From a virus, in IMG/VR virus record IMGVR_UViG_3300048042_000021, positions 1-33,846 of that record: a stretch of DNA of 33,846 bases. The stretch is one strand, 5' to 3'. The notes under the pieces are model-generated. The model was not told the DNA's origin and did no database searches. It worked only from the letters and a program-made list of their open reading frames with translations. Below are positions 1 to 33,846 of the stretch, one piece after another. A program made the translations under genes and the position numbers. How positions within the stretch are numbered: position 1 is the first letter of the stretch; each line of letters opens with the position of its first letter.

Positions 1-3000
1 ATTCATTGGATACAAACTTGTGTTACCTTTATTATATTGTGCAGGATCTATTGTGCTTTTGTAATCTAATCCTACATTGGCAATACCTGGAATATATCCT
101 TTTACAGGATCAAAATAATCTAAAGTGACCAACATATTAAGAGTTGTCTTACTATATAATTTAGCCCATAGCATTAATGACGGCTCAACTTTAAGATTTT
201 CAGATCTTATACTTATCCAAGTTCCTTTATACATTTGGTAAACATTCCAACCATTTATACCAACATCACCCAAATCAACATAAGCTTTATCACCATCTAT
301 CCATCCACCAACCGGAGGATTATCATCACGTAACGTTACGTTACCAAATCTGATTCTACGATACGCATATATATTTCCGCCCGATCCTGCTATAAAAGTA
401 GTCGTCGGAACTGTAAACGTTGTACCAGTTTGGTTAACGTTTGATATTACAACTGTTTGATTATTCAATACACTTGCATTAGATATTCCGACTAATGTTA
501 CAAGATCGCCATTAACTAAATCATGTGGGCTTTTACAAGCTATAAGCGTTGGTGAACCAGGATTACTTGTGGCGACTGTATAATCTATTTGTGCAGGACT
601 TAATGTAAATTCCCAAATAGTCCATACTGTAGCAGAATCTATAAACTGCCAGATAGTGTCACGATCTTGTATTTGTACATTAGATATATTATTAAATTGA
701 TTTTGCACGTTTGTACTATACAAATTAGTTAATACTGTTATGTTCGCAACTAACCAATCTGGTTCACCAAGTTCAACATAACCTGCAGTTGGAAGGTCAG
801 TATTGAAATTTGCCCCATAATATGTACGCAATGCAAATCTATTACTAGTCCAGGTGGTTGGAGGTATAATAAATCGTGGGTCACCTTGTATGAATTCAAT
901 TATACCGTTAATTTCTCTATCACTATTCATATCACCGAATAGAGCTATTTGTTGTGGATCATTAACGAATTGATGTTGCACTAATATGAAATCAATATTA
1001 GTGTTAAGCGCCGAAGCGCCATATCTACCAATTCTTAATGCAAATTCTTCAAAATATTCAAAAGTTTCTTCTGCTGGTATTATCGCAGTGTTTCTTGTTA
1101 TTGCATTAATTGCAGAAGTTGTTCCTTTTTGTCTAATAAAACCTTGATAAAATTGAAATTCAGTACTGTCCTCATATATTAAATCTTCGAGGTAAGTTCT
1201 CTGTTGATAACCAAATAAATGTTTAGCTAAATCAGATATATCACTTCTATCTATAACACTATTTTGTGATGTTAATGTAGTTACATTTCCATTTAATGGG
1301 TTCAATCCATCAAAATTCTTGGGTTGATCAATATTAAAATATTTTCTAAAATCATTAGTTGTCTTTTCAAAATTTGATATCATTGCCCATGTATTATCTA
1401 CAGGATTTTGATACAAGAAATATCCAGGAACATCAAGTCTGCCAGTCCAATCATTTGTACGATATGCATAAATTTTCAATCTAGGTTGTGCTAAATTATA
1501 TAAATCATCATATATAGTGTCTCCAAAACTTGTTTGATTATCAAATACTATAACATGTTCCAATGTTGTAGTAAACAATCGTAGACCATATACAGCTTGA
1601 GTATTAAGTGATTGTACAGTTATCTCACCATCATATCTTAATATTTCTAAGTTATAAGTATTAATTGGGAACCCTGCACGATCTACTATAGGGTATGTAC
1701 CACCTATAATACCATTTATAAATTCAATATTACCAAATTCTTGATGATATTTTACAGCATTTGCCAACGGACTTATAGATATAAAGTTACCATTTGCCCA
1801 TTGTACCTGTGACCAATATATAAAGTCTGCAGCACCTTGACCCCAATTAGCTATATTATTGCCAGCAGCATTATATTCATCAAATATCCAGCCTTGATTT
1901 TCTTGAAATCTACCGATACTTATTAAGAAGTCATAAACTAATTGTTGCGTAGCAAATATAGTTCCGTATGGCACAGATTGTATTATAGGCTGACCATTAC
2001 TTGTCATACCTTTAAGGTATCTTATAACATTTACATTTCCTAGTGTTGCCGTTACTTTACCTCCAGTTATACTACTAGGTATTATATAAAATTGTTGTTC
2101 TATAGCATCATAACCATATACCTGCCACCCACCACTTACTTGTTTAATTATAGCACCACCATAAAATACAGTTCCTGTACTTGTACTTCTATATAGATAC
2201 ACATTTACGTTTTCACTAGGAACAAGATTAGTCTTATAACCTATCACACCAAAACTGTCAACTGTTACTCTCAGATCAGTATTACTATTAATATAAGCCC
2301 CAACTCTATGTGCAAGTTTTGGTAAACATCCTCGTACGATATTACCAAAATAATTTGTAATGTTTATACTTTGACTTATTAAATATTCACTTATCCAGTG
2401 CTGTATACCACCACTTTGATAATAAGTCAGATTTGTTTCATTTGGTATAGTTAGCCCCTGACCAATAGTTGACGGATTTTCACGTTGTACGTAAAATTGA
2501 TCACTTCCTCGTCTGCTATTAGTATCAAGATATATCCATTGGTCACCTGTTGTGCCAGCAAATAGTTGTTCAGTTCGTAATGTATCCCAGCAATATTCAA
2601 TGAATTGTGCAGGCTTCATTAAATATCCAAGTTGTGCTAACACAAAGTTATATTCTTGACTATGTACCCAAACTGATTCAATTGGACCACCATCACCAAA
2701 TACCCATTCTGCTCTGGCTTGATATACAGTTGGTAGCGATTGAACTGTACCAGCGGCATTTGGAGGTAACAAATTACCTTGGTCATCAGCTGGTATACAA
2801 TTTAATAATCCTGGTCTTGCCCAAACTGTATATGTTCCTTGTCGTGAACCTTGGCGAATGATACCATTCGCAAGATCATTCCACATATAAGTGTTACCAT
2901 TTGTATAAGGTGCAGCTCCATATTCTGTAGTCCACCAAGTAGGCTGCTGACTAAATCCAAGCATCTCCCAAGGACATATATTTGGTCTATCTGTATCATA

Positions 3001-5925
3001 AAACCATCTATATATTCCGCGCCAGTTTCCTGGGACAAATTGACCTTGCTGATCTAGTTGATTGCTATAATTCCAAGAAAATTGATCATTTAAATCAAAG
3101 GTAGTATTTGCAGCGTAATCGACCTGATTAGAAATATTCCATTTATCAAACATAGGTTGCAAAATTGCAAGAAACTCTGCTTGAGAATAACCATTAGTTC
3201 TCCATTTACCAGGTATAAAGGTTCTAATATCAAATACCAATGGCGATTCTGGTTGACTATATGCAATTGGCATATTATCAAATAGATTCAATTCAAACTG
3301 TAACCATGCCCTTGCAAGTCCATTACTAAGCAATATAGGACTTTGAGTAGTCACGTATCCACCTAATATTGTTCCTAATGGGTTACCATCATTGTCTTCC
3401 ATAACAATACGACTACCATCATGTGTCTGTATAACAAGATTTTCACCTATGTAATATACAGTTGGCTGATACGCAGGAGTTACACCCAATCTTGTTGCAG
3501 TGGGCGGTATATAATTAGGTGTAGCTGATTGTTGGAAAGTATACCCACCTTGTGTATTACTATAACCACTACTTGACCAAGGACTACTTAAAGTCTTACC
3601 TACATTAACTTGTTTAAGAGCTGCTGTTAGCCAATCAGTTACGGCATTATTAACTGAATAACCATTATTATACAAGTTGAATAGAGCTCTAATAAATTTA
3701 CTATAAAATCTAGTATATTCTCTTTGTGCAAATTGTATCGCCGTTAAAGGATTAGTGTTACTTATTGTTGTGGTAGGTCCGGTAGCTACGTTACTACTGT
3801 TCAATATCATCATCTTAAGCATTGGTGCTCGATGTTGAAGTATAGTTTGTCCCAAACTTAAATCTTTATAAGTATCTCTATAATTGTTATCTCCTAATCC
3901 AACTCCTGTGAATCCATACTGATTTTGCATAATCTGTACGAAATGATCTATTAATTGTCCCTGACTAATAACAGTTATGTCTTTGTTATTTGGATTTGCT
4001 GTTAAGTTAGTTGGTAGTTCATAATAACCAGTTAATACCTTGGGTACTGAAGTACTCCAACTACTAATTGTTACTCTATCACTAGTTATTAATGTACCTG
4101 GCGCTATTACTACCTGAGGCTGGCTACTAATATTATTAACCGTAACTACATAATCAGTACCATTGACAAGTTGTGATTGTGTACCATTTCTGGTTAAAAT
4201 TACTATTATAGGTGGTAACTCTCCAATCACATAAGGCGCAGGTAATTGATCAATATTTAATGTAGTAGATATAATAGCAGAATTGATTTGCAAGTTCAAA
4301 TAATCATTTAAAATATACTGGCGGCTAGGTGCCGCCGCTTTATGCCAATCGTTATTGTAAGTAACTGAATTTGTTAGGACATTTGATATGATTTGGTAGA
4401 AAATATAACCAAGGTATGTTTGTTTAGTACCATTTAAAGTGTACCCAACAGAAGTAGATGTTAATCCATTATTAAACTGTAATGCCCCAAATGAATCTCG
4501 TTGCGCATTAATATTTAATACAGTATCAATTGGACTTGTTGCAGGATTATTGATATATGAAAATATCTGATTACCGGCAAAATTATTGTTTGGATATGTA
4601 ACAGGGTTGCTCAAACTTGTGCCTACTTCATTAAACAAATCAAACAATGGTGCCGATGTTAATGAATATTGCTGTCCCTGCCATCTCCAAATTCCATTAG
4701 CCGTAAACCAAAAATTGTATTCTTGATATACACCAAATTTAACATATACCCTATCACCATATGTCGGACTTCCATTTGGATTTTGACCATCTGCTGCAAT
4801 AGTTAATTCAATTGATTGTAATATATCTATTCCGGTAACAGTAAAAATTCTATTGTTTACATTTGATTTTGTGGTATCACCAGTTATCAAAATTCTCATA
4901 CCATCAGCTAAAGTAATACCATCATATACGTAAATTGATTTTCCTACTACTGTAGCAAATACATTTGAAATATTATACATAACAATATCAACTGGTGGTC
5001 TTCCATAGAATCCATAATCCCAAAGTGTAATATTAGGATTAATTTCGATAATAGGTCGTTGTGCCATTGCACTATAATAATCTAATAACGGTGTTTGTGA
5101 AAGAGTAATTACATCTATATGGTACCAACTATTGTCTAAACTCCATTGGTTTTGATCATTTGACCATCTGTTTATAGTTGTATACATGGGAGTAAACACG
5201 TTAGAATTACCATCCCAGCCTTCAAAATTCCACCCATAAATATCCCAAGCTGGATTTATTAACACTGGCCCAACATTTAATGTTATGTTCAATTCATTGA
5301 TATTAACTATATATTCAACACCGTTAATATTATAATCAACATCATTCATCAAAATTATTGCTAAACCTGTAGTAAACTGAAGAGACCCTATTACTATCTG
5401 ATTGGTACTGGTTAATAAGTAAGCACCTGTATATGTGTAGCTCTGTTGGCCAATAATATCAACTGCTGCATTTGTTTGGTTTAATAGCTGTATAGGACTA
5501 GGTCCTTGCGGAAGCCAAACATATCGAGTGTAATTTACTAATTTGTCAAGATCAATCGGTGGTGCCCAACTGTAATATTCTTGTTCAAATAATCTACTAT
5601 GATTATTAACGTTTGCCCCATCAAATGCTAATTGATTAATAATATCATCATAGAACATTATATTGTTTGTGAACCCAGATAAAACGTTATCACTGATAGC
5701 TGTAACAGGAAGTTGATAATTTGTTCTATCAATAGTTGGTTCGTTAACATAATAGTCAGTTGATGGATTATAATAACTTGGCTTACTTCCTATATATCCA
5801 GTTAAGAATTCAACACTTTCTGGCTGCATTAAATGGTCAACAGTAGCAGCAAAGAATTTCTTAAGAATAGGGGTCTGATTAATCTCAGGTAATAATTTTA
5901 TAATTCGTCTTTTAGTATCAACCAT
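1..5925 (-). CDS. Giant virion structural protein, probably baseplate-associated (3' end outside window)
   Basis: An uninterrupted minus-strand frame runs from an ATG at 5925 to the left edge, giving at least 1975 residues with no stop. The start overlaps the gp6 stop by 8 nt and has an upstream AGGA. The N-terminus reads [16 protein letters not shown], followed by segments such as EQEYYSWAPPIDLDKLVNYT and RYVWLPQGPSP. The protein is rich in Asn, Gln, Tyr and Trp, as large virion proteins often are. I recall similar very long structural proteins beside the baseplate genes in T4-like phages of aquatic bacteria, but cannot name a domain. In T4 the gene after gp6 is gp7, the baseplate wedge scaffold (about 1030 aa). 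This protein may hold that place but is far longer, so I do not assign gp7. It is probably co-transcribed with gp6. Virion role is likely; exact role is unknown. Confidence 0.8.
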   Translation of the reverse strand, partial: MVDTKRRIIKLLPEINQTPILKKFFAATVDHLMQPESVEFLTGYIGSKPSYYNPSTDYYVNEPTIDRTNYQLPVTAISDNVLSGFTNNIMFYDDIINQLAFDGANVNNHSRLFEQEYYSWAPPIDLDKLVNYTRYVWLPQGPSPIQLLNQTNAAVDIIGQQSYTYTGAYLLTSTNQIVIGSLQFTTGLAIILMNDVDYNINGVEYIVNINELNITLNVGPVLINPAWDIYGWNFEGWDGNSNVFTPMYTTINRWSNDQNQWSLDNSWYHIDVITLSQTPLLDYYSAMAQRPIIEINPNITLWDYGFYGRPPVDIVMYNISNVFATVVGKSIYVYDGITLADGMRILITGDTTKSNVNNRIFTVTGIDILQSIELTIAADGQNPNGSPTYGDRVYVKFGVYQEYNFWFTANGIWRWQGQQYSLTSAPLFDLFNEVGTSLSNPVTYPNNNFAGNQIFSYINNPATSPIDTVLNINAQRDSFGALQFNNGLTSTSVGYTLNGTKQTYLGYIFYQIISNVLTNSVTYNNDWHKAAAPSRQYILNDYLNLQINSAIISTTLNIDQLPAPYVIGELPPIIVILTRNGTQSQLVNGTDYVVTVNNISSQPQVVIAPGTLITSDRVTISSWSTSVPKVLTGYYELPTNLTANPNNKDITVISQGQLIDHFVQIMQNQYGFTGVGLGDNNYRDTYKDLSLGQTILQHRAPMLKMMILNSSNVATGPTTTISNTNPLTAIQFAQREYTRFYSKFIRALFNLYNNGYSVNNAVTDWLTAALKQVNVGKTLSSPWSSSGYSNTQGGYTFQQSATPNYIPPTATRLGVTPAYQPTVYYIGENLVIQTHDGSRIVMEDNDGNPLGTILGGYVTTQSPILLSNGLARAWLQFELNLFDNMPIAYSQPESPLVFDIRTFIPGKWRTNGYSQAEFLAILQPMFDKWNISNQVDYAANTTFDLNDQFSWNYSNQLDQQGQFVPGNWRGIYRWFYDTDRPNICPWEMLGFSQQPTWWTTEYGAAPYTNGNTYMWNDLANGIIRQGSRQGTYTVWARPGLLNCIPADDQGNLLPPNAAGTVQSLPTVYQARAEWVFGDGGPIESVWVHSQEYNFVLAQLGYLMKPAQFIEYCWDTLRTEQLFAGTTGDQWIYLDTNSRRGSDQFYVQRENPSTIGQGLTIPNETNLTYYQSGGIQHWISEYLISQSINITNYFGNIVRGCLPKLAHRVGAYINSNTDLRVTVDSFGVIGYKTNLVPSENVNVYLYRSTSTGTVFYGGAIIKQVSGGWQVYGYDAIEQQFYIIPSSITGGKVTATLGNVNVIRYLKGMTSNGQPIIQSVPYGTIFATQQLVYDFLISIGRFQENQGWIFDEYNAAGNNIANWGQGAADFIYWSQVQWANGNFISISPLANAVKYHQEFGNIEFINGIIGGTYPIVDRAGFPINTYNLEILRYDGEITVQSLNTQAVYGLRLFTTTLEHVIVFDNQTSFGDTIYDDLYNLAQPRLKIYAYRTNDWTGRLDVPGYFLYQNPVDNTWAMISNFEKTTNDFRKYFNIDQPKNFDGLNPLNGNVTTLTSQNSVIDRSDISDLAKHLFGYQQRTYLEDLIYEDSTEFQFYQGFIRQKGTTSAINAITRNTAIIPAEETFEYFEEFALRIGRYGASALNTNIDFILVQHQFVNDPQQIALFGDMNSDREINGIIEFIQGDPRFIIPPTTWTSNRFALRTYYGANFNTDLPTAGYVELGEPDWLVANITVLTNLYSTNVQNQFNNISNVQIQDRDTIWQFIDSATVWTIWEFTLSPAQIDYTVATSNPGSPTLIACKSPHDLVNGDLVTLVGISNASVLNNQTVVISNVNQTGTTFTVPTTTFIAGSGGNIYAYRRIRFGNVTLRDDNPPVGGWIDGDKAYVDLGDVGINGWNVYQMYKGTWISIRSENLKVEPSLMLWAKLYSKTTLNMLVTLDYFDPVKGYIPGIANVGLDYKSTIDPAQYNKGNTSLYPMN

Positions 5926-8900
5926 TTGAAGATATTCCTAACTGTGCCTCTGACAGGTTTGCAACTATTTGTATATCAGATACTTGCGCGCAACTGATAA
6001 AGATTTCATCTGGACCACATTTAATTTCAAACAAATCACCAAACACGCCCTGTCCGTTTTTTGGAACTATAACTATACTCCCTACAATAGTAGCTAAGTT
6101 AACATGTATAAATGTAGCTAATTCTGTAAAGAAAAAGCTTTGTCCGAAATCCCAATTTGCTAAAGAAAAGTAACTATTAATTTGTGCAATAACTAAACTT
6201 TTTACTTCATTGTCACTATATGTACTTCCGCCAGTTTTAACCACTTTGAATACAACTTGTAAAGGAGTGTCGGCTTGAACACCAAATAGTAATTTATAAC
6301 TAACGGGATGCCAAATTATTTGGTCTGTCATCATCTTAAACTGTGAAAAATAATTGAAACTAGTTAACAATTCATTTGAATCTGGTGGGATTGGTTCTGT
6401 ACTAGCTGCGCCAGACGTTGCTATCCAATTTCTCAATGCTGTATCATATGCCGATGTTAATATATAGATATCAATTATATTCATAATTGCAGGATCTATT
6501 CTTTGATCATAAGGAGCATAATGTTTCCAAACAAAGTATAAATTATTTCTTCCTACTCTATACTTATAAGTTGAGCTAACATTTGCTACTATGCCATTAA
6601 CTATAGAATAAAAAGTTCCTGTAGGAATAACAAACGCAATTGTATTTGTTAACCAGAATGTAGATGATATTGTTGGCACTAACATTAAATTAGTAAACAT
6701 AGCTGTTACTGGTATTGTTATAGGATTGTAATAATTATAATTGTCATTTGTTTGGATTAACTGCCAGAAAACAAAATTTAGATTACCATTCAATGGATCA
6801 ATTATACTAATGAATTCATCTGGATTATTAGGTGTACCTTCAACTATACTATCCCAAAATGTTACTTGCACACTGTTTGGTTCAGCATATCCATCTGGAT
6901 ATACAAATTGATTTTTAATTTTCCAATAATAATCGCTGCCTAGAGCAGAAGTACTATTTGGTGCAGAGTTTATTCCAAGTATATTGATACTATCATTCAC
7001 AACATTATTTGTATTAATGTCTATTATTGGCATAGTGTTTATAAAGAAAAACCTGGCCTCTTGCACGCTCTCAACTACAAAACGTTCAGCTCTACTTATT
7101 ACGGTCCAATTTGTACCATTTACATAGTTGATAAGCAATAACCAACTTGAATCTGCATTTATACTACTTTGACTACCGGCATTAATAATACTAAATGCCT
7201 GTGTAGTATTTAAATTATTATTTGTTATAACATACCAGGTAGTCGCCAATGGATTATAACCCAATCCAAATGTTTGATTTGCATTTAATGCGGTCGTTAT
7301 ACTAGCTAATTCTGAAGCATTTAAGGTTGTATCAAAGGCTGGATAGATACTGACGATTTGATCACTATTAGATATTGCACTTGCTAATGTAACTGCACCA
7401 ACTCCTGTATTTAATATACCACTTAAATTATTTCCAGTTCCATCCCCAACAACTGACACAACCGATGTCCAACCACTTGAACTAAATTTGATCAATGCAC
7501 CAGGAGTAATATATGCTACCTGATCGCCGTTAGCCGCCGAACTTCCAATTGGAATAGTGATAGTATTTCTGAAAAATGCACCACTATTTGAAGTTGTACC
7601 ATTACTTGATTGCCAAATAGTAGTTGGTGGTGTCTGTCTTGGGAAAAATGTATAAAAGAAATCACGCAATTCTATTGCTGTATTTTGCAATCCATTTTCA
7701 CCATTTAACACTGGTTGTATAAAATTAACAGCTATCAATTTGTTACTGTAGGTGCTATTAATAGGAATAATAAAAGTATTCATATCTGTTTCAAAATATA
7801 AAATGCCATCGTCACCTATAATATTAGTATTTTGATATGAACCAGTAGGATCATTTAAGTCAATATACCGACTTTGTCCGCTATACGTTCTATTAACGGC
7901 CTTGACCTTTAAGGCCTGACTACTCTGCAATGGGTATAAATTATAATCTTCACCATTAACCATACGGTCTTGGGTATAATAGACTGCAGGTGCATTTAGT
8001 TTTATTTGTGCATTTGTTTCGTGCCCCTGACTATTAGATACCGTTTGTTGCAATGCCGTATTAATAGTTAATGAATATGTATTACCAAAATTATCATTAT
8101 ATGCAAAATTAAATTTTGCATTAGTTATGTCAGCTGGTCTTATCTGATATTGTAAACCATTACTAGTTCTATACCAAATTCTTAATAATCCAGTTGGAAT
8201 ATTACCAAAATTACCATCAGCAAATCTTATACTAACTTGATCATTTCCATTATTATCCCTAGTTATTATGCTAAAAATATTTCTTATTTGTTGACTAACA
8301 CTATTATAGATAATATTAAATCCATTTACACTTGGTACTTGAACCCAATTTGTTACAACTGCTCCATTACCACTTATACTTTCAACCCAAACATCTGTTT
8401 GATTTACACCATTTGCGTTAACTTCTACAACTCTATTCGCTACCGGTAAAGTCAAACTAAAATCACTATGTCCGGATGTACCTTGTTTAAACATAGCAAA
8501 AAATCCAGTATTTGGACTACCATAACCATTACCATCTACTTGATATATAAAATTCCAACTATTTGCTGGATTTGGAGGTTGTTCAATAAAATAGCCAGTT
8601 TGTCCTAATTGCATTAATGTACTATCAGTTGGTGCAAAATCTGGATTCACTAATTCAAAATTCATATTATTACCAGACACAGCAGCAGAAAATGGTATCA
8701 CACTAGTAGGAATTGAAACATTATTTAATGCATATAAATCAGCAGGAATACTACCAGCAGTACCACTTTCATTTGGATTACCAAATTGGTTGGTTAAATT
8801 AAGTGCAGAATTTAATACTATAATAAATTGTTCGTACCAATCAGCATTATTTTGGTCATTCCAATTAATGGGTATGTTGGCTAAATTGTTTCCATCATTA

Positions 8901-9298
8901 TCATATACGGTTTGATTAGTGACAATCTGTTGGATTTTCAAAAATCCAACAGATGTTAAACAACGCTGTGGTTGATAATTTAACATTTGAGCTAGTCTAA
9001 ATACACTTTCACGACGCTGTGCCGTATCTAAGAAATTTTCATGAGTATTCAAATCCATTCTTAGTGCTAAACTGGTACCAACATAACTCAAAAGTTCAAT
9101 GATAGAAACAAATTCACTACTCTCTATCCAGTCGTTAAAATCCTCGGGGTATGAAATCTGTATGTATGTTATTAACGCCGTACGTATAGTATTGAAATCA
9201 TATGCATTAAAATTAACGGTTGTAAATGCAGTATATAGAATTTGCCAATCTTCCGCACAAAAAAGTTGTTTTTGTCTTTGCTGAGCCGTTACAGTCAT
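5918..9298 (-). CDS. Baseplate wedge protein, gp6-like (J-like family)
   Basis: 1126 aa. In T4, gp6 forms the inner ring of the baseplate and joins wedges around the hub. The N-terminal 120 residues carry the family pattern: a region around [15 protein letters not shown], then [20 protein letters not shown] and [19 protein letters not shown], equivalent to the conserved 'LLAY...E.FL.TA..R..V...A...GY' stretch of gp6 and Mu J-like proteins. The length is well above T4 gp6 (660 aa); the extra part is Asn/Thr/Ser-rich. The start ATG at 9298 forms an ATGA overlap with the stop of the upstream GIY-YIG gene, and the GAGGG ribosome site lies in that gene's last codons. Position directly after gp25 and before a giant structural gene agrees with the T4 order 25-6-7. 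Family assignment is by pattern recognition, fairly secure; function of the extra length is unknown. Confidence 0.82.
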
Positions 9299-10203
9299 AT
9301 TATGCCCTCTTTAGTTTTATTTCTTTTAGTTTCTGAAATTTTACGTTTTATTTCATCTGACATAGGAGGTCTCTTTTTGGCTGCAATAGACAATTTTTCT
9401 CTATGTTCATTTGACATATTCATAGCACGTTCTGACATCTTTTTTCGAGTTTCTTCTGTTATTGGATCACGTTTAATAATTATTCCTTGTTCTCGTAAAT
9501 TATCATAAAAATTGCTAGTTGCATCAGATAATTTTTGCCTAGTTTCTCCTGATACTATTTTTCCTTTTAGAGCATTAGATATTTTTTTACGAGATTCTTC
9601 TGATAAAGGATGCTCATTGAATCTTTTTATTTGTGATTCAGACATTTTATTTCTAGACTCTTCAGAGAAGGCCCATCCATTGGCATGTCTGTTCTGTTGA
9701 GCTAAAGTCATTCTTGCTCGAACTTCTGGAGATCGTTTCTGACCTTTTGGTCGACGTAATTGTGCTTCAGAATATCGCTTTCGTGTTTCTTCAGATATGG
9801 GTGGTCGATTTTGTTGTCCTTTAGATATATTTTTTCTATATTCATCTGATCTAGGTGGTCGATTTCTAACAGCTTCGGCGATTCTTCTTTTAGTTTCTTC
9901 GGTATGTTTTAATCCAGTTGCGCCGTCACCACCATCTAATTTGTTTAATAAAATTCCTGCATCACTTCTTTTACCCCACCAACGTATCATTCTTCGTTCT
10001 AATGCTAACGCTCCAATTTCAGTTAAACCTGATTCTAATATAACAATATATTGTTTATCTTTTGGTATAGGAACATTATTATGTTTATCACTGAACATTC
10101 TTTTTCCTTTACCTTTACCAATATAATAAGGAGTACCTGCTTTAGCAGTTATTGAATCTTTATTTCTGATATATGCATATACATAAAATTCATTAATTAT
10201 CAT
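9295..10203 (-). CDS. GIY-YIG homing endonuclease with many NUMOD3-type repeats, inserted in the baseplate operon
   Basis: 302 aa. The GIY-YIG nuclease module is at residues 7-75: YVYAYIRN, then [11 protein letters not shown] (Tyr27, Gly29, Arg35) and a downstream Glu in ALALERRMI. From about residue 95 the protein is a run of about nine short repeats of the type 'S-E-E-T/S-R-K-K-I/M-S', the NUMOD3 DNA-binding pattern of phage homing endonucleases. It lies between gp25 and gp6, genes that are normally neighbours, with 9 nt to the gp25 stop and a 4-nt ATGA overlap with the gp6 start. An AAGG 7 nt before the ATG serves as ribosome site. There is no intron or intein around it, so this is a free-standing element, of the kind T4 calls seg genes. 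Its target is probably the homologous gp25-gp6 junction in related phages; that is inference. Confidence 0.88.
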
Positions 10204-10212
10204 TTAGGTACC

Positions 10213-10596
10213 TTATGTAATAGCCGTGTTATTGAAAGTGAGAGTAAAAGTTTCTACAACGTTAAAGGGGACATACAAGATCTCCATCTGTATTAGCAAC
10301 CCAGCATCAATTTGAACAACATTTATATTTTGTAATACTAGTCTAGAGTCATTTGCAATTACAATCTTAGCCTGATCAACAATAGCATCTTGAGTAACTG
10401 CATCAAAAGGATCAAATAGCAACTGCCAGATACCACATCCCCAAGTAGGTAACATCAACCGTTCACCAGGTTTTGTATAAAAATTGTTTATAAGGTCACG
10501 TTTAATTAAAGGTATGTCAGCGAATTGCTGCCTCTTGGTGGTGGTATCAAGTGTGCTGTAACCTACGAATAATCTTTTCTGTTGTACAACTGCCAT
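10213..10596 (-). CDS. Baseplate wedge protein, gp25-like (GPW/gp25 family)
   Basis: 127 aa, close to the usual length of gp25 (132 aa in T4). gp25 is a core wedge subunit that contacts gp6 and the sheath initiation site. The diagnostic motif is KPGERLMLPTWGCGI at about residues 43-57, matching the family consensus PGER.M.P..GCG, followed by a predicted beta sheet at the C-terminus. It follows an IPLIKRDLINNFYT stretch typical of the family. The start ATG at 10596 is preceded at 23 nt by a CATAAATA late promoter, so this gene and the downstream GIY-YIG, gp6 and giant gene can be read from their own promoter as well as from upstream. Despite the old name 'lysozyme-like', the family is structural. 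Confidence 0.92.
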   Translation of the reverse strand: MAVVQQKRLFVGYSTLDTTTKRQQFADIPLIKRDLINNFYTKPGERLMLPTWGCGIWQLLFDPFDAVTQDAIVDQAKIVIANDSRLVLQNINVVQIDAGLLIQMEILYVPFNVVETFTLTFNNTAIT

Positions 10597-10619
10597 ATTA
10601 GATCCAATTAAGTTAGTTT

Positions 10620-10627
10620 TATTTATG
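10620..10627 (-). promoter_or_regulatory. Late promoter (gp55-type -10 element)
   Basis: The minus strand reads CATAAATA, then AAAC. The T4 late promoter is a bare TATAAATA -10 element with no -35. The motif ends 23 nt before the gp25 start codon. The 14 bases CAGTCATAAATAAA are identical to those of the site before the tape measure gene at 28737-28744. Confidence 0.72.
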
Positions 10628-10660
10628 ACTGTATAAAAGCATAACTTAATCAGATTTATA

Positions 10661-13294
10661 TTATAGCGTTACATTTAGATTCAAAATTCTAGATGCTTCA
10701 TCAGTTCTTCTATTGTTAATTTGTTGATTAACTGATCCTAATAATTGATTCCATCTAAGTAGTTCTATAATTGCTTGTGCATAATTACCGGCGGTAAGTT
10801 GCTGAGCAAAAGTACTACTCATAAACGGAATAGGACAAATATTAAAGCAAAAACTAACAATTACGTCAAATTGTGCCTGAGTTATTAATGCCCCGCCGCA
10901 GCCGCTATATACACCATCTGTTATTACTGGTACCAATTTAATTGGATCACCCTGATCATACAGGTCTTGATTTAATAATCCCATAATCTCATCATCACTA
11001 AGTCCTTGACTCCAAGGTATCTGACCATCAGATGTATTTGTATATCGATTTGATATTTCGTCAGGTGTAAGTGCATGACCTACACCGATACAAATTTGAC
11101 CACCCAAATCAGTATAAGGTAATGGATTAAATCCTTCATACTTAATTAAAAATTGTATTCCCAATGCACTCAATTGATATGATGACGCTGATGCTAAATT
11201 TGAATTAGGTCCTTGGAATGAATATTGTGGTACACCATTAACATAATCAGTTCCTATCCAAGTTCCTGGTTGCATACCTGAGATCGGAATACCAACTAAT
11301 GGTCCAGGTATTGTTGCACCAGGAATAATAGAACCTAATTGCATTGGTAATCCAGTAAATTGATCAATCAATGGATTACCACTAGTTTCACTAATATAAC
11401 TATCGGTTCCAACTAGTGTACCTGCATGATATGGATATGGTTCATGAAATGGTAATCTATAAAGTATTGTTTCTCTATCAATTGGTGAATATGCCCCCGG
11501 ACCAAATATTTGATTATCTTGTTGATCAATATCAGTTGGAGGTACTGGCATTTGTCCTTGTTTGGCCCATCTATACATTTCTTTGTGTTCGTCTGGACTT
11601 ACACTCAATGAATCAAGCTGATCAACTTCAACAGTATACACGGCAATTCTTTCTAATTTTTCAATAATGTTACTAAATTCATTTAATGTATGAAAAGCAT
11701 CAATTATTATATTCCTACCAGCTACAACATTAATATCTTCGTAAGCTGATACCCATACATCTAACCCGCTTGCAATGAAAATACTATCATTTGGTGATAA
11801 TAAATCTATCTGACCTTGTGCTCCAATAACTATACTTTCATTCGATTGTATAACCATAACATTAATAGAATTTATGTTTAGATTCATGTCTGATTGTATA
11901 ACCATGCTATTCATAGATACTACGTTTATATTACCCGCAGCCAATATATGGATGTTACCCATCGAACCTATTTCTATATTAGCATTAGCATTTATAGTAA
12001 CGTTACCACCAGAATTGAGTAACAAGTCTAGATTTGAAGTTATGTGTATCAAGTTGTCAGCTTGTATGTAAATATTAGAATTTGATTGTATAGCAATATT
12101 GTTATTCGAATTTATAAAGATATTACCATTTGCCTTAATATAAATATTACCCCAATGTGATTTTTGTCCACCTGGGGGAGTTGGTGGACCGTCTGCTGTA
12201 TCAAATATATTACCTGCTGATCTGGCATGAATATTACCTGCATAAGTGTATATGTTCCCTGCTGTTAAGTTAAAGTCCATATTACATTCAATATTGATGT
12301 TACCACCGTTTGCTTGCTTATCCATGCTAGGCGCACTAGGATTAGGGACATTAACGTCATTTCTCGCCTTCATATTGATAGTACGACCAGCTTCAATATT
12401 CACATCAATATCACCACGAAAGTTCAAACTACCTTGGCTTCGTATGCTTATATCTTTCATTCCATAGATATCAATGGTACCATCTGAATTCATATTAAGC
12501 CAATTACTACCATCAGCACTATTAATGTATATACTACCATCGGTATCACTTATTAATACTTGTGTACCAGTACGAGTACGCAATCTAATAAATGCTTGTC
12601 CTGGATTATCATCCATAACGAACTGATTTTGTAATGGAGTCAATATACCGTAAACAGAATTTGGAGGGTCAGTTCTTCTAGCACCTGATGTACTAGTTCC
12701 TCTCAATATATCTTGGTCTAATCCTTGTATTTGTAATTGACTAGCTAATGGAGTGAATACAGGTCTGGCCGACATAGCTATCTGTAAATTACTACTTGCT
12801 TTATTATATTCAACGACTGGTAATGAATCAGCGTTGTCAATAGTAGCTTGCCCAGGTCCAGCCGTAGCAACCGTACCTGGAATACCAGGAACCATATGAT
12901 TCATATTTTGTTGATAAAGACAAGCAAACCATATACCTCGTCCAGAATCACCATTGATAAAACATACTACGACTTCGTTATTCAAATCAGGTGGAACGAA
13001 CCACATACCATAACTGGTTTGCGAACTAGTCCAGGACGTTCCGCCAGCCATAACGTTATAAACATTTGATGCACCACCAAATGGACTTGCATAATTGCAT
13101 ATAAACCAGCTATTTGGATCGTTTGGATCACCACCTAATTCTGGTATCCAAACTGATAATCTACCCATTGATATAACATCATCAATTAATCTAACAAACC
13201 CAACATAAATGCTATTAAGCGGCGCAGCTCGACCGTCAGCAACTAATTCAAATCCTCTTGGTGTATCTCTTGTTCGCTTGAATCCTGATTCCAT
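10661..13294 (-). CDS. Baseplate hub spike with C-terminal lysozyme, gp5-like
   Basis: 877 aa. N-terminus (about 25-140): OB-fold of the gp5/VgrG type, seen as YVGFVRLIDDVISMGRLSVW, then NNEVVVCFINGDSGRGIWFA. Residues about 230-520: a long beta-helix of short I/N/G repeats (NIYIKANGNIFINSNNNI and similar), the triangular spike. Residues about 705-877: a T4-type (GH24) lysozyme with KYEGFNPLPYTDLGG and CIGVGHALT. In T4 gp5 the lysozyme lies between OB-fold and spike; here it is last. The catalytic triad of T4 lysozyme is Glu11, Asp20, Thr26; the equivalents are Glu720, Asp729 and Cys735, so spacing is kept but Thr is replaced by Cys. The protein would pierce the outer membrane and cut peptidoglycan during injection. 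The ribosome site is AGGAATAATTT before the ATG. It has no own late motif and is read with the upstream hub genes. Confidence 0.9.
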   Translation of the reverse strand: MESGFKRTRDTPRGFELVADGRAAPLNSIYVGFVRLIDDVISMGRLSVWIPELGGDPNDPNSWFICNYASPFGGASNVYNVMAGGTSWTSSQTSYGMWFVPPDLNNEVVVCFINGDSGRGIWFACLYQQNMNHMVPGIPGTVATAGPGQATIDNADSLPVVEYNKASSNLQIAMSARPVFTPLASQLQIQGLDQDILRGTSTSGARRTDPPNSVYGILTPLQNQFVMDDNPGQAFIRLRTRTGTQVLISDTDGSIYINSADGSNWLNMNSDGTIDIYGMKDISIRSQGSLNFRGDIDVNIEAGRTINMKARNDVNVPNPSAPSMDKQANGGNINIECNMDFNLTAGNIYTYAGNIHARSAGNIFDTADGPPTPPGGQKSHWGNIYIKANGNIFINSNNNIAIQSNSNIYIQADNLIHITSNLDLLLNSGGNVTINANANIEIGSMGNIHILAAGNINVVSMNSMVIQSDMNLNINSINVMVIQSNESIVIGAQGQIDLLSPNDSIFIASGLDVWVSAYEDINVVAGRNIIIDAFHTLNEFSNIIEKLERIAVYTVEVDQLDSLSVSPDEHKEMYRWAKQGQMPVPPTDIDQQDNQIFGPGAYSPIDRETILYRLPFHEPYPYHAGTLVGTDSYISETSGNPLIDQFTGLPMQLGSIIPGATIPGPLVGIPISGMQPGTWIGTDYVNGVPQYSFQGPNSNLASASSYQLSALGIQFLIKYEGFNPLPYTDLGGQICIGVGHALTPDEISNRYTNTSDGQIPWSQGLSDDEIMGLLNQDLYDQGDPIKLVPVITDGVYSGCGGALITQAQFDVIVSFCFNICPIPFMSSTFAQQLTAGNYAQAIIELLRWNQLLGSVNQQINNRRTDEASRILNLNVTL

Positions 13295-13318
13295 AAATTA
13301 TTCCTATCATCGCTTAAA

Positions 13319-15448
13319 TTAAGGTGTAACCGTAGTGGTTATACTTTGTGAAAATATATCCTTAGCCCCGTTTAATGTCTGCGTAAAACTTCCATGTTTA
13401 AAACTATTAGTTACTGCCATTACCATATATGCACCATTATATAATGCACTTGTAGAATCAAATACCATAATTCCTGTACTTGGATTATAGTTAGTTCCGG
13501 TTCGGAAAGCTAATATAAACATACACGAAGTAGATAAAAATGGTGCCCTTGGATCATTTGCGCCATTTGATGACGAACCTTGACCAAGTTGTCCTGCAAG
13601 TACATTCTCATCTACATTACCCAGACCCATCCAATATGGGTCTCCTCTAATTTCTAGATCAACTATCATAAATGAAGGTACGTTACTAGTTAATTGTTGC
13701 AAGTAATTACTAACAAAAGCTCGACTATCTGGAATATCGCCAGGAGTTGATATTGTACAAGCTTTATTAGCGTCGGATAGAATATCTGTCCTTTGTGCTG
13801 TAGGCATATTTATTGGTCTGGTAACCAATGTAAATACAGCACTGGTTCCTATAGTAACCTGATCTTCTAAATAAGAAGTACCTCCTGAATCAGATTGAAG
13901 AGATGTAATATTAAGAGGCTTATTAAGATATCCAGCTCTAATAAGTTGATCCATAGCGCTATTACTCTGCATTAATGGTCCTTGGGTGCTGTTAGAATAA
14001 TTATTCAAAGCTAACCATTGAGGTTGTGATAGCTGCCATGCACTATCAATACTAATATCAAAATTAATAACTTCAGTGTTCAATCCGGTATAGATATAAT
14101 CATATACTTTAGTTAATGCTCCTGCACTTGCCAAATTAGAAAGTTTTGTTACTTGAGTTCCCGGGGTATTTTCTAATTGAGCTGTTAAATTATTTGTAGT
14201 TGGCACAATTGTAGTCGTATATGGTATTATATTGTATAATACTGATCGAGTATAATCATTTAATGGAGTAGTACAAAATGCACCCAATACCGTTACGGCA
14301 TGTATTTTTACCCAAGTTGCTACCCCTGTACTAGATATATTCGCAGCATTGTTAGGACCAGTGTTTGTTCCTATCCATGTATTTACATCAGGACATGTTG
14401 CTATCACAGCATTAATTATCGATTCTATTGACGCGCCGTTAGAGATAGTAAAAGTAGTTACTCCTCCATTTGGTGTTATTATCATATCGGCTGCTCGTTG
14501 TGATGTCCAATCAGTTTGCTGACCTTGTCTGAATGTCCAACCTTGCATATTAGTTGGTACATTGAAGCTATAATAAATTGTTGATGTTGTATTCAATGGA
14601 GGCGTAGTAACATTTATTGATGTAGTTGGCAGAACAGATTCTGGCGAATAATCAATACGACTAGCTTGTAGATTCAATTGCGTTGCAAAATTTATAAAGA
14701 ATTCTTTAAGAGTTGATGCTGTTACAGTAAGTTTTGCTGCAGGAATAGATATCTCATTACTATGGCCTATATCGCCATCAAATGCACCTGTTAATTTATA
14801 TACGCTGCCACCTTCAGTAACTTTAACGTCTATATCTAGAATAATGACTCTATACAATGTATAAAATAGTGTCGGTGACATTACAGTACCGTCTGCATTA
14901 TATCCGTTAAACCAAACCTCTATGAAGTATGGTGCTCTTGCCCAACTTTGAACTCTATTGGATGCGATCAATTTGTCTATTAAACTCATACCATATGGTT
15001 CAAGAATTGTCATAGACCATGTTGTACTCGTTGTATTTAGATGATTTGGTCCCGGTGAACATGCATTTACAAATTCGTATTCTGTTATATTAAACCCAGC
15101 CGTAACTCCACTTTCAGCAATAATAACCTTAGATATTCCATTAAATGATGAATACGATCCAGTAGTTACATTATTTGCAGTTGTTTCATCAGTTAATGAA
15201 AATCGTATATGATATGTATAATTTGCATACACATTTAGTGGATTTTGGACAGGAGTAATATTAAGTCCACCAGTTTGGTTTGATTGTGCAACTGTTTGTG
15301 TAGTTGTACTTGATTGGGTTGAAACGGATTGTGTTACCTGGTTACCAGTTGAAGAATTTGTAGTAACTGAAGGATTACCTGATGTAACATTGTTTATATT
15401 ATCAATATTTTGTACATTTGTGGGTGGTATAGGATTAGGTGCAACCAT
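13319..15448 (-). CDS. Probable baseplate hub/tail structural protein, family not recognised
   Basis: 709 aa from the ATG at 15448. The frame is open 22 codons further upstream, but that part overlaps the gp53-like gene and has no ribosome site. The chosen ATG has AGGA 8 nt upstream and overlaps the preceding stop as TAATG. The first 75 residues are Asn/Ser/Thr/Gln-rich and probably disordered. From about 80 the chain becomes folded: NVYANYTYHIRFSLTDE, EYEFVN, then SMTILEPYGMSLIDKLIAS. It lies between gp53-like and gp5-like genes and is translationally coupled to the former. In T4 the spike gp5 sits on hub gp27; a protein encoded directly before gp5 is a good candidate for that partner, but I see no sequence proof of a gp27 fold. 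Confidence 0.72.
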   Translation of the reverse strand: MVAPNPIPPTNVQNIDNINNVTSGNPSVTTNSSTGNQVTQSVSTQSSTTTQTVAQSNQTGGLNITPVQNPLNVYANYTYHIRFSLTDETTANNVTTGSYSSFNGISKVIIAESGVTAGFNITEYEFVNACSPGPNHLNTTSTTWSMTILEPYGMSLIDKLIASNRVQSWARAPYFIEVWFNGYNADGTVMSPTLFYTLYRVIILDIDVKVTEGGSVYKLTGAFDGDIGHSNEISIPAAKLTVTASTLKEFFINFATQLNLQASRIDYSPESVLPTTSINVTTPPLNTTSTIYYSFNVPTNMQGWTFRQGQQTDWTSQRAADMIITPNGGVTTFTISNGASIESIINAVIATCPDVNTWIGTNTGPNNAANISSTGVATWVKIHAVTVLGAFCTTPLNDYTRSVLYNIIPYTTTIVPTTNNLTAQLENTPGTQVTKLSNLASAGALTKVYDYIYTGLNTEVINFDISIDSAWQLSQPQWLALNNYSNSTQGPLMQSNSAMDQLIRAGYLNKPLNITSLQSDSGGTSYLEDQVTIGTSAVFTLVTRPINMPTAQRTDILSDANKACTISTPGDIPDSRAFVSNYLQQLTSNVPSFMIVDLEIRGDPYWMGLGNVDENVLAGQLGQGSSSNGANDPRAPFLSTSCMFILAFRTGTNYNPSTGIMVFDSTSALYNGAYMVMAVTNSFKHGSFTQTLNGAKDIFSQSITTTVTP

Positions 15449-15783
15449 TATAGATATCCTGACAACGATGTTCTGGTTGGAACATATATTGTTATTCCGG
15501 TAACAAAGTCCCAAATTGGATCTTTAATAATATTTGGATTTCTAAGCATAAAAACCCACCATAGTTGTGGAGTTCCATATAAACTGTAACTGAGAAGGTC
15601 GGCCCTATATTGATACATTGGGTCAAGGGTCATAAGAGTATCACTATTATTTGGTCTTACAAATACTTGGCTCCAGAAATCTAAATACGGTAAATTATCA
15701 ACATTAACCTGAGGCGTATTATAATAAGGACTGCTAGGCAAATAATTTGCTGATTGTATGGTTGTAATTGCTGAAGATGCCAT
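15448..15783 (-). CDS. Small baseplate wedge protein, gp53-like
   Basis: 111 aa from the ATG at 15783. An ATG three codons upstream (15792) directly abuts an AGGAGG, which is too close to use; the same AGGAGG is 9 nt from 15783, so the ribosome site decides the start. The core YRADLLSYSLYGTPQLWWVF, followed by LRNPNIIKDPIWDF and a C-terminal ITIYVPTR, is the pattern of gp53/LysM-like baseplate proteins ('R.D.ls...YG.....W......N.i.DP'). In T4, gp53 clamps neighbouring wedges together at the hub. The start overlaps the upstream stop (TAATG) and the stop overlaps the next start, so three genes are coupled in translation. Confidence 0.75.
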   Translation of the reverse strand: MASSAITTIQSANYLPSSPYYNTPQVNVDNLPYLDFWSQVFVRPNNSDTLMTLDPMYQYRADLLSYSLYGTPQLWWVFMLRNPNIIKDPIWDFVTGITIYVPTRTSLSGYL

Positions 15784-16544
15784 TAAATCCATCCTCCTTG
15801 AATTGATCCCGTTTGGCTCTGCGTCATTAATGCGCCTGATCTAAATTGGTCAAGATTAAATACCGTTCTTAATACACTCGGAGTATTTTGTACTGTTAAA
15901 CTGACAGAAATATTAAACAATGCCGGAAGCCAAACTGACCCCTTTTGGGTATCTAAATAGCTATTGTTACCACCTGATTGTACCACCGATGTAAACATTA
16001 ATGTTGTAGAAATTGCAGTAGCTCCTGACGTAGTTGACAAATACGCCGTATCAATAGGTACATAATCTACATCATTTGGAAATGTTACTCCAAAATTTGT
16101 TACGATAACTGGCAATTGATTAAACATATAATCACCATATGCATCAAACAATAATACAGGCGGAGGCGTTCCGGACGGTGCAGTAGTATTAGTAGCTTGT
16201 CCAAAATACATTTTAGTAACAGTTTGCAAAAAATGAATACATGCTACAGCATACACACCTTCTGTTTGATTTTGAACGCTAAATTGTCCATCTATAGTTA
16301 ATTTAACTGCATTAGTTCTTGTGTACGCATACATTTCTTGATTGGTATGTACCAAATCAATATTTGTATAAGAGACGTCTTGCGCATATGTAATGGTAGG
16401 CTGATATGGCCATACCATTCCATTGGTGGCTCGTAATGGATTAATTAATCCTGTTCCATACACTGTCGAAACTGCCGCCGGTTTAGCCCGTAATCTAACA
16501 CGTCTGGCATTAGCATCAGAATCATTACTTGAGAAACTACCCAT
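15783..16544 (-). CDS. Tail/baseplate structural protein, possibly tail-tube cap type
   Basis: 253 aa. First gene of the minus-strand baseplate operon, 27 nt downstream of a perfect TATAAATA late promoter, with AAAGGA before the ATG. Notable stretches are NGMVWPYQPTITYAQDVSYT, PPPVLLFDAYGDYMFNQLPV, VTNFGVTFPNDVDYVP and LFNISVSLTVQNTPSVLRTV near the end, followed by a Gly-rich tail ending GGWI. The pattern 'lfdaYG...nqlPviv.nf....P.dvDYvP......iP..f.i.l.l....s' is one I associate with tube-initiator or tube-cap-like proteins of T4-type myoviruses (gp48/gp54 position). That assignment is tentative. The neighbours make a tail or baseplate role likely. Confidence 0.65.
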   Translation of the reverse strand: MGSFSSNDSDANARRVRLRAKPAAVSTVYGTGLINPLRATNGMVWPYQPTITYAQDVSYTNIDLVHTNQEMYAYTRTNAVKLTIDGQFSVQNQTEGVYAVACIHFLQTVTKMYFGQATNTTAPSGTPPPVLLFDAYGDYMFNQLPVIVTNFGVTFPNDVDYVPIDTAYLSTTSGATAISTTLMFTSVVQSGGNNSYLDTQKGSVWLPALFNISVSLTVQNTPSVLRTVFNLDQFRSGALMTQSQTGSIQGGWI

Positions 16545-16571
16545 TATTATATCCTTTAAAGTATGTTACAT

Positions 16572-16579
16572 TATTTATA
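16572..16579 (-). promoter_or_regulatory. Late promoter (perfect TATAAATA) for the baseplate operon
   Basis: The minus strand reads TATAAATA, the exact T4 late consensus, 27 nt before the start codon at 16544. It sits in the divergent gap shared with the gp55 gene. Confidence 0.85.
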
Positions 16580-16612
16580 GTGCTTATTAAGTGTATGGTT
16601 AATAAAGATAAT

Positions 16613-16640
16613 TTGACAATACATAGTTTTGTCATATATT
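16613..16640 (+). promoter_or_regulatory. Early (sigma70-type) promoter for gp55
   Basis: TTGACA at 16613-16618, 16-nt spacer, TATATT at 16635-16640. The predicted transcript start is about 30 nt before the chosen ATG at 16677. It diverges from the late promoter at 16572-16579. Confidence 0.72.
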
Positions 16641-16676
16641 ATAGTATTTTGCATGGATTTATCAAAAAGGATCATA

Positions 16677-18512
16677 ATGAACAAAAATTTACCTACTAAA
16701 ATAAAATATTTGACAAATAAAGACTTATTGGAAGAGATTCATTTAAGCAAATCGACTTATTGTGAATTTATTGATCCTAAATACAGTAACTATGATATAA
16801 TAGTTGATAATTTAGGTAAAGTGACACAAGATTTATTAAATGATGTTCGCAAGCGTAAAGTAACACAAGAAACAATACGACGCAAAAAAGAAATGATATC
16901 AAAAGGTATTAAAAATCCAGTAATTAATTTTACATTAGATGATATACCTCAAGAAAATATAGTAATCAGACTAATGACTTTTGACCATATCCCTATTAAT
17001 GAGGAGCGAATTCATAAAGCTAAGACCGAAGCAGAAAAGCATATAAAATGTAATTTTCCTCCTTTTCAACATTTTATAATAAAAGAAGGTGAATTCTATA
17101 TTGTAGGAAAAAGTCATTGGCAAGGCGGTATAGAAAACGGATGGTTTAATATTGAGCACGGAAAAATGACAAATAGATTAGCTCTTATGTTTATGAAATT
17201 AGTAGAAAGATACGGTCATAGAGGGAATTGGAGAGGGTATTGTGTAGATGAAACCACCGAAGCATTAACCCAACGCGGTTGGCTAGGAATTGATGATATA
17301 AACGAGACAGATATTATTTTATCATATGATGAAGGTAATCTGAAATGGTCTAAGATTAAATCTATATTTAGAGATCATTTTGACGGATTAATGCATAATC
17401 TCACTGTTACGGGTATGGATGCATTAATTACACCAAATCATAAATTAGTAACCGGTCGAGGACTTATTGAAGCTGAATATCTATTAGAATCAGATAAAGT
17501 CATTCTGATGGGTAATGAAATTCAGTCAGATTCGATTGAGATATATAATAATGACATTGTAGAATTATTAGGTTGGATAGTAACAGAAGGGTGTTATGAA
17601 TGGAATGAAGAACATAAAATAAAACGAATCACAATATATCAAAATCCGGGAGATAGTGCAGATAGAATCAGAAGCCGTTTAACTAACTTAAATTTTAAAT
17701 TCAGTGAATCACTACGATTGAACAATATATGTTTTGCTATATCACGTCCGGATTCTAGAAAAATTATAGAAATATTACCTACAAAAAACCTAAATATGAA
17801 TTTTCTACTTTCATTAACTGCTAATCAACGAAATATGTTAGTTAACACTATGATAGATGGTGACGGATGGAGAGTAGGTAACTATCGTCGATATACTCAA
17901 AAAAATAAAGAATGTGTAGATATGTTTCAAATTTTATGCACCATGTCTGGTATTAAAACCAATAGCCATTATATACAAAATCATAAATCATTTGGAAAAC
18001 TTACTAGTTACTATAATATTAATTTGTTTTCAAAGAGAAGAAATAATACTAAAGTAGAATGCATAGACTTTCATGGAGGTAAAAGAAATGGTAAAGGTCT
18101 CATTGGACGTGGAAAAATAACTCATCCAAATGAGCCAACTACTTATTACAATGGAATGGTATGGTGTCCTGAAACTGAATATGGGTGTTTCATTGCCAGA
18201 AGAAATGGAAAAGTGTACTTAACTGGAAATACATATCTAGACGAAATGAAAAATCAAGCATTATTACAGCTGAGTCAAATAGGTTTACAATTTGATGAGA
18301 GTAGAAGTGCTCAACCAAATCCATTCTCATATTATACACAAGTATTAGCAAATAGTTTTACAAGAGTATTAAACATAGAAAAGAAAAATCAAAATATTCG
18401 AGATGATTTATTAACTATGCACGGGGCAAACCCATCGTATACAAGGACAACAGACAATGAGATTGCAGCTAAAAAGTTAGCAGATACAGTCGTAAAACCG
18501 CCAGAAGCGTAA
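16677..18512 (+). CDS. 55: Late-transcription sigma factor gp55, interrupted by an intein
   Basis: 611 aa precursor; 281 aa after splicing. gp55 binds host RNA polymerase, replaces the host sigma factor and reads TATAAATA late promoters. The extein reads through the splice joint as GHRGNWRGY|TYLDEMKNQALLQ, then PFSYYTQVLANSFTRVLN and EKKNQNIRDDLL, the sigma region 2 pattern of T4-type gp55. The N-extein (188 aa) is long compared with T4 gp55 (185 aa in all). The ATG at 16677 is chosen because AAAGGA lies 5 nt upstream; the frame is open to a TTG at 16629, but that falls inside the promoter, and the ATG at 16653 has no ribosome site. Downstream come gp47 and gp46, as in T4. No partner gp33 is seen in this window. 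Confidence 0.9.
   Translation: MNKNLPTKIKYLTNKDLLEEIHLSKSTYCEFIDPKYSNYDIIVDNLGKVTQDLLNDVRKRKVTQETIRRKKEMISKGIKNPVINFTLDDIPQENIVIRLMTFDHIPINEERIHKAKTEAEKHIKCNFPPFQHFIIKEGEFYIVGKSHWQGGIENGWFNIEHGKMTNRLALMFMKLVERYGHRGNWRGYCVDETTEALTQRGWLGIDDINETDIILSYDEGNLKWSKIKSIFRDHFDGLMHNLTVTGMDALITPNHKLVTGRGLIEAEYLLESDKVILMGNEIQSDSIEIYNNDIVELLGWIVTEGCYEWNEEHKIKRITIYQNPGDSADRIRSRLTNLNFKFSESLRLNNICFAISRPDSRKIIEILPTKNLNMNFLLSLTANQRNMLVNTMIDGDGWRVGNYRRYTQKNKECVDMFQILCTMSGIKTNSHYIQNHKSFGKLTSYYNINLFSKRRNNTKVECIDFHGGKRNGKGLIGRGKITHPNEPTTYYNGMVWCPETEYGCFIARRNGKVYLTGNTYLDEMKNQALLQLSQIGLQFDESRSAQPNPFSYYTQVLANSFTRVLNIEKKNQNIRDDLLTMHGANPSYTRTTDNEIAAKKLADTVVKPPEA
17241..18230 (+). mobile_element. Intein with LAGLIDADG endonuclease inside gp55
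   Basis: 330 aa in frame, from Cys1 (CVDETTEALTQRGWLGI, block A) to a terminal Asn (NGKVYLTGN) followed by Thr of the extein. Block B is seen as LTVTGMDALITPNHKLVTG, with the TPNH motif. The two LAGLIDADG helices are LLGWIVTEGCYEW and MLVNTMIDGDGWRV, so the homing nuclease looks complete, with an acidic residue in each. The C-terminal block is YGCFIARRNGKVYLTGN; the penultimate residue is Gly rather than His, a variant common in phage inteins. Splicing would join Tyr to Thr in the conserved GY/TYLDEM of sigma region 2. The frame is intact on both sides. Confidence 0.93.
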
Positions 18513-18521
18513 TCAATAATT

Positions 18522-18529
18522 GATAAATA
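18522..18529 (+). promoter_or_regulatory. Possible late promoter upstream of the VSR-like gene
   Basis: GATAAATA on the plus strand, the same octamer as the minus-strand site at 31094-31101. It is about 150 nt before the next gene, much farther than the other late motifs, so it may be chance in AT-rich DNA. Confidence 0.3.
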
Positions 18530-18576
18530 TATAGTAATGTTTAGATTAAGTACATACATGATGCATTTTATGACAT

Positions 18577-18606
18577 TGACATATCACCAGTATATACAGC
18601 ATACTA
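18577..18606 (+). promoter_or_regulatory. Probable sigma70-type promoter for VSR-like gene, gp47 and gp46
   Basis: TTGACA at 18577-18582, 18-nt spacer, CATACT at 18601-18606. The -35 is perfect, the -10 weaker. The -10 lies inside a nested palindrome (18594-18624). Confidence 0.5.
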
Positions 18607-18624
18607 ATAGTATGAAAAGTATAC
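18594..18624. repeat. Nested palindrome over the promoter -10
   Basis: Outer arms TATAC (18594-18598) and GTATA (18620-18624); inner arms CATACT (18601-18606) and AGTATG (18610-18615) around a 3-nt centre. It could be an operator for a dimeric repressor or a 5' leader hairpin. Confidence 0.55.
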
Positions 18625-18679
18625 GTGATTATTATTAATGAATTTAGCTGACATAAACATAAATTTTGGAATTTAGATT

Positions 18680-19639
18680 ATGGGAAAAACAATAAAATCT
18701 AAAGATGAGTATTCTATTGATGAAATGGTATATAGATTTCTAAATCTCAAAATAGTTAAAGGTATTATAGAAACTAAAATGGTATCTAAATACAATATAG
18801 AATTGTTACAAGATTTTTTTAGGGTATTCCCATATTTTAAATGTTATGATCAAATTTGTCAAAATTTAGCATATTTTATAAAATATGACCTAGATGAATT
18901 TTATGTAAGACTAATAAAATTACGTGATATACAAAGAAATTCAGTAGATTGGCACATTATTCAATTTGGTGAAATAGGTATTCAAATTTTTCAAACAAAA
19001 TATATTATTAATTCTAATTTAAAATCAAAATTACCAGGATATAGAACCAGTAAAGCAGCTATTAAATTGTTTATTGAAATTGATAAAATATTAATTGATA
19101 TAAACCTCAATGTTAGACCAATTTATTATAATAACGATAAATGTAATGAATTCAGAATTAAAAATGATTATGGAAAATGGGTATGTTTTGATTATACTAT
19201 TAAAGAACTTAATTTGATAATTGAATATCATGGCGAACATTGTCATCCAAATATTAATTTATCATTAAACGATTGGAATAATTGGAAACATTATTTTTCA
19301 AAAGAATCAGCTGATATAGTATTTGATAGAGATATAAAACATAAAAAATTAGCTGAAAGTAAAGGTTTTAAATATGTCGTATTATGGCATTCAACTAGAA
19401 TCAAAGATAATTTAAATTACATTAAATCTATATTATTAAATCAACCTATAGATGAATCTAAAATTCATAAAAAAGCTGTCTTTATAATATCTAATGAAAA
19501 TAATTTAGAAGAACAATTCTATTGCGCAAATGATCTTAAAAAGAAATACAATATATCTAAATATTATTTTGATAAAATTTTAAATAAAGGGTTAATCTAT
19601 AATGGATTCAAAATTAATAAAATATACAAATCAATTTGA
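18680..19639 (+). CDS. VSR-like (PD-(D/E)XK fold) endonuclease, probable free-standing homing nuclease
   Basis: 319 aa. The catalytic region is at about residues 168-235: WVCFDYTIKELNLIIEYHG (Glu182), EHCHPN, then a Trp-rich segment and DRDIKHKKLAESKGFKYVVLW, which matches the VSR/DUF559-type core (beta strand with Asp/Glu, followed by 'D..K...a...G...v.W'). The C-terminal 60 residues, with EEQFYCANDLKKKYNISKYY, look like a small helix-turn-helix. The N-terminal 100 residues have no recognised domain. The gene is very AT-rich and its last 38 nt overlap the gp47 start. It sits between gp55 and gp47, where T4 has other genes including 49. The ribosome site is weak. Homing function is inferred from the fold and the phage setting. 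Confidence 0.75.
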   Translation: MGKTIKSKDEYSIDEMVYRFLNLKIVKGIIETKMVSKYNIELLQDFFRVFPYFKCYDQICQNLAYFIKYDLDEFYVRLIKLRDIQRNSVDWHIIQFGEIGIQIFQTKYIINSNLKSKLPGYRTSKAAIKLFIEIDKILIDINLNVRPIYYNNDKCNEFRIKNDYGKWVCFDYTIKELNLIIEYHGEHCHPNINLSLNDWNNWKHYFSKESADIVFDRDIKHKKLAESKGFKYVVLWHSTRIKDNLNYIKSILLNQPIDESKIHKKAVFIISNENNLEEQFYCANDLKKKYNISKYYFDKILNKGLIYNGFKINKIYKSI

Positions 19640-20639
19640 TAAAGTAATAGTATTTGGAGATTTGCATTATGGGCTAAGAAACAATAGTCGTGATCATAAT
19701 GCTACATGTGAAAATTTTATTAAATGGATGATAGAGCAAGCTAAAGAATGGGGCGCTAAAACTTGTATATTTTTGGGTGATTATCATCATGTTCGTAGTG
19801 CAATTAATATCTCTACGCTGAATTATTCAGTTAGTGGTCTCAAATTGCTGAATGACTATTTTGAATACGCATATTTTTTACTAGGAAATCACGATATGTT
19901 TTACAGAGATAAGATTGAGATTCACAGTATTCCATATATAGATCAATTCAAAAACATACATCTAATTGACAAGTTAACTGAAATTGGTGAGATAGCATTT
20001 GTGCCATGGTTGATAGGTGATGATTGGAAACAAGTTCAACATATTAAAGCATCATATATTTTTGGGCATTTTGAATTACCTAGCTTTAAGATGAATGCTA
20101 TGATTGAAATGTCAGATCATGGCATGCTTAACAAATCTCATTTTGCTAATAAAAAACAAGTATTCAGTGGGCATTTCCACAAAAGACAAAATCAAGGACC
20201 AATATGGTACATAGGAAATTGCTTTCCTCACGATTATGCAGATGCATGGGATGAAGAAAATCGAGGTATAATGTATTGGGAACCCGGTATTGAACCAAAA
20301 TTTAAATCATTTCCAGGTTCTCCAAAATATAGAGTCTTAACTCTAAGTCAGGTAATGTCTGATCCTACAAGATATATAGATGAATATACATATGCCCGTA
20401 TTAGCATAGATGTTGCTATAACATATGAAGAAGTGAATTTTATAAAAGAATTGTTTGAAACTGAGCTTAAGGCTAAAAGCATCCATTTAATAACAAAACA
20501 TATAGATGAATTAGATGTAGATGAAACAGTGGAAATTAATTTCGAAAGTGTAGATTCGATTGTGGTATCCCACCTACAAAGCATAGAATCAAATACAGTA
20601 GATAAACAAGAACTAATTAACATTTATCAGAGTATTTAA
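19602..20639 (+). CDS. 47: Recombination endonuclease subunit gp47 (Mre11/SbcD family)
   Basis: 345 aa, near T4 gp47 (339 aa). It is the nuclease of the gp46-gp47 complex that resects DNA ends for recombination-dependent replication. All metallophosphoesterase motifs are visible: GDLHYG (Asp20, His22), FLGDYHHVR (Asp60), LLGNHDM (Asn96, His97, Asp98), IFGHFEL (His155) and SGHFHKR (His189, His191). The start overlaps the end of the VSR-like gene by 38 nt, with AAAGGG about 11 nt upstream; the gp46 start follows 3 nt after the stop, so the two subunits are probably made in fixed ratio. The active site looks complete. Confidence 0.95.
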   Translation: MDSKLIKYTNQFDKVIVFGDLHYGLRNNSRDHNATCENFIKWMIEQAKEWGAKTCIFLGDYHHVRSAINISTLNYSVSGLKLLNDYFEYAYFLLGNHDMFYRDKIEIHSIPYIDQFKNIHLIDKLTEIGEIAFVPWLIGDDWKQVQHIKASYIFGHFELPSFKMNAMIEMSDHGMLNKSHFANKKQVFSGHFHKRQNQGPIWYIGNCFPHDYADAWDEENRGIMYWEPGIEPKFKSFPGSPKYRVLTLSQVMSDPTRYIDEYTYARISIDVAITYEEVNFIKELFETELKAKSIHLITKHIDELDVDETVEINFESVDSIVVSHLQSIESNTVDKQELINIYQSI

Positions 20640-20642
20640 TGC

Positions 20643-22424
20643 ATGGCAATTAATATAAAAGAAATTAGTCTCAGAAACTTCTTAAGCGTTGGTGCAGTCA
20701 CACAAACGATCAATCTCAATAGAAATGGTATTACGTTAGTTCTGGGCGAAAATCTAGATATGGGCGGCAACGGTTCACGCAATGGTGTCGGAAAAACAAC
20801 GTTAGCTCAAGCGATTAGTTACGGTTTATATGGGCAGCCTCTCACTAATATCAAACTTGATAATCTAGTTAATAAAATAAATCAAAGAAACATGACCATT
20901 ACAATCAATTTTGAAGTTAATGGTCATAAGTATAGAATTGAACGTGGGCGTAAACCAAATTACTTCCGGTACATTGTAGATGACCAGCATGTAAACATTG
21001 AAGGTACAGACGAAGCACAAGGTGAAAACAAGAATACTCAATTCGAAATTGAACAGTTACTCGGCATTAGTCATACATTGTTTAAACATGTAGTCGTGTT
21101 GAACACATATTCTGAACCGTTCCTTGACCTTGGTGCGTCTAAACAGCGAGAAATTATAGAAGAATTATTAGGTATCACTCAGCTTAGTAAAAAAGCAGAA
21201 AAACTAAAGGATTTGATAAAAACTACCAAGTCTGAAATTGAACACGAAGATTTTAGGGTTCGAACTGTTAAAAATTCAAATGAGAAGATACAAAATACTA
21301 TAGTAGAATTCCAACGAAAAGTAGATAATTGGGAACAAATACATTTGAAAGAACTTAACACTATAGAAAGTGCTATAGCTCATCTTGAAAAATTAGACAT
21401 AGATAATGAACTTGAGTCGCATAGTGATGTTGAAGTGTATAAAGAACTTAGTACCGGCGTTGCACAGTTTAACAAAGAAATATTATCTAAGACCAGGCAT
21501 TCAACTCAACTAGAAATGCAACTCAACGGATTGCTAATTCAATACGAGAAGGCGAGCGATAAATCTTGTCCAATGTGTAGTCAGAATATTAAGGATCATC
21601 ATCACGTTAATATCATGAATGATTTAGAGACTAGAATATCTAGCCTAGACTCGCAAGTGACCGTAGAAAAAACAGAGTTAACCGATATAACATTACAACT
21701 TGATGGTATATTAACTGTGTTCAATGGTATGTCTAAACCAAACGTATTCTATTCAACTCTTAAAGAGGCACTAGAACACAAGAATACTTTAAATCAATTA
21801 CATAAAGATTTAGACAAAGAGGTATCTGCTACAAATCCATATGTAGATCAAGCAAAAACCTTAACTGAGACATTGCAAGAGGTTAATTATACACATCTTA
21901 ACAAGCTAGTGAGAGATAGAGAACATCAAGAATTTCTATTGAAACTGTTGACTAATAAAGATAGCTTTATTAGAAAGCGAATTATTGATCAAAACTTAGC
22001 TTATTTAAATAAAAGATTAGCAGAATATTTAGATAAACTTGGATTACCACATATTGTTAAATTCTTAAACGATTTAAGTACCGAAATAACATTTATGGGT
22101 CAAGATTTGGATTTTAGAAATTTAAGTCGTGGTGAAGGTACAAGATTAATTCTTGGATTAAGTCTAAGTTTCAGAGATATGTTTGAAACAACTAATACAG
22201 CTATAGATTTATTATTCATAGACGAAATGCTCGATATGGGAATAGATTCTGTAGGATTAGATAATACAATAACATTGCTTGAGAAATTAACTAGAGAACG
22301 CAATAAAAATATATTCATAATTTCTCATAGAGATGAATTAATACCAAGGGTCACGTCGACGTTAACGGTTATTAAAGAAAATAATTTCACTACATTTTCG
22401 TTTGACCAAGAGCAGGTAGAATAA
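20643..22424 (+). CDS. 46: Recombination endonuclease subunit gp46 (Rad50/SbcC family ATPase)
   Basis: 593 aa, close to T4 gp46 (560 aa). It is the ATPase partner of gp47. The Walker A loop is GSRNGVGKTT at about 44-53 (Lys51), and the preceding LGENLDMGGNG is typical of SMC-like proteins. A coiled coil runs on either side of the zinc-hook CPMC (Cys309, Cys312), which dimerises two molecules. The C-terminal ATPase lobe has the signature LSRGEG (about 494-499), Walker B LLFIDE (Asp527, Glu528) and the switch His in ISHRDE (about 562). Gene order 47-46 is as in T4. Nothing is missing. Confidence 0.95.
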   Translation: MAINIKEISLRNFLSVGAVTQTINLNRNGITLVLGENLDMGGNGSRNGVGKTTLAQAISYGLYGQPLTNIKLDNLVNKINQRNMTITINFEVNGHKYRIERGRKPNYFRYIVDDQHVNIEGTDEAQGENKNTQFEIEQLLGISHTLFKHVVVLNTYSEPFLDLGASKQREIIEELLGITQLSKKAEKLKDLIKTTKSEIEHEDFRVRTVKNSNEKIQNTIVEFQRKVDNWEQIHLKELNTIESAIAHLEKLDIDNELESHSDVEVYKELSTGVAQFNKEILSKTRHSTQLEMQLNGLLIQYEKASDKSCPMCSQNIKDHHHVNIMNDLETRISSLDSQVTVEKTELTDITLQLDGILTVFNGMSKPNVFYSTLKEALEHKNTLNQLHKDLDKEVSATNPYVDQAKTLTETLQEVNYTHLNKLVRDREHQEFLLKLLTNKDSFIRKRIIDQNLAYLNKRLAEYLDKLGLPHIVKFLNDLSTEITFMGQDLDFRNLSRGEGTRLILGLSLSFRDMFETTNTAIDLLFIDEMLDMGIDSVGLDNTITLLEKLTRERNKNIFIISHRDELIPRVTSTLTVIKENNFTTFSFDQEQVE

Positions 22425-22430
22425 CTAATG

Positions 22431-23510
22431 TTAAACGGGTTTCAATTTACATTTATCAAAATGATATCTATACATATTATTAGATCCACCAATTTTACCA
22501 CAGTGTGGACATTCTATTTTTGATTTTTTAACACCTTTCATGCCTGCAGACATATTCTTTTTAATTTCATCTGTTACAATTCTACCTTTACCTCCTTTTG
22601 ATATATTATCTTTCCATTGCTGTTTTTCTTCTTCGGTCATTTTATAATGGCATGGTTTACCATACATTCCATTTTCTTCACCTTTGTGGGCCATTTTAGA
22701 TCTAACTATATCCATTTCTTCTTTGGTTAACTTATCAAATGGTTTTTTACCATATCTCGGATTATTCTCACCAGACATACGCAAAGATATTTGTTCTATT
22801 AACTCTTTATATTCTTCTGACGTTAAATTATCAAATGGTTTTTTACCATATCTCGGAGATAGGTTTCCGATTCTTCCGTACATAGGATTATTTTCTCCTC
22901 TAAAATAGTCATCTAAATATTGCTGATATTCTTCTGGTGTTTTATTTCGTATAGTCGAATTATTATTACCAAATCGATATTTTATTTTATATTGTTCTTT
23001 TTCTTCGGGTGTCATACCATGTTCCCAACAAAAATTTTCATTCGGGTATATGTCTTTTATTAATGCAAATATTCTAACTGCTTCTTCGTCTATAGTCTCA
23101 TGTGGCGGTAAAAATTTAATTGGTGGTATTACCTTATTATAATATTTTCTAATCGAATCAGATAATTTAACTCGTAATGCATCTTCTACTATTAATTTTT
23201 CAACTTCTGCATAGGTTAGAGATGCCTTAGTAGCATGTAATGATTCAATAAAAAATTGAAATCTATCTTTTCCAAATTCTTTAATAAGTTTGTTTATTTC
23301 ATCTGATGAACTTGTGTATTTTTTCCAGTTAGATTCTTTCGTCTTCCATGCTCTATTTTTTCTTCCAGTAATAGCTTTACTAGTTTTTGTAAAAAATTGT
23401 TTTTTACCTATATATTCCCTATTAGTAACCGTGTCAATTATCCTATATACAAATCCAAACCAATTATTTATATTAAAATCGTTAGGGTATATCCAATGAC
23501 CATTATCCAT
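22431..23510 (-). CDS. GIY-YIG homing endonuclease with C-terminal zinc finger
   Basis: 359 aa. The nuclease module is at the N-terminus: FGFVYRIID (18-26) and REYIGKKQFF (31-40). The middle holds three copies of a 'G-E-N-N/G-P/G-x-Y-G-K-K-P-F-D-x-L-T-x-E-E' repeat, a NUMOD3-type DNA-binding pattern. The C-terminus is a zinc finger with Cys334, Cys337, His350 and Cys354 (spacing C-x2-C-x12-H-x3-C), the same spacing as in the HNH protein at 29116-29967. The gene is convergent with gp46, 6 nt apart. It has its own late promoter (23541-23548) and an AGGAATTATT ribosome site, so it should be expressed late. It is free-standing; the target is unknown. Confidence 0.88.
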   Translation of the reverse strand: MDNGHWIYPNDFNINNWFGFVYRIIDTVTNREYIGKKQFFTKTSKAITGRKNRAWKTKESNWKKYTSSSDEINKLIKEFGKDRFQFFIESLHATKASLTYAEVEKLIVEDALRVKLSDSIRKYYNKVIPPIKFLPPHETIDEEAVRIFALIKDIYPNENFCWEHGMTPEEKEQYKIKYRFGNNNSTIRNKTPEEYQQYLDDYFRGENNPMYGRIGNLSPRYGKKPFDNLTSEEYKELIEQISLRMSGENNPRYGKKPFDKLTKEEMDIVRSKMAHKGEENGMYGKPCHYKMTEEEKQQWKDNISKGGKGRIVTDEIKKNMSAGMKGVKKSKIECPHCGKIGGSNNMYRYHFDKCKLKPV

Positions 23511-23521
23511 AATAATTCCTA

Positions 23522-23566
23522 TCTAAATAAGCTCCCCATATATTTATACTCAGAAGCTTATTTAGA
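23522..23566. repeat. 12-bp perfect inverted repeat flanking a late promoter
   Basis: Arms TCTAAATAAGCT (23522-23533) and AGCTTATTTAGA (23555-23566) are exact reverse complements with a 21-nt gap. The late -10 element at 23541-23548 lies in the gap, so this has the form of an operator pair around the promoter. Confidence 0.8.
23541..23548 (-). promoter_or_regulatory. Late promoter (perfect TATAAATA) for the GIY-YIG gene
   Basis: The minus strand reads TATAAATA, ending 30 nt before the start codon at 23510. Confidence 0.75.
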
Positions 23567-23591
23567 GTAAATATATTTAAATTCAATCTTC

Positions 23592-23620
23592 TTGACATTG
23601 TCTATACTAATATGTATATT
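23592..23620 (+). promoter_or_regulatory. Strong sigma70-type promoter
   Basis: TTGACA (23592-23597), 17-nt spacer, TATATT (23615-23620). The predicted start is near 23627, followed by AAGGA at 23634-23638 and the ATG at 23646. Confidence 0.8.
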
Positions 23621-23645
23621 TTATATAGATATAAAGGATGTTGTT

Positions 23646-24449
23646 ATGGTATATAAGAACGAACAGCAAAATAATAGACAAAACTCAGAGAGAACTTACA
23701 ATATCTCACTTGGAGATATTACCAAAAGAAATCTCATCTCTTTTATGGTAGAAGAATTGAACTACTATAACACTCTTGTAGTAGGGTTTAATAGCAAAAT
23801 CAGAGTATTATATAACGAAATTGAAGCTATTAGAGATAATTATGAACGAGTTTGGTTAGCCGTTGCACAAACCGGAATTGATCTTCGAGAACTAGCAAAA
23901 ACACCAATTGATACTTGGCCAGATACATTTGTCCCATATGCAGAACTTATAGTTAAAGGTAATAGACTTATTATAAGTGAACGCATGATGATGCTATTTG
24001 ATCTATCCGCAACGAAAGCTAAATTTCATCCACTTATGCGTAGATTAATTGCTGCAGAAGTTTTACATTGGGTTCAACCACAAGCTAAACAAATTGCAGA
24101 GTCTGACTTAAGCACAACCGGACAAATGAGAGCTCCTATTCAAATGCTCCAGCCGCACGAATATATTTTCAAGCGCCATATCCAATTAATTAATGGTATC
24201 GTTGAAATGACATATGATGCCGAAAATGGTTCTACAGTACTTAAAATACCATATTCAAATGAGCCTATTTTAATAGAAGGTCATGATTTGACAAAGATGC
24301 GTCATGATCATTTTATTATTAGACAAAAAGTTGGTGAAGTTCCAAATCCAGATACGCCATGGCAAGTTACAGTTAAAGAAGGTTCGAGTAAGTATATGTT
24401 GGAAATTACCGATATGTCATATAGTAGTCGAAAAAAAATTAGACATTAA
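23646..24449 (+). CDS. Conserved-looking protein of unknown function, first gene of a two-gene operon
   Basis: 267 aa from the ATG at 23646, chosen because AAGGA lies 7 nt upstream; the frame is open further to a TTG at 23592, but that is the promoter -35. I do not recognise the family. The first 20 residues are polar and Gln/Asn-rich. Residues about 22-150 look all-helical, with LISFMVEELNYYNTLVVGFN and AIRDNYERVWLAVAQTG. Residues about 160-260 look beta-rich and end in WQVTVKEGSSKYMLEITDM. There is no signal peptide, membrane segment, cysteine cluster or known catalytic motif. It is transcribed from a strong early-type promoter with the 97-aa gene, and a hairpin-rich non-coding stretch follows on the same strand. 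An alpha-helical then beta layout could suit nucleic-acid binding, but that is only a guess. Confidence 0.8.
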   Translation: MVYKNEQQNNRQNSERTYNISLGDITKRNLISFMVEELNYYNTLVVGFNSKIRVLYNEIEAIRDNYERVWLAVAQTGIDLRELAKTPIDTWPDTFVPYAELIVKGNRLIISERMMMLFDLSATKAKFHPLMRRLIAAEVLHWVQPQAKQIAESDLSTTGQMRAPIQMLQPHEYIFKRHIQLINGIVEMTYDAENGSTVLKIPYSNEPILIEGHDLTKMRHDHFIIRQKVGEVPNPDTPWQVTVKEGSSKYMLEITDMSYSSRKKIRH

Positions 24450-24467
24450 TTTAAAGGTAAATATTAT

Positions 24468-24761
24468 ATGACTCAAGTAAGAAAAACATTTCCACAAGAA
24501 GCTATTCCAACTGTAACTAAGTCAACACCAAGAACTGGTAAATCATCATTTCAGTCTAGAAAAATTCCTGAATTTCATCAAGGTACCCCTGCCTCAAAAT
24601 GTGTGTCTTTAAAAGATAAATTTGACAAATACATTACAGAACATCATAGTAATTTAACAGAAGACGATCGAAAGCTATTGTGGCAACGAACGTCAGCTCA
24701 ACTAATAGAAAATCCCCAAACTGAATTCATCACCATCATCGAAGAAATCATCCAATTTTAA
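24468..24761 (+). CDS. Small hypothetical protein
   Basis: 97 aa, not recognised. The first 45 residues are basic and rich in Ser, Thr, Pro and Lys and probably disordered; the rest, from KDKFDKYITEHH on, forms predicted helices with NLTEDDRKLLWQRTSAQLIE. No cysteine pair or membrane segment. It starts 18 nt after the 267-aa gene, with AAAGG 10 nt before the ATG, so it belongs to the same operon. The 13-mer AAAGGTAAATATT in its leader recurs upstream of the gene at 31154. A short basic, partly disordered protein next to a structured RNA region may bind nucleic acid, which is inference only. Confidence 0.7.
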   Translation: MTQVRKTFPQEAIPTVTKSTPRTGKSSFQSRKIPEFHQGTPASKCVSLKDKFDKYITEHHSNLTEDDRKLLWQRTSAQLIENPQTEFITIIEEIIQF

Positions 24762-24764
24762 TTC

Positions 24765-24814
24765 CTTACAGAAACCATCATCATCCCTTACAGAAACCAT
24801 CATCATCCCTTACA
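24765..24814 (+). repeat. Tandem 22-bp repeat just after the operon
   Basis: Two perfect 22-bp copies (24765-24786 and 24787-24808), each beginning CTTACAGAAACC and ending in CATCATCATCC, plus six bases of a third. The unit is not a multiple of three and lies after the stop codon. Confidence 0.9.
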
Positions 24815-25186
24815 TACTGGTACTGAAATAGTAGTAGCGAATGCGTAATTCTACTGATGCTAGGATTGATAAGATCACACTCATCTAGGGATTCTAATTC
24901 TGTAAAGCCCTAACCAGAAAAATCAGATGAAAGGATTGCAGCATCTTGTATATTGTCTGCAATGCATAGGATCTAGTAATCGAAATGTAGACCTATGTAG
25001 TGTGCCCGTAATGGGCATGACCGGGTATAGAGGTTAATTTCTAAAAGATCGCTTGTGACGAGTGGGTATTTAGGGACTCTGAATACGCCACCTGATAACT
25101 GGAAAAAGGTACCCCGCCAGTTAGTTTTAGGGTGATAATTTCGATGGCTAAAGAGTGAATCAGAAGATTACACATTTTCCAATAAA

Positions 25187-25214
25187 ATAGTATTTCCTTA
25201 AACGGGAATACTAT
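25187..25214. other. 11-bp hairpin, possible terminator for leftward transcripts
   Basis: Stem ATAGTATTTCC (25187-25197) with GGGAATACTAT (25204-25214), loop TTAAAC, one T-G pair on the plus strand. On the minus strand the stem is followed by TTTTATT, so it could end leftward transcripts about 340 nt beyond the tape measure stop. Confidence 0.4.
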
Positions 25215-25282
25215 GACGAGATATGATCAGAATATCACGCCTTTTATAGACGATTTCTGCTACATAAAGATTGAAAACGTAT

Positions 25283-25327
25283 TTAACGTAAATTTATTTA
25301 GAAAATTAACGTAAAGTTATTTAGAAA
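25283..25327 (+). repeat. Direct repeat, two 22-bp copies
   Basis: Copies at 25283-25304 and 25306-25327, separated by one base, share TTAACGTAAA and TTATTTAGAAA and differ at a single base (T or G at the eleventh position). Confidence 0.9.
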
Positions 25328-25334
25328 GAAAATA

Positions 25335-25385
25335 ACAAAGCAATTCATTGAGATGAGCTTGCGATTCGAAAATGAATTGCTTTGT
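25335..25385. repeat. 15-bp perfect inverted repeat (hairpin)
   Basis: ACAAAGCAATTCATT (25335-25349) and AATGAATTGCTTTGT (25371-25385) are exact reverse complements, loop 21 nt. No T-run follows on either strand, so it is not a standard terminator. Confidence 0.9.
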
Positions 25386-25391
25386 AGATGA

Positions 25392-25423
25392 ACATAAACG
25401 GAGTTTATGTTCTCCGTTTATGT
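25392..25423. repeat. 12-bp hairpin with an alternative fold
   Basis: ACATAAACGGAG (25392-25403) pairs with CTCCGTTTATGT (25412-25423). The first arm can instead pair its ACATAAA with TTTATGT at 25404-25410, a 7-bp hairpin with loop CGGAG. The two folds exclude each other. Confidence 0.85.
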
Positions 25424-25553
25424 ATAATCATAATAATAAATTAAGGATACTTCTGACTAAAATTCATTGACTATATTAGGGTTAATCAACTATGCGTCGA
25501 TGGCAGTTTGATAATTGCAAACAAAAACTAAATATTATCTGCGAATAAATTGA

Positions 25554-28500
25554 TTAATAAACACGTCCACTCTGCTTCTTCACTGCATTGACTATATCAC
25601 TTGTAGAACTATTTGTAGTATGACCTAGAGCTTCGAGCTTATAATTTATCATCTGAAGTAATTCTATCATTGACGCATTTGAACTTCTTTGATTATCATA
25701 AAAATCAATTGTTATCTTTTGTAAGTCACTTGGACTCAACAGCTTAGCACCGCCTTTATTAGTTGCAACTGACGGGTTAGCTAGTTCTTGCGCATTTGCA
25801 GCTAAATCTCCCACACTTTTAGCTAGTTCTTCAATCATTGACGATGTGGTAATTTTTCCAGAAAATAAAGTGTCTTGTTTAGAAGTATATAATAAATTTG
25901 ATAGATTGGTTAAGGTATCATTTACTGACGCATCTATTTTGGCTGAGTTCAATGAACTAATCGCACTATTAAATGCAGTACTAAAAGTAGACAATGATGG
26001 CGTTATTTGATTTAATTTATCAGCTATATTAACTGACCCTAAACTATCACCTAATTCTGTAATTTTACTCGCGATAGTCGTTTTACCACTAAACATCCCA
26101 GTCTTAATATCAGTGTATAAAATACCAGCTAAGTTTGTGATTGTTTTAATAATTGCATCGGTATTGATATTAGCACTATTAGCACTTATTAATGAATCCG
26201 TAACAGTTTTAAATGCAGTACTAAACATTGTTAATGCTGGGGTTACTTTAGTTAACGGATCAGTAAGGGTTTCGAATTTTTTAAGTTGATTAACTGAATC
26301 ATCACCCTCTACCTTAGGAGTCTCTACATTTGGTTTTGGTGGTTGTTGACGTTGTTCGTCCTCAGGTGAGGTTTCGCCCAATAAACCACCAAGACCTTTG
26401 ACCATCTTACCTATTGCTGTATGTTCACGGAAATTGTGTACTGCACCTAATACAGCATCAGGTAAGATCTTATTGCCAACAGCACTGATTCCTTCACCTA
26501 TAAATTTGCCTGCTATGACAGCTAATCCTGCTTCTCCAGCAACCTTAGCAACTGTTCCGAGGCCGCCAACCTTGCTAAGCAATCCACCTGCTTTACTTGC
26601 TACACTTGCGGCTTTCTTTTCAGCTTCTGCTATTGCTTTACTTGCTGCTTTCTTTTCAGCTTCTGCTATTGCTTTACTTGCTGCTTTCTTTTCGGCTGCA
26701 CCTTCGACACCTGGCATACTGAAAGGTCTTGGAGATTCTGGACTGCTAAATGGGTTTAGAGAACCTGTAGACTTAATTGGCCTTGACGTTGATTGTGTAT
26801 CTTTTAAAAAGTCTTTAATCCCTTGTGGACGCAATCCCTTAAGAACCACACCACCAGTTAATTTATTTGCTACTGCTAATACTGCGGTTGATACTATTGC
26901 GGTTGTAGCAACTGATTTTAAATTTTCTTGAGTTAGGTTAGATTCTGATCCTGTTTTACCATACATTGCATCTGGATCTTGTTTACGAGTTTTTAAACCA
27001 AATGATATAAGTAACTCATCTATAGCATCTCCTAATGTAGTAAACAAATTAGCCAATGAATCAATTGGATGCGCAAGAGTTGTTAGTATATCTGAGAAAG
27101 CAACTGATACCTTAATAGCACCGTCTGCTAATTTTCCAAGAGCAGGTAGTGCAGGATTTAAGCTCTCTATTAAAAATCGATCAAATGAATTTTTTAAAGT
27201 ATTCTCTGCATCTATAGCTTTGTTTTGTGTATTTCGTAATTTAATAGCATCTTCATTTGCATCAGATGCCATTTTTGCACGTTCTCTTGCTTCAAGTTGC
27301 TCTCTAGTTAATCGTTTACCAGCTTCTTCATCACCTCTAGCAAGTCGTTTATTAACTTCTTCTTGAATTCTAGCTCCCGTTTCGTTTACATTCTGGGTAT
27401 CTTGCATAAATTTTATAGCTTTTCTAGCGGCATCACCAGCTATACCTTGTATCATCGCTTGCGAATGTAAACTTGCTGCGTATTCTTTAGCTTGTGGTGA
27501 ATTAGTTAGTTTACCTATACGTTCTTGATCAGCTTCAACTAGATCTGCAGCGTTAGCAGCGTTAGATTTCAAATCTATTGACAATTGGTCAAATGCCGGA
27601 GACAACCCATCTACACGAGTCATTAACAGTTGAAGACCACTATCTAATTTAGCTATGCCTGTACCCGCATATATACCAGTGAGAATTTTTTGTGCGTCGT
27701 CGGCAGAATCACCTAATGCACTTAAACTCTTTACATTCCGCCTAATAGCATCTTGCTCATTGGCAGATAAATTAGATATGGCTACGTTCATATCTAAATC
27801 CTTAGCTCTATCTTTTGCCTCCTTTTCTAAAGTTTTTCTATTTTTTCCAGTAATCGAAGATATCATATTCAATTCTTGAATATATTGTGCGGTGCCATCG
27901 GTTAGTTGTTTAGTAGTTTTACCTGATAGACCACCAGTTACCCTTAACATATCTGTAAATTCAAGTATAGAATCAATTGCATCCTGATTGGTTAATTGGA
28001 GAGCCCCGGTCTGTTCGTTTAATAATTTAAATGATTTACCTAGTCTGGTAACTTTATCAGTTCCTAAAAACGCTATATCTGCGCTATACTCTGTAAAAGA
28101 AGATACTAAATTATCCAATGATATTCCGAGGTCAGATGCTGTTTGCGTCATTCCTGCCAGACCATCAGAGAACCGAACACCTGAATCAAATAGTTTATAA
28201 TATTCGTTATTCAATTTCGTGACAATTTGATATGTTTCAAATACCCCGCCTGCTAATAACAATAACGGACCTGCTACGGTAAGTATACCTCCTAATAGAT
28301 CTTCAGATGCTGCACCTAATTTAGATAAACTGGCGGCCGCCGTACCTGAATGTTTAGCTAACATTCCAATTATACCAACGTCTCCGATATCTGATATTGC
28401 GCCATGAAGGCCTTTTAATGCACCACGTAAACTACCGTCTACTTTATCGAATCCATTTTTTACACCGAGGTTTAAGTCTTTAAATGCATCAGTATCGTTT

Positions 28501-28706
28501 TTACGTTTCTTTTTGTTTTGTTTAGCTTCGTCAAGAGCAATATCTAATTCTTTTTTTGCAAACTTGTTTGTTAATAATTTAAGATAATCATTTGCTTCTG
28601 TATCTTTTTCGAGAATTTCTTTGAGCGTAGTTTCCCTAGCCCATTTAGCTCCGGTGCTTTGCTCTTCTAGAATTATAACTTTTTGTGGTGGTACAACTGC
28701 TGCCAT
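25554..28706 (-). CDS. Tail tape measure protein
   Basis: 1050 aa. It sets tail length and is ejected ahead of the DNA. Evidence is the composition and layout: a charged helical N-terminus (KDTEANDYLKLLTNKFAKK), then a hydrophobic Gly/Ala/Leu-rich segment at about 140-165 (LLGGILTVAGPLLLLAGG), long helical stretches rich in Ala, Lys and Asp, an Ala/Glu/Lys tandem repeat, more hydrophobic Gly/Ala segments around 720-740, and a C-terminus of Ser/Thr/Ala repeats. It follows the gp26-like/frameshift pair, the standard position of tail chaperones. By the usual rule of about 0.15 nm per residue the tail would be near 150 nm. The start at 28706 lies 30 nt after a CATAAATA late promoter. No lysozyme or peptidase domain was recognised. 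Confidence 0.85.
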   Translation of the reverse strand: MAAVVPPQKVIILEEQSTGAKWARETTLKEILEKDTEANDYLKLLTNKFAKKELDIALDEAKQNKKKRKNDTDAFKDLNLGVKNGFDKVDGSLRGALKGLHGAISDIGDVGIIGMLAKHSGTAAASLSKLGAASEDLLGGILTVAGPLLLLAGGVFETYQIVTKLNNEYYKLFDSGVRFSDGLAGMTQTASDLGISLDNLVSSFTEYSADIAFLGTDKVTRLGKSFKLLNEQTGALQLTNQDAIDSILEFTDMLRVTGGLSGKTTKQLTDGTAQYIQELNMISSITGKNRKTLEKEAKDRAKDLDMNVAISNLSANEQDAIRRNVKSLSALGDSADDAQKILTGIYAGTGIAKLDSGLQLLMTRVDGLSPAFDQLSIDLKSNAANAADLVEADQERIGKLTNSPQAKEYAASLHSQAMIQGIAGDAARKAIKFMQDTQNVNETGARIQEEVNKRLARGDEEAGKRLTREQLEARERAKMASDANEDAIKLRNTQNKAIDAENTLKNSFDRFLIESLNPALPALGKLADGAIKVSVAFSDILTTLAHPIDSLANLFTTLGDAIDELLISFGLKTRKQDPDAMYGKTGSESNLTQENLKSVATTAIVSTAVLAVANKLTGGVVLKGLRPQGIKDFLKDTQSTSRPIKSTGSLNPFSSPESPRPFSMPGVEGAAEKKAASKAIAEAEKKAASKAIAEAEKKAASVASKAGGLLSKVGGLGTVAKVAGEAGLAVIAGKFIGEGISAVGNKILPDAVLGAVHNFREHTAIGKMVKGLGGLLGETSPEDEQRQQPPKPNVETPKVEGDDSVNQLKKFETLTDPLTKVTPALTMFSTAFKTVTDSLISANSANINTDAIIKTITNLAGILYTDIKTGMFSGKTTIASKITELGDSLGSVNIADKLNQITPSLSTFSTAFNSAISSLNSAKIDASVNDTLTNLSNLLYTSKQDTLFSGKITTSSMIEELAKSVGDLAANAQELANPSVATNKGGAKLLSPSDLQKITIDFYDNQRSSNASMIELLQMINYKLEALGHTTNSSTSDIVNAVKKQSGRVY
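26611..26697 (-). repeat. 36-bp in-frame tandem repeat in the tape measure gene
   Basis: Two exact 36-bp copies (26611-26646, 26647-26682) and a 15-bp partial third that differs at one base. They encode 12-residue units of the type EAEKKAASKAIA. Confidence 0.92.
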
Positions 28707-28736
28707 GACAATTTAAACTTTCAAAATATGTACATT

Positions 28737-28744
28737 TATTTATG
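28737..28744 (-). promoter_or_regulatory. Late promoter for the tape measure gene
   Basis: The minus strand reads CATAAATA, ending 30 nt before the start codon at 28706. It shares 14 bases with the gp25 promoter. Confidence 0.72.
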
Positions 28745-28758
28745 ACTGAAAATTTCGG

Positions 28759-28786
28759 TTGACTTTTCCTCCAAAGGTGCTATTAT
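28759..28786 (+). promoter_or_regulatory. Sigma70-type promoter with extended -10
   Basis: TTGACT (28759-28764), 16-nt spacer, TATTAT (28781-28786) preceded by TGC, an extended -10. It overlaps the ATG at 28785, which argues for the start at 28812. Confidence 0.6.
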
Positions 28787-28811
28787 GCTTGAAGCAATTA
28801 AGGAACATCAC

Positions 28812-29111
28812 ATGCCTAGAGGCAGCGTATTATTGGGACTGGGATTATTGTTTGGTCCAAAGCGGATGGTTTTATGGACCATGGTGTTGTGGGCGTTCGT
28901 GACCATGGTATTACCATTCATTAATCCTTGGATAATTGCGTCTAATGAAAGCGATACTATCGAATCAATGAAAGCTAATGGGTATCATTGTGCTCATTAT
29001 GAAGATGGATATGGGTATAAGGTAATATGGAATAAGGTTACAGAAGCAAATGATGATGTACAATATCCAACACGTGAATTAATCACTAAATGTGCAGATG
29101 GATCAGATTGA
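28812..29111 (+). CDS. Small membrane protein of unknown function
   Basis: 99 aa from the ATG at 28812, which has AAGGA 7 nt upstream. An ATG nine codons earlier (28785) also has an AAGG, but it lies within the promoter -10, so I prefer the shorter form. Residues about 4-45 form one or two membrane segments (SVLLGLGLLFG, then MVLWTMVLWAFVTMVLPFIN), split by a basic PKR. The rest is a soluble domain with two Cys (HCAHYEDGYGYKVIW and ITKC), so a disulfide outside the membrane is possible. It stands alone on the plus strand inside a leftward tail operon, with its own promoter, which fits an early membrane function such as superinfection control or antiholin. Neither can be shown from the sequence. 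Confidence 0.72.
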   Translation: MPRGSVLLGLGLLFGPKRMVLWTMVLWAFVTMVLPFINPWIIASNESDTIESMKANGYHCAHYEDGYGYKVIWNKVTEANDDVQYPTRELITKCADGSD

Positions 29112-29115
29112 ATAA

Positions 29116-29967
29116 TTAGTGATTAATTTCTTCACAAACAATGTTTGATTTTTGTTTGAATTTACAATTATCAAAATGCCATTGGATCATAGCACCACCT
29201 TTACCAATTTTATCACAATGATGACATACATATTCTTGTTGAGATGGGTGTGTTCCATTTGCTACTCGTTCTAATGCGTGTTTTCTAGCTCTTTCAGAGC
29301 CACCATTTTCTTTTAATAAATGATGCGTTCTATTTGCAACTTTCTCATTTGCTAATTGCCTTAGATGCTCAATGTTTTCTTTATTTTGAGATGAATGCCT
29401 ACCTTCTGCTAATAGCTTTAAATTTCTTTCTTTAGACTTCTCACTACCTCCATTTTGTTTTAATGCATGAAATGTACCATTTTTTATTAATTCATGTACC
29501 GGATTTTTATCACCTTGTAAATTATGATCACCTCTAGCAACTCTTTTATTTTGTGCTTGTATCATTTTTTCAATAACTACCGGATTTTGAGATGGATGTC
29601 TACCTTCTGCTAGTAATTTTAATACTCTTTCTCTAGACTTCTCACTGCCACCATTTTGTTTTAATAAGTTATGAGTTCCGTCTGTTGATCTTTTTAAATT
29701 ACTCAATGTTGCTAATCTAGAAATATCTTCTGGTGATTTATTCATTCTAAATGCAATTAAGACGCATGCATACCAATCCATTTGTTCAAAATGAATATCG
29801 TAATGTTCTTGTATAGTAATAGCTTCTAAATTAATTGGATCATTATTTGAATGATTCCCATCTATGTGATGAATTTCATAAGTACGACCTGTTTCATCTA
29901 TAGGTATTTTACCTATATGATTCTCATATATTTTACGATGATTAGTAGTTCTACAATGATTGCACAT
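29116..29967 (-). CDS. HNH homing endonuclease with repeats and C-terminal zinc finger
   Basis: 283 aa. The HNH core is at 30-60: RTYEIHHIDGNHSNN (His33, His34, Asn41/42), DPINLEAIT and EHYDIHF, preceded by a CNHC pair at 2-5. Residues about 95-245 hold three copies of a repeat built around NGGSEKSRERVLKLLAEGR and HPSQN, interspersed with RVARGDHNLQ-like units, likely DNA-binding. The C-terminal zinc finger has Cys248, Cys251, His264, Cys268 with the same spacing as the GIY-YIG protein at 22431-23510. It lies between the tail-chaperone frames and the tape measure gene, normally adjacent. No ribosome site precedes the ATG, and the predicted transcript start is within a base of it, so translation may be leaderless. 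It ends 4 nt from the convergent membrane-protein gene. Confidence 0.87.
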   Translation of the reverse strand: MCNHCRTTNHRKIYENHIGKIPIDETGRTYEIHHIDGNHSNNDPINLEAITIQEHYDIHFEQMDWYACVLIAFRMNKSPEDISRLATLSNLKRSTDGTHNLLKQNGGSEKSRERVLKLLAEGRHPSQNPVVIEKMIQAQNKRVARGDHNLQGDKNPVHELIKNGTFHALKQNGGSEKSKERNLKLLAEGRHSSQNKENIEHLRQLANEKVANRTHHLLKENGGSERARKHALERVANGTHPSQQEYVCHHCDKIGKGGAMIQWHFDNCKFKQKSNIVCEEINH

Positions 29968-29972
29968 TTTGC

Positions 29973-30001
29973 ATTATAGTATATTTTAACTAATTTGTCA
30001 A
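29973..30001 (-). promoter_or_regulatory. Consensus sigma70 promoter for the HNH gene
   Basis: On the minus strand TTGACA (30001-29996), 17-nt spacer, TATAAT (29978-29973): a perfect match in both boxes and in spacing. The -35 overlaps the last codons of the upstream frame. The expected start is 29966-29967, at the A or T of the ATG. Confidence 0.88.
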
Positions 30002-30282
30002 AATAATTTACCACCGGTTTTTGGTGCCATGGCTTCAAAATGTTTTTCTACAACCTTCGACATAATTTTTCGCTGTTTAGCTGTAGTTAAATATGCATCC
30101 GAAAAATTAAGCCCGCCATTCATATAATATACAAGGGTAGCTATTTCTTCTTCAATAATATTTCGATTTTTCTCTAGAATTTCCAACATCTCGGTTATTC
30201 GGATAGGATCTAAGGTCGCGAGGGTTTGGGAAAAAAACTTGATGGATCCAAGTTCAAAGAATCTTTCCAGGTATGATGACAT
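29998..30282 (-). CDS. Tail-assembly chaperone extension (gp51/GT-like position), probably made by -1 frameshift
   Basis: The frame could encode 94 aa from the ATG at 30282, but that ATG lies inside the gp26-like gene, over its second CxxC codons, and has no ribosome site. The frame is -1 relative to the gp26-like frame and meets it at a T7 run (30231-30237). A slip there would fuse 279 residues of the gp26-like protein to the last 77 residues of this frame, beginning SQTLATLDPIRITEMLEIL, a 356-aa product. The part is helical and charged (KNRNIIEEEIATLVYYMNGG, VEKHFEAMAPK), as in known chaperone T extensions. The arrangement, two overlapping frames just before the tape measure gene, is that of lambda G/GT. 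Independent translation of the 94-aa form cannot be excluded. Confidence 0.7.
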   Translation of the reverse strand: MSSYLERFFELGSIKFFSQTLATLDPIRITEMLEILEKNRNIIEEEIATLVYYMNGGLNFSDAYLTTAKQRKIMSKVVEKHFEAMAPKTGGKLF

Positions 30283-31067
30283 TTGTCACATTCGATATCA
30301 ATAGATCGATTGATGCCAATTTCATTTAAAGCATTAACTTTATTAAATATCAAATCTGCCTGGTTTTTAGGGATGTTTACTAGCCACTCTGAAATATCAG
30401 TTGGATTATTAACGGTTGATCCTTGTTTAATTAATCGAATTGATGTTATAGATTTTGATACCAAATCAAATGTTATCCTACTGATTTTCTCTACACTTTT
30501 TTGAAGTACGTCTGCTTTATGAAGTTCATCTAAATTTTTATTATTTGCATCTATTAATTTAAGGAGACGATCTTCCTCAAATTGTTTTTCGACAAAAGAC
30601 CTCCTCATCTCTAAAGTATACGGTTTTATATGTATTTCTAATTCGTTGTTGAGGTTTATTTTTGTGTCAGAATCTTCTATCGCGGTCATAGTTCCTAATA
30701 AATGATCAAGATTGACGTCAAAGGTCATTTCATGATTACATTTATTACAAATCTTACTAATTTCAAAAGTTTTACCTGAAGTTGCTATTTTCATGGCTAA
30801 AAATATTGCTTCGAGATCAGGAACGAGTAATTTTTTAACGTTTTTTACGTCTGGTGCACAACTTTTGATTACCCCCTCGAGAGCTGCACCCGAAAGTAGG
30901 GCATCCGGCGTCGATAACATTATTTCGTCGATCCCATTCAGACCATACACGCCAATTTCACCTGACTCGGGCATATTCATTTCTTCAGTTGTATACCACT
31001 TGTTTAAAGTAGGTAATTTTAAAAATACTGAAGGAATTCGAAAATATTGTTGTAATGGGTTTGCCAT
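30210..31067 (-). CDS. Baseplate hub/tail-assembly protein, gp26-like (T4_baseplate family)
   Basis: 285 aa. The middle follows the gp26-family pattern: a short helix-rich part with ALLSGAALEGVIKSCAP, then VKKLLVPDLEAIFLAMKIAT, the 'D.e.lf..lr..s.G' motif, followed by a CxxC pair (Cys107, Cys110). A second CxxC near the C-terminus (Cys260, Cys263) suggests zinc binding. The region between is charged and helical. In T4, gp26 and gp51 act in hub assembly and are not kept in the virion in quantity. The start at 31067 has TAGGA upstream and lies 26 nt after a GATAAATA late promoter. The frame ends 18 nt after a T7 slippery site that leads into the overlapping 94-codon frame. Confidence 0.75.
   Translation of the reverse strand: MANPLQQYFRIPSVFLKLPTLNKWYTTEEMNMPESGEIGVYGLNGIDEIMLSTPDALLSGAALEGVIKSCAPDVKNVKKLLVPDLEAIFLAMKIATSGKTFEISKICNKCNHEMTFDVNLDHLLGTMTAIEDSDTKINLNNELEIHIKPYTLEMRRSFVEKQFEEDRLLKLIDANNKNLDELHKADVLQKSVEKISRITFDLVSKSITSIRLIKQGSTVNNPTDISEWLVNIPKNQADLIFNKVNALNEIGINRSIDIECDKCHHTWKDSLNLDPSSFFPKPSRP
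30231..30237 (-). promoter_or_regulatory. Slippery heptamer T TTT TTT for -1 frameshift
   Basis: In the gp26-like frame the codons are AGT TTT TTT CCC, so the heptamer is in the X XXY YYZ register. The zero frame stops 18 nt further on (TAG at 30212-30210). No strong downstream stem was seen. Confidence 0.65.
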
Positions 31068-31093
31068 GTTTGTATCCTATAAACTGTATAGTT

Positions 31094-31101
31094 TATTTAT
31101 C
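31094..31101 (-). promoter_or_regulatory. Late promoter for the gp26-like gene
   Basis: The minus strand reads GATAAATA followed by AAC, ending 26 nt before the start codon at 31067. One base differs from the T4 consensus. Confidence 0.68.
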
Positions 31102-31153
31102 AGCTAAAAATAGGTGATTTTGAAAGGTAAATATTCATTTAAGGAATATTTAA

Positions 31154-31780
31154 ATGGGAAATAGAACTAATTTTAATGAAACATTTCTATCAGAAATGCC
31201 AAATGGTATAGGTGTATTTGGGACTTATCCTCAATTGGTTAGTAATATTAAGGAGCAAATTGATTATAATGCTAATATAATACAATTACCAAATAATCTG
31301 AATAAAATCATTAGATCAACTACTTTATTATATTGGTATGGTGATGAGAATAATATAATACTAGGATGTGAACTTAGGATTGAATCTGAAGGACTAGTTG
31401 TATCACTGACTGGCAAAAGCCCTGATTATAAAAAAAAGCCTCCGTATGCAAGCGAACTTTATAATGCTATCTTGGATGATAGCAATAGATCATTAAGATT
31501 ACTAAGTGATAGTAATTTATCAGATGAAGGATTCAATATATGGAAAAGATTATTTGATGATGGTCGTAATGTCAGTATATATAGTCTGAATAATCCTGGA
31601 CAATCATTTAAACCATTTAAAACTTTTAATGATATGGAACAATATTTTGCCCATAATAGACCTGATCTTAAAAAAATTCAATATGTGTTATCTGAATCAG
31701 GTGATCAATTTGGAGATATAATTGCTATATTTGGTATAAGACGAGCTAGAGAATTATGCGGGTTTAGTTTAGAAGATTAA
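31154..31780 (+). CDS. Hypothetical protein
   Basis: 208 aa, not recognised. The ribosome site AAGGA lies 8 nt before the ATG. It looks like a soluble mixed alpha/beta protein: an N-terminal GIGVFGTYPQLVSNI, a beta region with RSTTLLYWYGDENNIILGCE and RIESEGLVVSLTG, then helices with GFNIWKRLFDDGRN, and a C-terminal IIAIFGIRRARELCGF. No membrane segment, signal peptide or nuclease motif. It diverges from the gp26-like gene; the gap holds the leftward late promoter. The 13-mer AAAGGTAAATATT, also before the 97-aa gene, lies 18 nt before this ATG and could be a promoter element on this strand. Confidence 0.72.
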   Translation: MGNRTNFNETFLSEMPNGIGVFGTYPQLVSNIKEQIDYNANIIQLPNNLNKIIRSTTLLYWYGDENNIILGCELRIESEGLVVSLTGKSPDYKKKPPYASELYNAILDDSNRSLRLLSDSNLSDEGFNIWKRLFDDGRNVSIYSLNNPGQSFKPFKTFNDMEQYFAHNRPDLKKIQYVLSESGDQFGDIIAIFGIRRARELCGFSLED

Positions 31781-31789
31781 TTTTAAATT

Positions 31790-32134
31790 CTAACTATATT
31801 TTAATTGCCATTCTGTTTGTTCTTCAATACTATTAAATAGTAATTTAATTCTAACATGACCAATACTTGATTCTTCAATCATTAATATACAAGTTTCAGG
31901 AAATAATTTAGTCCATTCTATTTGTGCATTCATATGAAGATCAAAATATTCAAAATTTGAATCTCTTAGATTTGAATCTCTTAGATTTGAATCTCCAATA
32001 ATTAATTTATAATTTCCAGGAAATAGTTCAAGACATTCTCTTTGTATATTACTATACAGATCATCTGGTTCATCAAATAATGATACTAATTTACTTAGGT
32101 TAATAATATTTTGAAAATATTTAATGTAGTTCAA
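31790..32134 (-). CDS. Hypothetical protein with an internal repeat
   Basis: 114 aa from a TTG at 32134, with AGAGG 9 nt upstream; there is no ATG before residue 67. Not recognised. It appears to be two copies of one short unit: QRECLELFPGNYKLIIGDSN and QIEWTKLFPETCILMIEESS align without gaps. Between them lies a DSNLRDSNLRDSNF stretch made by a 15-bp tandem repeat. Small and acidic, with no membrane segment. It ends 9 nt from the convergent 208-aa gene and is followed at 22 nt upstream by the 106-aa gene, with which it is probably co-transcribed. Confidence 0.6.
   Translation of the reverse strand: MNYIKYFQNIINLSKLVSLFDEPDDLYSNIQRECLELFPGNYKLIIGDSNLRDSNLRDSNFEYFDLHMNAQIEWTKLFPETCILMIEESSIGHVRIKLLFNSIEEQTEWQLKYS
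31956..31994 (-). repeat. 15-bp in-frame tandem repeat
   Basis: Two exact copies of a 15-bp unit (31956-31970, 31971-31985; plus strand TTTGAATCTCTTAGA) and nine bases of a third, encoding the five-residue unit DSNLR. Confidence 0.92.
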
Positions 32135-32156
32135 AATAATATACCTCTATTGATTT

Positions 32157-32477
32157 TCAAAATCCTAGTAATGTTCTTTCGTCAGATGTTAATTTATTAA
32201 GAACTAATTGTACATTTTGTATATGTTTGTTCATCTTTTGTTCTTCAATTTTTCGTTGAGATTCTTCAGATTTATAAAGTTTCCACCAACCAATAAAAGT
32301 CCTCTTAGTAATTCCTAATTCTTTCCATTTAACGTTATTAATGATTTTATTAAAATCACCTAAATCTTCAAGACTCTGTGTGATTGCCCAAAGTGTATTC
32401 TCAGTATTACAAAGAGATTGATAATTATCTTCATCCATTGTTATATCTAGACTGTGCCCACAATTGTTACATGGCAT
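32157..32477 (-). CDS. Hypothetical protein with an N-terminal cysteine pair
   Basis: 106 aa. The ribosome site AGGAG is 8 nt before the ATG. The N-terminus MPCNNCGHSLDI has a CxxC (Cys3, Cys6), and another Cys follows at about 23, perhaps a small zinc site. The rest is helical and charged, with LGITKRTFIGWWKLYKSEES and a Lys/Glu/Gln-rich helix. The LGITKRTFIGWW segment has the look of a helix-turn-helix recognition region, so DNA binding is possible. Not recognised as a family. A TATAAT at about 32500 has a TTGACT 22 nt upstream, too far for a standard promoter. Confidence 0.62.
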   Translation of the reverse strand: MPCNNCGHSLDITMDEDNYQSLCNTENTLWAITQSLEDLGDFNKIINNVKWKELGITKRTFIGWWKLYKSEESQRKIEEQKMNKHIQNVQLVLNKLTSDERTLLGF

Positions 32478-32534
32478 ATTTCATACTCCTATATTATTAT
32501 AATGTGTAATGTTTTAATTAATAAGTCAACTGGA

Positions 32535-33846
32535 TTATACAATTTGATTAGGATTTGTCCATATCCATCTGGCATTGCCACAATCCCATATACGTTCAAA
32601 TCCGGCATTTCGCGCCATCTCATATTCAGTTAAATTTGGATCTAATGCCGGATATTTTTTCAAAAGTTCTTTCTTAGTAAAAAATAATCTATGATACCTT
32701 TTAAATTCTGGATTACATAAACTAAAATACCAATATCCGGCACCAGTATCTTCATATCTAATAAATCCTAAATTAGCAAGATAATTACCTTCACCATATC
32801 TTAAATCTGAATAACTTAAAATACTAATAGGATCAAGGTCTTTTACAAATTTTGAAAATAGTTTACTTGCTATTCCTGGTATATGTGTTAAATCTGTAGA
32901 AAACCTTACCATTTCCCATTCATATTCTATTAGAGGTTTATGTAATTTTCTATGCTTACTAAAACTCATAACTGCCCGTATGTTTTCATTTTTATCAAAT
33001 GCAGCATAATGTATTGAAGCTCTTGCTGATCCACCTAGATGATATTTTTTCAAAAATTCATCAGATGTCATCTGCGTTATTTTTTTAATTACTAATGATC
33101 TGGCACCAACAGATACAGATTGTTTTTTTAACATATGTAACAATCTAGATTCTACAATTTTACGATTTAGTATCCATTCATCTTCAAATATAGATATTAA
33201 TTTTATATTTTGTTCTTTACATTCTATCCATTTATTTCTATGATCAGTAGATTTTGAATACCTCTCACTATGCCAATATAACCCACAATATTCTATACCT
33301 ATTTGTAATGATGGTGAGTATAAATCTAATTCTTTACCACTAGGTAATACTTTTCTAGTTTTAGAAAAGTCATTGAATCCATGTAATGCTAATAAATTAG
33401 CAAGTTGTTTTTCTGGTATTATTTCTGTAGGTAATCGTATACCTAAAATTTTTAAATGTTTTAACACGGTAGTTTCTGATACATTTAATTTAGTAGATAT
33501 TTCTGAAACTGACAATGTATCAAATAATGATTTCATAGAATCATAATCAGTTAAATATCTCCATGTTTCTACACTATAATGTAATTGACTATGATTTGAC
33601 ACACCATATATAGCAAAAGAAGATGCTATCATTTTGCTACGAACGTCTTGGCGTTTACTATGCCAATCTACACCATACTTTATTAAACATTGATTTCTTA
33701 TAGAGTCAATAACTTTAGGATCTTTCATGCTATTATTAATAGTCATATTAAGTTTATGACTTTTAATCTGCCCAGGATTAGTAACATCAATGCCATGCTT
33801 TTCTTGTAGTTTATTTTTTGCTTTTAATAAAGTTTCAGGGTTGGCT
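32535..33846 (-). CDS. Hef-like homing endonuclease, VSR/PD-(D/E)XK type (5' end outside window)
   Basis: The frame is open from 32535 to the right edge. The first ATG inside is at 33746 (403 aa), but about 33 further codons upstream continue the same kind of sequence, so the true start is probably outside. The N-terminal part consists of short modules of the type KYGVDWHSKRQ, IYGVSNHSQ and, before the first ATG, KHGIDVTNPGQ, a repeat common in phage homing nucleases. A helix-turn-helix (SVSEISTKLNVSETTVLKHLK) follows. The nuclease core is GKELDLYSPSLQIGIEYCG, LYWHSE and ISIFEDEW. The C-terminal half (YHLGGSARASIHYAAFD to the end) is the domain found in this family of 'Hef-like' phage proteins. 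Flanking genes are unknown. Confidence 0.82.
   Translation of the reverse strand, partial: ANPETLLKAKNKLQEKHGIDVTNPGQIKSHKLNMTINNSMKDPKVIDSIRNQCLIKYGVDWHSKRQDVRSKMIASSFAIYGVSNHSQLHYSVETWRYLTDYDSMKSLFDTLSVSEISTKLNVSETTVLKHLKILGIRLPTEIIPEKQLANLLALHGFNDFSKTRKVLPSGKELDLYSPSLQIGIEYCGLYWHSERYSKSTDHRNKWIECKEQNIKLISIFEDEWILNRKIVESRLLHMLKKQSVSVGARSLVIKKITQMTSDEFLKKYHLGGSARASIHYAAFDKNENIRAVMSFSKHRKLHKPLIEYEWEMVRFSTDLTHIPGIASKLFSKFVKDLDPISILSYSDLRYGEGNYLANLGFIRYEDTGAGYWYFSLCNPEFKRYHRLFFTKKELLKKYPALDPNLTEYEMARNAGFERIWDCGNARWIWTNPNQIV

Follow-up and report, generated by a model that had tools for sequence, protein, structure and literature searches.

The viral DNA analysed here (the window, 33,846 nucleotides in length) contains a gene for gp55, the late sigma factor of T4-type phages, whose reading frame continues through 330 additional codons. 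This raises the question of what the insertion is, and whether it serves the phage as a regulatory switch or persists as a selfish element.

The interrupted gp55 gene

The gp55 gene with its insertion occupies positions 16677-18512 of the plus strand and encodes a precursor of 611 residues. Its parts are as follows:

16629-18512, plus strand: gp55 frame, open throughout, 627 residues counted from the TTG at 16629
16677, plus strand: likely ATG start of gp55, preceded by AAAGGA
16677-17240, plus strand: N-extein of gp55, 188 residues, ending in NWRGY, matched by phrog_12791
17241-18230, plus strand: class 1 intein of 330 residues with a LAGLIDADG homing endonuclease, gp55 site a, recognised from motifs, fold and relatives
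18231-18512, plus strand: C-extein of gp55, 93 residues from Thr+1, plus the stop codon, matched by phrog_234

The PHROG gp55 profiles flank the insertion on both sides, with phrog_12791 matching residues 22-208 of the 627-residue frame (8e-81) and phrog_234 matching residues 535-616 (8e-14), and leave precisely the middle of the frame uncovered. The first-pass annotation, which was made from the sequence alone, had placed a 330-residue intein in gp55 at 17241-18230. This is borne out by the profile matches to both exteins and by an intein at the same site in Synechococcus phage B23. The joined extein of 281 residues (188 + 93), which had also been proposed, aligns with intein-free gp55s of other virus contigs at 50-68% identity and without a gap across the junction, where all twelve intein-free relatives that were compared are ungapped. 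A search of NCBIfam matched neither the intein nor gp55.

A profile of intein-free gp55s matched T4 gp55 in PDB entry 7d7c with an E-value of 3.3e-7, and the glutamate equivalent to T4 E70 is invariant among the aligned gp55s. The precursor as modelled by AlphaFold (pLDDT 87) matched chain 7d7c_F across the intein, with a Z-score of 13.7 over 123 residues in the model range 11-595. When aligned with this chain, the extein is homologous to it in sigma region 2, and the homology extends to the helix that binds RNA polymerase. C-termini are variable within the gp55 family. The gene order gp55-gp47-gp46, with gp55 upstream, is shared by the window and phage B23. The comparisons of sequence profiles and predicted structure confirm the extein as gp55, a late sigma factor of the T4 type. 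The closest intein-free gp55s include one (65% identical) that is encoded by the phage contig L011 of 452,799 bases, and the window may therefore come from a jumbo phage.

Anatomy, class and insertion site of the intein

The insertion contains all of the elements that the first-pass annotation had listed, namely Cys1, the TPNH block, two LAGLIDADG motifs, and a terminal Gly-Asn followed by Thr. The following positions were assigned, together with their conservation among 75 full-length inteins from the same site:

17241-17243, plus strand: Cys1 (TGT), the first splicing nucleophile, in 75 of 75
17430-17441, plus strand: block B, TPNH, residues 64-67, with Thr in 74 and His in 75 of 75
17565-17591, plus strand: LAGLIDADG motif 1, LLGWIVTEG, residues 109-117, acidic E116 (Glu in 70 and Asp in 2 of 75)
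17850-17870, plus strand: LAGLIDADG motif 2, MIDGDGW, residues 204-210, acidic D208 (Asp in 72 of 75)
18162-18167, plus strand: block F, Trp308-Cys309, with Cys at F:4, invariant
18222-18230, plus strand: block G, Thr328-Gly329-Asn330 (last codon AAT), penultimate Gly in place of His

The codon of Thr+1 starts at 18231, and the +1 residue is threonine in 63 and serine in 17 of 80 inteins. Cys1, the histidine of block B, Trp308, Cys309, and Asn330 are invariant in all 75 full-length inteins. The penultimate residue is Gly329, as in 72 of the 75, and thus departs from the usual histidine. A penultimate histidine is usual in class 1 inteins, but it is not obligatory. A mycobacteriophage intein with a penultimate glycine splices well and is slowed by the change of this glycine to histidine (PMC5050341).

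The insertion is in frame, starts with Cys1, contains a TxxH block, ends with asparagine followed by threonine, has a Hint fold, and interrupts an otherwise continuous extein, as is characteristic of class 1 inteins. The Hint fold was matched to mini-inteins with Z-scores of 14-16, and the endonuclease fold was matched by Foldseek to I-DmoI with an E-value of 3.7e-7. The Pfam match to LAGLIDADG_3 is weak (E 0.0076, below the cut-off), whereas the match at the level of the fold is strong. The search of RNA families found nothing, and hence gave no sign of a group I intron. The triplet WCT of class 3 inteins (B:12, F:4, G:5) is matched only by Cys309 at F:4 and Thr328 at G:5, and position B:12 is occupied by Leu69. 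Class 3 is therefore ruled out by the presence of Cys1 and the absence of the tryptophan at B:12, despite the block F cysteine.

Comparisons with known inteins place the element within a familiar architecture. The best match of the fold of the whole intein (model residues 187-518) is to the TliVMA intein with its homing endonuclease (PDB 7qsu/7qss; Z 24.6, rmsd 4.0, 295 residues), which resides in an archaeal V-ATPase gene and is 20% identical. Phage class 1 inteins in portal, TerL, DNA polymerase I, DNA methylase, and ThyX genes (Gordonia phages Belphegor and GordDuk1, Mycobacterium phage Bobi, Corynebacterium phage P1201) share the architecture, the block F cysteine, the terminal SGN or TGN, and the LAGLIDADG domain, but they interrupt other host genes and are 22-28% identical to the gp55 intein. 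The Mvu TFIIB intein (PDB 5o9i; Hint fold Z 13.0) resembles it in that archaeal TFIIB inteins also reside in a transcription initiation factor; however, the gene is archaeal and cellular, and the insertion site and extein are unrelated. The class 3 DnaB-1 intein of M. smegmatis (PDB 6bs8) has the block F cysteine and the G-block threonine in common with the gp55 intein, but it lacks Cys1 and has a tryptophan at B:12, where the intein in the window has Cys1 and a leucine, respectively.

In the alignment with the T4 sequence, the insertion falls at the conserved Tyr|Thr junction corresponding to Tyr63 and Thr64 of T4 gp55, and the same numbering puts Glu, Asp, and Glu at positions 70, 74, and 77. 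E70, D74, and E77 of T4 gp55 contact the β′ clamp helices of RNA polymerase (PMC7892883), and the sigma-2 domain of T4 gp55 comprises residues 44-123 (PMC2988020). The insertion lies inside this domain and precedes the polymerase-binding helix by a few residues. Since the intein is positioned just before the helix that docks onto RNA polymerase, the unspliced precursor should be unable to bind the polymerase, and inactive until it is spliced.

Distribution and mobility of inteins at the gp55 site

The best 80 matches to the intein profile among virus contigs are all in gp55 and at the same junction. The combined scans identified 80 distinct inteins at this site for which both flanking sequences were available, and these belong to three deep groups of gp55. 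A further scan using divergent members found the site occupied in another branch of gp55. Intein-bearing junctions were found in 92 stretches, and intein-free ones in at least 120. All stages of the homing cycle are represented: besides full inteins and many empty sites, there are four mini-inteins and one intein with an eroded endonuclease. In the eroded endonuclease (L186), both LAGLIDADG motifs are degraded. The mini-inteins (L182, L227, L246, and L253), which are 147-167 residues long, have the endonuclease deleted and keep all splicing blocks; they may be of use as small splicing domains for engineering.

Among the cultured phages in the "phages" collection, only Synechococcus phage B23 carries a gp55 intein. 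Its gp289 (MN695335, QGT54902.1) has the intein at the identical site, running from Cys1 to TGN and 43% identical over its length, in a gene that is likewise upstream of gp47 and gp46. It differs from the window in its +1 serine in place of threonine and in its short, T4-like gp55. Gene 289 is annotated as "hypothetical protein; phage T4-like gp55", with the intein unmentioned. The first-pass annotation suggested that gp55 is not known as a host of inteins. This holds for the open-access full texts that were searched, in which no prior report was found, but not for public genomes, since that of B23 contains an unrecognised one. The intein itself is of a familiar type, and gp55 is a new host gene for it. 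The search of bacterial genomes yielded only matches with 25-28% identity in genes of anaerobic ribonucleotide reductase, and identified no cellular donor. These distant inteins (L167-L170), apparently in anaerobic ribonucleotide reductase genes, come from metagenome-assembled genomes of candidate-phyla bacteria and Micrarchaeota.

Three phage lineages carry, besides the first intein, a second one of about 320 residues, which is located in the C-extein before Cys-Phe, equivalent to T4 Asn104|Ala105:

L151 (also contig L472), 4150-5124: second gp55 intein
L154, 4135-5085: second gp55 intein
L438, downstream of the first intein: second gp55 intein, last residue Gln, not Asn

Relatives of the second intein interrupt ribonucleotide reductase and other genes, and it looks unrelated to the first.

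The presence of the intein on a tree of 206 gp55s requires at least 31 changes, 13 of which are forced by well-supported branches. In the pairs L242/L295 and L102/L300, the gp55 proteins are 96-97% identical, and one site is full whereas the other is empty; such pairs of occupied and empty sites show a clean insertion at the DNA level. The inteins of L130 and L131 are identical in 1002 of 1008 nucleotides (99.4%), whereas the 120 bases on each side are identical at only 89 and 93 positions (about 75%). Because the inteins are nearly identical and their flanks have diverged, the element must have moved recently. The pairs L092/L095 and L089/L090 exhibit the same pattern (about 90-93% versus about 70-77%). 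Conversely, the gp55s of L121 and L172 are 98% identical, and their inteins just 59%. The ratio dN/dS, calculated from close pairs with unsaturated dS only, ranges from 0.12 to 0.45 for the endonuclease part of the intein and from 0.04 to 0.15 for the splicing part. These ratios demonstrate, at the level of sequence comparison, that the intein is under purifying selection, and some lineages have lost the endonuclease. The patchy presence, the swaps, and the dN/dS values together are the signature expected of active homing with periodic decay, and the recent horizontal movement indirectly supports the cutting of the intein-free site by the endonuclease.

The junctions, motifs, and fold, together with the empty sites and the recent movement evident from the alignments, are best explained by an actively mobile selfish class 1 intein in the essential gp55 gene, a reading that we consider highly probable. 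The 611-residue precursor would be translated whole from the single frame. The Tyr-Cys bond would be attacked by Cys1, the N-extein would be transferred to Thr+1, and Asn330 would cyclise, so that splicing yields gp55 of 281 residues and a free intein of 330 residues. The freed intein is probably a site-specific endonuclease that may cut the intein-free gp55 genes of co-infecting phages, whose repair would copy the intein in. The intein probably persists because it occupies an essential stretch of conserved codons, from which imprecise loss would kill the phage, and not because the phage needs it.

The window encodes additional candidates for mobile elements and long frames of other kinds:

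9295-10203, 22431-23510, 29116-29967 and 32535-33746, minus strand: four predicted freestanding homing endonucleases (SegE-like GIY-YIG with NUMOD3, HNH, and others)
18680-19639, plus strand: ORF of 319 residues between gp55 and gp47, with a VSR/EDxHD-type nuclease-like motif IIEYHGEHCHPN and no confident family match
25554-28706, minus strand: ORF of 1050 residues without a PHROG match
1-5925, minus strand: open-ended frame of at least 1975 residues

The ORF at 18680-19639 is possibly a freestanding homing endonuclease. With four additional predicted homing endonucleases in 34 kb, the phage appears very endonuclease-rich.

Late promoters and the alternative explanations

Across related loci, the sequence TATAAATA occurs within 70 nucleotides upstream of ORFs 65 times in the sense and 3 times in the antisense orientation, and its density is 1.03 per kb upstream of ORFs versus 0.009 per kb inside them. 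The window as a whole shows no enrichment of TATAAATA, with 4 copies found and 11.5 expected by shuffling, and the signal emerges only once the location and orientation of the copies with respect to genes are taken into account. Two of the boxes in the window, and a sigma-70-like promoter, are placed upstream of genes:

16572-16579, minus strand: T4-type late promoter box TATAAATA, 28 nucleotides upstream of the divergent virion gene 15783-16544
23541-23548, minus strand: late promoter box TATAAATA, 31 nucleotides upstream of the SegE-like endonuclease gene
16613-16640, plus strand: sigma-70-like promoter TTGACA-16-TATATT upstream of gp55, a consensus match only, at 11 of 12 positions

The strong enrichment indicates that these phages use T4-type late promoters. 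The consensus matches fit early or middle expression of gp55 and late, gp55-dependent expression of the neighbouring virion gene. The box upstream of the SegE-like endonuclease gene suggests that it is also expressed late.

The position of the insertion before the polymerase-contacting helix makes splicing a precondition for late transcription. The intein could thus be a regulatory switch or timer whose slow or conditional splicing, made redox-dependent for example by Cys1 and the nearby Cys309 of block F, holds gp55 inactive until a set moment and delays the late programme. Cys309 is invariant, mini-inteins without an endonuclease persist at the site, and there are precedents in the redox-controlled DnaB intein (PMC6195587) and in a phage intein whose splicing rate is tuned by the penultimate residue (PMC5050341). 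Nevertheless, we consider this explanation unlikely. Many close relatives have no intein (the site is empty in a gp55 that is 97% identical), and this dispensability argues against a timer being required. Gp55s that are 98% identical carry inteins that are 59% identical, which means that the inteins were swapped. Late transcription of T4 is already coupled to replication via gp45 (PMC2988020), and the block F cysteine is common to portal, TerL, DNA polymerase, and methylase inteins, and so is not specific to gp55. The patchy occurrence of the intein on the gp55 tree and its jumps between divergent phages are the behaviour of a selfish homing element. The timer proposed in the first-pass annotation is compatible with the anatomy, yet unsupported, and a side effect of the intein on timing is possible. 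With correspondingly little confidence, we speculate that phages have partly domesticated the gp55 intein and use it as a post-translational gate on the late programme, in which the speed of splicing sets the arrival of active gp55. Such a gate would perhaps be redox-sensitive via Cys1 and Cys309, and the endonuclease-less mini-inteins would perhaps have been kept for gating.

It is very improbable that the intein no longer splices and that gp55 is supplied by another copy while the interrupted one decays. The window is a 33.8-kb fragment of the phage genome, and a second, uninterrupted gp55 could lie elsewhere; however, the splicing residues are all intact, the frame contains no stops, and the splicing regions of relatives are under strong purifying selection. 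Since 80 distinct alleles of an essential gene share this interruption, general inactivity is implausible. The probability that the intein by chance resides in some protein other than gp55, be it sigma-like or unrelated, is negligible: the protein is longer than T4 gp55 (281 versus 185 residues) and some of its N-terminal residues have no T4 counterpart, but the PHROG gp55 profiles match both halves, the exteins match the structure of T4 gp55, and the gene order and T4-type late promoters also speak against it.

With the mobile selfish intein as the preferred explanation, the genes that host inteins now include gp55, which acts as the master switch for late transcription in T4-type phages. A single viral gene offers a large natural series of alleles, which range from full and eroded inteins to mini-inteins, empty sites, and double occupation. 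The gp55 inteins, including the mini-inteins, are candidates for protein engineering. Since gp55 has a clean readout in transcription from TATAAATA, and phage B23 is cultured, a comparison of gp55 with and without the intein makes it possible to test whether viral inteins ever time gene expression.

Follow-up and report, generated by a model that had tools for sequence, protein, structure and literature searches.

The window, that is the whole stretch of DNA analysed, is the 33,846-base IMG/VR record IMGVR_UViG_3300048042_000021. By its genes for SbcC, SbcD, a late sigma factor, a baseplate hub/lysozyme and a gp6-like protein, the phage is among the T4-like jumbo phages; the nearest cultured SbcC relatives are those of Phosso, PA5oct-type phages and Atu_ph07 (44-46% identity). 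The locus begins with a sigma-70/early-type promoter on the + strand (23592..23620, TTGACA-17-TATATT, 11/12 matches). When the 150 nt preceding the first gene were dinucleotide-shuffled 2000 times, a promoter as good appeared in 20 of the shuffles, and a TTGACA/TTGACT-type site also lies upstream of that gene in five relatives (L033, L041, L046, L072 and L078). The gene, ORF1 (23646..24449, +), encodes 267 aa; its ATG at 23646 is preceded by AAAGGA and its stop ends at 24449. It is followed on the same strand by ORF2 (24468..24761, 97 aa), by a two-copy 22-nt tandem repeat (24762..24806) and by a conserved structured RNA, the core of which spans about 24813..25236 (~430 nt). No terminator-like site was found on the + strand from 23592 to 25440, the sole one of the scanned region being at 26900. 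ORF2 has a net charge of +2 and a pI of 8.8, and its 11-member alignment (A8) shows a conserved FFPK/FPQEA start and a helical C-terminal F..LW motif. An earlier note on this DNA had described a near-consensus early promoter, a basic 97-aa protein and a structured stretch with no visible terminator before it, and each of these observations held.

One contig, L003, is nearly identical and breaks off within the RNA. It differs from the window by one silent change and R219H in ORF1, by nothing in ORF2, and by several single-base differences and one 22-nt repeat copy fewer in the RNA. Two further relatives, L004 and L005, were reached via SbcC (71 and 74% identity) and have the gene order SbcC, resolvase-like gene, ORF1, ORF2, ~600 nt without genes, a 75-aa gene (-) and the baseplate hub (-). 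The window has a SegE-type endonuclease in place of the resolvase-like gene, and its RNA is separated from the 75-aa gene by a 1050-aa ORF and an HNH gene. For the 1050-aa protein no relative was found, and its Pfam matches were weak. The position of the RNA locus is constant, between the SbcC and baseplate-hub genes of environmental jumbo T4-like phages.

The region 24762-25440 folds better than its shuffles on both strands (z -4.0 on the + strand and -5.2 on the - strand), so that folding energy alone cannot assign the strand of the RNA. Both the strand and the reality of the RNA, which the earlier note had proposed as a structured stretch, are established by relatives that show covarying helices and conserved loops (alignments A1, A4, A5 and A6) and by a held-out model that matches one strand only. 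This covariance model, R1, was built without the window and matched it at 25039-25142 on the + strand with an E of 9e-5 in a search space of 509,517 bases from 43 sources. The scores were 30.1 bits for the window, 29.7 for L003 and 42-113 for the remaining copies.

Along the + strand of the window the core comprises helices P1 (24830..24855, AGTAG ... CTACT), P2 (24856..24885, GATG ... CATC with an inner GAT ... ATC), P3 (24886..24912, TAGGG ... CCCTA), P4 (24935..24963, ATTGCAG ... CTGCAAT), P5 (24965..24997, CATAGG/TCTA ... TAGA/CCTATG) and P6 (25003..25021, TGCCC ... GGGCA), the last followed by a conserved ATRACCG. Helix P8 (25089..25133, CACCT ... AGGGTG) encloses P9, CTGGAAAAAGGTACCCCGCCAG (25099-25120), the most conserved stretch of the RNA, and hairpin P11, TAGTATTTCC ... 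GGGAATACTA, lies at 25188..25213; the P10 hairpin is missing from the window copy. Downstream are two 3' hairpins, at 25335-25385 (15-bp arms 25335-25349/25371-25385) and at 25392-25423 (12-bp arms 25392-25403/25412-25423), which are present in most hub-locus copies and absent from L072, L014 and L017.

Covariation was evaluated in two sets of helices. The core set, P6 to P10, comprised 23 pairs in 11 sequences that did not include the window; 93.1% of these were paired compared with 81.2% in shuffled alignments, 14 pairs had double changes (7.4 in shuffles), and the covariation was 0.402 (0.184 shuffled), a value reached in 0 of 500 shuffles. The other set, P1 to P4 and P11, comprised 38 pairs in 13 sequences, with 86.6% paired (78.1% shuffled) and 19 pairs with double changes (12.1 in shuffles, 0/500 as high). 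In both sets the double changes exceeded all 500 shuffles and all slid controls, and all five of five pairs of P4 had double changes among 13 sequences. The measure of further pair types under control (a) was not above the shuffles (118/500 for the core and 495/500 for the other helices), and P1 and P11 were just 80% and 73% paired, partly through the alignment register. The core model alignment, A6, omits the window, L003 and the divergent L014, L017, L025 and L029, rows that were left out because the long P7 insert of the window misaligned the sequences. Alignment A4 omits L014, L017, L019, L024, L025, L029 and L034, and A9, which contained four weak matches (L017 3392, L038 8527, L020 and L045; E 0.2-0.3), was not used.

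The RNA also has a long-range pseudoknot, PK2, in which the loop of P5 (ATCGAAAT, 24979-24986) forms a helix with the strand immediately 3' of P8 (ATTTCGAT, 25138..25145, +). In the window it is a perfect 8-bp helix, and of the 3' regions of 16 other sequences none pairs as well. Elsewhere the pairing is 9 bp (L004), 10 bp (L072), 9 bp (L017) and 7 bp (L043) long, with unrelated sequences. In a permutation test on 17 of the 21 distinct copies the summed helix score was 285 against a permuted mean of 248.8, a sum matched in 37 of 100,000 permutations; in a 12-sequence subset the count was 431 of 100,000. This single-helix score replaced an RNAduplex test that confounded several stems and in which 46 of 20,000 permutations did as well. 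PK2 is weak in L013, L018, L024, L033, L041 and L029, where 11-15 of the 16 other partners score as well. PK2 is weak in the ORF1-less clades (L013, L016, L018, L024 and L029), but since it is also weak in L033 and L041, no link between PK2 and ORF1 is claimed. The L029 copy has a weak fold (z -2.8 on the RNA strand).

A search with the best-conserved stretch, CTGGAAWWAGGNNNYCCGCCAG, identified 36 loci in viral contigs, to which a second pattern added L049. Together with L072, which was reached from the ORF1 side, the distinct RNA sequences number 21. Three loci in which the rest of the RNA structure is missing (L020, L045 and L048) were not counted, and L034, a 2,260-base locus, repeats L014. 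The RNA-bearing contigs are up to 518,643 bases long. One of 309,756 bases has two different RNA copies, one at the hub locus and the other, L014, flanked by a 122-aa ORF and a 375-aa ORF and with no convergent hub operon.

Database searches with the RNA were uniformly negative. Rfam 15 at the gathering threshold gave no match in the window, L004-L008 or 11 further loci, and at a permissive E value the RNA stretches of the window, L005 and L049 gave no match to GOLLD or ROOL. The permissive matches that did appear were chance matches of the single-hairpin miRNA, CRISPR-repeat or snoRNA type, and a known RNA family was rejected. When 50,697 phage records were searched by blastn with four copies of the core, nothing or chance pieces of 23-44 nt were returned. 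R1 found nothing significant in the whole records of Phosso, Atu_ph07, PA5oct, XaC1 and ICP1 (best E 0.55, in ICP1). Occurrence in host genomes was also considered and rejected: a 22-nt RNA motif was present in 20 GTDB contigs, about the number estimated by chance, and in these the rest of the structure is missing and R1 scores at most 20.6 bits. Neither the RNA class nor a RuvC-less WED-REC protein was found described among the papers listed by searches of open-access literature.

Between the SbcC and hub genes of the cultured phages PA5oct, XaC1 and Phosso lie stretches without genes, 663, 792 and 1014 bases long, respectively. Compared with shuffles, these fold with z values of -7.6, -4.1 and -4.1 on the + strand and -6.7, 0.1 and -4.9 on the - strand, and the gaps are possible distant relatives of the RNA. 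By eye, they show a hairpin resembling P11 and a long 3' hairpin.

The predicted structure of ORF1 is that of a stand-alone REC lobe. Homologues of ORF1 are 53-55% identical in L004 and L005 and 25-31% in seven others. An AlphaFold2 model from an alignment of ten homologues (25-55% identity) had a pLDDT of 82.5, with one strand, helices from 24 to 155 and a beta-rich half from 178 to 244, the helical first half and beta-rich second half that the earlier note had read from the sequence. Foldseek returned Cas12 or TnpB proteins in rows 1-29 (best E 4e-4; first unrelated row E 0.69). VIA-align placed the model on CnCas12f1 (Z 10.8, 167 aligned, 5.0 A), AsCas12f (Z 10.2, 162 aligned, 3.5 A, chain residues 1-209) and TnpB (Z 9.9, 170 aligned, 4.3 A, residues 1-174). 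A second prediction, from nine homologues without the window, L004 and L005, seven of which were common to the first alignment, repeated the fold with a best Z of 10.1, and for both predictions 50 of the 50 VIA-align matches listed were TnpB, Cas12, Fanzor or TranC. The Foldseek result was weaker on the second model (best E 4.9e-3, none below 1e-3; first unrelated row E 0.16). In a viral structure library the best matches were proteins of 280 and 269 aa, the function of which is not known (E 4.7e-16 and 7.6e-11), followed mostly by TnpB/Fanzor-type transposases.

TM-scores to single chains were low (0.2-0.4), with identities of 3-13%, and no sequence link between ORF1 and TnpB was found by PDB profile search, Pfam or hhalign (probability 0.07%). 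The kinship with TnpB/Cas12 therefore rests on predicted structure, to which sequence methods are blind. In TnpB, as described in PMC10097598, WED comprises residues 1-12 and 117-176, REC (13-116) follows the first strand as an insertion, and RuvC starts at 185. Since the match stops at TnpB residue 174, ORF1 corresponds to the REC lobe alone, WED and REC; it ends where WED ends and the RuvC nuclease domain with its D-E-D triad is absent. No Pfam RuvC, OrfB or zinc-ribbon match was found in ten ORF1 homologues; the earlier note, too, had seen no nuclease motif. ORF1 is thus predicted to have the REC-lobe fold of TnpB and Cas12f, the RNA-guided nucleases of the OMEGA and CRISPR type V systems. 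A KRH.Q motif at the start of WED is invariant among the homologues, eight of nine of which have a pI of 9.2-9.5; ORF1 of the window is less basic (net charge +1, pI 7.9). Searches of ORF1 and ORF2 against PADLOC, Pfam and PHROGs gave nothing significant, the ORF2 family having no match in any of the three, and tblastn with four ORF1 members and one of ORF2 found neither protein in the 50,697 phage records.

The possibility was considered that the protein genes and the RNA form a fixed unit. Upstream of the 21 distinct RNAs, both ORFs are present in nine, ORF1 only in four, ORF2 only in five and neither in three. Thus in 13 of 21 copies ORF1 lies upstream on the same strand, either immediately adjacent to the RNA or with ORF2 in between, and eight have no adjacent ORF1. 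One of the latter is on the 518,643-base L016 contig, which has the RNA and ORF2 and ORF1 nowhere. Because most loci were found through the RNA, only a count from the ORF1 side is free of bias. Among ten ORF1 loci (L071 and L076 being the contigs of L049 and L036), the RNA follows in seven of the eight that are decidable, the contigs of L073 and L079 ending too early. The exception is L078, where ORF1, a hairpin and then the 75-aa gene are found without ORF2, and there is no RNA in the contig of 54,785 bases. Perfect hairpins also close ORF1 before ORF2 or the next gene in L043, L072, L073 and L079, as in L078, so that in these ORF1 and the RNA may be on separate transcripts. The earlier note had named relatives with the protein genes but not the RNA as evidence against its proposal, and L078, with ORF1 but no RNA, is one such case. 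The evidence does not support an obligate pair, as ORF1 and the RNA each occur without the other, and synteny alone could account for their staying together.

The earlier note had compared the locus with known ribonucleoprotein systems; of that analogy the likeness to OMEGA elements gained predicted-structure support, and an obligate gene-RNA pair did not. As in the ISDra2 TnpB-omegaRNA system and Cas12f, ORF1 is predicted to have the REC lobe fold, a WED barrel with a helical REC after strand 1, and as in TnpB/OMEGA the gene is followed by a same-strand structured RNA with a pseudoknot. Unlike these proteins, ORF1 has neither RuvC nor the TNB/zinc ribbon. The present RNA is about four times longer than the 116-nt TnpB scaffold, contains no recognised guide, can occur without the protein and has been seen only in phages. 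TldR proteins, described in PMC13418256 as TnpB with an inactivated nuclease domain, some of them encoded by temperate phages, serve phages as cutting-dead, RNA-guided repressors. They resemble ORF1 as phage-borne TnpB-type proteins without nuclease activity beside an RNA, but in ORF1 RuvC is absent rather than mutated, and its phages are T4-like jumbo phages, not temperate. The omega-RNAs of IscB and IsrB share the idea of a big RNA that replaces protein parts; in the account of PMC10097598 they lack REC and keep RuvC, the reverse of the ORF1 system. Retron reverse transcriptase had no match among nine window proteins in Pfam or 17 in PHROGs, in agreement with the note's statement that no such motif is present.

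We tentatively favour, at somewhat less than even confidence, a new class of phage RNA that is able to stand alone and that in many phages has as its bound partner a TnpB/Cas12-type protein which lacks the nuclease and acts by binding rather than cutting. The locus would yield a large, stable, folded RNA with a long-range pseudoknot, downstream of an early gene for a putative TnpB/Cas12f relative that keeps the RNA- and DNA-gripping REC lobe. WED and RuvC of TnpB grip the scaffold and the pseudoknot of the omega-RNA (PMC10097598), and because WED holds the scaffold, we infer that ORF1 most likely binds the adjacent RNA in the way that TnpB/Cas12 binds its own through WED; the identity of the partner, the target and the time of action are likewise inferred. 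ORF1 could not cut, since it has no RuvC, and its complex with the RNA might bind a nucleic-acid target or stabilise and place the RNA. The RNA must also act alone or with another partner, because some phages keep it without ORF1. ORF2 would be a second, optional and probably RNA-binding protein. The sequence after a conserved CAGAAT varies freely among the RNA copies and is a possible guide; no self-target was found, as RNA stretches of at least 13 nt matched the flanks of 17 loci no more than by chance. A bolder version seems rather unlikely: a new RNA-guided architecture in which the REC lobe and a giant RNA that replaces the role of the missing lobe form a programmable DNA- or RNA-binding particle, with its guide after CAGAAT, that controls host or phage genes.

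It is also quite possible that the RNA acts alone in the manner of GOLLD and ROOL, abundant and perhaps self-assembling, and that ORF1 and ORF2 are unrelated early genes in a stable neighbourhood. ORF1 is missing next to 8 of the 21 RNAs and both ORFs at three, the L014 copy has another context in a contig that also holds a hub copy, and in PA5oct, XaC1 and Phosso the locus shows a large structured gap and no ORF1. The passages of PMC12286853 that concern GOLLD and ROOL describe them as large phage RNAs without known protein partners, and like the present RNA they are multi-helix, pseudoknotted and of unknown function. They differ in that the present RNA has no Rfam match and a constant SbcC/baseplate-hub position, and many of them lie near tRNA genes, of which the window has none. 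Moreover, the usual neighbour of the RNA is predicted to fold like a lobe that binds guide RNA, which is unlikely to be a coincidence. A cis-acting 3' leader or terminator that controls the stability of the ORF1/ORF2 mRNA, or blocks the convergent baseplate-hub transcript, would fit an RNA that lies between convergent units with its terminal hairpins adjoining the stop of the 75-aa gene. This is improbable, however, for an RNA much larger and more constrained than a terminator and with a long-range pseudoknot; furthermore, the L014 copy has no convergent hub operon, and the L029 copy has a promoter-like site of its own (TTGACA-18-TATTGT) with neither ORF1 nor ORF2 upstream. Equally slight is the prospect that ORF1 is a regulator, for example a decoy or inhibitor, whose REC lobe serves other RNAs such as the guides of host or rival TnpB/CRISPR systems, the adjacent RNA being unrelated. 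L078, with ORF1, no RNA and a full TnpB (436-aa frame) in the same contig, is in keeping with such a role, but TnpB was present in just 1 of 13 contigs searched and ORF1 has no defence-family match.

If ORF1 and the RNA do form a ribonucleoprotein, its protein would be of TnpB/Cas12 type, cut down to the half that grips RNA, a mirror image of IsrB that would reveal what this half does alone. The question is testable at the bench, since a structured gap occupies the locus in the cultured phages PA5oct, XaC1 and Phosso. In ICP1 a non-coding RNA some 800 nt long is the most abundant transcript, as reported in PMC7567579, and such RNAs can therefore dominate an infection. Even if no ribonucleoprotein is formed, a conserved RNA of 400-600 nt that Rfam does not contain, with covariation in its long-range pseudoknot and a constant position in giant phages, extends the short list of enigmatic large RNAs in phages.

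In the roughly 300 nucleotides 5' of the structured RNA, the motif [AT]GGC[TA]C was observed 27 times across 16 loci, compared with an expected 5.9 occurrences. The motif recurs upstream of the RNA in L004, L013, L021, L033, L041, L043, L046 and L049, and small hairpins between ORF1 and ORF2 contain it as well.

The cultured jumbo phages PA5oct (L008:11871-12533), XaC1 (L051:11633-12424) and Phosso (L006:15408-16421) each have an unannotated, structured gap at the same locus, between the SbcC and baseplate-hub genes. A diverged second copy of the RNA was found at L014:1873-2244, on a 309-kb contig that also carries a hub-locus copy. The two copies are flanked differently, the second lying beside ORFs of 122 and 375 amino acids. 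The one contig with ORF1 but without the RNA, that of L078 (L101), bears a full-length TnpB gene with a frame of 436 amino acids.

The 1050-residue ORF at 25554-28706 of the window had no relatives in the phages and viral contigs searched. At 22431-23510 the window encodes a SegE-like GIY-YIG endonuclease, the place of which is taken by a RusA-like resolvase gene in the relatives L004 and L005. With three further homing/HNH endonuclease genes (9298-10203, 29116-29967 and 32535-33746), the window carries many homing elements.

In the near-identical phage (L003:5690-7170; L002:1600-3200), the SbcC gene is interrupted at the Walker A motif by an apparent split intein that has its endonuclease in a separate ORF. 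This interruption is absent from SbcC of the window, and an intein-like insertion is also present in SbcC of L049, a further RNA locus. The late sigma factor gene of the window (16629-18509) encodes 627 amino acids, whereas its counterparts in Atu_ph07 and PA5oct encode about 280. This difference in size, together with an internal weak LAGLIDADG match, indicates that the gene probably contains an intein.

Follow-up and report, generated by a model that had tools for sequence, protein, structure and literature searches.

A predicted large pseudoknotted non-coding RNA gene at a fixed locus of jumbo phages

Only a few large ornate RNAs of phages are known, and they lack an explanation; the question considered here is whether a long gene-free stretch of a jumbo phage encodes one of them. 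The window, by which we mean the whole stretch of DNA analysed (33,846 nucleotides), is a 33.8-kb jumbo-phage fragment. It carries T4-like baseplate genes, a late sigma factor and SbcC, the last being about 45% identical to SbcC of phages Phosso, PA5oct and Atu_ph07. No tRNA was found in the window. A sequence-only reading had described positions 24762-25553 as free of genes, and this is confirmed: the ORF listing contains no open reading frame of 50 or more amino acids there. The flanking genes are convergent, a 97-aa gene ending at 24761 on the plus strand and a 1050-aa gene ending at 25554 on the minus strand.

The same reading presented the interval as 790 nt packed with hairpins. Folding agrees with it, as the plus strand of 24762-25553 reaches -193.8 kcal/mol, compared with -164.2 +/- 7.2 kcal/mol in 20 dinucleotide shuffles (z -4.1). 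The extent was overstated, since the conserved RNA spans about 24813-25233 plus 3' hairpins, and some of the helices of the single-sequence fold differ from those supported by evolution. The pseudoknot described below is absent from that fold. Two inverted repeats in the stretch, of 15 bp and 12 bp, are perfect. The reverse strand folds similarly well (z -4.9), so the strand is not given by folding energy alone; counts of G-U versus A-C pairs were not decisive, because the own fold of each strand favours itself. Placement of the RNA on the plus strand is an inference, resting on promoters of the multi-copy group described below and on a consensus energy that is slightly better for this strand.

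Relatives of the window locus were collected by searches with SbcC and gp26 and with one DNA pattern. The resulting 19 IMG/VR stretches, taken together with the window, represent 14 distinct sequences, the window included. Gene order is the same in all 14: SbcC (+), a gene of about 97 aa (+), the RNA, a gene of about 94 aa (-) and gp26 (-); tblastn did not detect the 97-aa gene in three of them. In the window alone the 94-aa gene and gp26 lie about 5 kb from the RNA, because the 1050-aa gene and an HNH gene intervene. Records of this family include phages of 452.8 and 518.6 kb. One further stretch, L004, was found by a match to the 97-aa protein and rejected as a relative, and blastn of the window RNA against phage and plasmid collections gave no match.

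A structure was derived from the 13 relatives only, and the window forms 62 of its 78 predicted pairs. The corresponding figure was 27-36 with slid partners and averaged 32 in 2000 shuffles (sd 4), which never exceeded 46. Sixteen predicted pairs are broken in the window, and 12 are altered on both sides with respect to the relatives' commonest pair and still paired. This left-out test is free of the upward bias of the full alignment, except through the alignment itself. In the MAFFT alignment of all 14 sequences (A11), 89.9% of cells are paired versus 37-43% after sliding, two-sided changes are present in 52 of 91 pairs (shuffle mean 31.2), and the covariation score is 0.399 versus 0.194 +/- 0.009 in shuffles. 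These percentages lean upward because 13 of the 14 rows also supplied the structure, and the count of further pair types gave no excess over shuffles. The consensus fold of the family has an energy of -120 kcal/mol, with z of -12 against 30 gap-preserving column shuffles. Compensating changes in related phages, which had been proposed as a check on the idea of a large structured phage RNA, possibly of a new class, are present, and covariation in 14 sequences supports that idea; transcription is inferred only. The parts of the RNA and its flanks are collected in Table 1.

Table 1. Predicted parts of the RNA and adjoining features (positions in the window)
Feature	Position	Strand	Basis
97-aa gene, immediate upstream neighbour, conserved	24468-24761	+	ORF list, relatives' gene order
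Structured RNA core, CAUAC to CAGAAU	24813-25233	+	alignment with 13 same-locus relatives, covarying structure
Closing helix P1, 5' side (CATAC), partner 25211-25215	24813-24817	+	helix 1, 87% paired
Helix P2, 5' side (UGGU), partner 24913-24916 (ACCA)	24818-24821	+	relatives' structure, pair statistics
Hairpin with most conserved letters, UGAUGCUAGGAU...AUCACACUCAUCU (relatives GUGAAAGGAUAAC...GUUAUCACACUCAC)	24855-24886	+	helices 4, 5
Hairpin UUGCAG/CUGCAA, two compensatory pairs in the window	24936-24962	+	helix 8
Pseudoknot strand 1 (GGGUA, after ACC)	25023-25027	+	helix 12, 100% paired
Helix 25028-25033 / 25076-25081	25028-25081	+	helix 13, 98.8% paired
Helix CACCU/GGGUG around pseudoknotted hairpin	25089-25134	+	helices 14, 15
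Pseudoknotted hairpin AACUGG/CCAGUU, inside the preceding	25097-25102 / 25117-25122	+	helices 14, 15
Pseudoknot strand 2 (UACCC, before CGCC), complements 25023-25027	25110-25114	+	script, pair statistics
3' hairpin AUAGUAUUUCC/GGGAAUACUAU (relatives CUCCCCGCAAGGGGAG)	25187-25214	+	window fold, helix 18
Closing helix P1, 3' side (CTATG)	25211-25215	+	alignment, pair statistics
15-bp hairpin, inner sequence GAGAUGAGCUUGCGA	25335-25385	+	inverted repeat; same place in several relatives
12-bp hairpin, likely 3' end	25392-25423	+	inverted repeat
Decayed HNH homing endonuclease 3' end, outside RNA	25492-25560	+	DNA similarity

Four of the five P1 pairs are standard in the window, and the lower part of the 3' hairpin at 25187-25214 competes with P1. 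P2 contains one compensatory pair (CG to UA). In the relatives, the loop of the helix at 25028-25081 is shorter than in the window. The 12-bp hairpin is not followed by a U-tract and is not a canonical terminator. Taken together, the RNA covers the core and probably also the 3' hairpins to about 25425, which corresponds to a size of roughly 420-620 nt.

Such a stretch could also be no RNA at all and instead be the relic of a mobile element, either an intron or a homing endonuclease, whose hairpins formed by chance. An HNH remnant does overlap its 3' end, where 25492-25560 (+) shares 75% DNA identity over 67 nt (29116-29182) with the 3' end of the HNH gene at 29116-29967 (-), and homing endonucleases are encoded nearby. 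The remnant lies outside the conserved RNA, however, the relatives carry the RNA at the same intergenic locus, and both two-sided base changes and the pseudoknot contradict this explanation, which we consider barely tenable. No HNH remnant was seen at the corresponding place in the relatives.

Several other traces of rearrangement were recorded in this region. Inverted copies of the HNH 3' end flank the 1050-aa gene together with a 108-aa gene. The relatives' counterpart of the 1050-aa gene is located beyond gp26 on the opposite strand, so this segment seems to have been moved or inverted. Homing-endonuclease-like genes number three in 33.8 kb (22431-23510, 29116-29967 and 9295-10203), their types being GIY-YIG SegE type, HNH and one phrog_314-like. 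Tandem duplications of 22 nt are present at both edges of the RNA (24761-24804 and 25283-25327). Contig L003, nearly identical to the window, shows small indels and has a single copy of the 5'-edge 22-nt repeat versus two in the window.

A gene-free gap of 680-840 nt is found at the same locus beside gp26 in the enterobacterial and Xanthomonas jumbo phages GAP32, CBB, Munch, XaC1 and PBECO4. Similarity of the gaps between genera is 69-75% over up to about 500 nt, and reaches 93% between CBB and GAP32. This group encodes a structurally similar RNA of about 550 nt there and, as paralogs, in as many as four other places, which brings the number to 3-5 copies per genome. Searches of whole records found five copies in CBB, GAP32, Munch and XaC1, four in PBECO4 and three in RaK2; with the CBB sequence as query, 40 phage records were matched, most of them at four or five places. 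All five CBB copies are located within gene-free gaps of 661-786 nt and are spaced by 62-84 kb. Flanking genes match across genera at no fewer than four loci, and the copy positions are therefore old. In a tree the five XaC1 copies cluster (99/97), which suggests homogenisation within the XaC1 genome; most branches are weak.

Covariation is present in this group as well. Among 25 copies, 90.7% of cells are paired versus 33-47% after sliding, two-sided changes occur in 62 of 100 pairs, and the covariation score of 0.424 (shuffled 0.174 +/- 0.006) was reached by none of 500 shuffles. The pairing leans upward because the structure comes from the same alignment, a bias which the slid and shuffled controls only partly remove. 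As far as comparison of sequences can establish it, these data demonstrate selection on RNA structure over long divergence and at fixed loci. Two contigs of bacterial assemblies, from Silvania and Enterobacteriaceae RIT714, carry the RNA according to two models of different domains; four of six bacterial-assembly contig matches were judged to be due to chance. In the records of 7t3, PHA46, Kaldavass and SD-1/2/6/15, the RNA is covered by annotated hypothetical proteins. The alignments revealed no conserved reading frame, and these proteins are thus probably spurious.

Most aligned copies of the multi-copy family are preceded by a TGAAACG- or TGGGACA-like box and TATAAT, the boxes of the XaC1 copies being weaker. 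The motif was also found upstream of 39 of 48 IMG/VR matches; in some of the 48 the upstream sequence was too short. The CBB genome paper describes a promoter class that combines TGAAACG with a TATA -10 region and lies near DNA-synthesis genes; a word search of the paper found no non-coding RNA (PMC5259590). A regular expression located 35 TGAAACG/TATAAT sites in the CBB genome (NC_041878), all on the plus strand, which explains the common orientation of the copies. For the window family no recognisable or comparable promoter was seen, and its RNA may therefore arise by processing of a longer transcript.

The dispersal of about five copies over conserved loci, at the spacing seen in CBB and with a middle-type promoter, might indicate an RNA working in cis as transcript or primer of a replication origin, with several origins per large genome. 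T4 origins with middle promoters and ColE1 RNA II are precedents. This model lost support because the GC skew of CBB keeps its sign at the copies, a weak test, since skew in CBB is tied to the coding strand. The common orientation of the copies had been taken as a clue to a DNA function and was dropped, all 35 promoters of the class being one-stranded. Further, the window family has one copy, and covariation reflects selection on RNA folding, not on DNA melting. We regard an origin function as improbable. Another role in cis, that of a long regulatory leader or attenuator of the downstream gene, agrees with four of the five CBB copies, which are upstream of a gene on the same strand. It fails at the locus common to both groups, because the next gene there is on the other strand, and we consider it very unlikely.

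The pseudoknot is common to both groups. By eye, an upstream ACC-GNNNN was seen to be complementary to the loop that precedes CGC in a hairpin containing GAA, and a script found the exact 5-bp complement in 37 of 38 automatic matches. The remaining match, PBE_93, had been read in a wrong register, and its next GACCGUUGC pairs with GCAAC. The first expression failed on the window owing to its long loop, and a second one recovered it (Table 1). Altogether, the pseudoknot is fully Watson-Crick in 39 of 39 sequences checked, with ten pair combinations. When the last pair was left free on both sides, the pattern matched 48 IMG/VR stretches in 17 contigs, and the free pair was Watson-Crick in every one of them (25 C-G, 21 U-A and 2 A-U), the A-U type being new with respect to the earlier sequences. 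These matches are not independent events, as many come from the same phages or near relatives. Since the motif was recognised by eye only once the alignments existed, the evidence is post hoc, except for the free pair.

The two groups share the locus, the pseudoknot and the letters ACCG, GAA and CGC. Cross-searches between the window and the multi-copy family were not significant, either with covariance models, which represent two short sub-domains of low information, or with sequence HMMs. Homology of the two RNAs has not been shown; judging from locus, size and pseudoknot, we hold it to be probable. Strongly folding gene-free gaps also exist near the same locus in PA5oct (L031:10518-11180, z -9.1) and Phosso (L026:3760-4773) and are possibly further divergent members. 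PA5oct, Phosso and Atu_ph07 were not counted as members, being without a sequence, model or pseudoknot match. For the window itself, comparison of sequences leaves very little doubt that 24813-25233, probably to about 25425, is the gene of a large pseudoknotted ncRNA, which occupies a constant place between SbcC/gp46 and gp26 in one clade of jumbo phages.

Does this RNA belong to a known family? Rfam 15 gave no match at gathering score in the window, in stretches L006 and L007 or in nine named-phage regions. Permissive searches (E 10 for the window and CBB, E 5 for L007) returned nothing credible, with ROOL, GOLLD and OLE absent. The sequence-only reading, which had seen no proof of homology to GOLLD or ROOL, is upheld in this respect by the covariance-model search. 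Group I and group II introns were rejected, as no Rfam intron model matches and the RNA is intergenic in the members examined. Large size, nested helices, a pseudoknot and invariant unpaired letters would suit a ribozyme or other catalytic RNA, for example RNase P-like or self-processing. Against it, no Rfam ribozyme or intron model matches and the site lies between genes, not within one, so that we see little reason to expect catalysis.

ROOL is likewise borne by phages and prophages, measures about 600-660 nt and has several pseudoknots and an unknown function (PMC12286853). It differs in that its Rfam model fails to match, and in that the sister group of the new RNA has up to five paralogs per genome. 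GOLLD is also a large phage RNA with extensive covarying structure, but its model fails to match and it is often longer than 800 nt. Both are often found near tRNA islands, whereas the 33.8-kb window is without tRNA. OLE, an ornate RNA of about 600 nt, forms homo-oligomers; it occurs mostly in Gram-positive extremophiles, not phages, and its model fails to match. The most abundant transcript of the virulent phage ICP1 is an ncRNA of about 800 nt in a gene-free stretch of 1 kb (PMC7567579), to which the new RNA shows no blastn similarity, and neither the pseudoknot motif nor a match to model R2 was found in it. In ICP1 L224:8098-9108 (-), seemingly the published ncRNA, ACGACCGTTATG and TGCCGTGAATAGTGCGGCAA recall multi-copy motifs, without statistical support.

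The locus, gene-free and with covarying structure in several lineages, meets the sequence-based criterion for the general kind of large structured phage ncRNA. Its RNA is a new family within this known kind, in which the occupation of several loci per genome is unusual. No published description of it was found, with partial literature coverage and without preprints. There is about an even chance that it represents an undescribed class without descent from a known one, that jumbo phages have retained it from the time when several of their genera diverged, with about five ancient loci in each genome of one clade, and that its function differs from all those established or suggested for ROOL, GOLLD and OLE.

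With regard to that function, several copies per genome and an own middle-type promoter in one group may also point to an RNA that is made at middle time and acts on a host factor as decoy or inhibitor, the factor being a nuclease, a defence sensor or a ribosome factor. A folded RNA is a typical form of decoy. Decoys usually track their host target, however, and here phages of different hosts have the pseudoknot core in common and no target is known; a decoy is therefore possible and rather unlikely. Tentatively, and with slightly less than even confidence, we propose instead an abundant trans-acting architectural RNA. This model was chosen because of the analogy with ROOL, GOLLD and OLE, ROOL being as abundant as 16S rRNA in one strain and both ROOL and GOLLD forming RNA-only cages (PMC12286853), and with the abundant ncRNA of ICP1 (PMC7567579); transcription, multimerisation, stability and timing are inferred. 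The RNA would fold to a fixed tertiary core around the pseudoknot and act in trans, stable and abundant, in the middle (DNA-replication) phase of infection, probably as a multimer or RNP scaffold. In multi-copy phages, several genes with own promoters would raise the dose of the RNA. By its motif the window family is single-copy in a 216-kb record and even in the 452.8-kb record, so dosage is not a general feature.

Each copy lies within about 0.7 kb that is blank in annotations or filled with doubtful small ORFs. Close counterparts are present in cultured, published phages of E. coli, Salmonella, Klebsiella, Cronobacter, Pectobacterium, Erwinia, Serratia and Xanthomonas, and expression, structure and knock-out phenotype of the RNA are therefore testable at once.

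Follow-up and report, generated by a model that had tools for sequence, protein, structure and literature searches.

Two open reading frames on the minus strand of a 33,846-nucleotide viral contig (the window) overlap at the end of a gp26-like gene, which raises the question of whether they encode separate proteins or are joined by −1 ribosomal frameshifting. The zero frame and the second frame share 73 nt (30210-30282) in the −1 register, and a T TTT TTT heptamer in X XXY YYZ phase is separated from the zero-frame stop by 18 nt of sense codons. The run of seven T lies in the context AG[T TTT TTT] CCC, which is read AGT TTT TTT CCC. A slip at this site would join 277 zero-frame residues to 79 residues of the −1 frame, giving a predicted product of 356 aa besides the 285-aa product of the zero frame. 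The ATG of the second frame is preceded by ATTGATATCGAATGTGACAA, wherein no Shine-Dalgarno sequence is present. A preliminary description of this DNA had claimed the overlap, the phased heptamer and the spacing to the stop, all of which are exact, as well as the two product sizes, which match the computed reading frames, and the missing ribosome site. Considered alone, however, the window is weak evidence, because at least one in-phase heptamer of a common type is expected by chance in a 24-codon overlap with a probability of ~8%; it is conservation that makes the evidence strong. As the window is a 33.8-kb fragment, a separate fused copy of the gene may lie elsewhere in the phage genome.

Table 1. 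Features of the tail assembly chaperone (TAC) locus, its surroundings and related loci. Positions are those of the window unless the locus of a relative (L number) is given.
Feature	Position	Strand	Basis
TAC-N (gp26-like, PF12322), zero frame, 285 aa	30210..31067	-	PF12322, phrog_150, AlphaFold2/BFVD
Slippery heptamer T TTT TTT, X XXY YYZ phase	30231..30237	-	sequence; homologous heptamer in relatives
Zero-frame stop TAG	30210..30212	-	18 nt of sense codons between heptamer and stop
Second frame, 94 aa, ATG at 30282	30282..29998	-	ORF call
TAC-C (gp51-like) coding region, -1 frame, 79 codons from slip	29998..30237	-	
Predicted frameshift product TAC-NC, 356 aa	29998..31067	-	ORF analysis and arithmetic
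Candidate tail tape measure protein, 1050 aa	25554..28706	-	weak homology to large virion gene beside TAC in relatives
HNH homing endonuclease between TAC and tape measure candidate	29116..29967	-	phrog_12324 E 1.4e-39, HNH_3 E 2.2e-10
Homing-endonuclease-like ORFs	9295-10203, 22431-23510, 29116-29967, 32535-33746		
Jumbo-phage RNA copies	L001:7242-7701, L002:7210-7677, L005:8120-8607	+	downstream of TAC
Jumbo-phage RNA copies	L011:5210-5721, L012:5217-5711, L014:5239-5732, L015:5206-5686	+	downstream of TAC

The zero-frame product, TAC-N, matches PF12322 (T4_baseplate) with an E value of 1.5e-14 and 54.6 bits (curated cut-off 24.5), and phrog_150 with an E value of 1.1e-18. Its AlphaFold2 model has a pLDDT of 92.6, and the BFVD structures matching it are T4-like baseplate hub assembly proteins. 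A Foldseek search of the PDB returned no convincing fold, and the best VIA-align score (Z 7.9) is restricted to a helical part of the protein; a fold link to solved chaperones is therefore possible but not established. The T4 proteins gp26 and gp51 both match PF12322, and only gp51 also matches phrog_634, the C-domain family. Thus, T4 gp26 corresponds to the short form, and T4 gp51 combines the N and C domains in a natural fusion. The genes of the window are assigned to the tail assembly chaperone pair TAC-N/TAC-NC. In the accessible part of the mass-spectrometry list for CBB virions, the TAC-N of that phage (CBB_250) is absent and its neighbor CBB_251 is present, and the PA5oct TAC-N record lacks the mass-spectrometry note that neighboring records carry.

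Homologous loci were collected in two surveys. By tblastn against GenBank phages, homologues of TAC-N with 25-37% identity were found in RaK2-like, 121Q-like and PA5oct-like phages, XacN1 and other jumbo phages. The first survey comprised 97 loci, namely the window, 16 GenBank phages (14 jumbo-type, one cyanophage and one Vibrio T4-like phage) and 80 IMG/VR loci that were recovered with an alignment as the query, a scan with the single protein having found only one relative. The second, seeded with a cyanophage and a Vibrio T4-like phage, comprised 87 cyanophage or T4-like loci. Every one of the 97 gp26 loci in the first survey has an in-phase heptamer at the corresponding site (TTTTTTC in 88, TTTTTTT in 5 and AAATTTT in 4). 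In 93 of these loci it is T TTT TT(C/T) at the homologous FF codons, and the remaining four carry a different canonical heptamer, A AAT TTT, in phase at the same place. The second survey yielded T TTT TTC in 87 of 87 loci, such that an in-phase slippery run is kept in 184 of 184 loci overall. This is the retention of run and phase among relatives that the preliminary description had proposed to look for.

Conservation of the heptamer far exceeds what codon usage would produce. Given the codon usage of each gene, and with both phenylalanines kept, the probability that the base before FF is always T and the first Phe codon always TTT is ~1e-25 over 38 T-type clusters. The clusters were defined at a 70% identity threshold and treated as independent though they are related, and because they share ancestry this value is the upper limit of how strong the evidence can be. 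In the rest of these genes, 0.34% of codons carry an in-phase heptamer of a common type.

The product of the −1 frame also behaves as a conserved domain. Between the window and the relative L010, the TAC-C region is 71% identical, and with a dN of 0.22 and saturated dS it is judged to be under purifying selection. The AlphaFold2 model of TAC-C is helical (pLDDT 87). Among the families listed for the −1 frame product, there was no match to phrog_634, the T4/cyanophage gp51 C-domain family. A profile comparison of the jumbo-phage C domain with T4/cyanophage gp51 by hhalign gave a weak match (P 0.0015, probability 16.5%) whose alignment holds the motif S..E...M...ER in register, and homology between the two is only suggested by this likeness. 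In the jumbo genomes examined, the C domain is either unannotated or entered as a hypothetical protein, separate or truncated, and our reading of the locus corrects these annotations.

A rival reading is that TAC-C is a separate protein, translated from a start of its own or through termination-reinitiation at an ATG close to the stop of TAC-N. Such an ATG overlaps or adjoins the stop in several relatives (121Q, Atu_ph07 and S-RIM44), and annotators call separate ORFs at the TAC locus in relatives. Moreover, the very distant Burkholderia phage BcepSaruman, which was left out of the 184-locus count, has no heptamer and seems to rely on a separate gene that has a ribosome site. Reinitiation, however, needs neither heptamer nor phase, yet both are kept in every counted locus, and the start codons themselves are often missing. 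There is no ATG before +45 in 25 of the 38 T-type clusters, and in eight clusters no ATG, GTG or TTG occurs between the upstream −1 stop and +90 nt, which leaves frameshifting as the only plausible route to their C domain. The −1 frame is already closed at the position of the window ATG in most relatives. In the window, the ATG that lacks a ribosome site sits 45 nt 5′ of the slip and adds 15 residues beyond the aligned homology; indeed, in searches with the second frame the alignment starts at residue 15-16, which corresponds to the slip and not to the ATG. A usable ribosome site for the second frame, which the preliminary description had named as evidence against frameshifting, is thus seen neither in the window nor, with respect to starts, in these eight clusters, and we regard separate synthesis of TAC-C as very unlikely. 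A scheme that retains the slip, wherein jumbo phages make TAC-N, frameshifted TAC-NC and free TAC-C by reinitiation where an ATG lies at the stop, with a downstream stem that would tune the ratio and so set tail length, is unlikely.

Also very unlikely is a shift during transcription through slippage of RNA polymerase on the T run. The seven T of the window would suit this mechanism, but only six are present (TTTTTTC) in 88 of the 97 first-survey sites and in all 87 of the second, and only five in the A AAT TTT clade. In addition, the codon phase is always that expected for tandem tRNA slippage, which slippage by polymerase would not require. That the overlap reflects a sequencing error or gene decay, with the second frame arising by chance, could be entertained for a single contig and a heptamer with the chance probability given above. 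The probability of this reading is close to nil, since relatives already refute it by preserving the arrangement in 184 loci, along with a C domain under apparent purifying selection.

The locus therefore very probably holds the TAC gene of a T4-related jumbo myovirus, and this gene yields a short TAC-N and a −1 frameshifted TAC-NC. The heptamer, its codon phase and its retention among relatives are observed; slippage, its efficiency, the ratio of the products and the chaperone function are inferred. Most ribosomes would make TAC-N, and a minority would slip by −1 on T TTT TTT to make TAC-NC, which would thereby gain the helical C domain. If lambda G/GT is a guide, the tape measure protein may be coated by many copies of TAC-N and few of TAC-NC, with tail tube subunits recruited through the C domain.

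The lambda G/GT type of reading that had been put forward for this locus fits the evidence, in that the ORFs overlap, the second lies in a shifted frame that lacks a usable start of its own, and a conserved in-phase slippery heptamer is located at the overlap. The slippery heptamer of lambda differs from that of the window, and the lambda tail is noncontractile, whereas the window phage has contractile-tail baseplate genes. Like the window, lambda gpG/gpGT has a −1 slip site near the 3′ end of its first ORF, and the minor long form and tape measure connection of lambda (PMC5009743) would have counterparts here in TAC-NC and the candidate tape measure gene. Frameshifting of the G/GT type is well known among long-tailed phages, and the window is a frameshifting jumbo-phage case of the known TAC-N/TAC-NC system. 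The TAC genes of T4-like phages were identified by Vladimirov et al. 2022 (Vladimirov, Gautam & Davidson, Virology 566:9), as far as this work is described in two later papers (PMC10885494, PMC12846349). As cited there, it reports poly-T slippery sites for the TAC-N genes of T4-like phages (PMC12846349), and T4-like phages with two genes instead, a short one and a fused long one (PMC10885494). Hence, the proposal that frameshifting explains how gp26 and gp51 relate is not new, to the extent that these citations convey the 2022 study, and T4 itself does not frameshift. The window and T4 share the PF12322 family and the logic of a short and long pair, but T4 uses separate genes and its gp26 reads TTC TTT at the 3′ end, with no slippery run. 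The TAC genes of Vandenendeviridae and Andersonviridae, with a GTTTTT motif (PMC12846349), are similar by description, being from myoviruses and having a conserved poly-T −1 site at the 3′ end of TAC-N. A −1 frameshift signal is conserved across the sampled jumbo and cyanophage branches, and the separate gp26 and gp51 of T4 are a different solution to the same need.

On average, the RNA beyond the slip has a better fold than control RNA (mean z −1.65 versus −0.38 and −0.29), and the A AAT TTT clade has a downstream stem with two double-compensated pairs. The downstream RNA of the window is not unusually stable (z −0.66), and no consensus RNA structure is supported in its closest clade; the window has no convincing stimulatory structure. 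By eye, no Shine-Dalgarno-like stimulator was seen in the 25 nt before the slip.

The preliminary description had also placed the frameshift upstream of the tape measure gene. This holds for gene order, but the two are not immediate neighbors, being ~1.3 kb apart with the HNH insertion and a plus-strand ORF between them, and the tape measure is a candidate. In RaK2, the annotation of the candidate's homologue notes similarity to a tape measure protein, and the CBB copy of this large virion protein is abundant in virions, with 29 in the peptide column of the table as excerpted. On the basis of such weak homology, the gene may be the tape measure gene. In most of the relatives compared (L001-L006 and L010-L015), TAC and the tape-measure-like gene stand back to back and point away from each other; the window (25554-31067) instead has the latter 3′ of TAC on the same strand, indicating that the module was rearranged.

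Several other genes of the window were noted. At least four homing-endonuclease-like ORFs occur among tail and replication genes in 34 kb, and the N terminus of the one at 22431-23510 also matches an NAD synthetase profile. A late sigma factor ORF (16629-18512, 627 aa) matches sigma-factor profiles at residues 22-208 and 535-616, and its ~320-residue insert, which weakly matches PhoH-like and thymidylate synthase profiles, is possibly an intein.

An unannotated structured RNA of ~460-510 nt was observed 3′ of TAC in 121Q, Munch, XaC1, Eneladusvirus, CBB, GAP32 and Kaldavass, in a region conserved between jumbo phages at the DNA level. Its consensus from seven sequences has 106 base pairs, 36 of which show double compensatory changes; 92.8% of cells are paired, compared with 41-49% when slid (0/500 shuffles). 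Covariance models built from two blocks recover held-out copies and reveal three to five dispersed copies per genome, all of which share a strand within a given record (121Q 4, Munch 5, SNUABM_19 4, CBB 4, GAP32 5, Kaldavass 5, XaC1 5 and RaK2 3, the weakest matches being marginal). The models found no copies in PA5oct or Phosso and no match in the window, and the RNA has no match in Rfam 15. It looks like an undescribed multi-copy large noncoding RNA. The window has a 792-nt region (24762-25553) with no ORFs of at least 90 aa that is matched by neither Rfam nor these models. This region starts with a short tandem repeat (CTTACAGAAACCATCATCATCC), is 95% identical over 589 nt to one other contig (L235) and, on each strand, has a more stable fold than shuffled sequence (z −4.9 and −4.1). 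It is possibly a structured RNA of the window's phage group.
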